A stretch of 64,000 nt of DNA. Source: Bacteroidales bacterium (lineage in GTDB: Bacteria > Bacteroidota > Bacteroidia > Bacteroidales > P3). Under the pieces are notes generated by a model. That model searched no databases, was not told the origin of the DNA, and worked only from the letters and a program-made list of their open reading frames with translations. How positions within the stretch are numbered: position 1 is the stretch's first letter; each line of letters starts with the position of its first letter. Location of the stretch: positions 1 to 64,000 of the forward strand of contig JAFWZP010000077.1 in NCBI GenBank assembly GCA_017522255.1, given 5' to 3'. The translations under genes and the position numbers were made by a program. Positions 1-64,000 of the stretch are shown piece by piece.

Positions 1-171
1 GGCAGTTTGTAGGACGTGTCGTTGCCGTGTTGGCTTTTGGCTGTTTGCCGTTGGCTTTTGACGGTTGGCCGGTCTGTTGTTGCAGTGGGGGTAAGGGCTA
101 TTGTTACATCTGTTTACATATAAGTGCAAAAAAAGTTTCATGATAACCTCGCATTATTCCAAAAATATTTG

Positions 172-179
172 TACCTTTG
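172..179 (+). promoter_or_regulatory. Bacteroidota -7 box (TACCTTTG)
   Basis: TACCTTTG matches the TAnnTTTG consensus and lies about 60 bases before the ATG at 239. It is the likely promoter of the two overlapping genes that follow. No convincing -33 element is visible. The 170 bases before it carry only short GC-rich direct repeats (gttggcttttg) and no gene that I can support. Confidence 0.6.
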
Positions 180-238
180 CAACTTTAAATTAACGCAAAG
201 TAATACATAAAAAATTACAAATTAACACTATAATAGTA

Positions 239-1285
239 ATGACACGAAAAATATTTGCAATAGTTATATTAGTAACATGCAGCATATTGGCAGTGCAGGC
301 ACAGGAGATGAGTGTGGAAGCCTTCAACCGTATCGACCGCGATATGGGGGCTCGTGTGGCCAAGGTGCGCGACATAAACAGCGACCTTTGTGCCTTGATA
401 AAGATAGAAACAATAGAAACAGGCTTTGAGTTTAGCGGTTGCATTATAGAAAAAACAGAGCAAAAAACCGGCGAGATATGGGTGTTTGTGTCGCCGGGCG
501 TTAGGTTCCTTACCATTAAGCACAAAGAATTTGGGGTGCTACGCAACTACAACTTTCCGCAAAGCATAGAAAGCGGAGTGGTGTATCAGATGAAACTACG
601 CACTGTGGCAAAGCCGAATATAGACAGCACCATGATACAGAACATGCAGGCCCAGATGGAAGCTCTGAATAAAAAACTTACCGAGTTGGAAAACAAACAA
701 AAACAAGATAGTGCAACATCTGTTGCAAACAACAAGAAAGCCCGAAAGCCCAGGCCCAAACCAATATTGGACGGAGCAAAATTTATAATGGCAAATGCGG
801 CATACTCCGTTGCTCCCCAAACATCTGTTGGCATCACATACGGCCAATATGGCGTGGGCAAACGCTTTGGTTGGCACATAACGGCAGCTTCGGGATTTGA
901 TTTTAAGGCACTGAACCCAAAATACAGCGATGCCGAACCATCATCGCAATACTTTTATGATGGCGAACGAAGTTTTTCGCGTTTGGCATTGAATGCCGGA
1001 ATGCTATATCGTGTGTCAAATAAATTGGCACTGAAGCTGGGCATCGGCTATGGCATACGCAATGTGGCTTTTTCGACCCTCGACGGCGACTATGCCAAAA
1101 TAGCAAATGCCTCATATAGCGGATTGGAAGCCGCCGTGGGAATACACTTATCGTTCGGAAAAATGGCTTTCGACATAGATATGGGAGGGATAGGCACCGA
1201 TTTTAAATACTCCGAAATACGTTTGGGAGTAGGCTACAACTTTGGTATTAAAAAACAACAAACCACAAAGGAGGATAATATATGA
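239..1285 (+). CDS. secreted coiled-coil protein with predicted beta-barrel C-terminus
   Basis: Family not recognised. The 348-residue product begins with a signal peptide (MTRKIFAIVILV...VQAQ), so it is exported. Residues about 20-120 form a globular domain. A charged, Lys/Gln-rich coiled-coil stretch follows at about 130-160, then a Lys/Arg/Pro linker near 165-175. The last 170 residues alternate hydrophobic and polar positions with many aromatic and Gly residues and end in GVGYNFGIKK, as in small outer-membrane beta-barrels. The coiled-coil-plus-barrel plan resembles the protein at 46509. Its stop overlaps the ATG of the next lipoprotein gene by four bases, so the two are probably translated together and may work together at the cell surface. 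Outer-membrane location is inference. Confidence 0.8.
   Translation: MTRKIFAIVILVTCSILAVQAQEMSVEAFNRIDRDMGARVAKVRDINSDLCALIKIETIETGFEFSGCIIEKTEQKTGEIWVFVSPGVRFLTIKHKEFGVLRNYNFPQSIESGVVYQMKLRTVAKPNIDSTMIQNMQAQMEALNKKLTELENKQKQDSATSVANNKKARKPRPKPILDGAKFIMANAAYSVAPQTSVGITYGQYGVGKRFGWHITAASGFDFKALNPKYSDAEPSSQYFYDGERSFSRLALNAGMLYRVSNKLALKLGIGYGIRNVAFSTLDGDYAKIANASYSGLEAAVGIHLSFGKMAFDIDMGGIGTDFKYSEIRLGVGYNFGIKKQQTTKEDNI
1267..1274 (+). promoter_or_regulatory. strong Shine-Dalgarno (AAAGGAGG)
   Basis: AAAGGAGG ends seven bases before the ATG at 1282 and lies inside the 3' end of the preceding gene. Such a complete anti-SD match is rare in this window, where most starts follow A/T-rich leaders. It fixes the start of the FISUMP lipoprotein. 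Confidence 0.7.
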
Positions 1286-3651
1286 AAAAGATAATCTTTA
1301 TACTGACGATATTCCTATTGGCAATGCATGGTTGCGAAAAGTATCCCGAAGCACCTATCAACGATATAATCATTACCGACCAAGTGGAAGCTGCCGCAAG
1401 ACCTGCCATCATATCCGGCACAGTGGAATGCCCCGTAAGCATCACCAAAATAGAACTTTGGATAGATACTATCGAAAATAGTGCCTATCCAACCATTTAT
1501 GATGTGGGATTGAAAAATAAAAACTTCGCATTGTCGGTAGCAGGGCTGCTCCCTATTACAACCTACTACTATAAATACGTTGCATACAATTCGATAGACA
1601 CTGTAGAACTTGAAGAAAAGAACTTTACCACCATAGATGGCACATTGCCTTCGATAACCACAGCCGAGGTTTCGGATATAAAAGGACATAGTGCCGTATG
1701 TGGCGGAAATATTTCAAACGATGGCTCTTACGATATAACGGCACGTGGGGTATGCTGGAGCACACAGCCAAATCCTACCACCGAAAACGACAAAACCGAA
1801 CAAGGCAAAGGTAGAGGAAGTTTTACTTCCAATATTACAAACCTGACGCTAAACACCAAATATTATGTGCGAGCCTATGCCACCAATGCAAAAGGAACCG
1901 AATATGGCGAAGAAAAACTGTTTACTACTACCGATATGCCGGCGGTATCTACTAACACCACGACTACTATTAAAGCAACATCCATAGTATGTGGTGGCAA
2001 AATAACATCTACAGGTAGGGAAACCATAACGGAATATGGTATATGCTGGAGTACAACTTCTCCTGTTACTATAAATAACAACAAAATAAATTGTGAAACA
2101 AATTTTACGGTAACCATAAGCGGATTAAACGAAAACACTATATATTTCGTGCGAGCCTTTGCCACCAATAGCAATGGCACTGCCTACGGCGAAGAAATAA
2201 AAGTAAGAACATTGACAAGCTTTCTTCCGGGTGTAACAACCTCGAATGTAACTTCAATAACCACAAATAGTGCAGTATGCGGTGGCAATGTAACTGCAGA
2301 TGGTAATTTAGATGTTACGGCACGCGGCGTATGCTGGAGCACCTCGCCTAACCCAACAATAAGCAACAATAAAACCACCAATGGCAGTGGTACAGGAAGT
2401 TTTACTTCTAATATAACCGGACTTGCCGATGGCACTACCTATTATGTGCGAGCCTACGCCACCAATAGCAAAGGAACAGCATACGGCGAAGAGAAAAGTT
2501 TCACTACCATTGCAAAAACTATACCTCAAATAACTACTGCAAATGTAACTTCGATAACCACCAATACAGCAGTATGTGGAGGCAATGTAACTTCGGATGG
2601 TAATAGCACTATTACGGCACGAGGCGTATGCTGGAGCACTTCGCCTAACCCTACAATAAACGACTATAAAACTATCCAAACCGGTGCTATAGGTTCGTTC
2701 ACTTCTAACATAACCAGACTTGCCGATGGCACTACCTACTATGTGCGAGCCTACGCCACTAATAGCAAAGGAACTGCCTACGGTGAAGAAAGGAGTTTTA
2801 CAACTATAGAAGGTACATTGCCGAATGTCTCTACAAATGCTGTTTCATCAATAACCTCAAATAGTGCAGTATGTGGCGGAAATGTAACAGAAGCAGGCAA
2901 TACACCTGTTACTTCGCGCGGTGTATGCTGGAGCACCTCGCCCAATCCTACTATAAATGACAATAAAACAAACAACGGTACAGGTACAGGTACAGGTAGT
3001 TTTACCTCTAACATAACCGGGCTTACCGATAATACTACTTACTATGTGCGAGCCTACGCCACCAATAGCAAAGGCACTGCATACGGCGAGGAGAAAAGTT
3101 TTACAACATTATTGTCAATTAATGGGCATGATTATGTTGACTTAGGTTTGCCAAGTGGCTTGAAGTGGGCAACCTGCAATATTGGTGCCACAACCCCCGA
3201 AGATTATGGCAATTATTATGCCTGGGGCGAAACCACTACCAAAGCATCGTATGACCAATCTAATAGCGTTACCTACGGACAACAAATAAGTGATTTCAGT
3301 GGCAATGTTACCTACGATGCAGCCCGAGCAAATTGGGGCAGCACATGGCGTATGCCTACCAAAGCAGAGATGGAAGAATTGCGAAACAATTGCACATGGA
3401 CATGGACAACTCAAAACGGTGTAAACGGAATGAGAGTAACGGGACCTAATGGCAACAGTATCTTTCTTCCTGCTGCGGTCTACTGCTTAGGGTCGTTGCG
3501 TTACGGCGGTGTTTACGGCTACTATTGGAGTTCCACGCCCTACGAGAGCGGTACCAACGATGCCTACCGCCTCTACTTCGGCAGTGGCCACCACGATGTT
3601 CATTACTACTATCGCTACTACGGGCATACGGTTCGCCCGGTTTCAGATTAA
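1282..3651 (+). CDS. surface lipoprotein: tandem Fn3-like repeats plus C-terminal FISUMP domain
   Basis: A 789-residue lipoprotein: lipobox around Cys18 (LLAMHGCEK), so probably anchored to the outer membrane. After a divergent first domain come five repeats of about 95-100 residues. Each carries AVCGG, RGVCWST, SFTSNITGL, YYVRAYATN and GTAYGEE blocks, typical of the Fn3-like repeats in Bacteroidota surface proteins. From about residue 613 (GHDYVDLGLPSGLKWATCN) to the end is a FISUMP domain (TIGR02145-like, C-type-lectin-like fold), with YAWGETT, WRMPTKAEM and YYWSSTPY landmarks and the usual HTVRPV ending. The last 55 residues are rich in Tyr, His, Arg and Gly encoded by NNC/NNT codons, as in variable regions of diversity-generating retroelement targets. 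A binding or adhesion role is likely; the ligand is unknown. It overlaps the gene before it. Confidence 0.88.
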   Translation: MKKIIFILTIFLLAMHGCEKYPEAPINDIIITDQVEAAARPAIISGTVECPVSITKIELWIDTIENSAYPTIYDVGLKNKNFALSVAGLLPITTYYYKYVAYNSIDTVELEEKNFTTIDGTLPSITTAEVSDIKGHSAVCGGNISNDGSYDITARGVCWSTQPNPTTENDKTEQGKGRGSFTSNITNLTLNTKYYVRAYATNAKGTEYGEEKLFTTTDMPAVSTNTTTTIKATSIVCGGKITSTGRETITEYGICWSTTSPVTINNNKINCETNFTVTISGLNENTIYFVRAFATNSNGTAYGEEIKVRTLTSFLPGVTTSNVTSITTNSAVCGGNVTADGNLDVTARGVCWSTSPNPTISNNKTTNGSGTGSFTSNITGLADGTTYYVRAYATNSKGTAYGEEKSFTTIAKTIPQITTANVTSITTNTAVCGGNVTSDGNSTITARGVCWSTSPNPTINDYKTIQTGAIGSFTSNITRLADGTTYYVRAYATNSKGTAYGEERSFTTIEGTLPNVSTNAVSSITSNSAVCGGNVTEAGNTPVTSRGVCWSTSPNPTINDNKTNNGTGTGTGSFTSNITGLTDNTTYYVRAYATNSKGTAYGEEKSFTTLLSINGHDYVDLGLPSGLKWATCNIGATTPEDYGNYYAWGETTTKASYDQSNSVTYGQQISDFSGNVTYDAARANWGSTWRMPTKAEMEELRNNCTWTWTTQNGVNGMRVTGPNGNSIFLPAAVYCLGSLRYGGVYGYYWSSTPYESGTNDAYRLYFGSGHHDVHYYYRYYGHTVRPVSD
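1636..3114 (+). repeat. five tandem Fn3-like coding repeats (~290 bp each)
   Basis: The repeats at about 2215-3110 are much more alike in DNA than the first two, sharing long blocks such as tatgtgcgagcctacgccac. This suggests recent duplication or gene conversion. The last repeat holds a small slippage tract, ggtaca repeated three times near 2977-2996, which changes length by two residues (Gly-Thr) per unit and keeps the frame open. Confidence 0.85.
3484..3651 (+). other. candidate retroelement-type variable region (VR) at the gene's 3' end
   Basis: The last 168 bases of the FISUMP gene are more GC-rich than the rest of it. They contain runs of codons of the form CAC CAC GAT GTT CAT TAC TAC TAT CGC TAC TAC, the residues expected when AAC/AAT codons of a template repeat are mutated at adenines. 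The unchanged frame (YYWSSTPYESG, GHTVRPVSD) fits known Bacteroides VR proteins. No second copy (template repeat) and no reverse transcriptase was found in this window, so the assignment rests on composition alone. Confidence 0.4.
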
Positions 3652-3699
3652 AGGCGTAAGCGTGTTATATTTATTTAAAAATCATATATCTTATCAACG

Positions 3700-3739
3700 T
3701 TATCCCATATATGTTACCGGCGTGGCATATATGGGATAA
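3700..3739 (+). terminator. 14-bp perfect hairpin after the FISUMP gene
   Basis: The arms ttatcccatatatg (3700-3713) and catatatgggataa (3726-3739) pair perfectly around a 12-base loop and are followed by a T-rich stretch. It probably ends transcription of the lipoprotein operon. A related hairpin with the same ttatcccata arm lies at 59879-59923. Confidence 0.6.
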
Positions 3740-3768
3740 GTTGTTTTTGGGTATATTTTTTTTGGAGG

Positions 3769-3930
3769 AGACGCGCCGCGGCGCGTCTGTACGATCGGGG
3801 GAATGTTGTTTGTGGGTAAAATATTCGGGGGTGTTGTTTTTTTTGGTGGCATAATATTATGCGACCGTAGAGACGCGCCGTGGCACGTCTCTCTTGTATC
3901 GTTGTATTTGTGGCTTTGGAGACGCGCCGT
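3769..3930. repeat. palindromic agacgcgccg repeats
   Basis: A perfect 20-bp palindrome (agacgcgccgcggcgcgtct) lies at 3769-3788, a near-perfect one at 3871-3890 and a half copy at 3920-3930. Related pieces occur at 4543-4564 and inside the MITE-like element at 63661. They fill the gene-free stretch 3652-4019. Similar GC-rich palindromes are scattered through other Bacteroidota genomes; their function is unknown. Confidence 0.7.
3783..3836 (+). repeat. direct repeat, left copy (~54 bp)
   Basis: The segment gcgtctgtacgatcggggga followed by atgttgtttgtgggtaaaat recurs nearly unchanged at 4559-4613. The two copies flank the single gene at 4020-4526. Confidence 0.8.
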
Positions 3931-4019
3931 ATTATTTGTAGATAAATTTAGATGAAATTATTATCGCCATACAATATGCGAGATATAGGTACGTTATGTA
4001 AGAAAAATATACAATAATT

Positions 4020-4526
4020 ATGACTGAAGAAAGCAAACCAATAGCTAAAAAGGTAGAAACTAGTGAATTTGAAGAAGATGAGCTGGATGAAGCTATGCGT
4101 TTGATGCAATCAAACCGTGGTAAAGATAGAGAACCAATGGTAGGCATATTTTGGTATAGCCCACAAATTGGCGATTTATTTGGAATACGATCGCATCGTG
4201 TGTCAGATTATCAAAAGGCAAATTCTCGTTCAGAATTTGTAAAGATTACTTGCTCAGAAATGCATGAAGATGTATGGAAGAAAGAATATCACCGGCAAAA
4301 GTATAAAAACAATGGCATAGGTCCGTATAGAGGAGCATACGAGATGACTCCCAGAGGCAGAATATTTTACAATCCGGAAACAGAGGTGTTTACTATAGCA
4401 GTAGGTTCGTGGATAGAACAATATCCTCAAGCAGTTGAACTTGTAGTAGAAGAATTTAATTTGCAAGAAACTACATACGTTGTAAAAACAGCCCATCATT
4501 GGGATATAGGACAAAAATGGAATTAA
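4020..4526 (+). CDS. 168-residue protein of unknown function in a repeat-flanked cassette
   Basis: I do not recognise a named family. The product is soluble, with no signal peptide or membrane segment. The first 45 residues are very acidic and probably disordered (SEFEEDELDEAMRLMQ). A folded part follows with GIFWYSPQIGDLFGIRSH, PYRGAYEMTPRGRIFYNP and a C-terminal block EVFTIAVGSWIEQYP...HHWDIGQKWN that has the look of a conserved domain. It stands alone on the + strand, between direct repeats of about 54 bp and next to GC-rich palindromes, so it may have arrived or moved as a cassette. No function can be proposed; a regulatory or small enzymatic role are equally open. Confidence 0.7.
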   Translation: MTEESKPIAKKVETSEFEEDELDEAMRLMQSNRGKDREPMVGIFWYSPQIGDLFGIRSHRVSDYQKANSRSEFVKITCSEMHEDVWKKEYHRQKYKNNGIGPYRGAYEMTPRGRIFYNPETEVFTIAVGSWIEQYPQAVELVVEEFNLQETTYVVKTAHHWDIGQKWN

Positions 4527-4558
4527 ATTTCTCCTTCATTAAGCACGTCTCTTGTGGC

Positions 4559-4613
4559 ACGTCTGTACGATCGGGGAAATGTTGTTTGTGGGCAAAAATA
4601 TTCGAGGTGTTGG
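4559..4613 (+). repeat. direct repeat, right copy (~55 bp)
   Basis: Second copy of the repeat at 3783-3836, with a few substitutions and one-base gaps (acgtctgtacgatcggggaa, then atgttgtttgtgggcaaaaa). It begins about 30 bases after the stop of the enclosed gene. Confidence 0.8.
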
Positions 4614-4669
4614 TTTGGGGAACGCATGGAAAAAAGTCTTTCGCATTTTGATAATTGGATAAAAAATCG

Positions 4670-4677
4670 TATCTTTG
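4670..4677 (+). promoter_or_regulatory. Bacteroidota -7 box (TATCTTTG)
   Basis: TATCTTTG about 73 bases before the ATG at 4751. It is the likely promoter for the two C1-peptidase genes and lies just outside the right direct repeat. Confidence 0.6.
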
Positions 4678-4750
4678 TATGTCGTAAAACGGATATTGGA
4701 GTGTGTATATCTGTGATATATAATGAAATAAACAAATAAAACACAAAATA

Positions 4751-6151
4751 ATGAAACTTAAATATGTATTATTGGCATCGTTGATGTTTGTTAATGCAGA
4801 TTTTGCACAATCGCAAACAGAGGGTATTTCGGACGAAGTGCTTAAAAAATTGCAAAAGTCGTATGGAAATACACCGTCTGATAAGGCAATACGCAATGCT
4901 ATACAAGCCAACGATATAAACAAATTGGCAATAAATGCCGACAATAGAACAGCCTTCGACACTTATTTTTCGCATCGAGTAAAATCAAAGGCTGTTACCA
5001 ACCAAAAGTCGTCGGGTCGTTGTTGGATGTTTACAGGTATGAATGTGTTGCGAGCCAAAGCGATAAGCAAACACAACCTTCCTGCCGATTTCCAATTTTC
5101 GCAAGTGTATACTTTCTTTTGGGATCAGTTGGAAAAATCCAACCTCTTTTTGCAAGCCATAATCGATACTCGCAAGCAAGAGATGACCGACAAGACAGTG
5201 GAATGGCTTTTTAAAAATCCTATAGGCGATGGCGGTCAGTTTACCGGAGTGGCAAACCTTATATCCAAATATGGATTGGTGCCTGCCGATGTAATGCCCG
5301 AAACATATAGCAGCGAACACACCTCTCGAATGTCGAACCTCTTGAGTTTGAAACTTAGAGAGTATGGCTTGGAGCTTAGAGAGATGGCTGCCGCCAAGGG
5401 TATGACCGAGCAAAAGTTGCAAGCACGCAAAGCCGAGATGTTGGAAACGGTATATCGCATATTGGCATTGAATTTGGGAGTGCCACCTACCGAATTTATG
5501 TGGACATGCACCGATGCCAACGGAAAGCCGCTATCCACCAAAACATATACTCCCAAGTCGTTTTACGAAGAGTATGTAAACGAAGACTTTTCGAAATACT
5601 ATATGATAATGAACGACCCCACAAGAGAGTACTACAAAGTTTACGAAATAGAATACGACCGTCATGTGTATGATGGCGAAAACTGGAAGTACTTAAACCT
5701 TCCGATGGAAGAGATAGCCGAAATGGCCATAGCCTCTATCAAGGACAGTGTTATGATGTACTTCTCGTGCGATGTGGGTAAGTTTTTGGATCGCGAAAAA
5801 GGTTTTATGGACGTAAACAACTATGATTACGAATCTATTATGGGCACAACCTTTGGTATGAATAAAAAACAACGAGTGTCGACCTTTGCCAGTGGTTCGT
5901 CGCATGCCATGACATTGTGTGCCGTTGATTTGGACGAAAACGGTAAACCCAAAAAATGGATGGTTGAAAACAGTTGGGGTTCTAACAACGGATACAACGG
6001 ATTCCTTATAATGACCAACGAATGGTTCAACGAATATATGTTCCGCTTGGTGGTGGAAGAGAAATACATACCGGCCAAAACCAAGAAGTTGCTCGAACAA
6101 AAAGCTATAATGCTACCACCTTGGGATCCTATGTTTATGCCTGAAGAATAA
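4751..6151 (+). CDS. exported C1B-family cysteine peptidase (aminopeptidase C / bleomycin hydrolase type)
   Basis: 466 residues with a signal peptide (MKLKYVLLASLMFVNADFAQSQ), unlike cytosolic PepC, so it acts in the periplasm or outside the cell. Catalytic residues are visible in family order: Cys91 in KSSGRCWMF, preceded by a plausible oxyanion Gln85; His385 in SGSSHAMTL; Asn407 in VENSWGSNNGYNG. The length fits C1B peptidases. It probably cleaves peptides and supplies amino acids, a common role for such enzymes in peptide-fermenting Bacteroidales; substrate choice is inference. A second C1 peptidase starts 34 bases downstream, so the two form an operon. Confidence 0.92.
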   Translation: MKLKYVLLASLMFVNADFAQSQTEGISDEVLKKLQKSYGNTPSDKAIRNAIQANDINKLAINADNRTAFDTYFSHRVKSKAVTNQKSSGRCWMFTGMNVLRAKAISKHNLPADFQFSQVYTFFWDQLEKSNLFLQAIIDTRKQEMTDKTVEWLFKNPIGDGGQFTGVANLISKYGLVPADVMPETYSSEHTSRMSNLLSLKLREYGLELREMAAAKGMTEQKLQARKAEMLETVYRILALNLGVPPTEFMWTCTDANGKPLSTKTYTPKSFYEEYVNEDFSKYYMIMNDPTREYYKVYEIEYDRHVYDGENWKYLNLPMEEIAEMAIASIKDSVMMYFSCDVGKFLDREKGFMDVNNYDYESIMGTTFGMNKKQRVSTFASGSSHAMTLCAVDLDENGKPKKWMVENSWGSNNGYNGFLIMTNEWFNEYMFRLVVEEKYIPAKTKKLLEQKAIMLPPWDPMFMPEE

Positions 6152-6185
6152 ATAATAAAATAAATATCAATTAATAAATTACGAA

Positions 6186-7394
6186 ATGAAGAAAATAATT
6201 ATCGCAATTGCTCGCTGTGCCTTGGTGTTCAATGGAGCAGAAGCAAAGAAAAAGAAAGAAGTAAAAAAAGAAGAAGGGTTTGTGTTTACAACCGTAAAAG
6301 AAAACCCAATCACATCAATCAAAAACCAACATCGCAGCAGTACCTGTTGGAGTTTTAGTGGGTTGGCATTTTTTGAAAGCGAACTTATCCGTATGGGCAA
6401 AGGCACTTACGATTTGGCCGAAATGTTTTTGGTGTCAAAAACAATGCAAGACCGAGCCAAATATTGTGTACGTTTGCATGGCGATGCCGGATTTACTCCC
6501 GGAGGTAGCTTTTACGATGCAGTGTTCTGTTTCCGCAACTATGGTATAGTTCCACAAGATGCAATGCCTACTCCCGGAACATTGTATAGTAACGATACAT
6601 TGCCCAACCATGGCGAGTTGGATGCCGTAGCCGGTGCCTATGTAAACGCTATAGCTAAAGGACGTTTCAAAAAGCTTTCTCCTGCTTGGATAAAAGGTTT
6701 GACAGCTATTTATGATACATACTTAGGTGCATGCCCCGAAAAATTCACTTACAACGGAAAGGAATATACTCCAAAATCGTTTGCTAAGGAATTGGGTTTG
6801 GATAGCTTATCGATGGATAACTACGTGTCGTTGACTTCGTATACACACCAACCATTTTACAGCAAATTTTCTATCGAAATACAAGACAACTGGCGTCAAG
6901 GTTTGTCATACAACCTAAAGATAGATGAACTTATGGAAGTAATAGACAATGCTGTAAAAAACGGATATACTATAGCATGGGGTGCCGATGTTAGCGAAGA
7001 TGGTTTTACTCGCAACGGTGTTGCCATAGTTCCTGATATGGAAAAAGCAGCCGAACTTGGTAGCGATATGGCTCATTGGTTGGGTTTGAGCAGCACAGCT
7101 CGCAAAGACGAACTTAATGCTAATATCCCTGAAAAAGAAATAACTCAAGAAATGCGTCAAGAAGGTTACGAAAACTGGACAACCACCGACGATCATGGTA
7201 TGCTTATTTATGGTATAGCTAAAGACCAAAATGGTAAAGAATACTATATGGTAAAAAACAGTTGGGGCAAGAGTGGAAAGTACGAAGGCGTTTGGTATGT
7301 GTCTAAAGCTTTTGTAAAATACAAAACTATGAACATCTTGGTTCACAAAGACGCTGTTCCCGCTGCTATTAAAAACAATGCCGGAATAAAATAA
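6186..7394 (+). CDS. second C1-family cysteine peptidase
   Basis: 402 residues, a diverged relative of the preceding peptidase. The catalytic triad is Cys54 (SSTCWSFSG), His337 (DDHGMLIYG) and Asn358 (VKNSWGKSGKYEG). The N-terminus looks like a short signal peptide ending near GAEA, but it has Arg at position 10 inside the hydrophobic core (IAIARCALVF), which could weaken export or be a base error. A highly basic Lys stretch follows at 21-28. It shares the operon and probably the substrate pool of the upstream enzyme. It ends at a strong terminator. Confidence 0.9.
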   Translation: MKKIIIAIARCALVFNGAEAKKKKEVKKEEGFVFTTVKENPITSIKNQHRSSTCWSFSGLAFFESELIRMGKGTYDLAEMFLVSKTMQDRAKYCVRLHGDAGFTPGGSFYDAVFCFRNYGIVPQDAMPTPGTLYSNDTLPNHGELDAVAGAYVNAIAKGRFKKLSPAWIKGLTAIYDTYLGACPEKFTYNGKEYTPKSFAKELGLDSLSMDNYVSLTSYTHQPFYSKFSIEIQDNWRQGLSYNLKIDELMEVIDNAVKNGYTIAWGADVSEDGFTRNGVAIVPDMEKAAELGSDMAHWLGLSSTARKDELNANIPEKEITQEMRQEGYENWTTTDDHGMLIYGIAKDQNGKEYYMVKNSWGKSGKYEGVWYVSKAFVKYKTMNILVHKDAVPAAIKNNAGIK

Positions 7395-7417
7395 TTAGTA
7401 TCGATAAAAGATATATG

Positions 7418-7456
7418 AAAAAGACGCTACCGATATCATCAGTAGCGTCTTTTTTT
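7418..7456 (+). terminator. terminator after the C1 peptidase operon
   Basis: aaaaagacgctac and gtagcgtcttttt pair over 13 bases with an 11-base loop, followed by a T run. Confidence 0.9.
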
Positions 7457-7473
7457 GTGTTACTTTCATAATA

Positions 7474-7507
7474 AAAAAGGAATGTACTTTTTGATACATT
7501 CCTTTTT
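7474..7507 (-). terminator. terminator for lpxA (minus strand)
   Basis: aaaaaggaatgta (7474-7486) pairs with tacattccttttt (7495-7507). Read on the minus strand, it follows the lpxA stop by 14 bases and ends in U residues. Being symmetric, it may also back up the + strand terminator just before it. Confidence 0.85.
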
Positions 7508-7521
7508 ATTTGTAGTCTAAT

Positions 7522-8304
7522 TTATTTCGAAGTATATCCTTTTAGCAATCCAACGTTGGCATGTTCTATAAAATCGAATATCAGTTTGCCTTCGTCGGTA
7601 TTTGCGTATTCTTCTTTAGCTATTTTTACGGCATTGGATATTGTGTATCCTTTTTGAAAAATATATCGATATATATCTTGGATTACTCTGATAGAATCTT
7701 GCGAAAAACCTCTGCGATTTAAACCTACCGAGTTTATTCCGGCATAGGATATAGGGTATCGAGCTGCTCTGATATATGGAGGAACATCTTTATCTACCAA
7801 CGAACCTCCGGCGGTGATAGCATGATCTCCTATCGAGACGAATTGCAATATTGCTGTTTTACCGCCAAGAATAACATAGTCGCCTATGGTAACATGGCCA
7901 GCCAATGTAGCATTATTTGCCAATACACAGTTGTTACCAATTATGCAATCATGAGCCACATGTACGTAAGCCATCAATAAATTATTGTTACCAATTTCGG
8001 TTCGTCCCAAAGCCGATGTGCCTCTGTTGATAGTAACGCATTCGCGTATGGTGTTGTTGTCGCCTATTATTACTGTTGTGTATTCGTTGTTGAATTTCAA
8101 ATCTTGAGGTATTGCTGCAATAACGGCACCCGGAAAGATTCTACAATTCTTGCCAATGCGTGCACCCGGAAATATGGTTACATTGGGACCAATCCATGTG
8201 CCATCTCCTATTTCAACGTCATCACAAATTGTTACAAAATTGGATATTTCAACATCTTTACCTATTTTTGCATTAGGATGTATATCGACAAATTTTGCGT
8301 GCAT
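7522..8304 (-). CDS. lpxA: UDP-N-acetylglucosamine acyltransferase LpxA
   Basis: 260 residues, the usual LpxA length. It catalyses the first step of lipid A synthesis, moving a 3-hydroxyacyl chain from ACP to the 3-OH of UDP-GlcNAc in the cytosol. The left-handed beta-helix shows as hexapeptide repeats over residues 1-180 (AKIGKDVEIS, GPNVTIFPGA, NNCVLANNATLAGHVTIGD). The catalytic His is probably in YVHVAHDCIIGN. The helical C-terminal part includes GINSVGLNRRGF. It starts four bases after the lpxC/fabZ stop, so the two are co-transcribed, the standard arrangement in Bacteroidota. Confidence 0.97.
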   Translation of the reverse strand: MHAKFVDIHPNAKIGKDVEISNFVTICDDVEIGDGTWIGPNVTIFPGARIGKNCRIFPGAVIAAIPQDLKFNNEYTTVIIGDNNTIRECVTINRGTSALGRTEIGNNNLLMAYVHVAHDCIIGNNCVLANNATLAGHVTIGDYVILGGKTAILQFVSIGDHAITAGGSLVDKDVPPYIRAARYPISYAGINSVGLNRRGFSQDSIRVIQDIYRYIFQKGYTISNAVKIAKEEYANTDEGKLIFDFIEHANVGLLKGYTSK

Positions 8305-8308
8305 GATA

Positions 8309-9706
8309 TTAATTATTTTTGTTTTTTATTACTTGAGCCATCATTGATGCTGAAGATACTAATGTGTTTCCAACATATACTTCGCCGTCCATTTCTACGA
8401 AAGTTCTACGCAAAGGAGCTGTAACTCTCAGTTTGATTACCAATGTATCGCCTGGCACAACCGGTCTCTTGAATTTTACATTGTCTATTTTTGCAAAGTA
8501 GGTGGAATAGTTCTCCGGATCGGGGACATCTTTTAATACAAGTATACCGCCTGTTTGAGCCATTGCTTCTACTTGAAGCACGCCGGGCATTACAGGTTGA
8601 TCGGGAAAATGGCCTTGAAAATAAGCCTCGTTACCGGTAACGTTTTTAATACCTACTATATAATCTTCGCCCACTTCTATTATTTTGTCTATCATTAAAA
8701 AAGGATAGCGGTGTGGCAAAAGTCCTTTTATTGCATTAATGTCGTATACGGGAGTTTGGTTTGGGTCGTATACGGGAACCTTTGGATTTGTACTCATATC
8801 TACGTGGTTTTTTATTAGTTTTGCAAATTCTACATTCGATTTATGTCCGGGACATGATGTGAAAAAATGTCCTTTTATTCTGTTGCCTACCAACGACAAA
8901 TCGCCTATAAAGTCTAATAATTTGTGTCGGGCAGGTTCGTTTTCAAAATGTTTTTGTACGTTGTTGAGGATTCCTTCTTTTACCTCCAACTTTGTGATGT
9001 CTTTGTTGAACAACAATGCCAATCTGTTCAAATCGTCTTCGCTAAGTTCTTTGTTTACGAAAATCAAAGCGTTGTCGACATCGCCACCTTTTATAAGGTT
9101 GGCTTTTTGAAGAAATTCTATTTCGTGAAGGAAAACAAATGTGCGGCATTTCGATAATTCTGTTTCGTAATCATCGGTTTCGGTATATTTGGCAGTTTGT
9201 TCGCCCAATACCTTGGTTTTGTAGTTTATATAGGTAGTAACTTGAAAATCGTCAGCAGGTACTCCTGTTATTTCTACGCCATTTTGAGCATCGGTGTATG
9301 TGATGCTTTCTTTTAGGGTAACGTACTTACGCTCTTTGTCGAGTTCCAAAACACCTACCTTTTTTATTTCTTCAATCCAATAGCGAGGACTGCCATCTAA
9401 GATGGGTATTTCTTCGCCATCGAGTTCTACAACCAAGTTGTCCACATTCATACCCACCAATGCCGATAGTAGGTGTTCTATTGTAGCAATGCGGAGTCCA
9501 TTTTTGCAAAGGGTAGTACCTCTCGATGTGTCGCCTACATACGAAACCAACGCCGGTATTTCGGGCGTTCCCTCAACATCGGTTCTGCGAAAAACAACCC
9601 CTGTGTCTACTGTAGAGGGGAGTAACTTCACGTTCACAATCTGTCCGGTGTGCAAGCCTTTTCCGCTTATTGATATATTGTTCTTTATTGTAGTTTGTTT
9701 CTCCAT
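8309..9706 (-). CDS. lpxC/fabZ: bifunctional LpxC deacetylase / FabZ dehydratase
   Basis: A fusion typical of Bacteroidota. Residues 1 to about 300 are LpxC, the zinc enzyme that deacetylates UDP-3-O-acyl-GlcNAc and commits the cell to lipid A. The metal ligands can be placed in TIEHLLSAL and RHKLLDFIGDL, and the catalytic His in CPGHKSN. The last 145 residues are FabZ, with LPHRYPFLMID (active His) and GHFPDQPVMPGVLQVEAMAQ (active Glu), which dehydrates 3-hydroxyacyl-ACP. I take the ATG at 9706 as start. A TTG four codons upstream overlaps the promoter box at 9716-9723 and cannot be used from that transcript. The leader would be only about six bases. Confidence 0.96.
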   Translation of the reverse strand: MEKQTTIKNNISISGKGLHTGQIVNVKLLPSTVDTGVVFRRTDVEGTPEIPALVSYVGDTSRGTTLCKNGLRIATIEHLLSALVGMNVDNLVVELDGEEIPILDGSPRYWIEEIKKVGVLELDKERKYVTLKESITYTDAQNGVEITGVPADDFQVTTYINYKTKVLGEQTAKYTETDDYETELSKCRTFVFLHEIEFLQKANLIKGGDVDNALIFVNKELSEDDLNRLALLFNKDITKLEVKEGILNNVQKHFENEPARHKLLDFIGDLSLVGNRIKGHFFTSCPGHKSNVEFAKLIKNHVDMSTNPKVPVYDPNQTPVYDINAIKGLLPHRYPFLMIDKIIEVGEDYIVGIKNVTGNEAYFQGHFPDQPVMPGVLQVEAMAQTGGILVLKDVPDPENYSTYFAKIDNVKFKRPVVPGDTLVIKLRVTAPLRRTFVEMDGEVYVGNTLVSSASMMAQVIKNKNN

Positions 9707-9715
9707 AACGATTTG

Positions 9716-9723
9716 CAAAGGTA
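9716..9723 (-). promoter_or_regulatory. Bacteroidota -7 box of lpxC/fabZ
   Basis: TACCTTTG on the minus strand (plus strand caaaggta). It ends nine bases before the lpxC ATG, predicting an almost leaderless mRNA. Confidence 0.65.
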
Positions 9724-9834
9724 CGAAAAATAATTAATATAAAGAAATTTTAAATTTACTCTGCTAGTAATTAGTGCTTTAAAAATATATATTCTTTATT
9801 ATTTACCTTCCATAACCTTGTATTATAATAAGTT

Positions 9835-11502
9835 TTAGTACTGTTTTTTGTTTGCCGGAACTAATTTATAATCTTGCATTTTGTATATATACGCTGCTTG
9901 GTTTTCGAAGCCATCGTTGGCATTAGAACGTTTGAACGACATCGGATATAGTATATTCGAGTTTAATGGAATATTAGGTGCTTTCCAAAATTCTGATCCG
10001 CGTTTGTGTAGTCCCAAAACAAAATGTATAATTACATCGTTGCCGATAAGTGCATAGTCGCCTATAGGCTCTGTTTTAAATTTTTCTTTAAATGTTTCGA
10101 TAAAATCTTTGTGCATAGGATTGGCATAATCCAAATATGTGTTGTTAAATAAATGGTAATCCAATCGTTGCAATTGATTGTAGTCTACGTCATTGTAAAT
10201 TTTGATGTAGTTTTGAGTGGTAAACAATGTAGGAGTTGTCTTTTTTAATGAAAACAATTTATTGAGTAATACATTGCTATAGGTTTTGTTTTTGCCAGGA
10301 GCTTCATCGTAGATGCTTACTACCACGTTGGCATTATCGTTTTTAAGCATCTGTAGCAATCTGTTGCTAGCTGACCAGCTAAACAATGTGTATGCAATTT
10401 CCTTTTGTTCCGATAGTTGTTTCTTAAACTCTTCGAACCATTGTTTTTCGAGTTGCGAATTGGAGTGTATCAAATATAAATGTGGATTTTTGAAGTTCTT
10501 CTTCACCACATTCAATATTGATTTTACAGAACCTTCTATCGATGGCATATATTTAATAACATACGGATTGTCTTTCAGTATTTCGTCGCGATCGGATATT
10601 GGATTGATGATAAAAACTTTGTTTTCTTTTGCTAAAGCGGCTGCTTTTTCAAACGAGTGTTGGAAAAGCATTGCTATAATGAAATCCGAGTTGGCAATGT
10701 CGTATTCTTCGAAAGCCTTGGTTACTTTGGCGGGGTCGTCGTCGGGAATGTCCACTACATTCAACACCACATTGTAGCCTTGTGATTCCAAATAATCCAA
10801 TCCCATTAATATACCTTCGTAAAATTGAATGAATGTAAACGACTTGTATGTTCTGCGTCGGCGTTGCTCAATGTCGAACTTAGAGGTGGATATTTCACCT
10901 ATATTGTCCAAAAACAAGGGCATCATCAAAGTAACGTGGATTTTGTTTTTATCAATCCTATCGCGTATCGAAAATTGGAAAGGAACTATTGATTCCGAGG
11001 TGTTTGAAGTCGTAACGCTTGTTCCTGTTCCCGTATTGTTTTTTGAAGAGCTGTTATCCTTTCCCGCTTCACTACCTTCTAATGGCATCTTTAAAATCAT
11101 TCCCACTTTTAGTTGTGAGCCTTTCAATTCAGGATTTAATCTCTCGATGTCATCGATGGATACTTTGTATGTTTTGGAAAGGTTATAAAGCGTTTGACCT
11201 TGCTTTACTTCTACATATCTGTAAGATTCGTTAGAAGGTGGTTCCGCTCCCGACACAGGAATCCAAATAGTGTCACCTATTTGGAGTTTGTTCATGTCCT
11301 TTTTGATGAAAGCATCATAGTACTTAACTCCGTATGCTCTCGAAACGGAAAAAACTGTTTGACCATGTTCCACAATATGAACATAATATTCTTTGCCGTT
11401 TAATTTTTGTTTTATCTTTGATTTGGTTATAGAACCTTGTGCCACAACCAAAAAGAACATCGACAACATTAGAAGAAAAGCACTATGTTTTTTCATCTTC
11501 AA
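9835..11502 (-). CDS. exported LysM protein with periplasmic-binding-protein-like domain
   Basis: 555 residues. A signal peptide (MKMKKHSAFLLMLSMFFLVVAQG) is followed by two LysM modules at about 40-85 (HIVEHGQTVFSVSRAYGV) and 95-142 (VEVKQGQTLYNLSKTYKV), which bind peptidoglycan. After a Ser/Thr/Gly linker, residues about 185-550 look like a type I periplasmic-binding fold (IHVTLMMPLFLDN, GDYALIGNDVIIHFVLG). The family is common in Bacteroidota and its function is unsettled; a cell-wall-bound sensor or scaffold is possible. It lies 29 bases after guaA on the same strand and probably depends on the guaA promoter. Confidence 0.85.
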   Translation of the reverse strand: MKMKKHSAFLLMLSMFFLVVAQGSITKSKIKQKLNGKEYYVHIVEHGQTVFSVSRAYGVKYYDAFIKKDMNKLQIGDTIWIPVSGAEPPSNESYRYVEVKQGQTLYNLSKTYKVSIDDIERLNPELKGSQLKVGMILKMPLEGSEAGKDNSSSKNNTGTGTSVTTSNTSESIVPFQFSIRDRIDKNKIHVTLMMPLFLDNIGEISTSKFDIEQRRRRTYKSFTFIQFYEGILMGLDYLESQGYNVVLNVVDIPDDDPAKVTKAFEEYDIANSDFIIAMLFQHSFEKAAALAKENKVFIINPISDRDEILKDNPYVIKYMPSIEGSVKSILNVVKKNFKNPHLYLIHSNSQLEKQWFEEFKKQLSEQKEIAYTLFSWSASNRLLQMLKNDNANVVVSIYDEAPGKNKTYSNVLLNKLFSLKKTTPTLFTTQNYIKIYNDVDYNQLQRLDYHLFNNTYLDYANPMHKDFIETFKEKFKTEPIGDYALIGNDVIIHFVLGLHKRGSEFWKAPNIPLNSNILYPMSFKRSNANDGFENQAAYIYKMQDYKLVPANKKQY

Positions 11503-11531
11503 TATATTTTTTATTGATTAAAAAATTTTTT

Positions 11532-13058
11532 TTATTCCCATTCGATAGTTGCAGGAGGTTTAGAACTGATGTCGTACACCACTCTGTTTACACCTCTTAC
11601 TTTGTTGATAATGTCGTTTGACACCTTGGCCAAAAAGTCGTAGGGCAAATGCGACCAATCGGCAGTCATACCATCGATGGATTCTACGGCACGTATGGCC
11701 ACAACACTTTCGTATGTGCGTTCATCACCCATAACGCCCACAGATTGTATAGGAAGCAATATTGCTCCGGCTTGCCATACTTTATTGTATAAACCAAATT
11801 CACGTAATTCATTGATAAATATAGCGTCAACTTCTTGTAAGATGGCTACTTTTTCAGGTGTGATATCGCCTAAGATACGTATTGCCAAACCAGGACCGGG
11901 GAAGGGGTGACGACCTAACAAGTCTTGTTTCAAACCTATTTGTTCGCCCACTTTTCTAACTTCGTCTTTAAACAAAGTGCGAAGTGGTTCCACTATTTTC
12001 AGTTTCATATATTCAGGCAAACCACCAACGTTGTGGTGCGATTTTATTGTTACCGATGGACCTTTTACCGATGCAGATTCAATCACGTCGGGATATATAG
12101 TACCTTGTGCCAACCATTTAACATCGGTTATCTTTTTGGCTTCTTCGTCGAAAACATCAATAAAAGTTTTGCCTATTATTTTGCGTTTTTGTTCGGGATC
12201 GGTAACTCCTTTTAATGCACTGTAAAATAAGTCTTTTGCATTAACGCCTTTTACATTCAATCCCATATCTTTGTAGGATTCCAGCACTCCTTCAAATTCG
12301 TTTTTGCGTAGCAAACCATTGTCTACAAATATACAATGTAGGTTGGTGCCTATGGCTTTGTGTAGCAACACTGCCGCCACCGACGAATCAACTCCGCCCG
12401 AAAGACCTAGTACCACTTTGTCGTCGTGTAGTTGTTCGCGTAGTTGTTCTACCATATCATCAACAAAAGTTTGAGAAGTCCATGATTGATTGCAACCACA
12501 AATGCCTACTGCAAAGTTCTTAAGCATTGTCAAACCATCTAATGAGTGTGTGGTTTCGGGGTGAAATTGAATAGCGTATGTTTCTTCGCCTTCGATTTTG
12601 TAACCGGCATATTTCACATCCTTTGTACTACAAATAACTTTGTAGTTTTCGGGAACGTTCAATATGGTGTCGCCGTGAGACATCCATACTTGGCTTTTCA
12701 TTGGAACGCCCTTCATTAGCGGACATTCATTGTCTACAAAATGTAAGTGTGCACGACCATATTCGCGACTTAATGATGGCGACACTTGACCACCGCCAAA
12801 TTTCACCAAATATTGAGCTCCATAACATATTGCCAATAGAGGTAATTTGCCTTTAATGTTAGACAAATCGGGGATAGGTGCTTCGGAATCGTTACACGAG
12901 TAGGGGCTACCTGATAGTATTACACCTTTAATGTCGGGTGTTATTTCCGGAATTTTATTGTAAGCATAAATCTCACAATAAATATTGAGTTCTCTAATCT
13001 TACGTGCTATTAGCTGAGTGTATTGAGAACCAAAGTCTAAGATCAATATTTTTTGCAT
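11532..13058 (-). CDS. guaA: GMP synthase (glutamine-hydrolysing)
   Basis: 508 residues. It converts XMP to GMP using ATP and glutamine. The N-terminal glutaminase domain has Cys78 in [11 protein letters not shown] and the partner motif FHPETTHS. The ATP-pyrophosphatase domain starts at [12 protein letters not shown] (about residue 215), and the dimerisation domain carries [14 protein letters not shown]. The protein ends PPATIEWE, as expected for the family. A TAATTTTG box lies 24 bases upstream. No purine riboswitch is apparent, because the leader is only about 20 bases. Confidence 0.97.
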
Positions 13059-13081
13059 AATAGTTCTTGTTGAATAAAGTT

Positions 13082-13089
13082 CAAAATTA
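13082..13089 (-). promoter_or_regulatory. Bacteroidota -7 box of guaA
   Basis: TAATTTTG on the minus strand, 24 bases before the guaA ATG. Confidence 0.6.
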
Positions 13090-13309
13090 CATCTTTTTTT
13101 GCACTTATGAGAACATTAATAAATGTTTTGTCTGTTAATATCTTTTTAAAACTATATAATCTTATAAATGTCAGTAGGTTGTATGTTGATAAATTATTTT
13201 TTTTGATTAAAAAACAAAATGCTGAGTTATTTTTGTTTCCAAAGTGCTTTTTTGTTGCACCATTATCCTATCGTGAGAGAGTTTTTTTCGAGCTTGCAAA
13301 AAAGCATTG

Positions 13310-13500
13310 ACGAGGCTGTTGAATTTCCCTCCCGATGTGCTACGAACAAGGTCGCGATGTTGCACGAACAACTACGTGAGGAAAATTCAACAACTACGCG
13401 AGGAAAATTCAGGCAATTTCTAAAAGATCCTTTGCATGCAAAAATTTCAAGGAACGTTCTTATGTCATTCCGAAACGTGGAATTTTTCAAAGTGTCAAAA
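13310..13500. repeat. intergenic repeats: ctacgtgagg-type units and a worn MITE-like element
   Basis: The gene-free stretch 13090-13660 contains two copies of an acgtgaggaaaattcaac-like unit (about 13370-13410). The same unit type appears at 32640-32730. Next, 13410-13500 is bounded by aggcaatttctaaaag and cgtggaatttttcaaag, worn versions of the ends of the element at 63615-63886. It looks like an internally deleted, decayed copy. No gene is supported here. Confidence 0.5.
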
Positions 13501-13666
13501 ACTATCAACCGAATGAGGATTTTTTTTGTTTTTGCATACTAACTTTCAAATAATGTCGTTCTTTAATACGTTTTTGGAATGGCATTTTTATTCGTTTACT
13601 ATCAGGTATTTGAATAGATGTTGAAAATAAAAGAATTATAAATGCAAATTATTCAAATAAAAAACG

Positions 13667-13674
13667 TATCTTTG
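13667..13674 (+). promoter_or_regulatory. Bacteroidota -7 box of bamD
   Basis: TATCTTTG ends only six bases before the bamD ATG at 13681, predicting a leader of two to four bases. Confidence 0.65.
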
Positions 13675-13680
13675 CAAATT

Positions 13681-14484
13681 ATGAGAGCAATAAAAGTTTT
13701 TGTTACTATAGGAGTGATAATTAGTGTTTTATGTGGCTGTAACAGCCATGAAAAACTACTAAAAAGCAACGATTTTGATAAAAAATACGCTGCTGCGATG
13801 AAATATTACGAAGATGCCAACTACTCTAAGGCTATACAATTGTTCGAAAATTTGTCGATATATTATCGTGGTCGCGACAATGCCGAAAATGTGGCTTGGT
13901 ATCATGCCGAATCTAATTTTAAGATAAAAGATTACTATACTGCCGGATATTTGTTCGACAAATTTGTGCGTCAGTTTCCGTATAGCGAACGAGCAGGCGA
14001 GGCATTGTTTATGTCGGCTTTTTGTAAATATAAAGAGTCGCCCGAATACTCGTTGGATCAAACCCAAACCAAAGAAGCCATTGTGGCATTCGAAGAATAT
14101 GTGGAGCGTTATCCTACAAGTAATCACATACCCGAAATAAACGGATATTTAGACGAAATGCGTTCGAAACTGATGAAAAAAGACTACGAAATAGCATACG
14201 GCTATTATAAAACAAGTGCTTATAATGCTGCATACGTATCGTTTAACGATTTTATAAATCAATATCCCGATTCGGAAAATAAAGAAGATGCAATGTATTA
14301 TATAATCAAATCGGGTTACGAATATGCTATCAATAGCACTGACTCAAAGATTGTTGAACGTTTGCAGAAAGTGATAAACGACTTCGAAAAGTTTGCTACA
14401 TTGTTTAGCAACTCAAAATATATGTCTTCCTCGCAAAGCATATATAATAAGTGTCGCGAAGAATTAAGTAAAAGAACAAAATGA
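13681..14484 (+). CDS. bamD: outer-membrane assembly lipoprotein BamD
   Basis: About 267 residues. BamD is a lipoprotein of the BAM complex that folds beta-barrel proteins into the outer membrane. The signal peptide ends in a lipobox (VLCGCNS), and TPR-like helices follow (YYEDANYSKAIQLFENL, YTAGYLFDKFVRQFPYSERAGEALFMSAFCKY, FEEYVERYPTSNHIPE, SFNDFINQYPDSENKEDAMYYI). I chose ATG 13681 because an in-frame ATG at 13642 lies upstream of the promoter box. rpoZ follows 21 bases later, the usual Bacteroidota order. Confidence 0.93.
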   Translation: MRAIKVFVTIGVIISVLCGCNSHEKLLKSNDFDKKYAAAMKYYEDANYSKAIQLFENLSIYYRGRDNAENVAWYHAESNFKIKDYYTAGYLFDKFVRQFPYSERAGEALFMSAFCKYKESPEYSLDQTQTKEAIVAFEEYVERYPTSNHIPEINGYLDEMRSKLMKKDYEIAYGYYKTSAYNAAYVSFNDFINQYPDSENKEDAMYYIIKSGYEYAINSTDSKIVERLQKVINDFEKFATLFSNSKYMSSSQSIYNKCREELSKRTK

Positions 14485-14505
14485 AATAAAAAATAAATAT
14501 AAACT

Positions 14506-14901
14506 ATGGACGTAAAAAAATTTAGGACCACAACTAGTATTGTTACTCGTAATATTGCAAATTTTGATGAACAAACCGGCAATATTTATGAAACCATTGC
14601 CATGTTATCAAAGCGTTCTAATCAAATTTCTACCGATTTGAAGAAAGAATTGCATAGAAAGATAGAAGAGTTTGCATCTTCGTCGGATTCGATGGAAGAG
14701 ATTTTCGAAAATCGTGAGCAAATAGAGATAGTAAAATATTACGAACAACTTCCTAAGCCTGTTCTTATAGCAATACAAGAATATTTAAACAAAGAACTTT
14801 ATTATCGTAATCCTGAAAAGGAAAAGATGATGGCTCAACGTGCTGCTGCTAATGCCGAAGACCAAAATGCAGAAGTAGAAAAGACTGATACCGCAGAATA
14901 A
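14506..14901 (+). CDS. rpoZ: RNA polymerase omega subunit, Bacteroidota type
   Basis: 131 residues. Omega helps assemble and stabilise RNA polymerase by clamping the beta' subunit. The sequence matches the Bacteroidota version: TTTSIVTRNIANFDEQTGNI, ETIAMLSKRSNQIS, then EEIFENREQIEIVKYYEQLP, with an Ala/Glu-rich tail. The usual short RpoZ motifs are diverged, so it is easily missed. It lies between bamD and coaBC, as in many relatives, and is followed by a hairpin. Confidence 0.85.
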   Translation: MDVKKFRTTTSIVTRNIANFDEQTGNIYETIAMLSKRSNQISTDLKKELHRKIEEFASSSDSMEEIFENREQIEIVKYYEQLPKPVLIAIQEYLNKELYYRNPEKEKMMAQRAAANAEDQNAEVEKTDTAE

Positions 14902-14945
14902 CGAATATCAGGTATTTGGAAATAAATAAATAATAAAAATATGCG

Positions 14946-14978
14946 AGCACCTTGCTGAAAAATAGCGAGGTGCTTTGT
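14946..14978 (+). terminator. hairpin between rpoZ and coaBC
   Basis: agcaccttgct pairs with agcgaggtgct (one G:U) around seven bases, followed by ttgtta. It is a weak terminator or attenuator, so coaBC may be partly read from the bamD promoter. Confidence 0.6.
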
Positions 14979-14996
14979 TAGCTTATACATATTAAT

Positions 14997-15953
14997 ATGT
15001 TGACCGGAAAAAAAGTAATAGTAGGAATAACAGGAGGTATAGCTGCATACAAAACACCTCTATTGATACGTCTTTTGATTAAGAATGGGGCAGAGGTTAA
15101 GGTGGCTGCAACAAAGAGTGCACTGCAGTTTGTTACTCCAACAACATTGGAAACACTTTCGAAAAATAAAATTTATACAGACCTTTTCGCCGAAGCAAAT
15201 GAGTACAATACCGAGCATGTGGCACTTAAGGATTGGGCCGATTTTATGATAGTGGCACCTGCTACTGCCAATTGCATAGGCAAGTTGGCTTCGGCTATAG
15301 CCGATGATGCGTTGTCTACTTTGCTTTTGGCATTCAATAAACCTCTTTTTATTTGCCCTGCAATGAATACCAATATGTTGGAACATTTTTCGGTAGAGCG
15401 TAATATTCAATGGCTCAAAGATAATGGAGTTCGTTTTATAGAGCCCTCTGTTGGCGAATTGGCATGTGGGGTAGAAGGTAGGGGACGTATGGAAGAACCC
15501 GAAAATATTTTGGACAAAGTGCTTTCATCTTTGTCGCAAAGTGCCACATTTGTAGGTAAAAAAGTATTGATAACAGCAGGACCTACCTACGAAAAGATAG
15601 ATGCAGTGCGTTTTATAGGTAATTTTTCGACAGGAAAGATGGGTTATGCTTTGTCAATGGAATTTGCCAATCAGGGTGCAGATGTGATACTTGTGTCAGG
15701 TCCAACTCATCTCGAAATAAGACACCCAAAGGTGAAGAAAATAAGCGTTATGTCGGCAAGAGAGATGTACGAGGTTGCCAACGAATGCTTCACTGTTTCG
15801 AATGTGGCTATACTATCGGCTGCAGTGGCTGATTTTAGACCTGAAACGGCTGCTGAACAAAAAATTAAAAAGACAAGCAACTCTCAAACTATGGATTTGC
15901 ATTTGGTGCAAAATCCTGATATATTGGCATCGTTAGGAAGTAAAAAGAAGTAA
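14997..15953 (+). CDS. coaBC: CoaBC phosphopantothenoylcysteine synthase/decarboxylase, cut short by an in-frame stop
   Basis: CoaBC makes 4'-phosphopantetheine for CoA: CoaB joins Cys to phosphopantothenate using CTP and CoaC decarboxylates the product. Residues 1 to about 180 are the CoaC flavoprotein (GITGGIAAYKTPLLIRLL, PAMNTNMLEH, ELACGVEGRGRM). CoaB starts near KKVLITAGPTYEKID and keeps VRFIGNFSTGKMGY and AAVADFRP. Translation stops after GSKKK at codon 319 (TAA, 15951-15953). The same frame continues as NQILVGFALETNDE to 16199, and reading through would give about 400 residues, the normal length. Because the frame is unchanged, this is a substitution rather than an indel. The truncated protein lacks the last third of CoaB. 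Confidence 0.93.
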   Translation: MLTGKKVIVGITGGIAAYKTPLLIRLLIKNGAEVKVAATKSALQFVTPTTLETLSKNKIYTDLFAEANEYNTEHVALKDWADFMIVAPATANCIGKLASAIADDALSTLLLAFNKPLFICPAMNTNMLEHFSVERNIQWLKDNGVRFIEPSVGELACGVEGRGRMEEPENILDKVLSSLSQSATFVGKKVLITAGPTYEKIDAVRFIGNFSTGKMGYALSMEFANQGADVILVSGPTHLEIRHPKVKKISVMSAREMYEVANECFTVSNVAILSAAVADFRPETAAEQKIKKTSNSQTMDLHLVQNPDILASLGSKKK

Positions 15954-16199
15954 AACCAAATATTAGTGGGATTTGCATTAGAAACCAACGATGAGTTGGC
16001 TAACGCAAAGAAAAAATTGGAGAAAAAGAATTTAGACTTTATTGTTCTTAATTCGTTGCAAGATGCAGGTGCCGGATTTGGATATGATACCAACAAGGTA
16101 ACTTTCGTATTCAGAGATGGAAAGGTTGAGCAAGAGCCTCTAAAATCGAAGAAAGAGGTGGCAGCTGATATTGCCAAAAGAGTGAAAGGTATATTATAG
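15954..16199 (+). pseudogene. coaBC: severed 3' end of coaBC
   Basis: In frame with the CDS above, directly after its TAA. It encodes NQILVGFALETNDELANA, IVLNSLQDAGAGFGYDTNKV and EVAADIAKRVKGIL, the conserved C-terminal third of CoaB including the GFALET block of the nucleotide-binding site. A GTG at 15966 could start a separate 77-residue chain. Options are a real nonsense mutation with a second coaBC elsewhere, stop readthrough, two complementing chains, or a sequencing error. An intact chain is expected because CoA synthesis is essential. Confidence 0.85.
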
Positions 16200-16224
16200 C
16201 AATTTAGAAATAGCATATAAGAAT

Positions 16225-16258
16225 AAAGCCTCTCATAATTATATGGGAGGCTTTGTTT
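16225..16258 (+). terminator. terminator after coaBC
   Basis: aaagcctctcat pairs with atgggaggcttt (one G:U) around six bases, followed by gtttta. Confidence 0.75.
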
Positions 16259-16266
16259 TATGCTTT

Positions 16267-16296
16267 AGGCAACTTCTAAAAATTCCACGTTCGAAC
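16267..16296. repeat. single MITE-type end between coaBC and murF
   Basis: aggcaacttctaaaaattcc followed by acgttcgaac matches the terminal inverted repeat of the element at 63615-63886. It ends four bases before the murF stop codon. No opposite end is nearby, so this is a solo end or remnant. Confidence 0.65.
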
Positions 16297-16300
16297 TGAT

Positions 16301-17620
16301 TTAGAATATTTCTTCTAAGGAATCTATTTTCATGCTATTGGAACCTTTAAGCAGTATTGTCGAGTTTGTTATATTATAATTTGTAAGAAAGTTTTTTGCC
16401 TCTATGGTGGTTGCAAACCACTTAAAGTTGTCGTTTTGCATATCTTGAGCAAATGCAAACTCGTGGCCTATAAGTATTATTTTGTCAAAAGAATATTTGT
16501 TTATTATGTCTACCACGTTTCGATGTTCGTAATCAGAATCTGCCCCCAATTCTTTCATAGCTCCTAATATAACCACTTTATTGTTGGATATTTTCATCTC
16601 GCCAAAGTTTTCTATAGCCACTTTCATACTCGAAGGATTGGCATTATAGCAGTCGAGTATTAACGAGTTATGTTCGGTTTCTTTTATTTGCGAACGTTTG
16701 TTGGTGGGAGTATATTCTTCCAAAGCTGTTTTTATGTCAAATAAGTCTACATTGAAGTATTTTCCCACTGCCACTGCTGCCATTGCATTTTCGAAGTTGT
16801 AGCTACCCAATATTTTAGTGTCTACCGAATATACAACATCACCGTTTTCGAAATAGAATTTTAGGCAGGGGTTTGAATTGCGATAGGCCCCTTTGCAATC
16901 AGCGGTTTCGGCATTGCCATATATTACGCGATTTATCCCTTCCGATTTATTCATCAGTATCTCGTTGGCTGAATTTACAAATATCATTCCGTTTTTGGCT
17001 TTTAGATGTCTATACAATTCTGTTTTTGTGTTTATAACTCCTTCAAACGAGCCAAATCCTTCCAAATGGGCTTTGCCTACATTGGTTATAAGTCCAAAGT
17101 TTGGTTGTGCTATTTGGCACAAAAAGTCAATCTCACCGGGGTGGTTTGCTCCCATTTCCACTATGGCTATTTGGGTATCGTCGGTTATAGACAATAGTGT
17201 GAGAGGTACGCCTATATGGTTGTTCAGATTGCCAATGGTGGCGTATGTGCAATATTTTTTCGATAATACACATTTTACCAATTCTTTGGTGGTGGTTTTT
17301 CCATTGGTACCGGTAATAGCTATTATGGGTATTTGCAATTGAGAGCGATGATATGCTGCCAAATTTTGCAAGGTGGATAATACATCGTCTACCAATATGC
17401 ATCGCTCATTTATCTTATAAGATGGATTATCTATTATACAATAAGCTGCACCTTTGGATAAAGAATCTTTTGCAAACACGTTACCGTCAAAATTGTCGCC
17501 TTTAAGTGCAAAAAATAAATCGCCTACCTCTATTTTTCTACTATCGGTTGTGATGTTTTTATGTTCTTTAAATATATTATATAGCTCTTTGATGTTAATA
17601 GAATTATTTGTTTTATCCAT
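16301..17620 (-). CDS. murF: UDP-MurNAc-pentapeptide synthetase MurF
   Basis: About 439 residues from the chosen ATG at 17620. MurF adds D-Ala-D-Ala to UDP-MurNAc-tripeptide, the last cytosolic step of peptidoglycan precursor synthesis. Seen are the N-terminal substrate domain (TTDSRKIEVGDLFFALKG), the ATP loop IPIIAITGTNGKTTTKELVK, EMGANHPGEIDFLC and ITNVGKAHLEGFGS, and the C-terminal ligase domain (DCYNANPSSMKVAIENF). The open frame extends to 17701, but that is upstream of the promoter box at 17679-17686. An ATG at 17668 would give a near-leaderless start and 16 extra residues. Confidence 0.94.
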   Translation of the reverse strand: MDKTNNSINIKELYNIFKEHKNITTDSRKIEVGDLFFALKGDNFDGNVFAKDSLSKGAAYCIIDNPSYKINERCILVDDVLSTLQNLAAYHRSQLQIPIIAITGTNGKTTTKELVKCVLSKKYCTYATIGNLNNHIGVPLTLLSITDDTQIAIVEMGANHPGEIDFLCQIAQPNFGLITNVGKAHLEGFGSFEGVINTKTELYRHLKAKNGMIFVNSANEILMNKSEGINRVIYGNAETADCKGAYRNSNPCLKFYFENGDVVYSVDTKILGSYNFENAMAAVAVGKYFNVDLFDIKTALEEYTPTNKRSQIKETEHNSLILDCYNANPSSMKVAIENFGEMKISNNKVVILGAMKELGADSDYEHRNVVDIINKYSFDKIILIGHEFAFAQDMQNDNFKWFATTIEAKNFLTNYNITNSTILLKGSNSMKIDSLEEIF

Positions 17621-17678
17621 CTTGTAATCAGTTATATTGGTTAATAATATCTTGCGTTTATATAGCATAAATAATGTA

Positions 17679-17686
17679 CAAAGGTA
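17679..17686 (-). promoter_or_regulatory. Bacteroidota -7 box of murF
   Basis: TACCTTTG on the minus strand, 59 bases before the chosen ATG at 17620 and 11 before the alternative at 17668. Confidence 0.6.
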
Positions 17687-17784
17687 ATCTTTTTTTATCA
17701 AATTACAAAGCGTTCTATGTTGGTGCGAGAATAATTTTTTGTCAAAATATCGTACAAAAAGTTCTATTATTCAAAAAAACAATG

Positions 17785-17792
17785 TAAATTTG
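17785..17792 (+). promoter_or_regulatory. Bacteroidota -7 box (TAAATTTG)
   Basis: TAAATTTG about 75 bases before the lipoprotein start at 17867. Likely promoter of the two-gene unit 17867-19323. Confidence 0.55.
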
Positions 17793-17866
17793 CAATATGA
17801 AATTAGTAGAAATATTATCTCTAAAATAAACATTATCAATAATAAATAAATAAAAATACAATTAAG

Positions 17867-18322
17867 ATGAAAAGTAAATTAAAATTATTAGTTATTGTCG
17901 CTTCGTTGGTATTGGTAGCGACAGGATGTAAATCGTTGTTCTCTTCTTCGGAAAATGATGTTGCAACAACTGCCGGAAAATCGTGTGGAAAAGCCATTTC
18001 TACATTGTACAAAGAGTATAAGAAACAAAATAAAATAGATGTTACCAATACTACTACTCTTACCAGCATAGTGCAAATAGCTGCAGCTCGTAATGTGTTG
18101 AAAGAAAATAAAAACAATACTGCTTTTATGAGTGCTTTTGCAGTGGGATTGGTGTCTGGTTCGAACAATCTTATTACTAACCTGACTTCTAATAATGTTA
18201 TTAATGCTTTGTTGACTCTAAGCTCGTTGAATGATATAACTACAAATACTCCATCAAATTCTACAGCAGCAAACGAAGCAGGAAAGTCTTTAATACCTCT
18301 TGTAAAATCGATAGATAAATAA
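17867..18322 (+). CDS. small lipoprotein of unknown function
   Basis: 151 residues with a clear lipobox (LVLVATGCKS, Cys21). The mature part is Ser/Thr/Asn-rich and mostly helical, with two amphipathic stretches (IVQIAAARNVLKENKNN, FMSAFAVGLVSGSNNLITNL). I do not recognise the family. Its TAA shares one base with the ATG of the next gene (TAATG), so translation is coupled and the two products probably act in the same envelope process. Confidence 0.8.
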   Translation: MKSKLKLLVIVASLVLVATGCKSLFSSSENDVATTAGKSCGKAISTLYKEYKKQNKIDVTNTTTLTSIVQIAAARNVLKENKNNTAFMSAFAVGLVSGSNNLITNLTSNNVINALLTLSSLNDITTNTPSNSTAANEAGKSLIPLVKSIDK

Positions 18323-19323
18323 TGAAACGCAATATAATATTAGCATTTATAGCATTGCTTCCATTGTCGCTATTGGCTCAGAATATGATGGATAGCCAAG
18401 GACGTAGACAAGGTAAGTGGGTAAAGGTAGACAAAAACAACCGTAAGGTGTATGAAGGTACATTCAAAGATGGCCTCGAAACAGGTGTGTTTACCTATTA
18501 TTATGGTGATGGTTCTGTGCGAATGAAAAATACATTTATCAAAGATGGTGTGTATTGCAAGCACGAGGCATACGACAAAAATGGTAATATAATGGTGCTT
18601 GGCTATTACAATCAAAAGAATAGAGATAGCGTTTGGACCATATACAACGAAAAAGGAAATGTTTTAAAGATAGAAACCTACAAGATGGGTGCCAAGAATG
18701 GTAAGTCGGTATTGTTTTCGGCTACAGGCGACACTGTAGAAATACAATATTGGAACGATGATAAAAAGCATGGTTATTGGTATCGCAAAATACCTAATGG
18801 TTATCTTGAAGGGAACTACGAAAACAATCTTTTGAATGGTAAGTTTGCCGAATATGTAAATGGTAAAGTAGTTACTGAAGGTATGTATTCCAAAGGTTTG
18901 CGTGCCGACCAGTGGAAATATTGGCGTTCCAATAACCTCGAAAAGGTAGAGAGATGGGCTGACGGCAATCTGCGTAGTCGCAAAGTGCTTATATATTCCG
19001 ATAAACCTCAGATGATGGATATAGCCAATATCGCTTACTTTTATCCTAAGGGACAAAAGACAGTGGTGATTACCAAACAAGGCGAAACTATAATGGATAA
19101 CGAAGTGTCGGATTTGTTGTTTGAACGATTGGGTAATGAGTTTTTTGTAACATTGAACAAAGAAAAGAAATTGGCTGCTGCCTACGACTGCATAAAAGGA
19201 TTTGATGTAGACGAAGAAGGTAAGCAATACGTTTCGCTTCAGCCTGCTTTAAGTTTCAAACTATATCCCGACGAAGATTGTCGTAAACTTGTACAATCTA
19301 TTATTCGTGAAGGCTTGGAATAG
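18322..19323 (+). CDS. exported MORN-like repeat protein (YwqK type)
   Basis: 333 residues with a signal peptide ending LSLLAQ. Residues about 28-220 are short repeats of the form 'G.W..Y..G..' (QGRRQGKWVKVDKNN, GTFKDGLETGVFTYYYGDG, KKHGYWYRKIPNGYLEGNYE), like MORN or YwqK-type repeats that form an extended beta sheet. The last 110 residues are a separate domain of unknown fold. In Bacteroidota such proteins are frequent, exported and functionally obscure. It is coupled to the lipoprotein upstream and followed by a strong terminator. Confidence 0.82.
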   Translation: MKRNIILAFIALLPLSLLAQNMMDSQGRRQGKWVKVDKNNRKVYEGTFKDGLETGVFTYYYGDGSVRMKNTFIKDGVYCKHEAYDKNGNIMVLGYYNQKNRDSVWTIYNEKGNVLKIETYKMGAKNGKSVLFSATGDTVEIQYWNDDKKHGYWYRKIPNGYLEGNYENNLLNGKFAEYVNGKVVTEGMYSKGLRADQWKYWRSNNLEKVERWADGNLRSRKVLIYSDKPQMMDIANIAYFYPKGQKTVVITKQGETIMDNEVSDLLFERLGNEFFVTLNKEKKLAAAYDCIKGFDVDEEGKQYVSLQPALSFKLYPDEDCRKLVQSIIREGLE

Positions 19324-19360
19324 TACTAAAGAATAGCATAAAGATATTTTATAATAAATA

Positions 19361-19404
19361 AATCGGTCGATTGAAAATGTATTAAATCGGCCGATTATTT
19401 TTTT
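19361..19404 (+). terminator. terminator after the MORN-like gene
   Basis: aatcggtcgatt pairs with aatcggccgatt (one G:U) and is followed by atttttttt. Confidence 0.85.
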
Positions 19405-19425
19405 TGAGGAATATCTTCTGATGGG

Positions 19426-20124
19426 TTATTTGTCCTTGACAAAGAATATACTGCCCACGTCTAATAGGGGAGTGCTTGATAGTTCTATAATGTTATATCC
19501 ATTTAGTGTAATAAATTGGCGTATATCATCACCTTGAGAGTGGTGGGCAAGACTACCGTTTATTACCACATTGTTGTCTACTACTCCACAGCAACCACCA
19601 AAACAGCCCATAGCGTGTCCGGGTAGTATAATATCTTTTTGGGTTACATACAAAGTGTTTATATTACTTTGTTTTAATGCTTTTTCGATACTTTTGTCCG
19701 AAGTGATGGCTGCATTTTCGAGTAGCAATGTGCTGCAACGAGAATAGGCTTGTGTGCAGTTTATATGTTTCAGGTGTTTTATATTATTCATAACCACGCT
19801 GTCGGTATGCTTAAAGTTATGTATGGCTATGCTACCATTAGTAGCCACATTGTATGGTGTGCAACTGTTTGGCGTTATAGGAGTTTTTCCAAAAGTGTAC
19901 TCTATATTATATTTGTCGAACAGCGATAGGTAGTGCGATGGAATATTGGGTGCCACTATTACCGACCTGTTGTGTTGAAACAAAAAAACATCAATATGTC
20001 CGGCAAGCGAAGGGTAGGCAATATCTTTCGACGAAAAGAGTATTGGTGTTGCTATCCTTTCGAGTGTGTTCAGTGCTTCCGGCAAAATGATGTCGTTTAC
20101 GATAGCAAAGAGTTTGTGTTTCAT
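19426..20124 (-). CDS. DUF6873-like GME-fold protein
   Basis: 232 residues, cytosolic. Landmarks such as THCTQAYSRC-like NCTQAYSRCSTLLLENAAIT, DIILPGHAMGCFGGCCGVVD and VINGSLAHHSQGDDIRQFI resemble proteins annotated DUF6873, distant relatives of guanidino-group-modifying (GME) enzymes such as arginine deiminase. A Cys/Gly-rich GCFGGCCG segment and nearby His residues could form an active site, but I cannot confirm catalysis. It ends close to the start of the upstream lptB (seven-base gap, same strand), so it is co-transcribed with it; whether this reflects a shared role in the envelope is unknown. Confidence 0.72.
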   Translation of the reverse strand: MKHKLFAIVNDIILPEALNTLERIATPILFSSKDIAYPSLAGHIDVFLFQHNRSVIVAPNIPSHYLSLFDKYNIEYTFGKTPITPNSCTPYNVATNGSIAIHNFKHTDSVVMNNIKHLKHINCTQAYSRCSTLLLENAAITSDKSIEKALKQSNINTLYVTQKDIILPGHAMGCFGGCCGVVDNNVVINGSLAHHSQGDDIRQFITLNGYNIIELSSTPLLDVGSIFFVKDK

Positions 20125-20131
20125 TATGTGT

Positions 20132-20854
20132 TTATCGTAGTTCGAATTTGTCGCCCAAATATACTTTGCGTACGTGTTCGTCGTTTGCCAAATCTTCGGG
20201 GGTACCCGATTTTAATACCGAGCCTTCGAAAAGCAGGTAAGCTCTATCGGTAATAGACAATGTTTCGTGAACGTTGTGGTCGGTTATGAGTATACCTATG
20301 TTTTTGTCTTTTAGTTTTCTAACTATATTCTGAATGTCTTGCACTGCAATGGGGTCTACACCGGCAAAAGGCTCGTCCAATAGCAAAAAGCTTGGGTTCA
20401 TAGCCAATGCACGTGCTATTTCGGTACGCCTGCGTTCGCCACCCGATAGCTGAATGCCAAGGCTTTTACGTATGTGTTGCAACCCAAATTCGTCAAGCAA
20501 TTCTTCGAGTTTGTTTTTTCGTTCGGCTTTGTTTAGCTTGGTAAATTCCAACACCGAGGTAATATTGTCTTCAACCGATAGATGGCGAAACACCGAAGCT
20601 TCCTGTGCCAAATAGCCTATGCCGTTTTGTGCTCGCTTATACATTGGCATTTCGGTTATGTCGGTATCGTCCAAAAAAACGTGTCCGTCAAATGGTTTTA
20701 TTATACCCACTATCATATAAAAAGTGGTGGTTTTGCCGGCTCCGTTGGGTCCCAACAATCCTACTATTTCGCCTTGCTGTACTTCTACCGAAACACCTTT
20801 TACCACGGTGCGTTTCTTGTATTTTTTTATAACATTATCAGTGCGTAATATCAT
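20132..20854 (-). CDS. lptB: LPS export ABC transporter ATPase LptB
   Basis: About 240 residues. LptB powers extraction of LPS from the inner membrane by the LptBFGC complex. Seen: Walker [18 protein letters not shown]-loop [18 protein letters not shown] (typical of LptB), signature [17 protein letters not shown], Walker [20 protein letters not shown] and the switch His in [10 protein letters not shown]. The start is ATG 20854. The open frame begins at a TTG (20890) which overlaps the promoter box at 20880-20887. It fits functionally with lpxA, lpxC and bamD nearby. Confidence 0.95.
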
Positions 20855-20879
20855 CTCTTTGTTCTTTACTATCAGAATG

Positions 20880-20887
20880 CAAAGGTA
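20880..20887 (-). promoter_or_regulatory. Bacteroidota -7 box of lptB
   Basis: TACCTTTG on the minus strand, 25 bases before the lptB ATG. Confidence 0.65.
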
Positions 20888-21054
20888 CAAAAACTTTTTT
20901 ATTTATTATCCTTTTTCTTACTCTCGTGTTGCCATCTTTTATATATTATGTTGAAATATATTATATTATGTGATGTAATATTTTATTGCCTGTAGCAAAA
21001 TAAAAAAAGAATAAAAGCGTTTTTAAGGCTAAGAATGTTTTATAAGTAAAAAAA

Positions 21055-21519
21055 ATGGAAGAAAAAAATATAATAGAGATACGAAATAAACGTGCCGAGT
21101 ATGAATATTTTTTGATGGATACATACACAGCCGGTATGGTGCTTATGGGCACCGAAATAAAATCGATAAGGGAAGGAAAGGTCAATTTGTCGGATTCTTT
21201 TTGTACCTTTCGTGATGGCGAATTGTATGTAAACGAAATGCATATAGCCGAATATAGGTTTGGCTCCTATCTAAATCATCACTCCAAACGCGAACGCAAA
21301 CTGCTTTTAAATAAGCGTGAACTCCTGAAACTTGCAAATAAAAGTAAAGAAAAAGGCTACACCATTATCCCGGTTATGCTGTTTGTAAATCCTTCGGGGT
21401 TGGCAAAACTGACCATATCTTTGGCAAAAGGTAAGAAGTTTTTCGACAAGCGAGAGTCTATCAAAGAAAAAGATAGCCGTAGAGAAATAGACCGCATGCA
21501 CCGTATGAAAGGATATTAG
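21055..21519 (+). CDS. smpB: SsrA-binding protein SmpB
   Basis: 154 residues. SmpB binds tmRNA and brings it to stalled ribosomes for trans-translation. Family blocks are clear: [58 protein letters not shown], and the basic C-terminal tail [20 protein letters not shown] that enters the decoding centre. Divergent from lptB, with a 200-base AT-rich gap. Confidence 0.96.
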
Positions 21520-21793
21520 TGAGAGCAAAAGCCCCCAGCCCCTAAAGGGGAGTTAGCGCTTAGCAATGGGCTTTGAGCATAAGCCTGAAGGGCTATGACA
21601 TATACAACCCAATGGCATCACCTTGGGAAATAGACAGTCTTCTCTCCTTTAGGAGAAACAAGAGGGAGGCTCCTAAATCTTAAACCTCCGACCTTAGACT
21701 TTTGAATTAACAAGAGTATGTTGAAATAAAACTGAGCATAAAGCTTTTAGTTTGTAAAGTTCTGAGTACTTTTACAAAAAAAATAAAGATATT
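21520..21793. other. gap between smpB and exbB with short palindromes
   Basis: Contains cccctaaagggg (21539-21550) and a ctcctttaggag-type palindrome near 21645, typical non-coding filler in Bacteroidota. No gene and no clear -7 box was seen. Confidence 0.5.
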
Positions 21794-22513
21794 ATGTTTA
21801 AGTCTATTTTATTGAATATTAGTGCTGTGTCGTCAGCAGTGGCAGTCGGAAATGATACAAATGTGGCTGTAGAAAATGCAATTACAACCGAAAAAATACC
21901 TATTATGGAGCTTGCATTGCAGGGCGGTTGGGTAATGTTGGTGTTATTAGCCTTATTGATTTTGGCAGTTTATATCTCTGTCGAACGTTATTTGGCACTT
22001 AGCAATGCGTTGAAAGATGACTCTTCACAATTTATGAACAACATACGCAACTATATCCACAAAGGCGATATAGAAGGTGCAAGAGCATTGTCGAAATCCA
22101 CCGATTCGCCTATTGCAAGAATGATAGATAAAGGATTGTCGCGTTTGGGTCGTCCGCTCAACGACATTCAAACAGCCATCGAAAATGTAGGCAAACTCGA
22201 AGTTGCCAACCTCGAAAAACGTATATCGTTGGTAGCCACAGTGTCCAGTTTGGGACCTATGTTGGGCTTTTTGGGTACAGTAACAGGTATGGTAACAGCA
22301 TTTTTCGATATGGCTAATGCCGGTAATAACATAGATATACAAGTGCTTTCGAGCGGTATATATGAGGCTATGGTAACCACTGTGGCTGGTTTGATAGTGG
22401 GTATTATCGGTTATTTCTTGTACAATGTGTTGGTAACAAGAATAAACAAAGTGGTATTCTTGCTCGAAGCTCGTGCTATGGAATTTATGGACCTTCTTCA
22501 CGAACCGGCATAA
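21794..22513 (+). CDS. exbB: MotA/TolQ/ExbB-family proton channel
   Basis: 239 residues with three membrane segments: about 35-55 (GGWVMLVLLALLILAVYIS), 145-170 (VATVSSLGPMLGFLGTVTGM) and 185-210 (VTTVAGLIVGIIGYFLYN). The conserved P-loop-like SLGPMLGFLGTVTGMV block and the cytosolic charged loop are typical. With ExbD it forms a proton-driven motor that energises TonB-dependent uptake across the outer membrane. First gene of an ExbB-ExbD-TonB set (gaps 32 and 5 bases). Confidence 0.92.
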   Translation: MFKSILLNISAVSSAVAVGNDTNVAVENAITTEKIPIMELALQGGWVMLVLLALLILAVYISVERYLALSNALKDDSSQFMNNIRNYIHKGDIEGARALSKSTDSPIARMIDKGLSRLGRPLNDIQTAIENVGKLEVANLEKRISLVATVSSLGPMLGFLGTVTGMVTAFFDMANAGNNIDIQVLSSGIYEAMVTTVAGLIVGIIGYFLYNVLVTRINKVVFLLEARAMEFMDLLHEPA

Positions 22514-22545
22514 CATATATTCAACCACAATAAAATATTTCGATT

Positions 22546-22953
22546 ATGATACGCAGTCAGAATGAAATAAAGATAGAATCCAACTCTTCGACAATGAGCG
22601 ACTTGGTGTTCTTGTTATTGATATTTTTTATGATAACATCAACACTTATAAGCCCCAATGCCGTTAAGCTGTTGCTGCCCGAAAGCACCAGCAAAACCAT
22701 GGCAAAGCAGAATGTAACCGTATATATCGACGAAAGTTACAACTTCTTTGTGGGCGAACAACCTGCAGCCGTTGATGTGTTGGAGCCTATGTTGGAAGCC
22801 GAAATTGGTGAGGTGCAAGACGCTTGTGTGGTGTTGCGTGCCGACAAAACAGTGCCCGTGCAATATGTAGTAAATGTGATAGATGCCGTAAATGCCATCA
22901 ACAACAAATACGACACAAAGCATAAAGTAATATTAGCCACAAGTCCAAAATAG
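22546..22953 (+). CDS. exbD: ExbD/TolR-family biopolymer transport protein
   Basis: 135 residues. One N-terminal membrane helix carries the conserved Asp (SDLVFLLLIFFMITSTL), where protons pass, and a periplasmic domain follows (VTVYIDESYNFFVGEQPAA, VVLRADKTVPVQYVVNVIDA). Partner of the ExbB upstream and the TonB-like protein downstream. Confidence 0.92.
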   Translation: MIRSQNEIKIESNSSTMSDLVFLLLIFFMITSTLISPNAVKLLLPESTSKTMAKQNVTVYIDESYNFFVGEQPAAVDVLEPMLEAEIGEVQDACVVLRADKTVPVQYVVNVIDAVNAINNKYDTKHKVILATSPK

Positions 22954-22958
22954 CCGTT

Positions 22959-23741
22959 ATGTTGCCATTAGATGTAGATAAAAGAAATTCCATTATAGCC
23001 GCACTCGTTACCTTGGCGTTTTGTTTGCTACTGTTTGGGTGCTGCTTTTGGTTGGGTATGTATCGCCAAAACCCTCCGCCACCCGAAGAAGGGGTAGAGG
23101 TGAATGTTGGCGACTCGGACTTTGGTAGTGGCGACAGCCCCGACCCCGTGTCCGAAACAGCAGCCACTCAGCCTAAGGTGAACAACGCCAGCAATGAGTT
23201 GTCGGAAGACATCTCCACTCAATCCACCGACGAAACAGTGGCTTTGGACAGAAATAAAAAGAAGCCTACCGAAGAAAAGCCTCAGCAAGAAGTGAAGGAA
23301 GAAGTGGAGCAAGAACCCGAAATAAACCAACGTGCCATATTTCCGGGCAACAAAAACAAAGCCAACAAAGGCGGTAGCCAAGGGGTAACAACAGGCACCG
23401 GAAACCAAGGCAAAGAAGGTGGCGACCCAAACTCAAACCGCTACGATGGAACACCGGGTAAAGGTGGAGCAGGATATTCGCTGACAGGCAGAAAGGCAGC
23501 AGCACTGCCTAAACCTAACTACAACTCAAATAAACAAGGTAAGGTGGTGGTGAAAATTTGGGTAGACCGAAAAGGCAATGTAATAAAAGCCGAACCGGGA
23601 CAAAAAGGCTCAACAACTACTGATGCTTACCTCTTGAGAAAAGCAAAAGAAGCTGCTATGCAAGCCAAGTTTACTCCTAACAATGAGGCTCAAGAGCAGC
23701 AAATAGGGACAATAACTTACGACTTTAGAAACTTCAACTAA
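22959..23741 (+). CDS. TonB-like energy transducer
   Basis: 260 residues. A cytosolic start and one membrane helix (about 12-32, ALVTLAFCLLLFGCCFWLG) lead into a Pro/Glu-rich spacer (PPPPEEGVEVN, KPTEEKPQQEVKEEVEQEPE) and a Gly/Asn-rich stretch. The last 80 residues form a TonB-C-like domain (GKVVVKIWVDRKGNVIKAEP, AAMQAKFTPNN). It passes ExbB/ExbD energy to outer-membrane receptors. The client receptor is not in the window. A terminator follows. Confidence 0.88.
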   Translation: MLPLDVDKRNSIIAALVTLAFCLLLFGCCFWLGMYRQNPPPPEEGVEVNVGDSDFGSGDSPDPVSETAATQPKVNNASNELSEDISTQSTDETVALDRNKKKPTEEKPQQEVKEEVEQEPEINQRAIFPGNKNKANKGGSQGVTTGTGNQGKEGGDPNSNRYDGTPGKGGAGYSLTGRKAAALPKPNYNSNKQGKVVVKIWVDRKGNVIKAEPGQKGSTTTDAYLLRKAKEAAMQAKFTPNNEAQEQQIGTITYDFRNFN

Positions 23742-23778
23742 AGTGGTTTAGGCGAAAACAAAAACATTATTTTATATG

Positions 23779-23820
23779 AAGAGGATGGATTGCTTTTAAA
23801 TCTGTCCTCTTATTTTTTTT
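23779..23820 (+). terminator. terminator after the ExbB-ExbD-TonB operon
   Basis: agaggatgga pairs with tctgtcctct (two G:U) around a loop, followed by tatttttttt. Confidence 0.8.
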
Positions 23821-23909
23821 GTGCTGACTACAACTTTCAAGAAAGAACACAGCAAGTAGGGTGGTAGGGTAGGTAGGGTTGGTAGTGGACTATGCAGGCA
23901 ATAAAAAAA

Positions 23910-23936
23910 AAGATGTGGAATTGGCTTCCACATCTT
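23910..23936 (-). terminator. terminator for the HU-like gene (minus strand)
   Basis: aagatgtggaa and ttccacatctt pair perfectly over 11 bases. Read on the minus strand they are followed by a run of U residues. Confidence 0.85.
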
Positions 23937-23987
23937 AAAAAATAAATTAATAATTTTATGGCTAAAAAGAAAATCGTTTACTATTTA

Positions 23988-24539
23988 TTATCCTGCAAAA
24001 CTGCCATCGCCATCACCATTGTTGTCAGGACCGTCGGGGTTTACTGCTTCTTCGCCATCACCGTCGGGGAGTTCCACTCCGTCATGGTTTTGATTGATGC
24101 GTTCATAAACTTTGTTTTCTGCTTCTATGTCCACACAACGCCAAATGCCGTCCAGCTCTACATCCACATTGCTTAATTTTTCTTTCAATTCAACGGCAGG
24201 ATTGAAATTGATTTTCAATTTGTTGAATTGCTTTTCTATACCTGCATCTTGGGCTGTTTTAGCCACATTGCCATCCACGGTTAAACTGAATGTTCCAAAA
24301 CCATCCAACTGAAGGCGGTGTCCCTCCATTAAATAGTTTTCCATCATTTCGGTTAGTGCCACCAATGTGGCCGATACTGCTGATTTGGGTACATAACAGA
24401 TTTTTGTTATTTTTTCTATCAAATCGTTGTTCGTAATAGTGCTGTAGCTTATCGGACGCAACACGTAAGCACTTTCTAATGTGTTTGTTTTTAAGAAGTT
24501 TACCTTCTGCTCTTGTGATTTTAAAATAATCTTTCCCAT
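23988..24539 (-). CDS. HU/IHF-like DNA-binding protein (HU-HIG type)
   Basis: 183 residues. Residues about 35-130 look like the Bacteroidota HU-HIG variant: TNNDLIEKITKICYVPKSAVSATLVALTE-type helices, then HRLQLDGFGTFSLTVDG, which corresponds to the beta arm of HU. The C-terminal tail is unusually acidic and Gly/Asn-rich (DGEEAVNPDGPDNNGDGDG), which may tune DNA binding. In many Bacteroidales this protein sits next to a BT4734-type primase/helicase, as here (next gene upstream on the same strand). The pair is probably a unit; its biological job is not settled. Confidence 0.85.
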   Translation of the reverse strand: MGKIILKSQEQKVNFLKTNTLESAYVLRPISYSTITNNDLIEKITKICYVPKSAVSATLVALTEMMENYLMEGHRLQLDGFGTFSLTVDGNVAKTAQDAGIEKQFNKLKINFNPAVELKEKLSNVDVELDGIWRCVDIEAENKVYERINQNHDGVELPDGDGEEAVNPDGPDNNGDGDGSFAG

Positions 24540-24574
24540 CTTCCTAATTGTTTTAATTTAATTATTATTCTTTT

Positions 24575-24604
24575 GTCTAAAGTCTAAAGTCTAAAGTCTA
24601 AAGT
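24575..24604. repeat. 7-bp tandem repeat (gtctaaa x4)
   Basis: Four perfect copies of gtctaaa upstream of the HU-like gene. Too short to assign a role. Its length could vary by slippage. Confidence 0.85.
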
Positions 24605-24754
24605 CCTTTGTCCTTCGTCTTTTGTCTTTATATATAAATAGTAGGCAATTTCAGAAAATACAGAAAAAATGAAAAAATATTTCTATTTTGCACAATAAAA
24701 TACTAATAATTGAGTTTTTATTAAAACGAACTTTTTATTGAAAAAAGCCAATAG

Positions 24755-24786
24755 CTCGGTGTTGTGAAACATCGGGCTTTTTTTTA
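24755..24786 (-). terminator. bidirectional hairpin between primase/helicase and HU gene
   Basis: ctcggtgtt and aacatcggg pair around a gtga loop, with flanking aaaaagcc and ggcttttttt. Runs of U follow on both strands, so it can end the primase transcript. Confidence 0.65.
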
Positions 24787-24932
24787 TGGAATCACGGAAT
24801 TTTGGAATCACGGAATATCCCTCTATACTCTCTATCCCTTTTATACCTTTCTATCCCTCTCTACACAAACTTCTACCAATCTGTTTAATATTTAATGAGA
24901 CAATTAGTCAACGAGTGTGGTGCGGCAGCCAC

Positions 24933-24987
24933 TTGTAGTCTCGTTGACTTGTAGTCTCGTAGTCTGTAGTCTGTAGTCCGTAGTCTC
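24933..24987. repeat. tgtagtc/cgtagtc short repeats
   Basis: About seven copies of a 7-base word (tgtagtc, cgtagtc) with interruptions, just after the primase stop. A perfect 10-bp inverted repeat (agtcaacgag 24906-24915, ctcgttgact 24940-24949) overlaps it. The rest of 24605-25004 shows no gene. Confidence 0.7.
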
Positions 24988-25004
24988 AAAAAAAAACTCC
25001 GTAG

Positions 25005-28000
25005 TTATATTTTAGAGAACAACTTAGTAGCATCATCAAACTTCCACACTTGATTTTTATTCCAGTTAGTAACAATGTTTTCTACTGTTTTTTTTGTTTT
25101 GCCAAAGTTAGTGATAACAACGTCTACCAATTGCTCGCGACTGAAATTTTGAGGCAAAGCTTCGTATATGTTTTTATACATCATTTTCTTTTGCTTGCTA
25201 CCGCTGTCTATATCGTTATCTATATCGTTATGTTTAGCGTATAGATAGGCAGCTTTTTTTCCAAATATCTTATTTACGCCGTACACAAAGTATTCATAAC
25301 AAAGTTTTACCAACGAAATCATCCAAGGCTCTGCCTTTGGCAAGTCGGTTATGATATTATCTTTAATAACTTTTGTTTTACCCTCGTGTTCTATTAGGTT
25401 ATAACCTTTTTCGTATAAATCCATCAAGTAATATTCACGCACAACACGCATTGCCGATACGTAATTTCTTTCGGTCAAATCCTTTAAATATTCATAACCT
25501 TTAGTGCAGTGAATATCAAAATATTCATAGATAGTGTTGTTTTCATCACCTGCATCACCGAAGATTTCGGCAAAATCCAACAATCCTTGTTGCCTACGTG
25601 CCCAATCCACATATTGTGCTATAGCTTCAGAGTTGTAAGTCTGTGCCTTTGTTTTTATTTTTTGTTTGTGTCCGGTAATCGGATTTGGATAATAATCTTT
25701 CTTGAAAAAGCAAAAACACATTCTGTTTGCCGCTCCATCGTTTAATGCCTCCGTGGGTGTATGGGTTCTGATAGCAGACACGGTAGCACTAATGTTTAAA
25801 GATAGATACAAGTTGCGGATAAATCCACTTACACCATCTTTACCTGCCGTACCACACTCGTATTTATCACCATCATAACCATTCTTGATGATTTCGAAAT
25901 CCAGACCTCCGTGTTGACTTTGTTGCTGTTTGCGAAACAAACCAACCTCACTACACTCCACGTACATTACAGGGGTTTCAAAGTTGTTTTTATTGGCACG
26001 AAACATTTCCTTTTTCGCTTTTGCGGCTGTTCCATTCCCAATTACCACACAACTATTTGTCGTTTCGTCGTTTTTTTCTTCGTATGTTTTATAGAACGCA
26101 AATTCCTCAAACATGGTCTTCCCAAATCCTTCCGCAAAATTTTCTGTACACGTACTTTTACCCGTACCTGTAGGAGCTACAGGTATTATCTGAAGTGCGT
26201 TTTTGTACACACGTTCCGTGTAGTCTTTATGCTTCACTCCCGAAGTATACGCACTTAACAATCCTGCTGTACTCATTATCTGTATGGGTAAAGCGTTAAG
26301 GTTTTTCTTTTCAATAAAATATGTGGTCGAATTGTCAACAAACAAACGTGGCATATCATCTTCGTACTCCGCAAAACGGTACACAAAATCGTCAACAGTG
26401 GTACTTGGGCGTAATGCCAAAGGCAAATCTTCGTCGGCTATTTCGGTAGCAGGTGTAGCAGGGTTTGCCCAATTTTCTTTTGTAAATGCCCACATAAATG
26501 CGTCATAAGCTTCATTACTGTTTATCGGGTCGTCCACTGTGTATTTATATTCAGGCAAAAACTGAACATATTCCATAGCATAGTCAAAGATAGGCTCTGC
26601 CAAGGTTTGTGTATAATTCTTTGAACGAAAACGTATTCCAAGTTTCTTCCACCAATCGTGACGCTTAGTCTCTACATATTCATTCTCATAAGCATAGTAC
26701 TTTAAAGTTTGAAAATCTTCAACATCGATGTAGACTGAAACATCGTCAATATCAGGATATTCACCGGCTTCGAATGGTAAACCGTCAGCTGTTTTGGTTC
26801 TTTTGATTACCATTTCTTTAGCAGCAGGTTTATACACCACTCCTGTTTCTATTTGTGGTAACACCGTCGGATTGTCTGCCGACAACACTGCTACAGCACC
26901 TCCCAAGTAATACTCTGAAGTTAAGAAACTTGCACGGCTGAATTGTGTGCAACTTCCATCAGCTTTTATTTCGCAACCCAATGCCGAGTTTATTAACGTA
27001 CAAATGTGCTCTTGGTTTGCCACTATAGTAGCCGCTACGTCAGAGAATGGGGTGAAAACCAAATGAAACCCTTTGCGTGACGGACTCAAGTTCCAAAGCA
27101 ATACTTTAGAGTTAATCTCCTCGTTTTCTTTAATGTATGACAATATTTTTTCGCATAATGCAAACTCTATATTATCCACATCCAAGAATACCAACCCATT
27201 GCTTGAACATGTTTCGTCTGTGCGTTGTTTTGAGTTCACTTGCCCCATAGGCACAAATGCCGGAAGTTGCTCCTTGCAACTCTTATACTCTGCGTCAATG
27301 CCCTTTTTCAAAGAGAATAGTTTTTTGCTTACCTGTTGTAAAGCATCACTTTTAAGTATAGCTTCAAAACCACGAATGTCGATGATATTCACACAGTTAT
27401 CTGTACTCTTCACTGTAGGTTGAAAACCCATTGCGGTGCATGGTGTTTTGGGTGTTCCTTTTGCTGCCCAACCCTTTGCTATTAATTGTTCGGTAAGTTT
27501 TTGCATTTCGGGTTGAGCTTTTTTTACTTCTTGTTCGGCAGCACTTACGTTTGCAGTAGCTGTTGTTGCAAATGTTTGGGTAGTGCCGGTAGTAGTGGTA
27601 GATACACTATTTTTTTGATTAATAAGATTTTTAACTGCCTGCTTAGCAGTTTCTTGAAATGGTTTGAAATTGTAGCGCACATATTCGCTACTATCGAATA
27701 CTGCCACTTCGCCAAAAAACTCAACCTTATCACCTTTGTTGATAGAATTATCTCCCCAAATGTTTTTCCACGCACCGCCTTTTATCACCGTGCCATCTTC
27801 GGTAGCAACGGTTATTAAAGTACCTTTGGTAGTCTCTTTAATATCGCTAACAGTGCCGGATACTTTAAACAGATTGTAGTTAACTGTTGTTTGGTCTTCT
27901 ACTTGCTCAATATCGGTTATTGTAGCAACATTGTTGTAGCCCACAATGCTGTTGTTGAAACTGATTCTGTACATCTTATTTTCGTCAATTACCTCTACCA

Positions 28001-28118
28001 ATGAACGATTTACTCTCATCGCTCCACATTGTTTACCCGCAAGTGTTGTGGGGTAAACCATAGCCTCAAAATCATTTATGTTTGAGGTTCTCCTAATTTT
28101 TGTAATTATTTTTGCCAT
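25005..28118 (-). CDS. BT4734-type primase/helicase (VirE/DUF3987-like)
   Basis: 1037 residues, a multidomain replication-type protein. About 1-170 includes an OB-like segment (GTLITVATEDGTVIKGGAWK). About 215-430 is a BT4734-like N-terminal domain with primase-like features (GLVFLDVDNIE, LLWNLSPSRKGFHLVFTPF). From about 480 on comes an ATPase domain with Walker A APTGTGKST near residue 650, followed by a possible sensor (VVIGNGTAAK, MYVECSEVGL). The C-terminal 170 residues are helical and basic. Proteins of this kind pair with HU-HIG genes across Bacteroidales and are often on mobile or prophage-like DNA. Here repeats lie on both sides, yet the neighbours are ordinary core genes. A role in priming or unwinding DNA is inferred from domains only. 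Confidence 0.85.
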   Translation of the reverse strand: MAKIITKIRRTSNINDFEAMVYPTTLAGKQCGAMRVNRSLVEVIDENKMYRISFNNSIVGYNNVATITDIEQVEDQTTVNYNLFKVSGTVSDIKETTKGTLITVATEDGTVIKGGAWKNIWGDNSINKGDKVEFFGEVAVFDSSEYVRYNFKPFQETAKQAVKNLINQKNSVSTTTTGTTQTFATTATANVSAAEQEVKKAQPEMQKLTEQLIAKGWAAKGTPKTPCTAMGFQPTVKSTDNCVNIIDIRGFEAILKSDALQQVSKKLFSLKKGIDAEYKSCKEQLPAFVPMGQVNSKQRTDETCSSNGLVFLDVDNIEFALCEKILSYIKENEEINSKVLLWNLSPSRKGFHLVFTPFSDVAATIVANQEHICTLINSALGCEIKADGSCTQFSRASFLTSEYYLGGAVAVLSADNPTVLPQIETGVVYKPAAKEMVIKRTKTADGLPFEAGEYPDIDDVSVYIDVEDFQTLKYYAYENEYVETKRHDWWKKLGIRFRSKNYTQTLAEPIFDYAMEYVQFLPEYKYTVDDPINSNEAYDAFMWAFTKENWANPATPATEIADEDLPLALRPSTTVDDFVYRFAEYEDDMPRLFVDNSTTYFIEKKNLNALPIQIMSTAGLLSAYTSGVKHKDYTERVYKNALQIIPVAPTGTGKSTCTENFAEGFGKTMFEEFAFYKTYEEKNDETTNSCVVIGNGTAAKAKKEMFRANKNNFETPVMYVECSEVGLFRKQQQSQHGGLDFEIIKNGYDGDKYECGTAGKDGVSGFIRNLYLSLNISATVSAIRTHTPTEALNDGAANRMCFCFFKKDYYPNPITGHKQKIKTKAQTYNSEAIAQYVDWARRQQGLLDFAEIFGDAGDENNTIYEYFDIHCTKGYEYLKDLTERNYVSAMRVVREYYLMDLYEKGYNLIEHEGKTKVIKDNIITDLPKAEPWMISLVKLCYEYFVYGVNKIFGKKAAYLYAKHNDIDNDIDSGSKQKKMMYKNIYEALPQNFSREQLVDVVITNFGKTKKTVENIVTNWNKNQVWKFDDATKLFSKI

Positions 28119-28225
28119 AAATTATTATTTAGTTTAACCATTATTTTGTGCTCTGAGCAATCGTTGTTGCTCTTTTTTACAAAGTCAATTCGAGCTGCAT
28201 TGGCTTCTGTTTTCAATTTTGCCAT
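28106..28225 (-). CDS. possible 39-residue leader ORF overlapping the primase start
   Basis: Frame MAKLKTEANAARIDFVKKSN then NDCSEHKIMVKLNNNLWQK, ending TAA inside the primase ATG region (13-base overlap, different frame). It is basic and soluble, with codon use like its neighbours. The overlap suggests coupling with the primase/helicase gene. No homologue is known to me; a chance ORF remains possible. Confidence 0.4.
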   Translation of the reverse strand: MAKLKTEANAARIDFVKKSNNDCSEHKIMVKLNNNLWQK

Positions 28226-28265
28226 TATATTTTATTTATTAATAATTTAATTATTATATTTATAA

Positions 28266-28339
28266 ATATCAAGAAAAATATATTTTTTCCGGAAAATGTA
28301 TATTTTTTTTTAAGAAAATGGATATATTTTCCTTGATAT
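28266..28339. repeat. 18-bp inverted repeat flanking a central palindrome
   Basis: atatcaagaaaaatatat (28266-28283) and atatattttccttgatat (28322-28339) pair with one mismatch. Between them lies the palindrome ttttccggaaaa (28285-28296). It lies 40-115 bases upstream of the small leader ORF and could be an operator or the binding site of the HU-like or primase protein. Confidence 0.75.
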
Positions 28340-28761
28340 TGGATTTTCTTTGATAATTATTTTTTTTTTTAGTTTATAATTGGATTGTTCTTTATTTGTA
28401 GTTGGTTTAACTACCTTTTTTGTGTGTTGTTTACAACATGTTTTTTTTTAAAACTTGCCGGCCCCAATGTGCCCGGGTGTGTTTTTGCACAAGATGTCAA
28501 AGAACTCTTTTATATAATAACCGTTTTTTTATCTTTTTTTCCACAAAATTGTGAATTTTTTTTTAAACTCTTCGTAATGTCCCTCTATACCCTTTCCCTA
28601 CCATCCCTATCTCCCTACCTCCCTACCTTCTGTTTTCTTTTATATTATTATATATATATATTATATAATATGATATCGATATTTATGTATGGAAAAAGAG
28701 TGTGTACACTGTTTGGGGTGTGGTGTTATGTTTTGGGGTGTAATGGTGTGTACAAAAAAAA

Positions 28762-28792
28762 CACCCTCTATATGTTGCTTGTATAGAGGGTG
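28762..28792 (-). terminator. terminator for the nadC-rlmL operon
   Basis: caccctctata and tatagagggtg pair over 11 bases. On the minus strand the hairpin is followed by tttttttt. Confidence 0.88.
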
Positions 28793-28819
28793 GTGAAATG
28801 TAAATTTATAGTTGTTGCG

Positions 28820-30031
28820 TTAGTTGTTTTGGTATTTTGCTTTTTTAGAGCCGTCGTATAGGTCAAACTTTAAGAAACGGCATTCCAAAGCACCATTGTA
28901 TAGTTGTATTTTGCGTGATGGTCTTAAACCAATGTTTTTCATAGCTCTGAAGTCGGATGTTATCAGCCAGGCTGTTTTTCCTTCGCCTAAGTTTTTAAAG
29001 CGGTCGCCTATGGTGCTGTATAGTTTGTTCAGGTTGTCTATTGTTATACGTTCGCCGTATGGCGGATTGGTTATAATCATACAGTTGCCTTCGGGAGCTT
29101 GTTGTGTTTCAAACGATTCGTTGAACAACATAACGTCGTGGTGCAGCTTGGCAAAACGTAGGTTCTTTTCGGCTTGTTCCAATACTTTTATGTCTATATC
29201 GCCACCCCATATCTCGTATTCAAAATCTCGTATGCCACGGTCGGCACGTTCTCTTACACTTTTCCATTCGCTGTTGTTGAACTCTTTCCACTTCATAAAG
29301 CCAAACTTTTTGCGGTAGTATTGTGGTGGAATATTGTTTGCAAACATAGCAGCTTCTATCAGTATTGTTCCCGAACCGCACATAGGGTCAAAGAAGTGGC
29401 TGTCGGCTTTCCAGCCGCTAAGCTGTATAAGTCCTGCTGCCAACACCTCGTTGATGGGGGCGATGCCCACAGCTTGTCGGTAGCCACGTTTGTGCAACGA
29501 CTCACCGGAGCTATTCATAAGCAGCGTTACTTTGTTGTCGTATATATGTATGTTGAATTTATAATCGGCGTTTTCGGTATCTATGGTTGGGCGACGACCA
29601 AACAGTCTTTTAAAGCGGTCCACTATAGCGTCTTTGGTTTTTAGTGCAGCATAATACGAGTGGGTGAAAATCTTGCTGTTGGCAGCCGATTCAAAAAAGA
29701 ATGTGCTGTCTACGTCTATTATCTGTTCCCATTTTATGTTGTAAACGTTGTCGTATAGTTCTTGATTGTTGTTGGCTTCAAATTCGGCAAAAGGTCTGAG
29801 TATTGCCAAAGCAGTTCGGCAGCAGTAATTGGCTTTGTATAGGGTTTCCATTGTTCCGGTAAAAGCCACAGCACGACTGATTGGTTGCACATCTTCGGCT
29901 CCCAATGCTCTAAGTTCGTCAGCCAAAATCTCTTCCAAACCAAACATTGTTTTGGCTATCATCTTAAACGACTTGTCCGACGATGGTTTGTTTTCTTTTT
30001 GTGTTCCTTTATTTGATTTTATTATAATCAT
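28820..30031 (-). CDS. rlmL: THUMP-domain rRNA guanine-N2 methyltransferase (RlmL-like)
   Basis: 403 residues. The N-terminal THUMP domain (about 25-175) binds RNA. The SAM-dependent methylase domain has FFDPMCGSGTILIEAA (motif I), GGDIDIKVLEQAEKN (motif II) and the catalytic TNPPYGERI (motif IV, about residue 312). It matches the N-terminal half of E. coli RlmL, which methylates 23S rRNA G2445; the RlmK half is absent, as in other Bacteroidota. Exact target inferred. It is the last gene of a minus-strand operon. An in-frame ATG at codon 24 (MIAKTMFGLEE) is an alternative start. Confidence 0.88.
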   Translation of the reverse strand: MIIIKSNKGTQKENKPSSDKSFKMIAKTMFGLEEILADELRALGAEDVQPISRAVAFTGTMETLYKANYCCRTALAILRPFAEFEANNNQELYDNVYNIKWEQIIDVDSTFFFESAANSKIFTHSYYAALKTKDAIVDRFKRLFGRRPTIDTENADYKFNIHIYDNKVTLLMNSSGESLHKRGYRQAVGIAPINEVLAAGLIQLSGWKADSHFFDPMCGSGTILIEAAMFANNIPPQYYRKKFGFMKWKEFNNSEWKSVRERADRGIRDFEYEIWGGDIDIKVLEQAEKNLRFAKLHHDVMLFNESFETQQAPEGNCMIITNPPYGERITIDNLNKLYSTIGDRFKNLGEGKTAWLITSDFRAMKNIGLRPSRKIQLYNGALECRFLKFDLYDGSKKAKYQNN

Positions 30032-30059
30032 TGTGCACTTGTTTGTTATGGTGTATGTA

Positions 30060-30443
30060 TTATTTTATTTTGCTCATAAATTTTTCGCTCTCCACTATGT
30101 ATCTTACGTGAGTGGCTTCGCCAATCTGAGCCACTTCGTCGTAGGCTTTTATCTCGAAGTATAGTCGTTTGCCATCAACCTTTGTAAGAGTGGATTGGCA
30201 GCGTACTTGCATATTCATGGGAGTGGCTTTAATATGTTTTACATTTATTTCTATGCCCACAGTGGTATATCCTTCGGGCAAAAAGTTGCCTACACTTAGG
30301 TGAGCGGTTTGTTCCATAAAGGCTACCATTGCGGGAGTGGCAAACACCGGTAGCAGTCCCGAACCATGGTTGGCAGCCGAATCGCGTTCACCAACGGTCT
30401 TGGTTAATGTATTTTCTATTCCTTCTTTGATATTTATTTCCAT
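30060..30443 (-). CDS. hotdog-fold thioesterase (FlK-like)
   Basis: 127 residues, a single hotdog domain: GSGLLPVFATPAMVAFMEQT is the helix-containing core, with Glu and Thr as candidate catalytic residues, followed by YTTVGIEINVKHIKATP and AYDEVAQIGEATHVRYIV strands. It resembles the fluoroacetyl-CoA thioesterase group, in most cases a general acyl-CoA thioesterase. Cytosolic. Located between a YihY-type gene and the rlmL-like gene in one operon. Substrate unknown. Confidence 0.85.
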   Translation of the reverse strand: MEINIKEGIENTLTKTVGERDSAANHGSGLLPVFATPAMVAFMEQTAHLSVGNFLPEGYTTVGIEINVKHIKATPMNMQVRCQSTLTKVDGKRLYFEIKAYDEVAQIGEATHVRYIVESEKFMSKIK

Positions 30444-30473
30444 AATAAGTATGATGTATGTTTTTGTTTTGTA

Positions 30474-31454
30474 TTAATATTTATCTTCTTTCGTTAAAAG
30501 GTTTTGGTGTATTTTGCTGTTGGCTATGCTGATGTTCAGTTCGTATCCTATCAGTAGTATGCAAGCCGAGAGGTATATCCACAGCATAAAAATAATAAGA
30601 GTACCTATAGAGCCATACAAGGCGTTGTATTTCGAAAAGTTGCTGATATAGAAGTTGAAACCACCTGTTGCCAAGAAAAACAGTATGGTGGATAGTGTGG
30701 AGCCTGCCGAAACAAATCCCAAGCGTTGTTTCTTTACCGGTGCTATGTAGTATATGCTCGAAATCAATGCCATAGTAAGACCCACCGATATTATCCATCG
30801 TCCAACGTTGAGGGCATAGTACCAAAAGTTTTTGGTAAGCCAGCCCATATCGGTGAAATAGAGCATAAGTTTTTTGTAGCCAAGCATTATCGACAGCACA
30901 AAGGTGATAAGGAAATAGAGTATTATCACCAAGTATAGACATATAAGTTTTCGCCTTACAAAACTACGGCTTTCGATGGTGTTTGACGATTGGTTAAAGG
31001 CTTGAATGATAGAGTCCATGCCATTTACCGACACAAACAACGTGGCCAAAAAACCTACCGATAGCAATGTGTTGTGCTTGTGGCTGAACACCTCGTTGAT
31101 GGTTTGTATTACAGGGGAATATATGTTTGTTGGCAATATTTCTTGCAGATTGGTGTATAATTCGTCGAGTATGCCTTGCACCGGAAAATAGGGTAGAAGG
31201 GTGAACATAAACAGCAACATAGGAAACAAAGCCATAAAGAAAGAGAAACTCAAAGCCTTGGCTCTGTTGGTTATAGAGCCACGCATAAGACTTTTGATGA
31301 AGAATTTGAGCACATCGAACAATGGCACACCCTGAAATCCCGGCAGTACCAGCTTACGAATGTAGTGCAAAAACGTGCGTATGGGTCGCCAATAAAGACC
31401 CTTGCGAACGTAGGTGCGATACAATTGCTCTATGTTTATATTCTTCAGTTTCAC
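30474..31454 (-). CDS. YihY/BrkB-family inner-membrane protein
   Basis: 326 residues with six predicted membrane helices (for example ALSFSFFMALFPMLLFMFTL, NTLLSVGFLATLFVSVNGM, LICLYLVIILYFLITFVLSI, NVGRWIISVGLTMALISSIY, STILFFLATGGFNFYIS, TLIIFMLWIYLSACILLIGY). The family's hallmarks include the early RAKALSFSFFMALFP helix and the late WIYLSACILLIGYELN helix. Once called ribonuclease BN in error; its true function is unknown. It is 11 bases downstream of nadC. Confidence 0.9.
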   Translation of the reverse strand: MKLKNINIEQLYRTYVRKGLYWRPIRTFLHYIRKLVLPGFQGVPLFDVLKFFIKSLMRGSITNRAKALSFSFFMALFPMLLFMFTLLPYFPVQGILDELYTNLQEILPTNIYSPVIQTINEVFSHKHNTLLSVGFLATLFVSVNGMDSIIQAFNQSSNTIESRSFVRRKLICLYLVIILYFLITFVLSIMLGYKKLMLYFTDMGWLTKNFWYYALNVGRWIISVGLTMALISSIYYIAPVKKQRLGFVSAGSTLSTILFFLATGGFNFYISNFSKYNALYGSIGTLIIFMLWIYLSACILLIGYELNISIANSKIHQNLLTKEDKY

Positions 31455-31465
31455 TTATATGCTGA

Positions 31466-32314
31466 TTAATTGTAGCTTAGCAAACTTATATCCAAACTTT
31501 TGATGTGGTGAGTAAGAGCACCTACCGAAATAAAGTCAACACCTGTTTGAGCAAAACTGCGTAAGGTATCCTGAGTGATGCCACCCGAAGCCTCGGTTTC
31601 GTATTTTCCACCAATGCGTTCTACGGCTTGTTTTAATAGTTCGGGAGTAAAGTTGTCGAGCATTATTCTGTGCACTCCGCCCACAGTCATTACCTCTTCC
31701 AGCTCGTCCATATTTCTAACTTCTATTTCTATTTTTAGGTCTTTTCCTTTTGCTTTGAGGTATTCGTGGGTGCGTTGTATGGCTTGAGGTATGCCGCCTG
31801 CAAAGTCTATATGGTTGTCTTTTAGCATTATCATATCGTATAGTCCTATACGGTGATTGGTTCCGCCACCTGTTTTAACGGCATATTTTTCGAGCAAACG
31901 CATGTTTGGAGTGGTTTTGCGGGTGTCGAGTAGGCGAGTGTGCAACCCTTCAAGCATACCCACCATATAGTTGGTTTGAGTGGCTATACCGCTAAGGCGT
32001 TGCATAAAGTTAAGGGCGGTACGTTCGGCTGTAAGTATCGAACCCGATGCACCTTCAACTATCATTATAAGGTCGCCTTTCTTTATTTTGTCGCCATCTT
32101 TTAATAGGGTGGTTACTTGTGTGTTGGGGTCAACGAGTTCAAATACTCGTTTACCAACTTCTATGCCGCAAATAATGCCTTCGGCTTTTGCCACCATTTG
32201 TGCTTTGCCTTGATAGTCGGAGGGTATGCACGCCAAGGTACTATGGTCGCCATCTCCAATATCTTCACGTAGAGCCGATAGTATCAACTCGTCCAAATTT
32301 GGTATTGTCATCAT
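31466..32314 (-). CDS. nadC: nicotinate-nucleotide pyrophosphorylase (quinolinate phosphoribosyltransferase)
   Basis: 282 residues. NadC converts quinolinate and PRPP to nicotinate mononucleotide in de novo NAD synthesis. Motifs: ALREDIGDGDHST, FMQRLSGIATQTNYMV, LLDTRKTTPNMRLLEKYAV, GGGTNHRIGLYDMIMLKDNH, and IMLDNF / EASGGI in the barrel. Two adjacent ATGs (32314 and 32311) are possible. The upstream 38-codon ORF ends on the ATGA overlap, which hints at coupled translation. The promoter box is 230 bases upstream, leaving a long leader. No NiaR site was recognised. Confidence 0.96.
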   Translation of the reverse strand: MMTIPNLDELILSALREDIGDGDHSTLACIPSDYQGKAQMVAKAEGIICGIEVGKRVFELVDPNTQVTTLLKDGDKIKKGDLIMIVEGASGSILTAERTALNFMQRLSGIATQTNYMVGMLEGLHTRLLDTRKTTPNMRLLEKYAVKTGGGTNHRIGLYDMIMLKDNHIDFAGGIPQAIQRTHEYLKAKGKDLKIEIEVRNMDELEEVMTVGGVHRIMLDNFTPELLKQAVERIGGKYETEASGGITQDTLRSFAQTGVDFISVGALTHHIKSLDISLLSYN

Positions 32315-32427
32315 TGTATAAATAAAGTATTAAGTGAAACAAATACGCAACAGAAAAAGACCCAAACAACGGTATTGTTGTTCACTATTGATGTTATTTT
32401 TTTGTTCTCCTTTTTCTGTTTGCTCAT
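32311..32427 (-). CDS. possible 38-residue membrane microprotein translationally coupled to nadC
   Basis: MSKQKKENKKITSIVNNNTV then VWVFFCCVFVSLNTLFIQ: a basic, soluble first half and one hydrophobic helix of about 14-16 residues, a common plan for bacterial microproteins. Its TGA overlaps the nadC ATG (ATGA), and it lies in the long leader between the promoter box at 32541 and nadC. It may be a real microprotein or an upstream ORF that controls nadC translation. No homologue is known to me. Confidence 0.45.
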   Translation of the reverse strand: MSKQKKENKKITSIVNNNTVVWVFFCCVFVSLNTLFIQ

Positions 32428-32540
32428 AAATAAATGTTTTTCCCTCGTGGTAGAGGAATGATAAAATGTATTCTAATTTGCTGCATCACTATGCGTTATA
32501 TGCCATAAAGACATAGAAAATATATATGCTTTATCGTGTG

Positions 32541-32548
32541 CAAAGGTA
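32541..32548 (-). promoter_or_regulatory. Bacteroidota -7 box of the nadC operon
   Basis: TACCTTTG on the minus strand, followed by about 110 bases before the 38-codon ORF and about 225 before nadC. An unusually long leader for this window. Confidence 0.6.
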
Positions 32549-32639
32549 ACAAATATTTTTGGTCTAACCAAGTGTTGTACAAAAAAATACGAAACTTTTT
32601 TTGTTGATGGTATTCTGCTGAGGGTAGCGTTGATTTTCC

Positions 32640-32730
32640 CTCGCGAGGAAATTTTCACAACCTCACGTAGTTTTTCAAACAACGTGGCGAGGAAATTTTT
32701 ACAACCTCGTGAGGAAAAATCCAACTTATA
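32640..32730. repeat. cgcgaggaaa-type inverted repeats
   Basis: Several alternating units (ctcgcgaggaaattttcaca, acctcacgtag, ggcgaggaaatttttacaac, ctcgtgaggaaa) form nested imperfect hairpins. The same unit family occurs at 13310-13410. It lies between divergent promoters and appears non-coding. Confidence 0.6.
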
Positions 32731-32844
32731 GTTATACTTTTATCTATTGATGTAATATCTTGCAACATAGATTGATGTGATTTTTTATATCTTTGCTAAA
32801 AAAATACCCGGCTTTGCTGTGCTTGGCGGTATATCATCAATTTG

Positions 32845-32884
32845 TTGACAATAGGGTTTTATTGCCGTGATACCCTATTGTCAA
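32845..32884. repeat. 13-bp perfect hairpin between divergent genes
   Basis: ttgacaatagggt (32845-32857) and accctattgtcaa (32872-32884) around 14 bases. No gene ends next to it, so it is not an obvious terminator. It may be an operator, insulator or small-RNA end. Confidence 0.75.
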
Positions 32885-32945
32885 TTTAGGGAGCTTGTTT
32901 TATTGTTTAAATGGTAAATAGTTTGGTCTATTTGAAAAAAAAATG

Positions 32946-32953
32946 TATCTTTG
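32946..32953 (+). promoter_or_regulatory. Bacteroidota -7 box (TATCTTTG)
   Basis: TATCTTTG about 67 bases before the ATG at 33020. Confidence 0.6.
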
Positions 32954-33019
32954 CAAGGTGTATTATATACTATGTATATATATAAATAAATGATAATTAA
33001 TAAAATAAAGGAATAACGC

Positions 33020-33556
33020 ATGAATATTACAAAAGTAGTATCGGCATTGATGCTGATAACATTCGCCTTAGGGGCTAACGCACAAACTATGGAAGGTAGC
33101 AAATTTACAACTCCCGATTACGAATTTACAACCCCCGAAAGTTGTAAGCCATACAATCATAACATAATGGAGTGTGTAAACTGGTTGGAAAATGTGTCGC
33201 CCAATATCTTTGAAGAAGAGCAGGCAAAAGCCAAAAAGTTTCTTGTGGATTGGGCTACGCTTAGCAATGATGTGTCGATAGTGATGGACGAAAAAATAGT
33301 TACTTTTATTAAATCCTCGCCCGATATGCTTACATACTACATTGGTGGTTGGGTAAAGAAAGCCTTGATAACCAAGAATAAAATGTTTAAAAGCGACTAT
33401 GCCTATGCAGGATTGCAAAGCGTGATGAACTACTACAAACGTTACAACAAATTGGTGAAAACCGATTACAATATTGAGCAGCTTATACAAAAAGAAACCG
33501 AAGGGGGATTGCTTATTCAACTACAAAAAGATATGATAAAATACGACTTTAAGTAA
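33020..33556 (+). CDS. small exported protein of unknown function
   Basis: 178 residues with a signal peptide (MNITKVVSALMLITFALGANAQ). The mature part is mostly helical (NIMECVNWLENVSPNIFEEE, LKVDWATLS-like LVDWATLSNDVSIVMDEK, YYIGGWVKKALITK, GLQSVMNYYKRYNKLVKTD). Family not recognised with certainty; likely periplasmic. Stands before an RsmI-like methylase gene 58 bases away. Confidence 0.8.
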   Translation: MNITKVVSALMLITFALGANAQTMEGSKFTTPDYEFTTPESCKPYNHNIMECVNWLENVSPNIFEEEQAKAKKFLVDWATLSNDVSIVMDEKIVTFIKSSPDMLTYYIGGWVKKALITKNKMFKSDYAYAGLQSVMNYYKRYNKLVKTDYNIEQLIQKETEGGLLIQLQKDMIKYDFK

Positions 33557-33614
33557 TAAGTTGTATGTTTTTGAAATATAGAAGATAGTCTATAAAGTAA
33601 TATCGTTTAATAAA

Positions 33615-34358
33615 ATGGAAATGGACATAGAAAGCCAATCGAAAGAAAACATCACCCGTGGCAAGTTGATATTGTTTCCTGTAGGTATAGGCAACGATAA
33701 CCTTGCAACCTCGTTGCCTGCATATAACAGCGAACTATTGAATACTTGCAACACTTTTATAGTGGAGGAGTTGCGTACAGCACGTAGGTTTTTGAAAAAG
33801 GCAGGCTATGTGCATTCCATCGACGATACTGAGTTTTATCTTCTCAACGAGCATACGCAAGAAGTGGATATTGCCAACTATTTAGATGCCATAGACAAAG
33901 GCGGTAATATAGGGTTGCTGTCAGAAGCCGGACTTCCCTGCATAGCCGACCCCGGTAGCAAGATAGTGATGATAGCACACCGAAAGAATATTGATATTGT
34001 GCCACTTGTGGGACCATCGTCGCTTATGATGGCGTTGATGGCATCGGGTTTTAATGGGCAGAATTTCAGCTTTGTGGGATATCTGCCTATCGATAAAAAC
34101 GAACGAATTAAGGCTATCAAAAAGATGGAGGAACGTGTGTTTAAAGATAATCAGACACAGATATTTATAGAGGCACCATATCGCAACAATCAGTTGTTGC
34201 AAACATTGGCGGATACTTGTTCGGCAAACACCTTGGTGTGTGTGGCTTGTGATATTAGTTTAAACACTCAGTATATCAAAACTATGTCTGCCAAAAAGTG
34301 GAAATCGTGTAAAGAAAACTTCCATAAGCGAAACACAGTGTTTTTGATTTATAAATAG
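33615..34358 (+). CDS. RsmI-like SAM-dependent methyltransferase
   Basis: 247 residues of the tetrapyrrole-methylase fold. Landmarks: KLILFPVGIGNDNLATSLP (RsmI would have a GTPIGN motif here), GLLSEAGLPCIADPGSKIV (SAM-binding), VPLVGPSSLMMALMASGFNG and FSFVGYLPIDKNER. RsmI makes the 2'-O-methyl at C1402 of 16S rRNA. The N-terminal motif is altered and the protein is shorter than canonical RsmI, so it is the Bacteroidota paralogue, and its target may differ. Confidence 0.85.
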   Translation: MEMDIESQSKENITRGKLILFPVGIGNDNLATSLPAYNSELLNTCNTFIVEELRTARRFLKKAGYVHSIDDTEFYLLNEHTQEVDIANYLDAIDKGGNIGLLSEAGLPCIADPGSKIVMIAHRKNIDIVPLVGPSSLMMALMASGFNGQNFSFVGYLPIDKNERIKAIKKMEERVFKDNQTQIFIEAPYRNNQLLQTLADTCSANTLVCVACDISLNTQYIKTMSAKKWKSCKENFHKRNTVFLIYK

Positions 34359-34414
34359 AATGAAGGTATATTATAGAACTTTTAAAGACCATATGAGAAT
34401 AATATATACATATA

Positions 34415-34849
34415 ATGCTAAATATGAAAAAAACTAAATATGTTAAGAGTGTATTATTTGTCCTATTCATTTTTAACGCCTTTATTTGCAAGTCTCAAAA
34501 AGAGGAATTTTCTTCTTTTTTGAAGACGTTTTCTGTTGATTCTGTCTTTCAAAAGAGCAGGATTAAGTTTCCTATACCAGTGGTTTCATGGGATTATGAT
34601 ACTGATGATGAAAAAACAATCTACTTGTCTTCGACAGATTATCGTTATTTTCCTGTCATTGATTTAAGTAATGCCAATTGCATAGATGATGGTTTTTACT
34701 TTTTTTATCCGAATATGGAAACGAATGTTCCTTTAACGGATATGGTGTTACAAATATCTGGAATAACAGATATGTATGTGAAATATTATTTCAAACTCAT
34801 TGATGATAAGTGGTATTTGGTGAAGTATTTTAACTATGATTTAGATTGA
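34415..34849 (+). CDS. exported DUF4348-like protein
   Basis: 144 residues with a hydrophobic signal peptide ending near FICKSQ. FSSFLKTFSVDSVFQKSRIK then FPIPVVSW matches the look of DUF4348, a small exported domain (probably NTF2-like) found in Bacteroidota, ending with YYFKLIDDKWYLVKYFNYD. Function unknown. The preferred start may be the internal ATG at 34424 (MKKTKYVKS). Its codon use is more AT-rich than the surrounding core genes, as in the next gene. Confidence 0.75.
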   Translation: MLNMKKTKYVKSVLFVLFIFNAFICKSQKEEFSSFLKTFSVDSVFQKSRIKFPIPVVSWDYDTDDEKTIYLSSTDYRYFPVIDLSNANCIDDGFYFFYPNMETNVPLTDMVLQISGITDMYVKYYFKLIDDKWYLVKYFNYDLD

Positions 34850-34876
34850 ATATGAAATTGATAAAACGAATGAAAT

Positions 34877-35422
34877 ATGGGAAAGGTTAGTCGTATAGTA
34901 TTTGTCTTTATCGCAGTTGTATTATTAATCTTTTATTACATTGTTGGAGGATTTCCTATTGTGATAGAAAATCCTGATTTACTAAATGATTATGAGAAAA
35001 GAATTATTTGTTCAGAAATTTCACTAGATAGCGTTGTTAACCCACTTATTGATCTTGATTTTTCGTTAGGGGATAATGTTGTCTTTATTGTTTGCGAATT
35101 TGGAGATTGTGAATATAATGCTTATCCTGAGGGGATTTCAAAGCGAAGAGTATTGTATTGTAAAAATAATGAGGTATTGCAAAAATTGAGAGATAATTTC
35201 AACTTGAGAGTAACAGGTTGTGATATCTCTACAGTAACTACCCGATTGTTATGTTATAAAGACAAAGAATTAGTCTATTGTGATAGTTTTAATATTGAAA
35301 CTCATTCTATGGGTGTACAATCTCCAATATTTGGCTATGCTGAATTTATGGATAAAAAGGAAATGGTGAATATTCTTGGATTGTTTAAACCTTATAAAGG
35401 AATGTTTTTGTATATGAAATAA
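34877..35422 (+). CDS. membrane-anchored protein of unknown function
   Basis: 181 residues. One N-terminal helix (IVFVFIAVVLLIFYYIVGG) anchors a periplasmic or extracellular domain of about 150 residues with six Cys, some of which may form disulfides (FIVCEFGDCEYNAYP, VLYCKNN, VTGCDIS). I do not recognise it. It is 27 bases after the DUF4348-like gene, so the two are likely co-transcribed; both are AT-rich and may be a recent arrival. Confidence 0.72.
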   Translation: MGKVSRIVFVFIAVVLLIFYYIVGGFPIVIENPDLLNDYEKRIICSEISLDSVVNPLIDLDFSLGDNVVFIVCEFGDCEYNAYPEGISKRRVLYCKNNEVLQKLRDNFNLRVTGCDISTVTTRLLCYKDKELVYCDSFNIETHSMGVQSPIFGYAEFMDKKEMVNILGLFKPYKGMFLYMK

Positions 35423-35580
35423 GATAGTTGAATGATATACTTCGAAATTATGTAATATAAAGATTTTATATATTGAGTAAATGTTTGAAAATTAATTTTG
35501 TAATTCATATCGATAGATAAAAGCAATTGATAAGTGTGGATATTTTTATTCCAAAAGACAGAAATAAATAGAAAAAATCG

Positions 35581-35588
35581 TAACTTTG
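35581..35588 (+). promoter_or_regulatory. Bacteroidota -7 box of dprA
   Basis: TAACTTTG about 88 bases before the dprA ATG at 35676. Confidence 0.6.
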
Positions 35589-35675
35589 CTAATTAATACG
35601 ATAGAGATTGTTGTATCTATATTCTTTGTAATATTTTATCAATAAGAAATTTGGATATATAGAAACTGTAGATAA

Positions 35676-36785
35676 ATGGGTAGCGAAAATAAGGAATTAT
35701 ATTGGATAGCATTAAGTATGATACCCGGCGTTGGGTGCAAGACTGCACATCAGTTGCTGGAGGTGGTTGAAGACCCTGAAAACCTTTTTATGGAAACACG
35801 TAAGGGGCTTGAGGCTATATTTGCCAAACGAACAAATATAATAGATGCCATATTGTCGAAATCGATGTTTGCCGAAGCTGAAAAGGAGATAAAATATGCA
35901 ACTATAAATAATGTAAAGATATTGACATACAATAGTCCCGAATACCCACAAAGGTTGAAACGTGCCGAATGTAGCGACAATCCCATTGTGCTATATTATA
36001 GAGGAACTGCCAACCTTAATGCTCAAAAGATAATAAGTATAGTGGGTACCCGCAAAGCTACCGATTATGGACATCGTGTGGTAGAGGAGCTTATAGCTGA
36101 TGTTAAGAACGAAAATGTGATGATAGTTAGTGGCTTGGCTTATGGTATAGATACTCTTGCACATCGCATGGCGTTGCATAATGGTTTGCCTACGGTGGGA
36201 GTGTTGGGACATGGATTGGATATGATTTATCCGAGCGAGAACATAAGCCTTGCTCGCGAAATGCTAACTAATGGCGGTTTGCTTACCGAATATATGACAG
36301 GTACCAAGATAGACCCTCACAATTTTCCGTCGCGCAATAGAATAATAGCAGCCTTGTCGGATGCTGTAGTGGTGGTTGAAGCTGCCAAAAAAGGTGGTGC
36401 ACTTATTACCGCCGAAGTGGCAGGAAGTTATAATAGAGATGTTTTTGCAGTACCCGGAGGGGTGTATGACCAATATTCGGAAGGGTGCAACAACTTGATA
36501 AGAAACAATAAGGCACATCTTATGCAGTCGGCACAAGATTTGTTTTATATAATGGGGTGGAAAAAGAATGCCAAACGAAAAAATATTCAAACGTCGATGT
36601 TTGTAGAACTAACGCCCGAACAAAAGATAATATACGACTTGCTGTTGCAAAATAGAGAGCTTACATTAGACGAAATTTCGCTAAAATGTGACTTATCTTT
36701 GCCAAAAATAGCATCAATATTGCTTACTTTGGAGCTAAAAAATATAATAAAATGCCTTCCGGGTAAGATGTATAAAATAATGTAA
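35676..36785 (+). CDS. dprA: DNA-processing protein DprA
   Basis: 369 residues. DprA loads RecA on incoming single-stranded DNA during transformation and protects it. Seen: N-terminal helix-hairpin-helix (MIPGVGCKTAHQLL), the Rossmann-like core (SIVGTRKATDYGHRVVEELI, SGLAYGIDTLAHRMAL, GLDMIYPSEN, PHNFPSRNRIIAALSDAVVV, GALITAEVA) and a C-terminal winged-helix (LTLDEISLKCDLSLPKIASI). It is common in Bacteroidota whether or not they are known to be competent. Confidence 0.95.
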   Translation: MGSENKELYWIALSMIPGVGCKTAHQLLEVVEDPENLFMETRKGLEAIFAKRTNIIDAILSKSMFAEAEKEIKYATINNVKILTYNSPEYPQRLKRAECSDNPIVLYYRGTANLNAQKIISIVGTRKATDYGHRVVEELIADVKNENVMIVSGLAYGIDTLAHRMALHNGLPTVGVLGHGLDMIYPSENISLAREMLTNGGLLTEYMTGTKIDPHNFPSRNRIIAALSDAVVVVEAAKKGGALITAEVAGSYNRDVFAVPGGVYDQYSEGCNNLIRNNKAHLMQSAQDLFYIMGWKKNAKRKNIQTSMFVELTPEQKIIYDLLLQNRELTLDEISLKCDLSLPKIASILLTLELKNIIKCLPGKMYKIM

Positions 36786-36798
36786 ATAAATAATATAA

Positions 36799-38415
<1,617 letters not shown>

Positions 38416-38421
38416 TGAACC

Positions 38422-38658
38422 ATGAAGGTAAAGATAATAAAACCTGATGCAAATGTGTATGAAGGCGATGTGTCGTTGATACAACTGCCGGGAGTAGATG
38501 GTTTGTTTGAGATATTAAATAATCATGCTCCTATAATATCGGCTTTGCAAAAAGGTAAGATACGTGTAGTAGACAGCGAAAACCGAACACTATACTTCGA
38601 TATTAATTCGGGAGTGGTGAAAGGTGAAAAAAACGATATTTTGATATTAGTACAATAA
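38422..38658 (+). CDS. atpC: F1 ATP synthase subunit epsilon (short form)
   Basis: 78 residues, only the N-terminal beta-sandwich (KVKIIKPDANVYEGDVSLIQ, GLFEILNNHAPIISALQKGK). The regulatory C-terminal helices of the 130-residue form are missing, as in many Bacteroidota. It begins six bases after atpD. Confidence 0.93.
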   Translation: MKVKIIKPDANVYEGDVSLIQLPGVDGLFEILNNHAPIISALQKGKIRVVDSENRTLYFDINSGVVKGEKNDILILVQ

Positions 38659-38669
38659 TATACGTCTCT

Positions 38670-38699
38670 AACCTCGGATGTTTTGTCCGAGGTTTTTTT
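38670..38699 (+). terminator. terminator after atpD-atpC
   Basis: aacctcgga pairs with tccgaggtt around seven bases, followed by a T run. It closes the two-gene unit. Confidence 0.92.
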
Positions 38700-38916
38700 C
38701 TTTCTTTCTTTAGAATCTTTTAAGTGAATAAAATAGAAATGAATATTTGTTTGGTAGCAAACGAATATTTGAGTAATCGTTGGTATGCTTTTTTTTTGAA
38801 GTGTAGAAATATGGAACGATAAAATGAATGAATTACGGTAATTTTTGGGCAGTGTTAGGACAATAAAAACGCAGTAGTTAAGTTATTGTTTGGTAATAGA
38901 AAAATAGAAGATAAAG

Positions 38917-41900
38917 ATGATAAAGAAATTGATATATTTGCTATTGTTGTTGAGTGTGTTTAACGTTGCTTATTGTCAGGATTTGGACGAAGAGATAGGC
39001 GAAGGCGTTACTTTTGAAGACAACAAGCATTATCCTCGTGTGAATGTGGTTCCGTATGACAATGATAAGGTTGCAAAGTTATTGAAATATAAAGAGTCGT
39101 CGGCTTACAAGAGTTTGAATGGTAGTTGGCAGTTTGCATTAAAGATAGGAGAAGTAATAGGTCGGCAAGATGTAAACATAGATAGTTTGAACGTAGCAAG
39201 TTGGTCTTCGCTTAATGTTCCCGGTTGTTGGCAAACGAATGGAAAACAGATAAAGGCATTACCCCTAAAAAATATGCTCAGCGTGCAATCGGTAGAAAAT
39301 CCCGTTGGCTTGTATTTTAAAGAAATAGAAATAGGCGAGGAGTGGAAGGAGCAGATATGTTACTTATATATAGGTGCAGCTCGTGGTGCATACACTGTGT
39401 GGGTGAATGGCAAATATGTGGGCTATAGCGAAGATAGTAAAACCCCATCGGAATTTGATATTACACCATATCTTGTATGGGATAAGAAAGGTGTGAAGAA
39501 GAATAATATATTGATTCAACTACAGAGCGTTAGCAGTGGTACATTATTGGAGTCGAAGATACCATTGTCGCTTACCGGGATAGAACGAGAAGTGGCATTG
39601 TATGCCAAACCAATATGTAATGTGTCGGATTATTCGATACAATGCGACTATATACAGTCTACTGGTGCAGGTAAGATAGAGATGACCGTAAGCCTCGAAA
39701 ACCATAAGAAGAAAGGTGAATATTATGTAGAAGTAATGGTTCTTAACGATAAGGGTAAAGAGGTGGACAGAATGGGAAAGTGGGCCGAATTTGAAAAACG
39801 ATTTGCGACTGATGTCAACTTTACTCGAACATTTGCAAAGGTGGAACCATGGGACGAATATAATCCCAATCTTTACACAGTCATTATTCGATTGAAGAAT
39901 AAGGATATGGCAATAGAGGAGATGATGGCAACAAAAGTGGGATTTCGCAATATCGATTATTCTAAAGGAATACTTACGATAAATGGTCATAAGGTAAAGA
40001 TAAGAGGAGTGGTATATTCTGATTACACAGCTATGATGGGAGGCTTTTCGGAAAAGAAAATGAGAGAAGAATTGCAAATGATGAAAGATAATAACATCAA
40101 TGCAGTAAGAGTAGCTTATTTTCCTGCACACCCTGCCTTTTACGATTTATGCGACGAGTATGGTATATATGTGTTTAATGAAGCTAATATTCAGCCATAT
40201 CATTTTGATAGAACATTGTCGACCAACAAAGATTATTCATCGGCATTCGTCAGCAGGGTAAGGAATGTGTATGAACGAGACAAAAATCACCCTTCAGTGA
40301 TAGCTTGGTCGCTTGGCGATGCTAATGAAAATGGAATATGTTTCGAAGATGCATACGTGTTTTTGCGACAAAAAGACAAGGTGCGTCCTATAGTTTTCAA
40401 CGGAACCGAAACCGGAACAAACACCGACTTTGTGTTTACCAAGCATAAAACCATCAACGATATATATGCTTTTTTGCAAAAGCGTCAATTGCAATCGTTG
40501 ATAATGAGCGAGTATGGAAGTACTCAAGGTAATTCGTTTGGTGGTGGCACTAATGAGATGTGGAAACTGATAGGCCAAAACGAGATGTTGCAAGGCGGTT
40601 TTATAGCCTTTTGGAATGATATGGAGATATACGACAGTCAAAGGGGTGAAGATGTGAAAATATATGGTATAGTAGATAGCAAGGGAGTAACTAAGCCTTA
40701 TTTGCCGGAGATTAAAAAGTTGCATGGGTTTATAGAAGTGGAGTATGTGGATAAGCGAAAGGGACGTTTTAAGGTAAAGAACAATCACGAGTATAAGAGC
40801 TTGAAAGACTTTAGAATGGAGTATATGATATTTTCTAATTTGAAGCCTGCTGTGGTGTCGGGCGATATACCATTGACTACCAAAGTTGGCGAGTCGACCG
40901 ATTTTGAGTTGCAAATACCACAGTTGAAAGCTTATGCAGGCGAAGAGTATTTTATACGTTTCTCGTTAAAGGAACGAAATAACACTAAAACTCGTAAGCG
41001 TGGATATGAATATGACTTTGTGGAATTTTCTATAGATATGCCCACATTTAGAAAACAAGAACTTAAACCATACGAAAAAACGGAGTTGCAAATGCAAGAG
41101 CAAAATGTTGCCGAAAGGGTAGAAGCTATAGAGGTGGAAGAATTGAATATTAAAAATATAAACAATATACTTCAAGTGTTTAATGAAGGTATGGAATTTG
41201 AATTTGATATAAGTACCGGACAAATAAAATCGCTGAAGTATGATGGTAAAAATGTATTTGTTTCGTCGCCAAAAATGAACTTTGGCAAGCGATATACAAA
41301 CAACGAAATAGCCAATAAAAACCTATCTGCACACTGGGAGAATATAGGTTTGAACAATCTCACACGAGTATTGCAAGGTGTTACATATAAACAAAACGAT
41401 AAGTATACTGTAAATATCGATGTGGTGGTAAGTTATCAAAATTACCAAGGGATAAAACTTTTTGATGTTATGCAAACAATAGTTGTATATTGCACAGGCG
41501 ATGTATTGATTGAAAATAATGTAATAGTAGCCGATATAGTGCGAAATATTCCTCGTGTGGGTATGGCATTCGAGGTGTCTGATATATTTTCGGACGTGCA
41601 ATGGTTTGGCTACGATTGTGAAACCTATATCGATCGTAAGAAAGGAGCAAAGATGGGTACATATAAAGCAAAATTATCCGATATGTTGTGCCCATACGAG
41701 CAAAAGCAATCGAGTGGCAATCGCACCGATACAAGATGGATGAGTGTGGGAGGCGAAAATGTGGGGATATTTTTCGATGCCATAGACAGTATTTTTGATT
41801 TTAGTATCGAATTAGATGATAATAACAATAAATCTAATAGTTACATAGTTAACTTTGATTATAAAAATGTTGGTGTGGGTAATGGCGAGGCATTGCCCAT

Positions 41901-42753
41901 TGATGAAGAAATGCTTCTGAAAGATAGAAAGTATAACTTTAAAGTGCGATTTGTGGCATACGAAAACAAGAATCATAGTCCTTTCGATTTTAGAATGATA
42001 AAGCTACCTGTGATAGAAAGTAATATTTTGTCGATACCTTTGATTAGTAAAGATTTGAAACGTTTTGACTCGCCTATGACTATAACATTGTCGAGTGTAG
42101 AGAATGCCGAAATAAGATATACTTTAGATGGAAGCGAGCCAACCGAAACATCTACATTATACAAGAAACCATTTGTGATAGATAAGTCTACCGAAGTGAA
42201 AGCACGTTCGTTCAAGAAAGGATATACACCTTCGTTGGTGGCTAAAGAACTATTTAGTTATAATTTTATAGAGTCTATCACATACGAAAACAAACCCAAT
42301 ACACCATACAATAAAAATATGGAGAAAGTTCTGTTTGATGGAGAATTTGGTAATACTGATGATTTGGAGCGAGGTTGGCTTGGATTTTCCGGTTCCGATT
42401 TTGTGGTGGTGGTAAAATTGTTGCGACCAATAGATTTAAAGAATGTGGCAGTGGCATTTGCTCATGTGCCGGAAAATTGGGTGTTTGCTCCAAAGAATGT
42501 TGAAGTATTAGTATCGTCTGATAGTGTAAATTATTCTGAACCTTATACTATACCAAATATATTTAAATCAGAAGATGAAGCACAAAATGTATCGCAATTG
42601 GTACATTCGCTTATACCTATCAATCACGACGGAGTAAAATATATAAAAATAGTGGCGCATTCGATAAAAAAGATACCTATGTGGCACGAAGCTAAGGGAT
42701 TGAGACCTTGGATAATGATAGACGAAATACAAATAATGGAAAATAATAAATAA
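38917..42753 (+). CDS. GH2 beta-galactosidase-like protein with degenerate active site
   Basis: 1278 residues, exported (signal peptide ending VAYCQ). Order: LacZ-like sugar-binding and jelly-roll domains (KSLNGSWQFALKIGE, NVPGCWQTNG), GH2 barrel (about 355-620), a beta-gal small-chain domain (YIDRKKGAKMGTYKAKLSDM, SSGNRTDTRWMSVGGENVG), a chitobiase-C-like domain (ITLSSVENAEIRYTLDGSEP) and a discoidin-like C-terminus. Compared without gaps to E. coli LacZ, the nucleophile Glu is kept (LIMSEYGSTQGNS), but the acid/base site WSLGNES reads WSLGDAN (Glu to Ala). NIETHG reads NIQPYH, and SHYP reads AYFP. It is therefore probably not a normal beta-galactosidase: a binding pseudoenzyme or an enzyme of altered mechanism are both possible. 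There is no SusC/SusD neighbour. Confidence 0.88.
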   Translation: MIKKLIYLLLLLSVFNVAYCQDLDEEIGEGVTFEDNKHYPRVNVVPYDNDKVAKLLKYKESSAYKSLNGSWQFALKIGEVIGRQDVNIDSLNVASWSSLNVPGCWQTNGKQIKALPLKNMLSVQSVENPVGLYFKEIEIGEEWKEQICYLYIGAARGAYTVWVNGKYVGYSEDSKTPSEFDITPYLVWDKKGVKKNNILIQLQSVSSGTLLESKIPLSLTGIEREVALYAKPICNVSDYSIQCDYIQSTGAGKIEMTVSLENHKKKGEYYVEVMVLNDKGKEVDRMGKWAEFEKRFATDVNFTRTFAKVEPWDEYNPNLYTVIIRLKNKDMAIEEMMATKVGFRNIDYSKGILTINGHKVKIRGVVYSDYTAMMGGFSEKKMREELQMMKDNNINAVRVAYFPAHPAFYDLCDEYGIYVFNEANIQPYHFDRTLSTNKDYSSAFVSRVRNVYERDKNHPSVIAWSLGDANENGICFEDAYVFLRQKDKVRPIVFNGTETGTNTDFVFTKHKTINDIYAFLQKRQLQSLIMSEYGSTQGNSFGGGTNEMWKLIGQNEMLQGGFIAFWNDMEIYDSQRGEDVKIYGIVDSKGVTKPYLPEIKKLHGFIEVEYVDKRKGRFKVKNNHEYKSLKDFRMEYMIFSNLKPAVVSGDIPLTTKVGESTDFELQIPQLKAYAGEEYFIRFSLKERNNTKTRKRGYEYDFVEFSIDMPTFRKQELKPYEKTELQMQEQNVAERVEAIEVEELNIKNINNILQVFNEGMEFEFDISTGQIKSLKYDGKNVFVSSPKMNFGKRYTNNEIANKNLSAHWENIGLNNLTRVLQGVTYKQNDKYTVNIDVVVSYQNYQGIKLFDVMQTIVVYCTGDVLIENNVIVADIVRNIPRVGMAFEVSDIFSDVQWFGYDCETYIDRKKGAKMGTYKAKLSDMLCPYEQKQSSGNRTDTRWMSVGGENVGIFFDAIDSIFDFSIELDDNNNKSNSYIVNFDYKNVGVGNGEALPIDEEMLLKDRKYNFKVRFVAYENKNHSPFDFRMIKLPVIESNILSIPLISKDLKRFDSPMTITLSSVENAEIRYTLDGSEPTETSTLYKKPFVIDKSTEVKARSFKKGYTPSLVAKELFSYNFIESITYENKPNTPYNKNMEKVLFDGEFGNTDDLERGWLGFSGSDFVVVVKLLRPIDLKNVAVAFAHVPENWVFAPKNVEVLVSSDSVNYSEPYTIPNIFKSEDEAQNVSQLVHSLIPINHDGVKYIKIVAHSIKKIPMWHEAKGLRPWIMIDEIQIMENNK

Positions 42754-42759
42754 AAATAT

Positions 42760-44175
42760 ATGGCACTGAAAAGTTCGAAAACCAATATAGTGAAACCTGA
42801 AAATACCTATCAGGTAATGATAAACGAAGAAAATGTAAGTACAACATATCTTATACAGAATGCAACTATAGTAAACGAAGGTAAAGTGTTTGAGGCATCG
42901 TTGCTTATGGAGAATGGAGTGATAACCGAAATTTCGGATAGCATACTATCGACAGAAGAAATGATAGTTATAGATGCCAAGGGTAAGTATTTGTTGCCCG
43001 GTGTTATAGATACTCATGTGCATTTTCGTGATCCGGGTATGACACATAAAGCCGACTTTGAGTCGGAGAGTATGGCGGCAGTGGCAGGAGGTGTAACATC
43101 GGTGGTGGATATGCCCAATACTAAACCTCAAACAACTACCAAGGAACTATTGGATGATAAAAAACACATAGCATCAGAAAAATCGTTGGTAAACTATGGC
43201 TTTATGCTTGGTGCTACAAATGCTAATATTGATGAGTTGTTGGCAATAGATAAAAGCGAATATGCTGCAATAAAGTTGTTTTTGGGTTCTTCTACAGGTA
43301 ATATGTTGGTGAACGACTCTGATGTGTTGGATAGGCTATTTAGAGATGCCGGAAAACTTATAGTGGCACATTGCGAAAACGAAGAGGTGATAAATGCCAA
43401 TACAGAATATTACAAAAAACTATATGGAGATAATCCTCATCCATCGGTTCATGCTAAAATAAGAGATGAAGAAGCATGTTATCGTTCTTCGGAAAAGGCA
43501 ATCGGTTTGGCAAAAAAATATGCTACAAGATTTCATTTGGCTCATCTTTCCACCAAGAAAGAATTGGAATTATTGTCGAATGATATTTTGGAAAATAAAC
43601 ATATTACAGCCGAAGTAACTCCCAATCATCTATGGTTTAGTAGCGAAGATTACGACGTGAAAGGTAATAAGATACGTTGTAATCCGTCGATAAAAACAAT
43701 AGAAGATAGGAATGCACTGATGAAGGCATTGGAAGAGGGTGTGATAGATACTGTGGCTACCGATCATGCTCCACACCTTTTGAGCGAAAAGGAAGTTCCG
43801 TACTATCAATCTGTATCGGGTATGCCATCAATACAGCACTCGTTGTTGATGATGCTTGAACTATGGAAACAAGGTAAAGTAAAGATAGAGACTATTGTTG
43901 ATAAGATGTGTCATAACCAGGCTGCTATATTTGGTATAAAAGATAGGGGATTTATTCGTGAGGGCTATCATGCTGATCTGGTACTAATAGATGTTGAAAA
44001 CACTACATTAGTATCGAACGATAGCTTGTTGTATAAATGCAAGTGGTCGCCTGTCGAAGGGTATACGTTCCATAGCAGGATAGAAAAAACATTTGTGAAT
44101 GGCAATCTCATATATAATGATGGTAAGATAATAAATAAAAGCAAAGGAAATCAATTATCTTTCCAAACTATTTGA
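42760..44175 (+). CDS. pyrC: dihydroorotase PyrC (class I)
   Basis: 471 residues. Closes carbamoyl-aspartate to dihydroorotate in pyrimidine synthesis. Metal motifs are intact: DTHVHFRDPGMTHKADFESE (HxH), AIKLFLGSSTGNML (carboxylated Lys), IVAHCENE, HLAHLSTKKE and TDHAPHLLSEKE. The start is uncertain: the first 25 residues (MALKSSKTNIVKPENTY) are not typical, and an internal ATG at about 42820 (MINEENVS) is also possible. It begins seven bases after the GH2 gene. Confidence 0.95.
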   Translation: MALKSSKTNIVKPENTYQVMINEENVSTTYLIQNATIVNEGKVFEASLLMENGVITEISDSILSTEEMIVIDAKGKYLLPGVIDTHVHFRDPGMTHKADFESESMAAVAGGVTSVVDMPNTKPQTTTKELLDDKKHIASEKSLVNYGFMLGATNANIDELLAIDKSEYAAIKLFLGSSTGNMLVNDSDVLDRLFRDAGKLIVAHCENEEVINANTEYYKKLYGDNPHPSVHAKIRDEEACYRSSEKAIGLAKKYATRFHLAHLSTKKELELLSNDILENKHITAEVTPNHLWFSSEDYDVKGNKIRCNPSIKTIEDRNALMKALEEGVIDTVATDHAPHLLSEKEVPYYQSVSGMPSIQHSLLMMLELWKQGKVKIETIVDKMCHNQAAIFGIKDRGFIREGYHADLVLIDVENTTLVSNDSLLYKCKWSPVEGYTFHSRIEKTFVNGNLIYNDGKIINKSKGNQLSFQTI

Positions 44176-44193
44176 AAAGCAAGAAAAAATGTG

Positions 44194-44201
44194 TAATTTT
44201 G
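44194..44201 (+). promoter_or_regulatory. Bacteroidota -7 box of asd
   Basis: TAATTTTG about 77 bases before the asd ATG. Confidence 0.6.
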
Positions 44202-44277
44202 CATTTCTGTTTGAAGCATTGTGAAATTACTATAACGAACATATTCAGTTAGATATAAGAATAAAATATATATTGAT

Positions 44278-45270
44278 ATGAAGATAGCAGTGGTTGGAGC
44301 AACCGGATTGGTGGGAAATGAAATGCTTAAGGTGTTAGAAGAGCAAGGTTTTGCTCGTTCGGAATATGAAATTATTGTGGCAGCATCAGCCAAATCGGTG
44401 GGTAAAGAAATAGATTTTGCAAATAGAAAACTTACAGTGGTCTCGGTTGAAGATGCAATATCGCAAAAGCCTGATTATGCTTTGTTTTCAGCAGGAGCAT
44501 CTACTTCTAAGCAATATGCACCAATGTTTGCAAGCAATGGTACCATTGTTATCGACAATAGTTCGGCTTGGCGTAAAGATAAAGATATACCTCTTGTTAT
44601 TCCTGAGGTAAATTCTGCCGCAATAAAAGCAACCGATAAGATAATTGCAAACCCCAATTGTAGTACCATTCAAATGGTGTTGGCTATATCGCAGTTGCAT
44701 TTTAAATATAAGATAAAGCGTCTGGTAATATCTACATATCAGAGTGTTACCGGTACAGGTGTGAAAGCTATTCAACAACTCGAAAACGAAGAGCGAGGCA
44801 TACAAGATGATGCTTTGAGAGTGTACCCACATCCTATTCATAGAAACCTATTCCCTCATGGTGGCGATTTTCAGGCAGATGGATATACCACCGAAGAACA
44901 AAAGTTGGTAGACGAAACACGCAAAATATTGGGCGACCAATCTATTGCCATAACAGCCACTGTGGTTAGAGTTCCGGTTATGGGAGGGCATAGCGAGAGT
45001 GTAAATATAGAATTTTGCAACGATTACGTATTGGAAGATGTGGTAGAAACGTTGAAAAATACAAAAGGTGTGTGTGTAGAAGACGATATAGAACACAATG
45101 TATATCCAATGCCAATTTATGCACAAGGCAAGAACGAAGTGTTTGTGGGAAGAATAAGAAGAGATTATTCACAACCCAATAGTTTGAATATATGGGTTGT
45201 AGCTGATAATATTAGAAAAGGTGCTGCAACCAATGCTGTACAAATAATGAAACATTTAATAGAAAGATAG
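44278..45270 (+). CDS. asd: aspartate-semialdehyde dehydrogenase
   Basis: 330 residues. Makes aspartate semialdehyde for lysine/diaminopimelate, threonine and methionine. N-terminal NADP fold KIAVVGATGLVGNEMLKVLE, catalytic Cys in ANPNCSTIQMV and catalytic His in VPVMGGHSESVNIEF. Next gene begins two bases later. Confidence 0.96.
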   Translation: MKIAVVGATGLVGNEMLKVLEEQGFARSEYEIIVAASAKSVGKEIDFANRKLTVVSVEDAISQKPDYALFSAGASTSKQYAPMFASNGTIVIDNSSAWRKDKDIPLVIPEVNSAAIKATDKIIANPNCSTIQMVLAISQLHFKYKIKRLVISTYQSVTGTGVKAIQQLENEERGIQDDALRVYPHPIHRNLFPHGGDFQADGYTTEEQKLVDETRKILGDQSIAITATVVRVPVMGGHSESVNIEFCNDYVLEDVVETLKNTKGVCVEDDIEHNVYPMPIYAQGKNEVFVGRIRRDYSQPNSLNIWVVADNIRKGAATNAVQIMKHLIER

Positions 45271-45272
45271 TA

Positions 45273-45935
45273 GTGATTATGAAACATAAAATGATATCAC
45301 CATCGTTGCTTTCGGCAGATTTTGGTAATTTGCAACGAGATGTGGAAATGATAAATAATAGTGCTGCCGATTGGTTTCATGTTGATGTTATGGATGGTGT
45401 GTTTGTTCCTAACATCTCGTTTGGACAACCTGTGATAAAGTTTATCAAAAAGCATGCACAAAAAACTTTAGACGTGCATTTGATGATAGTAGACCCCGAT
45501 AGATATGTGGAAAGTTTTAAGCAAGTGGGTGCCGATATTCTTACAGTGCATTACGAAGCATGCACACATCTTCATCGTACCATAGCTCATATCAAGGATA
45601 GTGGTATGAAAGCAGGTGTAGTACTTAATCCTCACACTCCGGTATTGTTGTTAGAAGATATTGTTCAAGACTGTGATTTAGTATTGCTTATGAGTGTCAA
45701 CCCGGGTTTTGGAGGACAAAAGTATATCGAGAATACATATAATAAAATCATACAGTTAGATGAGCTTCGAAACAGAAAGAACCCTGATTGTTTGATAGAA
45801 ATAGATGGTGGTGTATCGGTTGACAATGCTTCGAAGTTATACGAAACCGGTGCCGATGTATTGGTAGCCGGTAGTGCAGTGTTTGGTGCTCAAGACCCAA
45901 TGGTGGCTATCGAAAAAATAAAAGGATTACAATAA
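45273..45935 (+). CDS. rpe: ribulose-phosphate 3-epimerase
   Basis: 220 residues, TIM barrel of the pentose-phosphate pathway. Motifs SPSLLSADFGNLQRDVE, WFHVDVMDGVFVPNISFG, LDVHLMI, MSVNPGFGGQKYI and EIDGGVSVDNA hold the metal and substrate ligands. A second in-frame ATG at 45279 (MKHKMISP) is an equally good start. Confidence 0.96.
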   Translation: MIMKHKMISPSLLSADFGNLQRDVEMINNSAADWFHVDVMDGVFVPNISFGQPVIKFIKKHAQKTLDVHLMIVDPDRYVESFKQVGADILTVHYEACTHLHRTIAHIKDSGMKAGVVLNPHTPVLLLEDIVQDCDLVLLMSVNPGFGGQKYIENTYNKIIQLDELRNRKNPDCLIEIDGGVSVDNASKLYETGADVLVAGSAVFGAQDPMVAIEKIKGLQ

Positions 45936-45973
45936 AATAATAATTATTAATAATTTAGCAAGACATAACTCTT

Positions 45974-46468
45974 ATGATTTGGTTGGACATATTATTGGCT
46001 ATTCCTATGGCTTGGTTTGTGTACAAGGGTGTTCGAAAAGGACTTGTGTTTGAGCTAAGTTCGTTTATCGGATTAGTGGTAGGTATATTTTGTTCTGTCA
46101 AATTTTCTAAGTATGTCAGCACTCTTATAGGTATCGAAGGAGAATATTCTGTATTGATAGCATTTTTCATCACATTTATCGCTGTGTATTTGCTTTCTTT
46201 GTTTTTGGGAAAATGTATCGAAGGATTGATAAAACTGATGAAGATGGGGGTGCTTAACAACATACTCGGAGGTGTTTTGGGTTTGCTGAAATGCGTATGT
46301 GTGCTTAGCGTGGTGCTATACTATGTATCATTGATTGATTATAAACACGTAATCATTTCCAATAAGGTAAGAGAAGAAAGTGTGTTTTATCAACCAATAG
46401 AGCGAACCGGTAATTTGTTGATAGGAGGTTTAAAAACATACGTAGAGTCGAAGAAAGCACAATCGTAA
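45974..46468 (+). CDS. CvpA-family membrane protein
   Basis: 164 residues with four predicted helices (DILLAIPMAWFVYKGVRKG, LSSFIGLVVGIFCSVKF, VLIAFFITFIAVYLLSLFLG, LGGVLGLLKCVCVLSVVLYY). Matches the CvpA/colicin V production family, now linked to envelope stress in some bacteria; its function here is unknown. Confidence 0.85.
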   Translation: MIWLDILLAIPMAWFVYKGVRKGLVFELSSFIGLVVGIFCSVKFSKYVSTLIGIEGEYSVLIAFFITFIAVYLLSLFLGKCIEGLIKLMKMGVLNNILGGVLGLLKCVCVLSVVLYYVSLIDYKHVIISNKVREESVFYQPIERTGNLLIGGLKTYVESKKAQS

Positions 46469-46508
46469 GTTTATTGTAATAACTATTCAAAATAAGTGTC
46501 AAATTAAT

Positions 46509-47876
46509 ATGATTATCAAGATTAAATATATACGTGTTTGGTTGATTTCTATGTTGATGTGCATTGTTCCCAATCTTAACGCACAGCAGCAAGATTCTTT
46601 ATATTTAAACACTATTGATGCTAATAATATTACTACTATAATTGATAGTGTTTCGTATCGTACATTGGATAGTTTGTTGCAACAGATGAACTATCTAAAA
46701 GAAGAAAACAAGTCACAAGTGGAATACATTACAGTACTCGAAACAACTATCGATTCTATAAAAAAGGAAGGTGTAAAGAATGAAAATTTGCTTAAAGTAG
46801 TAGATTCATTGAATGGCGAAGTGGCTTATTTTACAGGTATAAGTAAAAAACAAACAGGTCGTATATTGTATCTGGAACGTTTGTGCGATTCGCTTATAAG
46901 TACCAACGAATCATATCAGCAACGTTTGAAAGAAAAAAACAAACTGTTGGAAGAAAAGATAACAGCACTTCAAGAAAAAGAGACTCTATTCAACGAAAAG
47001 GAAAAACTATATCAAGATGCCATAAACAACAGCAATGTGGATAAAGTAAAATTGGAAGGATTGTTGGACGTGAAAAATGTAAGCATCGAAGCCAAAGCCA
47101 AAGAAATTGAATATTTGCAAAAGAGTATTACTGAAAAAGAAATATCGCTTGACAGACAAATGGCCGATTATCAAAAGGTAACCATAGAAAGAGAACACTA
47201 CCGCCTGCTTGTGGATACACTTAGAATAAAACTTAACGAGGCTGAACGTACAATACTTAAAACCAACGAGGCTCTTAAATATACCGAACGTAGGGCAGTC
47301 GAGGCCGAAGCTCAAATAAAGCAAGCGACCAACAAAAAGAAAAAGGTGAGGGTAATACAAGGTTTGGCTATGCGTTTGTATCGTACCCCCGATTGGAGTA
47401 CACGTCCTGTGCAAATAGAAAAGCCTGATGGCACCGGATTGGAAACGGTTTACAGGATAACCAATAAAAATGCCGGAGCTGTTGAATTTGACTTTATTAC
47501 CGGTGCTTCGGTTATGCTTTGGGATCTTACTCATTATTTCAACACTTCGGTAAAAGATACTATAACCAATATTCCAAAGAAAATAAAACGTTTCGACCAA
47601 GAGTTTTCTTACGATCTTGGATTATACATAGGCTTTGGAGGTTCTAATCTTTTCAAAAACTTCTATATAGGTCCTTCGTTTAAGTTTATAGATTTCTTCC
47701 ATGTGGCTGTAGGTGCCAATGTGGCTGAATATGAGGCGTTGGTAGATGGATTCAATGAAGGTGATGAGTTGCCTGCCGGTTTCTCCATCGACGATCAAAC
47801 TACAGATGTATGGAAAGTAACTTTATTTTTGAGTATAAGTTTAGACCTTGACTTTTTGTCTTACATAAAAAAATAA
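46509..47876 (+). CDS. exported coiled-coil protein with predicted barrel C-terminus
   Basis: 455 residues with a signal peptide ending NLNAQQ. Residues about 50-275 are a long coiled coil (LLQQMNYLKEENKSQVEYIT, ALQEKETLFNEKEKLYQDAI, EAERTILKTNEALKYTERRA). After a basic break (KKKKVRVIQGLAMRLYRTPD) the last 150 residues alternate hydrophobic/polar positions (FSYDLGLYIGFGGSNLFKNF, KVTLFLSISLDLDFLSY) like a small outer-membrane barrel. Not a named family to me. Its plan resembles the protein at 239, so the two may share a scaffold role. Confidence 0.75.
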   Translation: MIIKIKYIRVWLISMLMCIVPNLNAQQQDSLYLNTIDANNITTIIDSVSYRTLDSLLQQMNYLKEENKSQVEYITVLETTIDSIKKEGVKNENLLKVVDSLNGEVAYFTGISKKQTGRILYLERLCDSLISTNESYQQRLKEKNKLLEEKITALQEKETLFNEKEKLYQDAINNSNVDKVKLEGLLDVKNVSIEAKAKEIEYLQKSITEKEISLDRQMADYQKVTIEREHYRLLVDTLRIKLNEAERTILKTNEALKYTERRAVEAEAQIKQATNKKKKVRVIQGLAMRLYRTPDWSTRPVQIEKPDGTGLETVYRITNKNAGAVEFDFITGASVMLWDLTHYFNTSVKDTITNIPKKIKRFDQEFSYDLGLYIGFGGSNLFKNFYIGPSFKFIDFFHVAVGANVAEYEALVDGFNEGDELPAGFSIDDQTTDVWKVTLFLSISLDLDFLSYIKK

Positions 47877-47885
47877 TATAGAGAT

Positions 47886-48398
47886 ATGCTTGATGAAAAA
47901 ATACCACAATGGGTGGCAGTAAAAACTATGTCGCGACACGAAAAGGTTGTACATGATGCTTTGAAAGCTAAAGAGTATGAGGTGTATTTGCCTCTAAAAA
48001 GAGAGTTGCGTAAAAGGAGCGATAGAAAAACATGGGTTCAAGTGCCACTTATTTCTACCTACGTGTTTTGTAAGATAATAAAAAAGGATTTATTTTGGGT
48101 AAACAACGAAAAGAGTGTGTCGAAGGTGGTAGAGTTTGGTGGCAGTGTGGCTATAGTATCAGAAGAAGAGATAGAAGCTATGAAATTGCTTGTTAATTCG
48201 GCAACAGAGTTGTATGTAAAAAACATATTAGACCTAAGAAAAGGGAAAAAGGTAAGAATATTGTCGGGAGAATGTGAAGGCTTGGAAGGATATATTATAA
48301 ATGATTGTAAAGATGGTAATTTTGCAGTAAAGATAGAGTCTCTTTCGATAATGATACAAACAACCATAGAAAAAGAGTATTTGCAAATAATTGAATAA
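47886..48398 (+). CDS. UpxY/RfaH-like transcription antiterminator
   Basis: 170 residues of the NusG type: NGN domain (QWVAVKTMSRHEKVVHDALK, EVYLPLKRELRKRSDRKTWV, VPLISTYVFCKI) and a KOW-containing C-terminus (VRILSGECEGLEGYI). In Bacteroides, UpxY-type proteins sit at the head of capsular polysaccharide operons and stop premature termination. Here no polysaccharide genes follow, only a DUF2807 protein and a lipoprotein, so this is an orphan or controls a distant locus. Confidence 0.85.
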   Translation: MLDEKIPQWVAVKTMSRHEKVVHDALKAKEYEVYLPLKRELRKRSDRKTWVQVPLISTYVFCKIIKKDLFWVNNEKSVSKVVEFGGSVAIVSEEEIEAMKLLVNSATELYVKNILDLRKGKKVRILSGECEGLEGYIINDCKDGNFAVKIESLSIMIQTTIEKEYLQIIE

Positions 48399-48419
48399 TA
48401 ACATATGAATCTATTAATT

Positions 48420-49142
48420 ATGAAAACATTTCTTTTGTCGTGTTTTGCTGCTTTATTGGCTTTGATAGGACTAAACAACTGTGCTGTTGCAACAAATAGT
48501 GATGTAATAACCCAAAATGTAAGGGTGTTGGAATTCTATAAGATAGAGGTCAATGGCATAGACGCTCAAATACGTTATTCGCAGTCCGATATTAATGAGG
48601 TGAATGTTACCACCAACGAGTATCTTCACGATATGCTTAGCATAGTGGTAGACGTTAACACATTGGTGATAAAACCAACAGATAAGTACAAAAAGAACCG
48701 AAAAAAAGCCACTTGTTTGATTATAGACATAACATCTACAAACATAGAGATGATAAAAAATAATAGCAATTCTAACATACAGTTTATGACCGAGATAAAC
48801 ACTCCCGAACTAAGAATAGAAAATATAGGAAAAGGCAGTATATCGGGTATGAAATCGGTAGATGTTGGTGTGTTGGAAATAGAAAATACCAATGCAGGAA
48901 ACATTACTATGGTGGGAAAGATAGAGAAAGCCGAAATCTTGTTGTTGGGTACCGGTAAATTAAACTTAGAAAACTGCTCGATAAAACGTTGCAAATGCGA
49001 GCATTCAGGAGTGGGAGATGTCTATGTATATGCTGTAGATACTTTGGATGTGAATATATTTGGCAAAGGTAACGTATACTATATGGGCGAGCCAAAAATA
49101 AAACAAGAAATATTAGGAACAGGCAGATTGATAAAACGTTAA
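48420..49142 (+). CDS. DUF2807 lipoprotein (head GIN domain)
   Basis: About 240 residues. The signal peptide ends with a lipobox-like GLNNCA. The rest is a run of short beta repeats (FYKIEVNGIDAQIRYSQSD, IENIGKGSISGMKSVDVGVL, LENCSIKRCKCEHSGVGDVY, LDVNIFGKGNVYYMGEPKI) typical of DUF2807, a right-handed beta-helix 'putative adhesin' domain. Lipidation suggests outer-membrane placement. An earlier ATG at 48405 would add five residues. Confidence 0.85.
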   Translation: MKTFLLSCFAALLALIGLNNCAVATNSDVITQNVRVLEFYKIEVNGIDAQIRYSQSDINEVNVTTNEYLHDMLSIVVDVNTLVIKPTDKYKKNRKKATCLIIDITSTNIEMIKNNSNSNIQFMTEINTPELRIENIGKGSISGMKSVDVGVLEIENTNAGNITMVGKIEKAEILLLGTGKLNLENCSIKRCKCEHSGVGDVYVYAVDTLDVNIFGKGNVYYMGEPKIKQEILGTGRLIKR

Positions 49143-49149
49143 TAAAGAT

Positions 49150-49611
49150 ATGAAAAAAAGAATATTACAAAAAGCATTGATAATATTATTAGCACTTGGT
49201 GCCACAACTATGGTGAGTTGCAAAGACGAACCGGAGGAAGATAATATAAGTAAATACGATATAGTGTATTACAAATGGCACTTGACAAAATTTGTGGATA
49301 TACCAAACAAGATAGAAAAATTTCCACAAATGAACTCCGATAATGTATATTGGATAAAGTTCGACAGTCAAAACGACAACTTTAGCGGTCGCACTTACTC
49401 CAACTCCATAAAAGGATTGTACCAAATGAATGTAGAAAATAAAACACTTGTTTTCAGTAATCTAACTACCGGAAATGCCCTTGAGCTATACGATGGCGAC
49501 AAGTTTTTTAGCACATTATCACTTATCCAAAACTTTCATCTATCGGGCGACACTTTACGTCTGCTATACAACAATAAGATGAATTATATGCAGTTCGAAA
49601 AAATAGAATAG
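49150..49611 (+). CDS. small lipoprotein of unknown function
   Basis: 153 residues with a lipobox (TTMVSCKDE). The mature part contains YDIVYYKWHLTKFVDIPNK and short strands like META- or lipocalin-type small beta proteins of Bacteroidota, ending in a YNNKMNYMQFEKIE strand. Seven bases after the DUF2807 gene. Function unknown. Confidence 0.75.
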   Translation: MKKRILQKALIILLALGATTMVSCKDEPEEDNISKYDIVYYKWHLTKFVDIPNKIEKFPQMNSDNVYWIKFDSQNDNFSGRTYSNSIKGLYQMNVENKTLVFSNLTTGNALELYDGDKFFSTLSLIQNFHLSGDTLRLLYNNKMNYMQFEKIE

Positions 49612-49647
49612 CATTTTTATTGATTATTGGCACAGTTGCCCTCCCTG

Positions 49648-49690
49648 AATAGGATATATATCTTACCTCAAAAAAGATATATATCCTATT
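49648..49690 (+). terminator. 17-bp perfect hairpin terminator
   Basis: aataggatatatatctt and aagatatatatcctatt around nine bases, then tttgtt. Closes the 46.5-49.6 kb gene group. Confidence 0.88.
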
Positions 49691-49757
49691 TTGTTAATAT
49701 GTATATATTATCTACCTAACATATATATGAAAAACAGCCTCCACACTTGCTGTCCCA

Positions 49758-49858
49758 AACCATGCGGTTTAGCCATCAAAAGTGCCATAGTTTTGATCCG
49801 TAACTATGGCACTTTTGGGTCGTAAACCACAGGGTTATGAATGCCAAACCGCATGGTT
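49758..49858. repeat. nested double palindrome
   Basis: An outer perfect pair aaccatgcggttt / aaaccgcatggtt (49758-49770, 49846-49858) encloses an inner perfect pair aaaagtgccatagtt / aactatggcactttt (49778-49792, 49802-49816). The inner word aaaagtgccata recurs in the hairpin at 63938-63976 and, partly, in repeat copy A that starts 24 bases further on. Confidence 0.85.
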
Positions 49859-49881
49859 ATGATTTATATCCTTTACCTGCC

Positions 49882-50083
49882 GGTTGAGAAGCTTGATACT
49901 ATGGTTGTAAATCTTGATGTAAAGAGTGAAAAAGTGGCACTTTTTGAGGTAGAATGTGGCACTTTTTACTTTAAAAAGTGCCACTTTTTACCAAAAATAT
50001 GGCACATTTTCGATGAAAACCTCAAAGTTTGCAACGATAACCTCAAGGATTGCGACGAAAAGGTAAAGGAATTTTTGTCTCAT
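49882..50083 (+). repeat. hairpin-core repeat, copy A
   Basis: The frame ggttgagaagcttgatacta, tggttgtaaatcttgatgta, agagtgaaaaagtg is followed by a core of gtggcacttttt-type words in both orientations, then gatgaaaacctcaaagtttg, caacgataacctcaagg, gaaaaggtaaaggaattttt. It ends on the stop codon of the gene at 50083. Same frame as copies B, C and D but with a different core. Confidence 0.8.
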
Positions 50084-51189
50084 TAGAACATTATCCCACA
50101 ATCGTAGGGTACAAGCACTTTACCTGTCATATCTGTTAAGCGATGTTCTTCTTGGCTGAATATGAATTTTACAGATGTTCCATTTCGTTTCACCTGTACT
50201 TTTTCTTCGACCAACCCTAACCAATCGTTCCAAAAATAGGCTGTTAGTTCGGCAGTGCTATCGCTTGTTATTTCTACCTTGTTTTTGATTGGTGGTAACT
50301 CTTCCAACTTACTTTTCAATTCTTGTGCTATTTTATTCCTGCCTACATAAAAACTTGATATTACCTCATCTTTTACCGAAAACACCAACCATGATTCAGA
50401 ATAATAAGAGTGCCAATATCTAAGTAAATATCTGTTTGATACCTCTAATTGGAAAGCGCTCCAAATACCTTCGGGAGTAAACTCCACATTCATATAATCG
50501 AGTATGTTTTCACTCTTTTTTAATGATAGTTTCTTTCTTTGTTTTGGTTTATCTGCTTTTCTACAGTAATAATGAGCTATACCACCCAATCCCCCTCTAC
50601 TATAAACCACATCCAACACATAGCCTGTTTTCATACTGACACCTTCCAAATGTGTCAATATTGTATCTATATTTCTCACGCTTTTTACTGCCTTACAGCT
50701 ATCTATCAATTCATCATTTTTTTTATTTAACGTCTTATTTAAGCTATTTACAGCTTTTCTATAGTCTATATATATTTCTCTGTACGAATCTATATAATTC
50801 GGCGTTGCGATCTTGAGTTGCCTTTCCCAAATATGATTACCTTTAATACTATACCAACGGTTATACATCTCCAATGTGTCAATATAACAATTGGAACTTA
50901 TAGTCAGTACGGTGTCAAATCTCTCAAATCCTACACCTCTAAACGTCAGTGTATATCTCCCGTTGGGAATACTATCTATATAATATCTACCACCAAGGTC
51001 GGTTTGACAGCCTCCTATGTGTATTCTTTCTGTAGTATCCATTAATATTACATTCATAAAAGGCTCTGCAGCTAATTTATTCTCGGAATACCTTGCCATA
51101 ACACAGCCTTTTACACTATACAGCTTTTCTTGAGCAAATGCTACTATGGGTAATAGAGTAAGTAGAAGTGCTATAATCTTATGTTTCAT
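50083..51189 (-). CDS. exported paralogue 4 (carboxypeptidase-regulatory-like domain)
   Basis: About 368 residues with signal peptide MKHKIIALLLTLLPIVAFAQ. Residues about 22-105 are a CarboxypepD_reg-like beta-sandwich (YSVKGCVMARYSENKLAAEP, GGCQTDLGGRYYIDSIPNGR, YTLTFRGVGFERFDTVLTIS). The remaining 260 residues (IYIDYRKAVNSLNKTLNKK, MNVEFTPEGIWSAFQLEVSN, SVKDEVISSFYVGRNK, SDSTAELTAYFWNDWLGLVE) are shared only with the three genes upstream. The start is the ATG at 51189, shared by the paralogues, rather than the earlier codon at 51222. Second gene of a two-gene operon, 11 bases after its partner. Function unknown; secreted or periplasmic. Confidence 0.8.
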   Translation of the reverse strand: MKHKIIALLLTLLPIVAFAQEKLYSVKGCVMARYSENKLAAEPFMNVILMDTTERIHIGGCQTDLGGRYYIDSIPNGRYTLTFRGVGFERFDTVLTISSNCYIDTLEMYNRWYSIKGNHIWERQLKIATPNYIDSYREIYIDYRKAVNSLNKTLNKKNDELIDSCKAVKSVRNIDTILTHLEGVSMKTGYVLDVVYSRGGLGGIAHYYCRKADKPKQRKKLSLKKSENILDYMNVEFTPEGIWSAFQLEVSNRYLLRYWHSYYSESWLVFSVKDEVISSFYVGRNKIAQELKSKLEELPPIKNKVEITSDSTAELTAYFWNDWLGLVEEKVQVKRNGTSVKFIFSQEEHRLTDMTGKVLVPYDCGIMF

Positions 51190-51200
51190 AATGATATATT

Positions 51201-52313
51201 TTAGTTTATTATTACGCCACAATTGTAGGGTACAAGCACTTTGCCTGTCATATCTGTTTGGTCATATTTTTCTTGAGTAAATAAGAATTTTACAGATGTA
51301 CCTTCTCGTTTTACTTGCACTTTCTCTTCTACCAACCCTAACCAATTGTTCCAAAAATAGGCTGTAAGTTCGGCAGTGCTATCGCTTATTATTTCTACCT
51401 TGTTTTTGATTGGAGGCAACTCTTCCAACTTGCCTTTCAATTCTTGTGCTGTTTTATTTCTGCCAACATAAAAACTTGATATTATCTCATCTTTTATAGA
51501 GAACACCAACCACGATTCGGAATAATAACCAGTCCCGAATTTATACAAATATCTGTTCGATATTTCCAATTGGAAGGCACTCCAAATTCCCTCGGGAGTA
51601 AACTCCACATTCATATAATTGAGTATGTTTTCACCCTTTATCATAGGAGGGTTCTTGCATTTTTTTGCCTCATTAGTCCTATGACAATAATAATGAGTGC
51701 CACCTCCTACGCCACCATAGTAATAATATACATCTAATACATAACCTGCTTTCAAACTTACTCCTCTCAAGTGAGTTAATATTGTATTTATATTTCTCAC
51801 TCTCTTTAATGCATTATGAAGTTCTTTATAAGGGTGTTGTATTTTTTTATCCAATGTCTTGTTAAAATCGTTTACTGCCGTTCTGTAATCTATGTATATT
51901 TCTCTGTATATATCAGCGTAGTCCGGAACACCTATTTCGAGTTGTCTTTCCCATATACGATTACCATTTATATTATACCAACGATTATATATTTTCACAG
52001 TATCGATACTGTAATCGGAATTTATAGTCAATATTGTATCATAACTCTCACTCCCTATAGCACTGACACTTAATAAATATCTTCCTTTGGGGATACTGTC
52101 TATATAATACATGCCATCAAAATCGGTTTTGCAATCTCCTATGTGTATCTTTTCTGTAGTATCTGTCACTATTACATTCATAAAGGGTTCAGGATATGAT
52201 TCATTCTCAGAATTTCTTATCACAACACAACCTTTTATACTATACAGATTTTCTTGAGCAAATGCTACTATTGGTAGCAATATTATTAACAATGTTATAA
52301 TCTTATGTTTCAT
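51201..52313 (-). CDS. exported paralogue 3
   Basis: About 370 residues; signal peptide MKHKIITLLIILLPIVAFAQ, then CarboxypepD_reg-like domain (YSIKGCVVIRNSENESYPEP, GDCKTDFDGMYYIDSIPKGR) and the shared C-terminal region (IYIDYRTAVNDFNKTLDKK, VEFTPEGIWSAFQLEISNRY, TAELTAYFWNNWLGLVEEKV). It is the closest relative of paralogue 4 and begins 34 bases after a TAATTTTG promoter box. The gene pair 3-4 mirrors pair 1-2, so the operon was duplicated as a unit. Confidence 0.8.
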   Translation of the reverse strand: MKHKIITLLIILLPIVAFAQENLYSIKGCVVIRNSENESYPEPFMNVIVTDTTEKIHIGDCKTDFDGMYYIDSIPKGRYLLSVSAIGSESYDTILTINSDYSIDTVKIYNRWYNINGNRIWERQLEIGVPDYADIYREIYIDYRTAVNDFNKTLDKKIQHPYKELHNALKRVRNINTILTHLRGVSLKAGYVLDVYYYYGGVGGGTHYYCHRTNEAKKCKNPPMIKGENILNYMNVEFTPEGIWSAFQLEISNRYLYKFGTGYYSESWLVFSIKDEIISSFYVGRNKTAQELKGKLEELPPIKNKVEIISDSTAELTAYFWNNWLGLVEEKVQVKREGTSVKFLFTQEKYDQTDMTGKVLVPYNCGVIIN

Positions 52314-52346
52314 ATATCGCAATTTTCTATATTAACTATGCGACTG

Positions 52347-52354
52347 CAAAATTA
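52347..52354 (-). promoter_or_regulatory. -7 box in a duplicated promoter module (copy 2)
   Basis: TAATTTTG on the minus strand, within a stretch of about 50 bases (plus strand tgcaaaattacacattttta, then ttcaataaatacgctgtatt) shared with 54904-54955 and, less exactly, with 57406-57455. Confidence 0.75.
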
Positions 52355-52426
52355 CACATTTTTATTCAATAAATACGCTGTATTGGATAAAAAATGCACA
52401 CTTTTTTCAAACCTTTCTACTAATAA

Positions 52427-52654
52427 TGGATAAAAGAGTAGGAGGGAGTAGCCCGTTGTTTTCCTTGAGCAAATGGTTGCGAAGCTTGATGCTATGGTTG
52501 AAAACTTTGAGGTAAGGTGTGAAAAAGTGTGATCGTTTGGGGTAAACGATCACATCGTTTACCCCAAACGATCACACCATTTCGATGAAAACCTCAAGCT
52601 TTGCAACGAAAAGGTAAAGTTTTACAACGAAAAGGTAAAGAAATTTTTGTCTTA
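52427..52654 (+). repeat. hairpin-core repeat, copy B
   Basis: Starts aggagggagtagcccgttgt, then ggttgcgaagcttgatgcta and gaaaactttgaggtaaggtg. The core is a near-perfect hairpin made of gtgtgatcgtttggggtaaa and its complement. The right frame is gatgaaaacctcaagctttg followed by gcaacgaaaaggtaaag twice. It ends on the stop codon of the gene at 52655. The frames themselves pair (ggttgcgaagcttga with tcaagctttgcaac). Confidence 0.85.
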
Positions 52655-53680
52655 TTAAAATAATATTCCACACTTGTAGGGTACTAAAACTTTATATGAT
52701 GTACGGGGATCGGGCTTCTCTTTGTTGTAGAATATAAATCTTACGGACTTCCCATCTTGCTCTACAAACACCTTTTCTTCAATCAATCCTTGCCAATCAT
52801 TCCAAAAATAGGCTGTAAGTTCGGCTGTACTATCGCTCGTTATTATTACTTGGTTTTTTAGTGGCAGTAGTTGCATTATCTTGTTTTTTGCTTCTTGTTT
52901 CTTTTCGTTCCGTTTTCCAAGACATGATGTTATTTCTTCTGTCGAAAATATTATAGAGAGAGCATCATAACAATAACTGCAAGTAATAGGTCTATAAAAA
53001 TACGACTTTTTCAGTTGAAACGCACTCCATATTCCTTGTGGAGTGAAGTCTACTTCAATGTATTCGTCCATCGTGTAAAGTTTGGTTATAGCTTTCTTTT
53101 TGCTAAACTTTTTGTGCATAACAATGCCCGAACCATATTCATACTTAGCTTTCCATCCTGCTTTAATATGTATTCCCTTTAGCGGAGATAGTAACGAATC
53201 TATGTTATAAGTAAGGTTTCCATCTTTTTTATAGAACCGGTTCAGAGCTTTTCTATATTCGAAGTATGTTTGTTCGTAAAAGTTAGTGTAGGTGCTATAT
53301 CTCTTATTTTGAACTATATTTATGTAATACTCCACTATTTTGTTCATCTTCCAGTAGAATATTGTATCCATATTCGTGTTGGATTCTATAGTTAATAATG
53401 TGTCGAATTTATCATATCCTATGTATCTAAGATTTAGAGTGTATTCTCCTTTTGGGATATTATAGATATGGTATTTTCCATTAGTATCAGTCTGACAACC
53501 ACCCACTATTTTTCCTGTACTGTCTGTCAGCATGACGTTTACAAATGGTACTGCACATAAATTATCATCAATATCAAAATCATTCTCTATGATATATCCT
53601 TCAATGCTGTATAATTCTTCCTGTGCAAATGTCGCTATAGGTAACAGAGTAAGTAGAAGTGCTATAATCTTATGTTTCAT
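52655..53680 (-). CDS. exported paralogue 2
   Basis: 341 residues; signal peptide MKHKIIALLLTLLPIATFAQ and CarboxypepD_reg-like domain (YSIEGYIIENDFDIDDNLCA, VGGCQTDTNGKYHIYNIPKG, YTLNLRYIGYDKFDTLLTIE). The most divergent of the four in the middle, but its end (EKPDPRTSYKVLVPYKCGIL) is nearly identical in DNA to the end of paralogue 1, over about 55 bases, which points to gene conversion. It follows paralogue 1 by 12 bases. Confidence 0.8.
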   Translation of the reverse strand: MKHKIIALLLTLLPIATFAQEELYSIEGYIIENDFDIDDNLCAVPFVNVMLTDSTGKIVGGCQTDTNGKYHIYNIPKGEYTLNLRYIGYDKFDTLLTIESNTNMDTIFYWKMNKIVEYYINIVQNKRYSTYTNFYEQTYFEYRKALNRFYKKDGNLTYNIDSLLSPLKGIHIKAGWKAKYEYGSGIVMHKKFSKKKAITKLYTMDEYIEVDFTPQGIWSAFQLKKSYFYRPITCSYCYDALSIIFSTEEITSCLGKRNEKKQEAKNKIMQLLPLKNQVIITSDSTAELTAYFWNDWQGLIEEKVFVEQDGKSVRFIFYNKEKPDPRTSYKVLVPYKCGILF

Positions 53681-53692
53681 GATGATATATTT

Positions 53693-54835
53693 TTAAAACA
53701 TTACTCCACAATTGTAGGGTACTAAAACTTTATATGATGTACGGGGATCGGGCTTCTCTTTGTTGTAATGAATAAATTGCACTGTTTCGTCTATACGTTT
53801 CACATGTACCTTTTCTTCTACAAGTCCTTTCCATTCACTCCAATAGTAATATGTTATGCTGGCATTGTCGGAATTTATTATCTTTATTTTATTTTTGATA
53901 GGAGGCACTTCGTTCAGCTTTTGCCAAAGGTCTTTATTAAATTTATCGTATTTAGATACGCTATGTAAAATTTCATCTTCTACCGAAAATACATGCCACG
54001 ATTCAAAATAATAAGTATGCCACGACTTAAATAAATATCTCTTGGATACATTAAGCAGAAAAGCACTCCAAATACCTTCGGGTGTAAAATCTACATTCAT
54101 ATAATTCAGTATATTGTCGTTAAAGTATTTTGAGCATTCTTTATTCAATTTTGGCTCATTGGTTTTGCGACAATAATAGTGTGCTAAACCATTACCCCAA
54201 TTAGAAGAATGAAATATATCTAACACATATCCGGGTTTTAAACTGATGTCTTTCAAATGAGTTAGCATTACATTTACATTCTCTATGTCGTTCAGAGTGT
54301 CAACAAAATCTTCAAACGATGCACCTCTGTCTTCAATACGCTTTTGCAATTCTTCGTTCAAGCTATCTACAGTTTTTCTATAATCTATGTATATTTCTCT
54401 GTAGAAATCTGAATAATCAGGTGTTGGCATCTTGAGTTGTCTTTGCCAAATATAATGGTCGGCAATGTGTAAATCTGTATTGTTACGTATATTTAATGTG
54501 TCAAAGTCACAAACCGAGTCTATGGTAATTATCGTATCGGTATAGCTATCAATACTCCATGCAAAAACCAATCTATATGTCCCTTTGGGAATATCAGTAG
54601 CTTCAAAATATCCATTGCTATCCATCGTAAATTCGGAAACAAGAGCTTCATTTGTATCTTTCACCTGCATATAGGAAAAACCATACGCAAAAGGATTATT
54701 TATAATTCCTTTAATGGAAACTGTTTCAATATTATTCTTTGAGGTTGTAGTATTAGTCTTATCGCTCCTTTTGGTAGTGCAACATACAGAACTTACTCCA
54801 ATAACAACTGAAATAAAAATAATTAACTTTTTCAT
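53693..54835 (-). CDS. lipoprotein paralogue 1
   Basis: 380 residues. Unlike the other three, it has a lipoprotein signal peptide (MKKLIIFISVVIGVSSVCCT), so this member is lipid-anchored. Then come a CarboxypepD_reg-like domain (SIKGIINNPFAYGFSYMQVK, EFTMDSNGYFEATDIPKGTY) and the shared C-terminal region (EIYIDYRKTVDSLNEELQKR, VDFTPEGIWSAFLLNVSKRY, YYYWSEWKGLVEEKVHVKR). First gene of its operon, 71 bases after the promoter box at 54907. Confidence 0.8.
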   Translation of the reverse strand: MKKLIIFISVVIGVSSVCCTTKRSDKTNTTTSKNNIETVSIKGIINNPFAYGFSYMQVKDTNEALVSEFTMDSNGYFEATDIPKGTYRLVFAWSIDSYTDTIITIDSVCDFDTLNIRNNTDLHIADHYIWQRQLKMPTPDYSDFYREIYIDYRKTVDSLNEELQKRIEDRGASFEDFVDTLNDIENVNVMLTHLKDISLKPGYVLDIFHSSNWGNGLAHYYCRKTNEPKLNKECSKYFNDNILNYMNVDFTPEGIWSAFLLNVSKRYLFKSWHTYYFESWHVFSVEDEILHSVSKYDKFNKDLWQKLNEVPPIKNKIKIINSDNASITYYYWSEWKGLVEEKVHVKRIDETVQFIHYNKEKPDPRTSYKVLVPYNCGVMF

Positions 54836-54906
54836 TTTACGACTATTTTATTTATAACAAACTAATTATAGCTATATTGGTATGTAACTATAGTGATTTT
54901 GATTTG

Positions 54907-54914
54907 CAAAATTA
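54907..54914 (-). promoter_or_regulatory. -7 box in the duplicated promoter module (copy 1)
   Basis: TAATTTTG on the minus strand, in the same 50-base module as at 52347. Confidence 0.75.
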
Positions 54915-54980
54915 CACATTTTTATTCAATAAATACGCTGTATTGGATAAAAATGTATGTTTTTAAACCTTTCTACTAAT

Positions 54981-55209
54981 AATGAGTGAAAGATTAGGAG
55001 GGAGTAGCCCGTTGTTTTCCCTGAGCAAACGGTTGCGAAGCTTGATGCTATGGTTGAAAACTTTGAGGTAGGGTGCGAAAAAGTGTGTCCTTTTAGGGTA
55101 AAAAGAGTGTCTTTTTAGTGCAAAAAGACACTCTTTTTTGATGAAAACCTCAACCTTTGCAACGATAAAATTAAGGATTGCAACGGTAAGGTAAAGGAAT
55201 TTTTTGGGA
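54981..55209 (+). repeat. hairpin-core repeat, copy C
   Basis: Same left frame as copy B (taggagggagtagcccgttg, ggttgcgaagcttgatgcta, gaaaactttgaggtagggtg). The core is built of gtgtccttttagggtaaaaa, gagtgtcttttt and aaaaagacactctttt. The right frame is gatgaaaacctcaacctttg, gcaacgataaaattaagg, then gtaaaggaatttttt. The stretch from the promoter module through the left frame is shared with copy B (tctactaataatg). Confidence 0.85.
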
Positions 55210-55332
55210 ATAAAGTATTCTGATACATTAGTAACAGAGTTGGCTTATGTAATCTTCTGACTTTTATTATTCAAACAATAAAACCAAAAACGTAGCGTTA
55301 GTTCGGTATTAAACAAAAAAAATAGAATGATT

Positions 55333-56082
55333 ATGAAGAAAATATTTTTCGTGTGTGTTGCTGTTATTGCATTGGCAGCATGCAAGAGCGGAAGTCGCAA
55401 CGGAGTTACAGTTTGTAAGAGTAAAATACAAAATATTACTCCTGCGAAAATAGTACCTCTACCTAAAGAAATAGACTTTGAAGAGATAGCAAATACGTGG
55501 AAAATTTTTGCTAAAATCCCTTATGATAGTTTGAATGACCATCAGCGTGACATCATTGATTTATGTGAGATTGATGACGTACTTATGCATTTCTATTCAG
55601 CTTCGTGTAGTTGGTATTGTGGTGGCATTATAGACACAGTGGTTGCTTCTTCATGCAAAAATGCTGACCAATTCGGAAATTATGAGGGATACAATACTCA
55701 CGATTGGAATATCTATAGTGCATGGGTTACGAATTTAAACAACAGTGGTGTAGGCGAATCTATTACATATACATTTCCTGGTAATTGTCCTCGTATAACT
55801 ACGATTATTATTTTAAATGGATATACCTGCGATACGAATGATTGGCAAGACTATTCGCGTGTAAAGAAACTTAAGATGTATTATGATGGTAAACCATACG
55901 CCATATTAGAACTTCAAGATACTCGAGATGAACAAGATTTTAAAGTTGGTTTGTTGGGATATCGTGATATAGAGCACCCTCAATGGACATTGCAATTCGA
56001 AATACTTGAAGTATACCCTGGTAGAAAATATCAAAACACCGCCATCACAGAGCTATATTTTGATGGAGTGGATGTTCATTGA
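55333..56082 (+). CDS. lipoprotein with discoidin-like (NADase-type glycan-binding) domain
   Basis: About 249 residues; lipobox in VIALAACKSG. The C-terminal half (about 100-250) contains NTHDWNIYSAWVTNLNNSGV, GESITYTFPGNCPRITTIII, NGYTCDTNDWQDYSRVKKLK and QWTLQFEILEVYPGRKYQNT, typical of the discoidin-like domain annotated as NADase-type glycan-binding. No NADase catalytic part is present. It is probably a surface carbohydrate-binding lipoprotein. Start ATG 55333 is preferred over 55327. It stands alone between repeat copy C and the ATPase gene. Confidence 0.78.
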   Translation: MKKIFFVCVAVIALAACKSGSRNGVTVCKSKIQNITPAKIVPLPKEIDFEEIANTWKIFAKIPYDSLNDHQRDIIDLCEIDDVLMHFYSASCSWYCGGIIDTVVASSCKNADQFGNYEGYNTHDWNIYSAWVTNLNNSGVGESITYTFPGNCPRITTIIILNGYTCDTNDWQDYSRVKKLKMYYDGKPYAILELQDTRDEQDFKVGLLGYRDIEHPQWTLQFEILEVYPGRKYQNTAITELYFDGVDVH

Positions 56083-56165
56083 TAAAAATACTATTGTAAC
56101 AAGATTGTTTTTTATTGTTTTGCTCGTTACAATAGTGGTGGTATAAGTTCTTCTTTTGTCTTTCG

Positions 56166-57383
56166 TTAAAACTTCCAAGCCGGGATAACATTTATGCTGT
56201 AGCCTCGCTTTTCTATTGTGCGTTCGTCGTTGGCGGTAACTATGGTTAGGTTTTTGCATTTCAGTTCTTCGGCACATTCCACTATGCTGTCCACTTCGCG
56301 TTTCTCGGTCTTGGGGTTGCTTAGGTCGTAGCATACTTGTATAAGGCGTTCTATGGTGGTGCCATTGCGGGTTACGAAGTCCGTTTCTTTGTCGTTTCTC
56401 GATTTGTAGTAGAATAGTGTTTTTTCGGTCTTGTAGCCTCGGCGTAAGAGTTCGATAAATATGTAGTTTTCGAGTAGTCGACCCATGTTTTCGCTTAGGT
56501 TGAATGCCTTGGCTGTTACAAAACCATTGTCGATAACGTATATCTTTTGTGCCGATTTCTTCATCACTTTCAGTTTGTTGTTGTAGCGTGGCAGGTAAAA
56601 GAAAAGATAAGGCTCGTGTAGGTAGTCCATAAATTTCTTTGTGGTGGTAGTGCTACTTAGGTTCAAAGCCTTGGCAACATCGTTGGCCGAAAGTGAGTTG
56701 CAAAAGTTCGAAAGCAGGTATAGTGCAACGTCGTTTAGCTCGGTGGTGTTTCTTACGTTGTGCCTTTTCGATACATCTTTCCACACTATGGAGTCGAACA
56801 ATGTGTTGAGGTAGTTTTGGGTTATGCTGCGTGTTGCTATGGTTTCGGGATAGCCACCGTTTTTCAAATAATCGGTGATGGCTATATAATCGGTGTGGGC
56901 ATAGCTCGTCCATTGCAAATATTCCGCAAAGCAGAACGGCAACATCTCCACTTGTATATATCTGCCTGTAAGCACTGTTGCCATTTCGCTACTCAGCATC
57001 TTGGCATTGCTGCCGGTTATCACAAGGTTTTTGCCTCGGCGGTATAGCTTGGAAACCCATAGGTCCCAGTTCTCCAAATTCTGTATCTCGTCCAGTAGTA
57101 TATATTCATATCCTTGGTATACATCGTCCAATGTTTGCATAACAAGGTCTTCGTCCCATTTTGAAAGCAGTTGGTTATCGTCGAAGTTGAGGTAGGCAAA
57201 GTTGGAGTCTTTTAGTAGCAACAATGCGTATGTGGACTTACCCACACGGCGTGGACCGCTTATTAGTTTTATAAGCGGATTGCTTAGCAGCTCCTGTTTG
57301 TTATATTTTGTGTCCCTATCCAGATAAGGGCGAGCCATCAAGCTATCACGTTCATTGCGTTGGTTTAGTATCGTATTTCTCAT
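56166..57383 (-). CDS. AAA ATPase with DUF4143 domain
   Basis: 405 residues. Walker A in KLISGPRRVGKSTYALLLL (about residue 45), Walker B YILLDEIQNLENWDLWV, sensor ITGSNAKMLSSEMA, then a winged-helix-like part and the C-terminal DUF4143 domain (LENYIFIELLRRGYKTEKTL, KSRNDKETDFVTRNGTTIER), which resembles restriction-enzyme-like nucleases. These ATPases are abundant, variable in number and mobile in Bacteroidota; function unknown. An ATG at 57338 (MARPYLDRD) is an alternative start. A second, broken member is at 60101-60412. Confidence 0.88.
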   Translation of the reverse strand: MRNTILNQRNERDSLMARPYLDRDTKYNKQELLSNPLIKLISGPRRVGKSTYALLLLKDSNFAYLNFDDNQLLSKWDEDLVMQTLDDVYQGYEYILLDEIQNLENWDLWVSKLYRRGKNLVITGSNAKMLSSEMATVLTGRYIQVEMLPFCFAEYLQWTSYAHTDYIAITDYLKNGGYPETIATRSITQNYLNTLFDSIVWKDVSKRHNVRNTTELNDVALYLLSNFCNSLSANDVAKALNLSSTTTTKKFMDYLHEPYLFFYLPRYNNKLKVMKKSAQKIYVIDNGFVTAKAFNLSENMGRLLENYIFIELLRRGYKTEKTLFYYKSRNDKETDFVTRNGTTIERLIQVCYDLSNPKTEKREVDSIVECAEELKCKNLTIVTANDERTIEKRGYSINVIPAWKF

Positions 57384-57408
57384 ATACCGTACATTAAGTT
57401 TGCGACTG

Positions 57409-57416
57409 CAAAATTA
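57409..57416 (-). promoter_or_regulatory. -7 box in a third copy of the promoter module
   Basis: TAATTTTG on the minus strand, 26 bases before the ATPase ATG. The surrounding 50 bases match the modules at 52347 and 54907, so an unrelated gene shares the paralogues' promoter. Confidence 0.7.
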
Positions 57417-57442
57417 CACATTTTTATTCAATAAATGCGTTA

Positions 57443-57475
57443 TATTGGATAAAAAAGTGCATTTTTTATCCAATA
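57443..57475. repeat. 14-bp palindrome at the promoter module
   Basis: tattggataaaaaa and ttttttatccaata pair perfectly around gtgca, upstream of the -7 box on the minus strand. Single copies of tattggataaaaa occur at the same place in the other two modules. A regulator-binding site is possible. Confidence 0.7.
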
Positions 57476-57548
57476 CAACACTTAAAATGGATAAAAAAGC
57501 AACATATTTCAATGAAAAACGCAAGGCACGCAAAAGATAAATATTTGG

Positions 57549-57583
57549 TCCGAACCTGAAGTTTTTAGAAGTTGCCTATAGCT
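57549..57583. repeat. single MITE-type end
   Basis: gtccgaacctgaagttttta followed by gaagttgcctatag. Its complement (ctataggcaacttctaaaaa) matches the ends at 16267, 60077 and 63615. The rest of the gap 57584-57972 has only the promoter box at 57678 and no gene. Confidence 0.6.
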
Positions 57584-57677
57584 ATATATTTAAAAAACGG
57601 TGAAAGTGGTTGATGTAAATATATATGATTTAGGTGAAAAATATTGAAATAAATTTGGTTTATAACGAAATGATTAG

Positions 57678-57685
57678 TAACTTTG
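57678..57685 (+). promoter_or_regulatory. Bacteroidota -7 box (TAACTTTG)
   Basis: TAACTTTG about 290 bases before the sigma-factor ATG. If used, the leader is long; a closer ECF-type promoter could also exist. Confidence 0.4.
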
Positions 57686-57972
57686 CAAGGTCTTTTGGAC
57701 TACAAATAGAGCTACAAAAATACTTAATTTCTACTATTATAGATTATAAAATTATGAACATTCATTGAGAAATCAATAAAGATACTTTGTCTTGCACCAA
57801 AAAAAAGTTTATACGATAGTTAACAAAGGTAACAATCTAAATCAGCAGATCATAAAGCATTCAAATGCTAAAATCGTATTTTTTTATTTTCCATGTTGTG
57901 ATTTGCCCATTTGTTTCGCCTAATAAAGCAAACAAATGTTCAACATTATAAAATTTCAAAGAAATATGAATT

Positions 57973-58452
57973 ATGGATAACAGCGAGCAAAGGTTTAAAG
58001 AAATGATATGTCGGCATAAGGATTTTATATGGCATATTTGTAGTAGTTATCGTATGGGTGCAGCATGGGAGGTGAGTGATATGTTTCAGGAAGTGTTGTG
58101 TATGTTATGGCGATATTATCCTCAGTTTGATGGTCGAAGTGGCGAGCGAACATGGATATACAAGGTGGCCAACAATACTCTGATATCTCTGAAACGCAGA
58201 GCAGCAAACCGCCAACAGACCGATGATGCTATTCCCGAAGGATGCTACAATGACGATAAGACCGAATATAACGACTTTATGCGACTTATCGAAACACTGG
58301 AAGAAAAAGATTACAGCATAGTAAAAGCTCATCTTGATGGTTTTGATTATGCCGAGATTGCCCAAATGGTGGAAATATCGGTGGCAGCAGTGTCGATGAG
58401 GCTTAGCCGTGCAAAACAAAAACTACGTAAAATGTATGAAGATGGAAAATAG
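57973..58452 (+). CDS. ECF-family RNA polymerase sigma factor
   Basis: 159 residues. Sigma region 2 (FKEMICRHKDFIWHICSSYR, SDMFQEVLCMLWRYYPQFDG, GERTWIYKVANNTLISLKRR) and region 4 (YSIVKAHLDGFDYAEIAQMV, EISVAAVSMRLSRAKQKLRK) with no region 3, as in ECF factors. It directs RNA polymerase to a stress or nutrient regulon. It overlaps the next gene, a membrane protein likely to be its anti-sigma factor. Confidence 0.92.
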   Translation: MDNSEQRFKEMICRHKDFIWHICSSYRMGAAWEVSDMFQEVLCMLWRYYPQFDGRSGERTWIYKVANNTLISLKRRAANRQQTDDAIPEGCYNDDKTEYNDFMRLIETLEEKDYSIVKAHLDGFDYAEIAQMVEISVAAVSMRLSRAKQKLRKMYEDGK

Positions 58453-58789
58453 AGATTTTGAAAAGCAATGGAACAATTGCAAAGAAGTTTATGCAAAGGC
58501 AAAATGTCCGTTGGGCAACAACGAACTAGAAGAATTTATCAATCGAGCAATGATGGAAACGCAGCATACTGCCGCCAAGCCAAATGCCAAGAGTAGAAGG
58601 CTTTGGGTATGGAGTATCTCGGCTGTGGCAGCATGTATGGCAATGCTACTAGTGGTAAATACCGTAGTGGCCAAGCCTGCTGATGAATTTCAACGCATAA
58701 CCATTGATGGGCAGGAAATAATATTTGCCTGCAACAACGGGTGTTCGCCCGAAAATACAGTAGAAATGTTTAACAGTATAATAAAGTAA
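58442..58789 (+). CDS. single-pass membrane protein, likely anti-sigma factor
   Basis: About 115 residues. A soluble N-terminus of about 55 residues (ENRDFEKQWNNCKEVYAKAK), one membrane helix (LWVWSISAVAACMAMLLVVN) and a short outer domain with two Cys (FACNNGCSPENT). Start codons at 58442 or 58436 overlap the sigma gene by 11 or 17 bases, the usual coupling of sigma and anti-sigma. No zinc-finger motif. Assignment is by position and topology. Confidence 0.72.
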   Translation: MENRDFEKQWNNCKEVYAKAKCPLGNNELEEFINRAMMETQHTAAKPNAKSRRLWVWSISAVAACMAMLLVVNTVVAKPADEFQRITIDGQEIIFACNNGCSPENTVEMFNSIIK

Positions 58790-58794
58790 AGAGT

Positions 58795-59433
58795 ATGAAA
58801 CGAATATTTTTATTGCTAATGATGGCAGCAGTAGTGCTATCGTGCGAAAGAAACGAGATGGAAAGCCCTTACACCACAGCAGCCAAAGAGATATATAAAA
58901 AGTATGCTCCACGCGAAAACCTTACAGTGGCACTCTTGGGCGAGTACAAAGGCTATAATGCCGTAATGCTGCAAGCCCATACCGACGAAGAGTGGGAGTT
59001 TATATGTAAAGAGTTTGACATAGACCCCGAAAAGAAGAAGGACATCGATGACGACTCGACTAAAGAGAAGAAGAATCTTGATTTGGGCGATACACTGCAG
59101 TTTGAAGTTGAAGGCTTGGGTGATATACTGAAGATAATAATAGAAACAGCTTTGGATTCTGTAGAGGAAGAAGTTAAGGCTTTAGCAAAAGAAGAGAGTG
59201 ACACTTCGATATACTCTAACTTTGATGCTAAGAGAAAGGAAATAAAAGATAAAATGGCTAAAGATCAACTATTCGGAGAAGATAAACAGCAACGTGTGTG
59301 TAGCTACGATGTGGAAAAGCGAATTCTTTGGGTATATTATTACAATAGTTTTACTGAACTTAACCATATGACTAAGGATATGTTTGATGCTGCTAGCAAA
59401 GGTGAAGAGTTTGAACAAACAACAACGTTGTAA
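58795..59433 (+). CDS. lipoprotein in the sigma operon
   Basis: 212 residues, lipobox VVLSCERN. Mostly charged and helical (KKDIDDDSTKEKKNLDLGDT, IIETALDSVEEEVKALAKEE), with a small N-terminal domain LTVALLGEYKGYNAVMLQAH. Family not recognised. Starts five bases after the anti-sigma-like gene, so it is part of the sigma operon, perhaps sensing envelope conditions. Confidence 0.78.
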   Translation: MKRIFLLLMMAAVVLSCERNEMESPYTTAAKEIYKKYAPRENLTVALLGEYKGYNAVMLQAHTDEEWEFICKEFDIDPEKKKDIDDDSTKEKKNLDLGDTLQFEVEGLGDILKIIIETALDSVEEEVKALAKEESDTSIYSNFDAKRKEIKDKMAKDQLFGEDKQQRVCSYDVEKRILWVYYYNSFTELNHMTKDMFDAASKGEEFEQTTTL

Positions 59434-59435
59434 TT

Positions 59436-59855
59436 ATGAAGAATGCATTAATGATATTAACGTCCCTATTGATAACAATTGCCACTATGGCACAAACGGG
59501 GCGATACGAGGTTAAGGGATGTTCGCTAAAATTTTCGATAGAAAATACCGATACTGTTTTTAACCTTGATAATGATGCTACTCTGTTTGCCTTGTTTGCA
59601 ACCGTATTTCAATTCAAAGCTTTTGATATTGAACCTAAGATAATAGAGATAACACCTTCGGAAATAAGAGCCTGCAACAAGGAAGGAGAAGTTGTGGATA
59701 GCGTCGCAATACAATTGGTGTCGAAGAAGAAAAACAAATGGATATACTCCGATGGGGTAGAGCTACAACGTAAAAGCAAAGACGAATATACATTGATAGT
59801 GGATTCTGAAAAGATAATAGAATTTCACCTTATACCACTGAAGGAAAGGGACTAA
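59436..59855 (+). CDS. small exported protein in the sigma operon
   Basis: 139 residues with signal peptide (MKNALMILTSLLITIATMAQ), then a beta-rich domain (GRYEVKGCSLKFSIENTDTV, IEITPSEIRACNKEGEVVDS, YTLIVDSEKIIEFHLIPLKE). Family unknown. Two bases after the lipoprotein gene; last member of the four-gene operon. Confidence 0.76.
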   Translation: MKNALMILTSLLITIATMAQTGRYEVKGCSLKFSIENTDTVFNLDNDATLFALFATVFQFKAFDIEPKIIEITPSEIRACNKEGEVVDSVAIQLVSKKKNKWIYSDGVELQRKSKDEYTLIVDSEKIIEFHLIPLKERD

Positions 59856-59878
59856 AACGCCTACAGATAATCCCGATT

Positions 59879-59923
59879 ATTTATCCCATATATGTAGTGT
59901 TGAGCTATATGTATGGGATAAAT
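59879..59923 (+). terminator. long hairpin after the sigma operon
   Basis: atttatcccata and tatgggataaat pair perfectly, and the stem extends inward with G:U pairs. It resembles the hairpin at 3700-3739. There is no clear T run, so it could also be a repeat. Confidence 0.55.
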
Positions 59924-60076
59924 GAATTACAAGTTAATCTAAAAAATTACATGATTACTACAAATCATATACTTTTTCCTACAAAGAAATGAATATTGCC
60001 GATTCCTTTCTTTGTTAAAATAACTTCGGCGAAGTCAACAACTCAAAAGTTTCAAAGAACATTCTTCGATTATTCC

Positions 60077-60110
60077 GAACCTAAAGTTTTTTTAAGTTTC
60101 CTATAGCTTG
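60077..60110. repeat. MITE-type end overlapping an ATPase fragment's stop
   Basis: ttccgaacctaaagtttttt followed by taagtttcctatag: a variant of the end at 57549-57583. It contributes the stop codon (TAG on the minus strand) to the ATPase remnant. Between 59924 and 60077 there is no gene. Confidence 0.55.
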
Positions 60111-60412
60111 TCGAAGTAACCACCTACGCCACATAGGGGAATGTTCTCCATCCATTCTTGGTTTCGGTAGGGCAGCATCGAGCAGCGGAGTCCTCGCATA
60201 CCACTGCCGGCAAAGTCCACGTTGATGAATTGCGACAGCGATTTACTTTTTACATTTTCTTCGGCTTTCACTTCTACGGGCACAATCCGCTCCGATGTTT
60301 GCACCACAAAGTCTATTTCCATTGTCGAACCCTCTTTGGTGTAATAGTATATCGGAAACTTTTGATGATTGGCTTTTGATTTATAACTTACACATTTTCT
60401 TTGATATAACAA
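60101..60412 (-). pseudogene. C-terminal remnant of an AAA/DUF4143 ATPase
   Basis: The frame reads YYYTKEGSTMEIDFVVQTSE, RIVPVEVKAEENVKSKSLSQ, FAGSGMRGLRCSMLPYRNQE, NIPLCGVGGYFDKL, the typical end of DUF4143 ATPases (nuclease-like E..VVEVKA... motif). No Walker A/B part is upstream; instead there are 33-bp tandem repeats and repeat copy D. A gene of about 400 residues has been reduced to its last 80 or so. Confidence 0.8.
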
Positions 60413-60420
60413 AATAAATT

Positions 60421-60519
60421 ACATTTTTATGGGGGAATAATACTAGTTTTGTTACACTTTTAAGGGGGAATAATGTTGGTTTTGTTACACTTTTATGAGG
60501 GAATAATATTGGTTTTGTT
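60421..60519. repeat. 33-bp tandem repeat, three units
   Basis: Three direct copies of a 33-base unit (acacttttaagggggaataa then tgttggttttgtt) at 60421-60453, 60454-60486 and 60487-60519, differing at a few bases. The length is a multiple of three, and the minus-strand frame stays open, giving an 11-residue repeat VTKPTLFPLKS, but no start or conserved gene was found around it. Confidence 0.85.
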
Positions 60520-60583
60520 ACGATGTGGATAATTGTTTTTGTCGTTGTTATGCAATTTGATTTGAGTTTATCACTACAACACC

Positions 60584-60805
60584 GATAAAAGAGTAGGAGG
60601 GAGTAGCCCGTTGTTTTCCTTGAGCAAGCGGTTGCGAAGTTTGATGCTATGGTTGAAAACCTTGAGGTAAGGTGTGAAAAAGTGTGTCCTTTTAGGGTAA
60701 AAGAGTGTCTTTTTGGGGTAAAAAGACACTCTTTTTTAGGTGAAAAGACACTCTTTTTTGATGAAAACCTCAAGCTTTGCAACGAAAAGATCAAGGAATT
60801 TTATC
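60584..60805 (+). repeat. hairpin-core repeat, copy D
   Basis: The left frame (gtaggagggagtagcccgtt, ggttgcgaagtttgatgcta, gaaaaccttgaggtaaggtg) and right frame (gatgaaaacctcaagctttg, gcaacgaaaagatcaagg) are as in copy B. The core has agagtgtctttttggggt with two copies of gacactctttttt. Same orientation as A-C although 5.6 kb from C. An open frame of 60 codons runs through it but is not conserved in the other copies. Confidence 0.85.
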
Positions 60806-60836
60806 CCAAATCAGACATTAGAATAGGATAACTGAT

Positions 60837-61013
60837 ATGAGCAATACACAATACTTTATGGCAGATAATTTCTACTGGCTGTCATTAGAAAAATCAAGAT
60901 CTAATGTATTGTACAATAATTATATATGTCATAAATCTAAGCATCAAAAACTTCTAATGACCGATTGGGGTTTATTAGAGATAAATTTGAAATCCTTTAT
61001 TTGTATTGTTTAG
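60837..61013 (+). CDS. possible 58-residue ORF
   Basis: Begins MSNTQYFMADNFYWLSLEKS and ends LKSFICIV; Tyr/Asn-rich, no signal peptide. A good hairpin starts seven bases after its stop, which favours a transcribed unit, but no homologue is known to me and no -7 box is obvious. It begins just downstream of repeat copy D. Low confidence. Confidence 0.3.
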   Translation: MSNTQYFMADNFYWLSLEKSRSNVLYNNYICHKSKHQKLLMTDWGLLEINLKSFICIV

Positions 61014-61019
61014 TATAAA

Positions 61020-61053
61020 CAAACGGTTTAAAGTGGTTGAGTTAAACCGTTTG
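61020..61053 (+). terminator. 12-bp perfect hairpin
   Basis: caaacggtttaa and ttaaaccgtttg around ten bases, followed by ttgttgg. No other gene ends on this strand here except the 58-codon ORF. Nothing further is seen between 61054 and 61244. Confidence 0.65.
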
Positions 61054-61244
61054 TTGTTGGTAAATTTCTTAGTTCTCAATTTTTTTTAGGGTGTCTTTAG
61101 GTAAACTCTATAAATCACCATACGTTTGCTTGCAGTTGTTTGATATGGTATTTTATGATATAGGTTGTTTATCTGTCGATTGCGTAGTGACATTTGGGAT
61201 GTTTATTTTTTGAATTTACTGAATGTATATAGTTTTATATGTTA

Positions 61245-63077
61245 TTATAAGCTATAATAGTATTTTCTAATTTTTTCGGCCATTAAGGTTCTGCGCTTTT
61301 CGAGGAATTCTCCATAACTAGTGTGATCCATCTCGAACACATCCTCAGGAATACAGTTCATAGCAAGGTTTTGCTTCAACTCATCAAGTTTTGTGATTGA
61401 GCCGCATTCAACAACCTTTGTATCGCACTGCTTTAACGCCTTTTGGAAATAATTTGCTGGAGCTTGTTTGCCAATAGACACGTTCACAGGGCGGTCTAGG
61501 TATGCATAGTTTGCCTCCTGGTTGTACTGGTTTTTCTCGAAACCATTATCTTTGAGATACTGCTTAGGGAAGATATGGTGAACATCGCCACTCAGCTCAA
61601 TAAGCTCCTTAACGCGGACATTTTGAGATAACAACGAAGTATCATTGAAGTACACCTGTGCAGCCAAATATACGAGGTATGTAGGATTGTTTGTCGATGG
61701 GTTTGTCAAATCTTGCGGAATCTGCACCTTCCAGAAGTTTTCCGAAAGAATTGCCGCCTCAATATTTTTCAATGTTTTAACAACTCCTATCTCGCTAATT
61801 TGTCGCAAATCTTTTGCGAATGCCGATTCCGGGGAACTGCTATATCTACCTGTCAAAACCGAAAGAACATACCAACGTTGTACAACTCTCTTTATCTCTG
61901 ATACAGAGACTTCTTTGCTCTCGTGCAAAATCAAATAAAGTGCATACGCAAAGTCGATGGCCATATTCGAGTTTATCAACTTATTGCTAATAAATCCCGC
62001 AGATTTTATGGCAATAACAAACTGCTTGAAGTTGTTCATGTTGATAAATTCGGCAACACCCTTATATAGTTTATTGTAAGTATCTTCGATAATTTCTTCC
62101 TTAAATTCACGGGTATCAAAATCACGACCAGACAACATTTTTACCAACTCAGCCAACTTTGCTCGCTGGAATTGGTGCATGAATGCAACACGGATAATAT
62201 CATCGCACTGTGGATCATAGACTGTTTCTCTATCATCTTTGAGCCACTTCAAATTCTTGATATAACCTTCAGGCTTGTTGCAGAACTCCTTGTCGTGCGA
62301 AAGAATATATTCGTAGTAAGACGGATCAACGGCAAGGTGACTGAAATAGTCGATAACTTTGCGCAAAGTATTGCCACCATGAGCCTCATCAGCTGCAATT
62401 TTAGACATTACGAAATCGCCCTGATTCAATGTTGTCCCCTTTGAGTTAATACGCACGAAAATATCAGTTACTATATCTATTTCAAGTGCTTCCGATAGCT
62501 CTATGATGCCAATAGATTGGTTTCGAATAGTATTGAGTTTTGTTAAAACACTATCCAGTCCTTTCGGACTAATAATGTCTGAATTTGCTTTACAATATTC
62601 TGTAACAAACTCATACCTATTAAATTCATCGCTAAAAATTTTCGCAATATCTGGTATCCAATGCTTACTTTTTAAGTGAGCAGGCGTTTGCACAGCAAAT
62701 AATTCCGCCTCATCCTCACCCGACAATGCAGCAATAGGATTGAATGCGATCTTTACACGACAAAGTTTGTACTCCTCGTTGTATATTTCTCTCTCTGCAA
62801 TGGCCGTCATCAACGCAGTAATGCGTTGCTGGCCATCTATGAGTATCTTTTTACCCGAAGATATGGTACCATCTTTGAGTTTGACATTTGGATTCTTCCA
62901 TAGAATTATATAACCTACGGGAAAACCCCTATATAGCGAATCCATGAGATCACGTACTTGCTTACTTTTCCATACAAAGGGGCGTTGAATTTCTGGAATG
63001 GCGATATCATTAGCTTTAATTAGTCCAAGAATAGCACTAACTGTCATTGAGGTTGTAGTAAATTTTTCACAATTCAT
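61245..63077 (-). CDS. DUF262/HNH protein, GmrSD-like type IV restriction enzyme
   Basis: 610 residues. The N-terminal DUF262 domain (ParB-like NTPase) shows AIPEIQRPFVWKSKQVRDLM, GYIILWKNP and ILIDGQQRITALMTAIAERE. A helical middle part follows, then a DUF1524-type HNH nuclease segment near residue 515 (SGDVHHIFPKQYLKDNGF, NYAYLDRPVNVSIGKQAP). Fused DUF262-DUF1524 proteins such as GmrSD cut phage DNA with modified bases using NTP hydrolysis. This makes it a stand-alone defence gene; actual specificity is unknown. A TAATTTTG box lies 116 bases upstream. Neighbouring arrays and MITE ends support acquisition by transfer. Confidence 0.86.
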   Translation of the reverse strand: MNCEKFTTTSMTVSAILGLIKANDIAIPEIQRPFVWKSKQVRDLMDSLYRGFPVGYIILWKNPNVKLKDGTISSGKKILIDGQQRITALMTAIAEREIYNEEYKLCRVKIAFNPIAALSGEDEAELFAVQTPAHLKSKHWIPDIAKIFSDEFNRYEFVTEYCKANSDIISPKGLDSVLTKLNTIRNQSIGIIELSEALEIDIVTDIFVRINSKGTTLNQGDFVMSKIAADEAHGGNTLRKVIDYFSHLAVDPSYYEYILSHDKEFCNKPEGYIKNLKWLKDDRETVYDPQCDDIIRVAFMHQFQRAKLAELVKMLSGRDFDTREFKEEIIEDTYNKLYKGVAEFINMNNFKQFVIAIKSAGFISNKLINSNMAIDFAYALYLILHESKEVSVSEIKRVVQRWYVLSVLTGRYSSSPESAFAKDLRQISEIGVVKTLKNIEAAILSENFWKVQIPQDLTNPSTNNPTYLVYLAAQVYFNDTSLLSQNVRVKELIELSGDVHHIFPKQYLKDNGFEKNQYNQEANYAYLDRPVNVSIGKQAPANYFQKALKQCDTKVVECGSITKLDELKQNLAMNCIPEDVFEMDHTSYGEFLEKRRTLMAEKIRKYYYSL

Positions 63078-63117
63078 AACTATATTTTTATTTTATATGT
63101 TGATTGAATCAAATCTA

Positions 63118-63142
63118 TATAGGTTCTAAAAATTCACGTTCA
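63118..63142. repeat. worn MITE-type end upstream of the DUF262 gene
   Basis: aggttctaaaaattcacgtt matches the element ends at 16267 and 63615 with a small deletion. Confidence 0.45.
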
Positions 63143-63192
63143 AGCAAAACAGAGAACCTGCCTTTTACTATTTAGCTCGAATTTTTGGTTTG

Positions 63193-63200
63193 CAAAATTA
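63193..63200 (-). promoter_or_regulatory. Bacteroidota -7 box of the DUF262 gene
   Basis: TAATTTTG on the minus strand, leaving a leader of about 110 bases. Confidence 0.55.
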
Positions 63201-63308
63201 AACAATTAATCTTACATACACAAGATAAACGGAATAAATTTTATACTCTTTCCCTTACCTCCATTTCAAATTATCGAGAAAACTATATCGTTTATGTGGG
63301 AAGAAAAG

Positions 63309-63418
63309 TTGGCGTAAGGTCGTTACGTCATTGCCGTAACGGCGTTACGCTAATGCCGTTATGGCGTTACGCTATTGGCGTAAGGTCGTTACGCTAATGC
63401 CGTAACGGCGTTACGCAC
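63309..63418. repeat. five 22-bp partly palindromic tandem repeats
   Basis: Five units in exact 22-base register starting at 63309, 63331, 63353, 63375 and 63397. The core is gccgtaacggcgttacgc or ggcgtaaggtcgttacgc, each with an internal inverted repeat (cgtaa/ttacg). Units 2 and 5 are the most alike, as are 1 and 4. GC content is far above the surroundings. There are no spacers, so it is not a CRISPR array; it looks like iterons or a multi-operator. It lies about 230 bases upstream of the DUF262 start. Confidence 0.9.
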
Positions 63419-63614
63419 AAATCTCTTCACAACAAATAAAATATCATCTCTCGGATTTTGCCAGTCGTTTGCTCAGATTTTTATTTAGATTGCTGTTCTT
63501 GAGGTGTTTCTTCGCTTTACTTGTCTATTTCTATTTAGATCCCTCCATATCAAAAAAAATAATTGTTTCTTGTTCATTATTTTCAAATCTATATTCCTCA
63601 TATCTTTGTATTTT

Positions 63615-63886
63615 AGGCAACTTCTAAAAATTGCTTTGCAAGTGATTTGCGGATTTTTCTAGAGACGTACCGAGGTGCGTCTTTGCAATGCATAGCGGGC
63701 TATGCGATTGAAAAAGAAATAGAAAGATTACAACAAAAAATGCAACGTTGCGATTAAGCGAGTAAAGAGCAATGCCTAAGCATTAGCTCTTTCGAGCGAT
63801 AGCAACATCGACGAAGTCAACGCACGCAAAAGTTCAGGAAAGAGTGTATAAACTTAGTACGAACGTGGAATTTTTAGAAGTTGCCT
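63615..63886. mobile_element. 272-bp MITE-like element
   Basis: Terminal inverted repeats aggcaacttctaaaaatt (63615-63632) and aatttttagaagttgcct (63869-63886) are perfect over 18 bases. The interior has no open frame of note and contains an agacgtaccgaggtgcgtct palindrome. No transposase is in the window. Isolated or worn ends of the same type occur at 13410-13500, 16267, 57549, 60077 and 63118, so the family has been active here. No clear target duplication is seen (at most tt). Confidence 0.75.
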
Positions 63887-63937
63887 TTACAATAAATACC
63901 CCACACTTAGCCATCAAAACTATGTGAGTTTTAACCC

Positions 63938-63976
63938 AAAAGTGCCATACTTTTGGGTCGAGAGTATGGCACTTTT
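63938..63976. repeat. aaaagtgccata hairpin at the window's end
   Basis: aaaagtgccatac and gtatggcactttt pair perfectly around 13 bases. Preceded by ccacacttagccatcaaaac, like the ccacacttg at 49741 before the nested palindrome. It is probably another copy of that repeat, cut by the window edge. Confidence 0.75.
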
Positions 63977-64000
63977 GAAGTGTAAGTTACGTGGATTTTT

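What the first reader, a model, noticed from the sequence alone, without database searches (positions are those of the whole stretch)
49882..60805. A repeat family with a conserved frame and interchangeable hairpin cores
Four copies (49882-50083, 52427-52654, 54981-55209, 60584-60805), all in the same orientation, share about 90 bases on the left and 60 on the right. The two frames also pair with each other (ggttgcgaagcttga with tcaagctttgcaac). Between them the core differs: gtggcactttt words in A, a gtgtgatcgtttgggg hairpin in B, gtgtctttttt/gacactc words in C and D. Each core is self-complementary. It looks as if the core is rewritten while the frame is kept, with both core arms changed together, as expected for a structured RNA, a recombination site or a recognition tag. 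I know no described family with this form.
Basis: partly seen in the sequence, partly recalled or inferred. Interest (0 to 1): 0.75.

Follow-up and report, generated by a model that had tools for sequence, protein, structure and literature searches.

The report
Framed hairpin repeats with rewritten cores
Four intergenic DNA repeats in an uncultured Bacteroidales bacterium keep a fixed outer stem while their inner hairpin, built of 22-letter blocks, is rewritten between copies and between species; they belong to a genome-wide class of such block arrays, and the rewriting looks like a DNA copying and recombination process rather than a conserved RNA.

Summary
Four same-orientation copies (A-D) fold as one long hairpin whose outer stem is the shared frame and whose inner stem is a copy-specific core. 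The core is quantised: 61 or 82-83 nt, i.e. 17 + 22n, made of 17-nt near-palindromic words plus 5-nt linkers. At the same locus in other species of the genus the left frame stays about 90-100% identical while the core word is swapped (A: GTGGCAC to GTCCGAC/GTCGGAC; D: GAGTGTC to GTGGCAC). A-D are one family of a larger class: the genome's tandem-repeat spectrum peaks sharply at 22 nt (23 arrays in 298 kb, 0-3 at most other lags, none in a control), almost all intergenic, with unrelated words; several other genera of the same family show 21-23 nt, sampled other families do not. The structured-RNA reading is not supported: stem mismatches show no G.U bias on either strand (P=0.54), both strands fold equally well, Rfam is silent, and a 40-copy sister family shows no covariation. 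No RAYT transposase, no BrickBuilt-type ends. Best reading: non-coding mobile-like palindromic repeats whose cores are rewritten by template switching, unit slippage and recombination between frames. Function and the origin of the two-helical-turn phase remain open.

The parts
49882..49928 (+). copy A, left frame (47 nt)
49929..50010 (+). copy A, core: 4 modules, word GTGGCAC/GTGCCAC
50011..50083 (+). copy A, right frame (21-nt phased), abuts the 3' end of gene 50083-51222(-)
52427..52521 (+). copy B, left frame with the extension shared with C and D
52522..52582 (+). copy B, core: 3 modules, word GTGATCGTTTGGGG and its complement; 24-bp inner stem
52583..52654 (+). copy B, right frame (21-nt phased), abuts the 3' end of gene 52655-53680(-)
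54981..55077 (+). copy C, left frame with extension
55078..55138 (+). copy C, core: 3 modules, GTGTGTC, GAGTGTC, GACACTC
55139..55209 (+). copy C, right frame
60584..60676 (+). copy D, left frame with extension
60677..60758 (+). copy D, core: 4 modules, GTGTGTC, GAGTGTC, GACACTC, GACACTC
60759..60805 (+). copy D, right frame
49758..49860 (+). adjacent array of another family in the same class (22-nt modules AAACCATGCGGTTT / AAAAGTGCCATAGTTTT); its 83-bp core has dozens of dispersed copies in G000, G001 and G004
63309..63416 (+). further array of the class, GTAACGGCGTTAC x 5, period 22
63907..63985 (+). further array of the AAAAGTGCCATA family
32639..32717 (+). further array, CCTCGCGAGG words, period 22

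Best explanation
A-D are copies of a non-coding, intergenic DNA element: a conserved frame (outer arms of a long inverted repeat, 21-nt phased) around a core of three or four 22-nt modules, each a 17-nt near-palindromic word plus a 5-nt linker. They are one family of a class of such arrays spread over this genome and over several genera of its Bacteroidales family. Shown: architecture, quantised core length, genome-wide 22-nt peak, core replacement at conserved loci, synteny breaks at the element, absence of an RNA-strand signature. Inferred: the core is rewritten at DNA level. Within a core, snap-back template switching copies one arm onto the other and slippage adds or removes a 22-nt unit; between copies, homologous recombination through the shared frames exchanges whole cores together with a flank. 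The element most likely behaves as a passive or selfish palindromic repeat and recombination joint, not as a conserved RNA.
For: Left frames nearly constant, cores swapped at the same locus in other species. Core lengths 61 or 82-83 = 17 + 22n. In L103 against L088 (frames 98-99% identical) all six core changes end in Watson-Crick pairs of the array-wide hairpin and turn an imperfect middle module (AAAAAGTGCGATCTTTT) into a perfect palindrome (AAAACATCCGATGTTTT), as a template switch would (such events are described in PMC8794818 and PMC7202029). A_G001 modules 2 and 3 share an identical 18-nt stretch where G000's differ, i.e. direct homogenisation. In locus A of G005 the A-type left flank continues into the B-type right flank and gene; G004 has a third right flank. 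Mismatch symmetry G.T 129 against A.C 100, sum|difference| 75 against null 75.2, P=0.54; power 0.93 for a 70:30 bias. Both strands fold equally (mean z -5.2 and -5.8 over 14 related copies). Lag-22 peak with no signal in a Markov control, mostly intergenic, in other genera.
Against: No donor copy of the swapped core was identified, so the exchange itself is inferred. Template switching is inferred from outcome, not from mutation data. No transposase or target-site duplication was found for A-D; two transposase families were checked, others were not. Pure mutational drift does not explain why unrelated words keep a 21-22 nt period. Some lag-22 arrays lack clear dyad symmetry: 5 of 23 do not stand clear of shuffles, and a stricter per-unit dyad test is significant for only 2 of 25.
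Confidence: 0.55

Rival explanations
1. Arrays of binding sites for a dimeric DNA-binding or nucleoid protein: two-helical-turn spacing puts all palindromes on one face of the duplex, and the word differs because several related proteins, or a shape-reading protein, are involved.
For: Period 21-22(-23) kept across unrelated words and genera; palindromic modules; intergenic placement; strand symmetry of mismatches fits double-stranded recognition. In the 40-copy sister family a promoter-like TAnnTTTG motif reads outwards more often than inwards (34 against 12).
Against: The word is swapped at one locus within one genus, hard to reconcile with a site-specific protein; arrays lie in convergent, co-directional and divergent regions alike; no protein candidate.
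Confidence: 0.2
2. Bidirectional transcription terminators or 3' insulators: A5-stem-T5 hairpins that stop transcription from both sides, with any stem sequence allowed.
For: A and D lie between convergent genes, and A and B abut stop codons of minus-strand genes; the terminator-like scan finds hairpin plus T-run at A (+) and B (-), 14 sites against 6.1 +/- 2.5 expected in the region. Free choice of stem sequence would permit rewriting.
Against: C lies between divergent genes; class-wide only 2 arrays were called in convergent gaps, most being co-directional or divergent; stems are A+T-rich and the T-runs are part of the stem; a module array is not needed for termination.
Confidence: 0.12
3. 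A structured RNA.
For: Very stable long hairpin, z -5.7 to -9.8; concerted arm changes.
Against: No strand asymmetry, equal minus-strand folding, no Rfam family, and positions next to the only conserved stem of the sister family vary independently (TG 19, CA 8, TA 6, CG 6).
Confidence: 0.06
4. A site of dedicated recombination (integrase, attC-like or other) that swaps cores as cassettes.
For: Conserved ends with inverted symmetry and variable hairpin middle, same-orientation copies separated by genes; synteny breaks at the element.
Against: Apparent breakpoints lie within the frame and differ between events; ends do not read as attC R boxes (by eye, not searched with a model); ordinary homologous recombination between repeats explains the same data.
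Confidence: 0.07

Closest known systems
BrickBuilt MITE of Porphyromonas gingivalis (PMC4596501)
   Same: [quoted passage not shown] another Bacteroidales; not in Rfam
   Different: Its 23-nt repeat is one sequence family with 12-nt IS5-like terminal inverted repeats (GAGACCTTTGCA); here the unit is 22 nt, the word differs from copy to copy, and that terminal repeat is not found above chance
BOX elements of Streptococcus pneumoniae (PMC3049150)
   Same: boxA and boxC as fixed ends around a variable number of tandem boxB modules; folded stem-loops; intergenic
   Different: BOX differs mainly in the number of boxB modules and boxB has one consensus model; here module number is 3-4 and the module sequence itself is replaced
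Neisserial intergenic mosaic elements (dRS3 + RS; PMC3898611)
   Same: Short conserved inverted-repeat units combined with variable intergenic sequences; proposed recombination points
   Different: dRS3 is one 20-bp motif with RS elements of 30-160 bp; here frames and cores are both phased module arrays
REP / REPIN with RAYT transposase (PMC3116915)
   Same: High-copy intergenic palindromes
   Different: No Y1 (RAYT-type) transposase in the 98.7%-complete genome; arrays of 3-10 modules rather than paired REPs

Membership tests
BrickBuilt MITE | Terminal inverted repeat GAGACCTTTGCA / TGCAAAGGTCTC shared with IS5-family elements | tested here: not met
   3 matches with up to 2 mismatches in 64 kb (expected 3.8), none at A-D; a single DDE_Tnp_1 gene with a stop codon in the genome
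BrickBuilt MITE | 23-nt tandem repeat of the P. gingivalis sequence | tested here: not met
   unit is 22 nt and the word differs between copies; the BrickBuilt sequence itself was not held for comparison
BrickBuilt MITE | Leader - tandem array - tail, intergenic, long stem-loop | tested here: met
REPIN/RAYT | Y1 RAYT transposase in the genome | tested here: not met
   no PF01797 match, controls positive
MITE (generic) | Terminal inverted repeats | tested here: inconclusive
   GGTTGCGAAGCTTGA / TCAAGCTTTGCAACG ends pair, but they are part of the frame arms and no matching transposon was identified
MITE (generic) | Target-site duplication / empty site | tested here: inconclusive
   None found for A-D; a sister element at C1:6400 is absent in G005 and present in four species, duplication not resolvable; G003 carries the tandem paralogues with 12-nt gaps and no frame between them
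BOX element | boxA and boxC ends with tandem boxB | not tested
   Similar layout only; no sequence comparison made
Rfam structured RNA | Match to any of 4227 families | tested here: not met
   nothing at the elements above chance level
Structured RNA (generic) | Strand-specific pairing (G.U tolerated, A.C not) | tested here: not met
Protein-coding repeat | Open frame kept in all copies | tested here: not met
   frame open through A and D, stops in B and C

The most novel reading that the evidence does not exclude
This Bacteroidales family has a machinery, copying or binding, with a two-helical-turn ruler that makes or reads 21-22 nt phased palindromes whatever their sequence, so that array words can be rewritten while phase and symmetry are kept.
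Probability: 0.18. Interest if true: 0.8.

Novelty: new variant of a known kind. Interest (0 to 1): 0.5.

Why it matters
It gives a natural case in which hairpin arms co-vary strongly without evidence for an RNA, so concerted arm changes alone should not be read as proof of a structured RNA. It also exposes a family-wide class of 21-22 nt phased arrays in uncultured Bacteroidales and shows that they mark points where synteny and gene clusters change.

Tried and rejected
Coding (coiled-coil peptide): the translation looks heptad-like, but stops in B and C. Rfam families: none. REPIN/RAYT: no transposase. BrickBuilt ends: at chance. Viral origin: exact left-frame pattern absent from viral contigs. 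The strict core pattern in named genomes found one record, a Bacteroidales MAG; the looser pattern is at background in 297 phylum-wide genomes. A consensus-unit dyad test was too blunt, because words alternate and phase drifts. An ortholog search with gene 61245-63077 found no relative in the genus.

Full report
OBSERVATION. Reading the sequence and repeat finding confirm four same-orientation copies, A 49882-50083, B 52427-52654, C 54981-55209, D 60584-60805. B, C and D share about 95 nt on the left; A shares only the inner 47 nt. Between a 47-nt left frame (GGTTG.. to ..GTGTGAA) and the right frame (GATGAAAACCTCAA..) the core is 82, 61, 61 and 82 nt, i.e. 17 + 22n (within 1 nt): three or four 17-nt words joined by 5-nt linkers (mostly GGGGT-like or ACCCC-like). 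The frame arms are 21-nt phased. Each copy folds as one long hairpin, frame arms outside, core inside (A z -7.0, B -9.8, D -5.7, no shuffle as good); the minus strand of D folds as well (z -8.9). Only these four close copies exist in the 2.68-Mb genome, plus one at C84 with 70% identity.

THE CLASS. Self-comparison of 298 kb of the genome (window plus loci L038-L057) at every lag gives a sharp peak at 22 nt: 23 arrays at lag 22 and 11 at lag 21 with at least 28/44 identity, 0-3 at other lags from 15 to 30, and none in Markov-simulated sequence. The window was chosen because it holds such repeats; about 14 of the 23 lie outside it, which would scale to about 160 per genome (inference). Lag-22 arrays lie almost only in intergenic gaps or probably spurious short ORFs, in co-directional, divergent and convergent settings. 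Words are unrelated between arrays: CCTCGCGAGG, CTAACGTCGTTAG, CCCAAAGTCTTTGGG, AAACCATGCGGTTT. In 18 of 23 own arrays the inverted-repeat score stands clear of shuffles; the remaining ones, and a stricter per-unit dyad test, show that dyad symmetry is common but not universal. Other genera of the same family show the same period with other words (G007 21 nt; G054 21-23; G019 21; G042 21-22); two genomes of genus g2 (G006, G060) and one of g11 (G025) show no 21/22 excess, and 195 kb from seven other families of the class show only one match each at lags 21 and 22.

CORE REPLACEMENT. Locus A is present in three more species. In G000 and G001 the word is GTGGCAC/GTGCCAC, in G004 and G005 GTCCGAC/GTCGGAC, while the sequence just to the left, including most of the left frame, is nearly identical. 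Locus D in G005 has a GTGGCAC core and one module fewer, with 45/47 identity in the left frame. In the window, B and C are 96% identical in the left frame and 69% in the core. In a related subfamily (L088, L092, L103) frames are 90-99% identical, and the six L103/L088 core changes all end in Watson-Crick pairs of the array-wide hairpin, turning an imperfect middle module into a perfect palindrome. That is what DNA template switching produces (PMC8794818, PMC7202029).

RECOMBINATION JOINT. The same left flank of locus A continues into the 3' end of gene 1 (G000, G001), into the gene-3 type found right of B in the window (G005), and into a third sequence (G004). In G003 four homologous tandem genes are separated by 12 nt with no frame. 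In G005 the contig carrying own 46000-49795 reaches the D element about 1.8 kb later. The elements therefore sit at breakpoints; whether they cause the breaks is inferred.

RNA OR DNA. For a stem kept as RNA, G.U is tolerated on the transcribed strand and A.C is not (established knowledge of RNA helices). Over 49 arrays the aligned stems have 129 G.T and 100 A.C mismatches, and the per-array imbalance equals the null (75 against 75.2, P=0.54); a 70:30 bias would have been detected with power 0.93. Both strands fold equally (mean z -5.2 and -5.8). A sister family with an ACCCTA..TAGGGT frame, 40 copies of which were fetched from G001 and G004, gives a consensus structure of one short stem only, with neighbouring positions varying independently. 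No Rfam family matches. Caveat: arrays of one family are not independent, and a hairpin that worked equally from both strands would also be symmetric.

MECHANISM. I commit to DNA-level rewriting: snap-back template switching and unit slippage inside the core, and recombination between copies through the frames. Steps shown: frame conservation, core replacement, quantised length, symmetry of mismatches, synteny change. Steps inferred: the copying events, the donors, the lack of a function. What this does not explain is why unrelated words keep a 21-22 nt period, two turns of B-DNA; a protein lattice or a copying ruler is possible but unsupported.

RELATION TO KNOWN FAMILIES. The layout is close to BrickBuilt (PMC4596501), BOX (PMC3049150) and NIME (PMC3898611). 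Membership in BrickBuilt fails on the terminal repeat and on the unit; REPIN/RAYT fails on the transposase. I therefore call it a new variant of a known kind: modular intergenic palindromic repeats, distinguished by rewritten words and by a family-wide 21-22 nt phase.

Noticed in passing
G000:C1:6417-6634 (L038), G001/G004 loci L163-L202: High-copy sister element of about 220 nt: ACCCTA..TAGGGT hairpin frame plus four 22-nt CCCTCGTGATGTAGATGAAATT modules; 40 copies were fetched from G001 and G004 and more were listed. Present in four species at one orthologous site and absent in G005.
   Followed up: partly
window 49758-49840: 83-bp array (AAAAGTGCCATAGTTTT modules) with dozens of dispersed copies at 72-100% identity in G000, G001 and G004, directly left of copy A.
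   Followed up: partly
window 60419-60521: Three 33-nt direct repeats (TTACACTTTTATGGGGGAATAATATTGGTTTTG) just left of copy D; two units in G005.
   Followed up: no
window 52328-52394, 54888-54954, 57390-57456: Shared upstream segment with TTATTCAATAAA / TATTGGATAAAA before three minus-strand genes; possibly a common promoter or operator.
   Followed up: no
G005:C120 end (L009) and G005:C69 start (L033): Copy D of G005 appears split by an insertion sequence with ends CAGGGCAAACGCACCAC and a likely 10-bp duplication TCAAGCTTTG; inferred from two contig ends.
   Followed up: partly
window 57538, 60063, 63847; L047 about 10600-10664: Very high-copy motif family near TTTTTAGAAGTTGCC (203 first-look candidates in the own genome for a query that includes the L047 stretch), perhaps an element end; it was not shown that both stretches are the same motif.
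   Followed up: no
window 50083-54835: Four tandem paralogues, two with weak to moderate CarboxypepD_reg-like matches, whose number and order differ between species; element copies A, B and C flank the two pairs.
   Followed up: partly
window 61245-63077: GmrSD-like protein (N-terminal domain) without a DNA match in the other genomes of the genus, flanked by copy D and the 63309 array.
   Followed up: no
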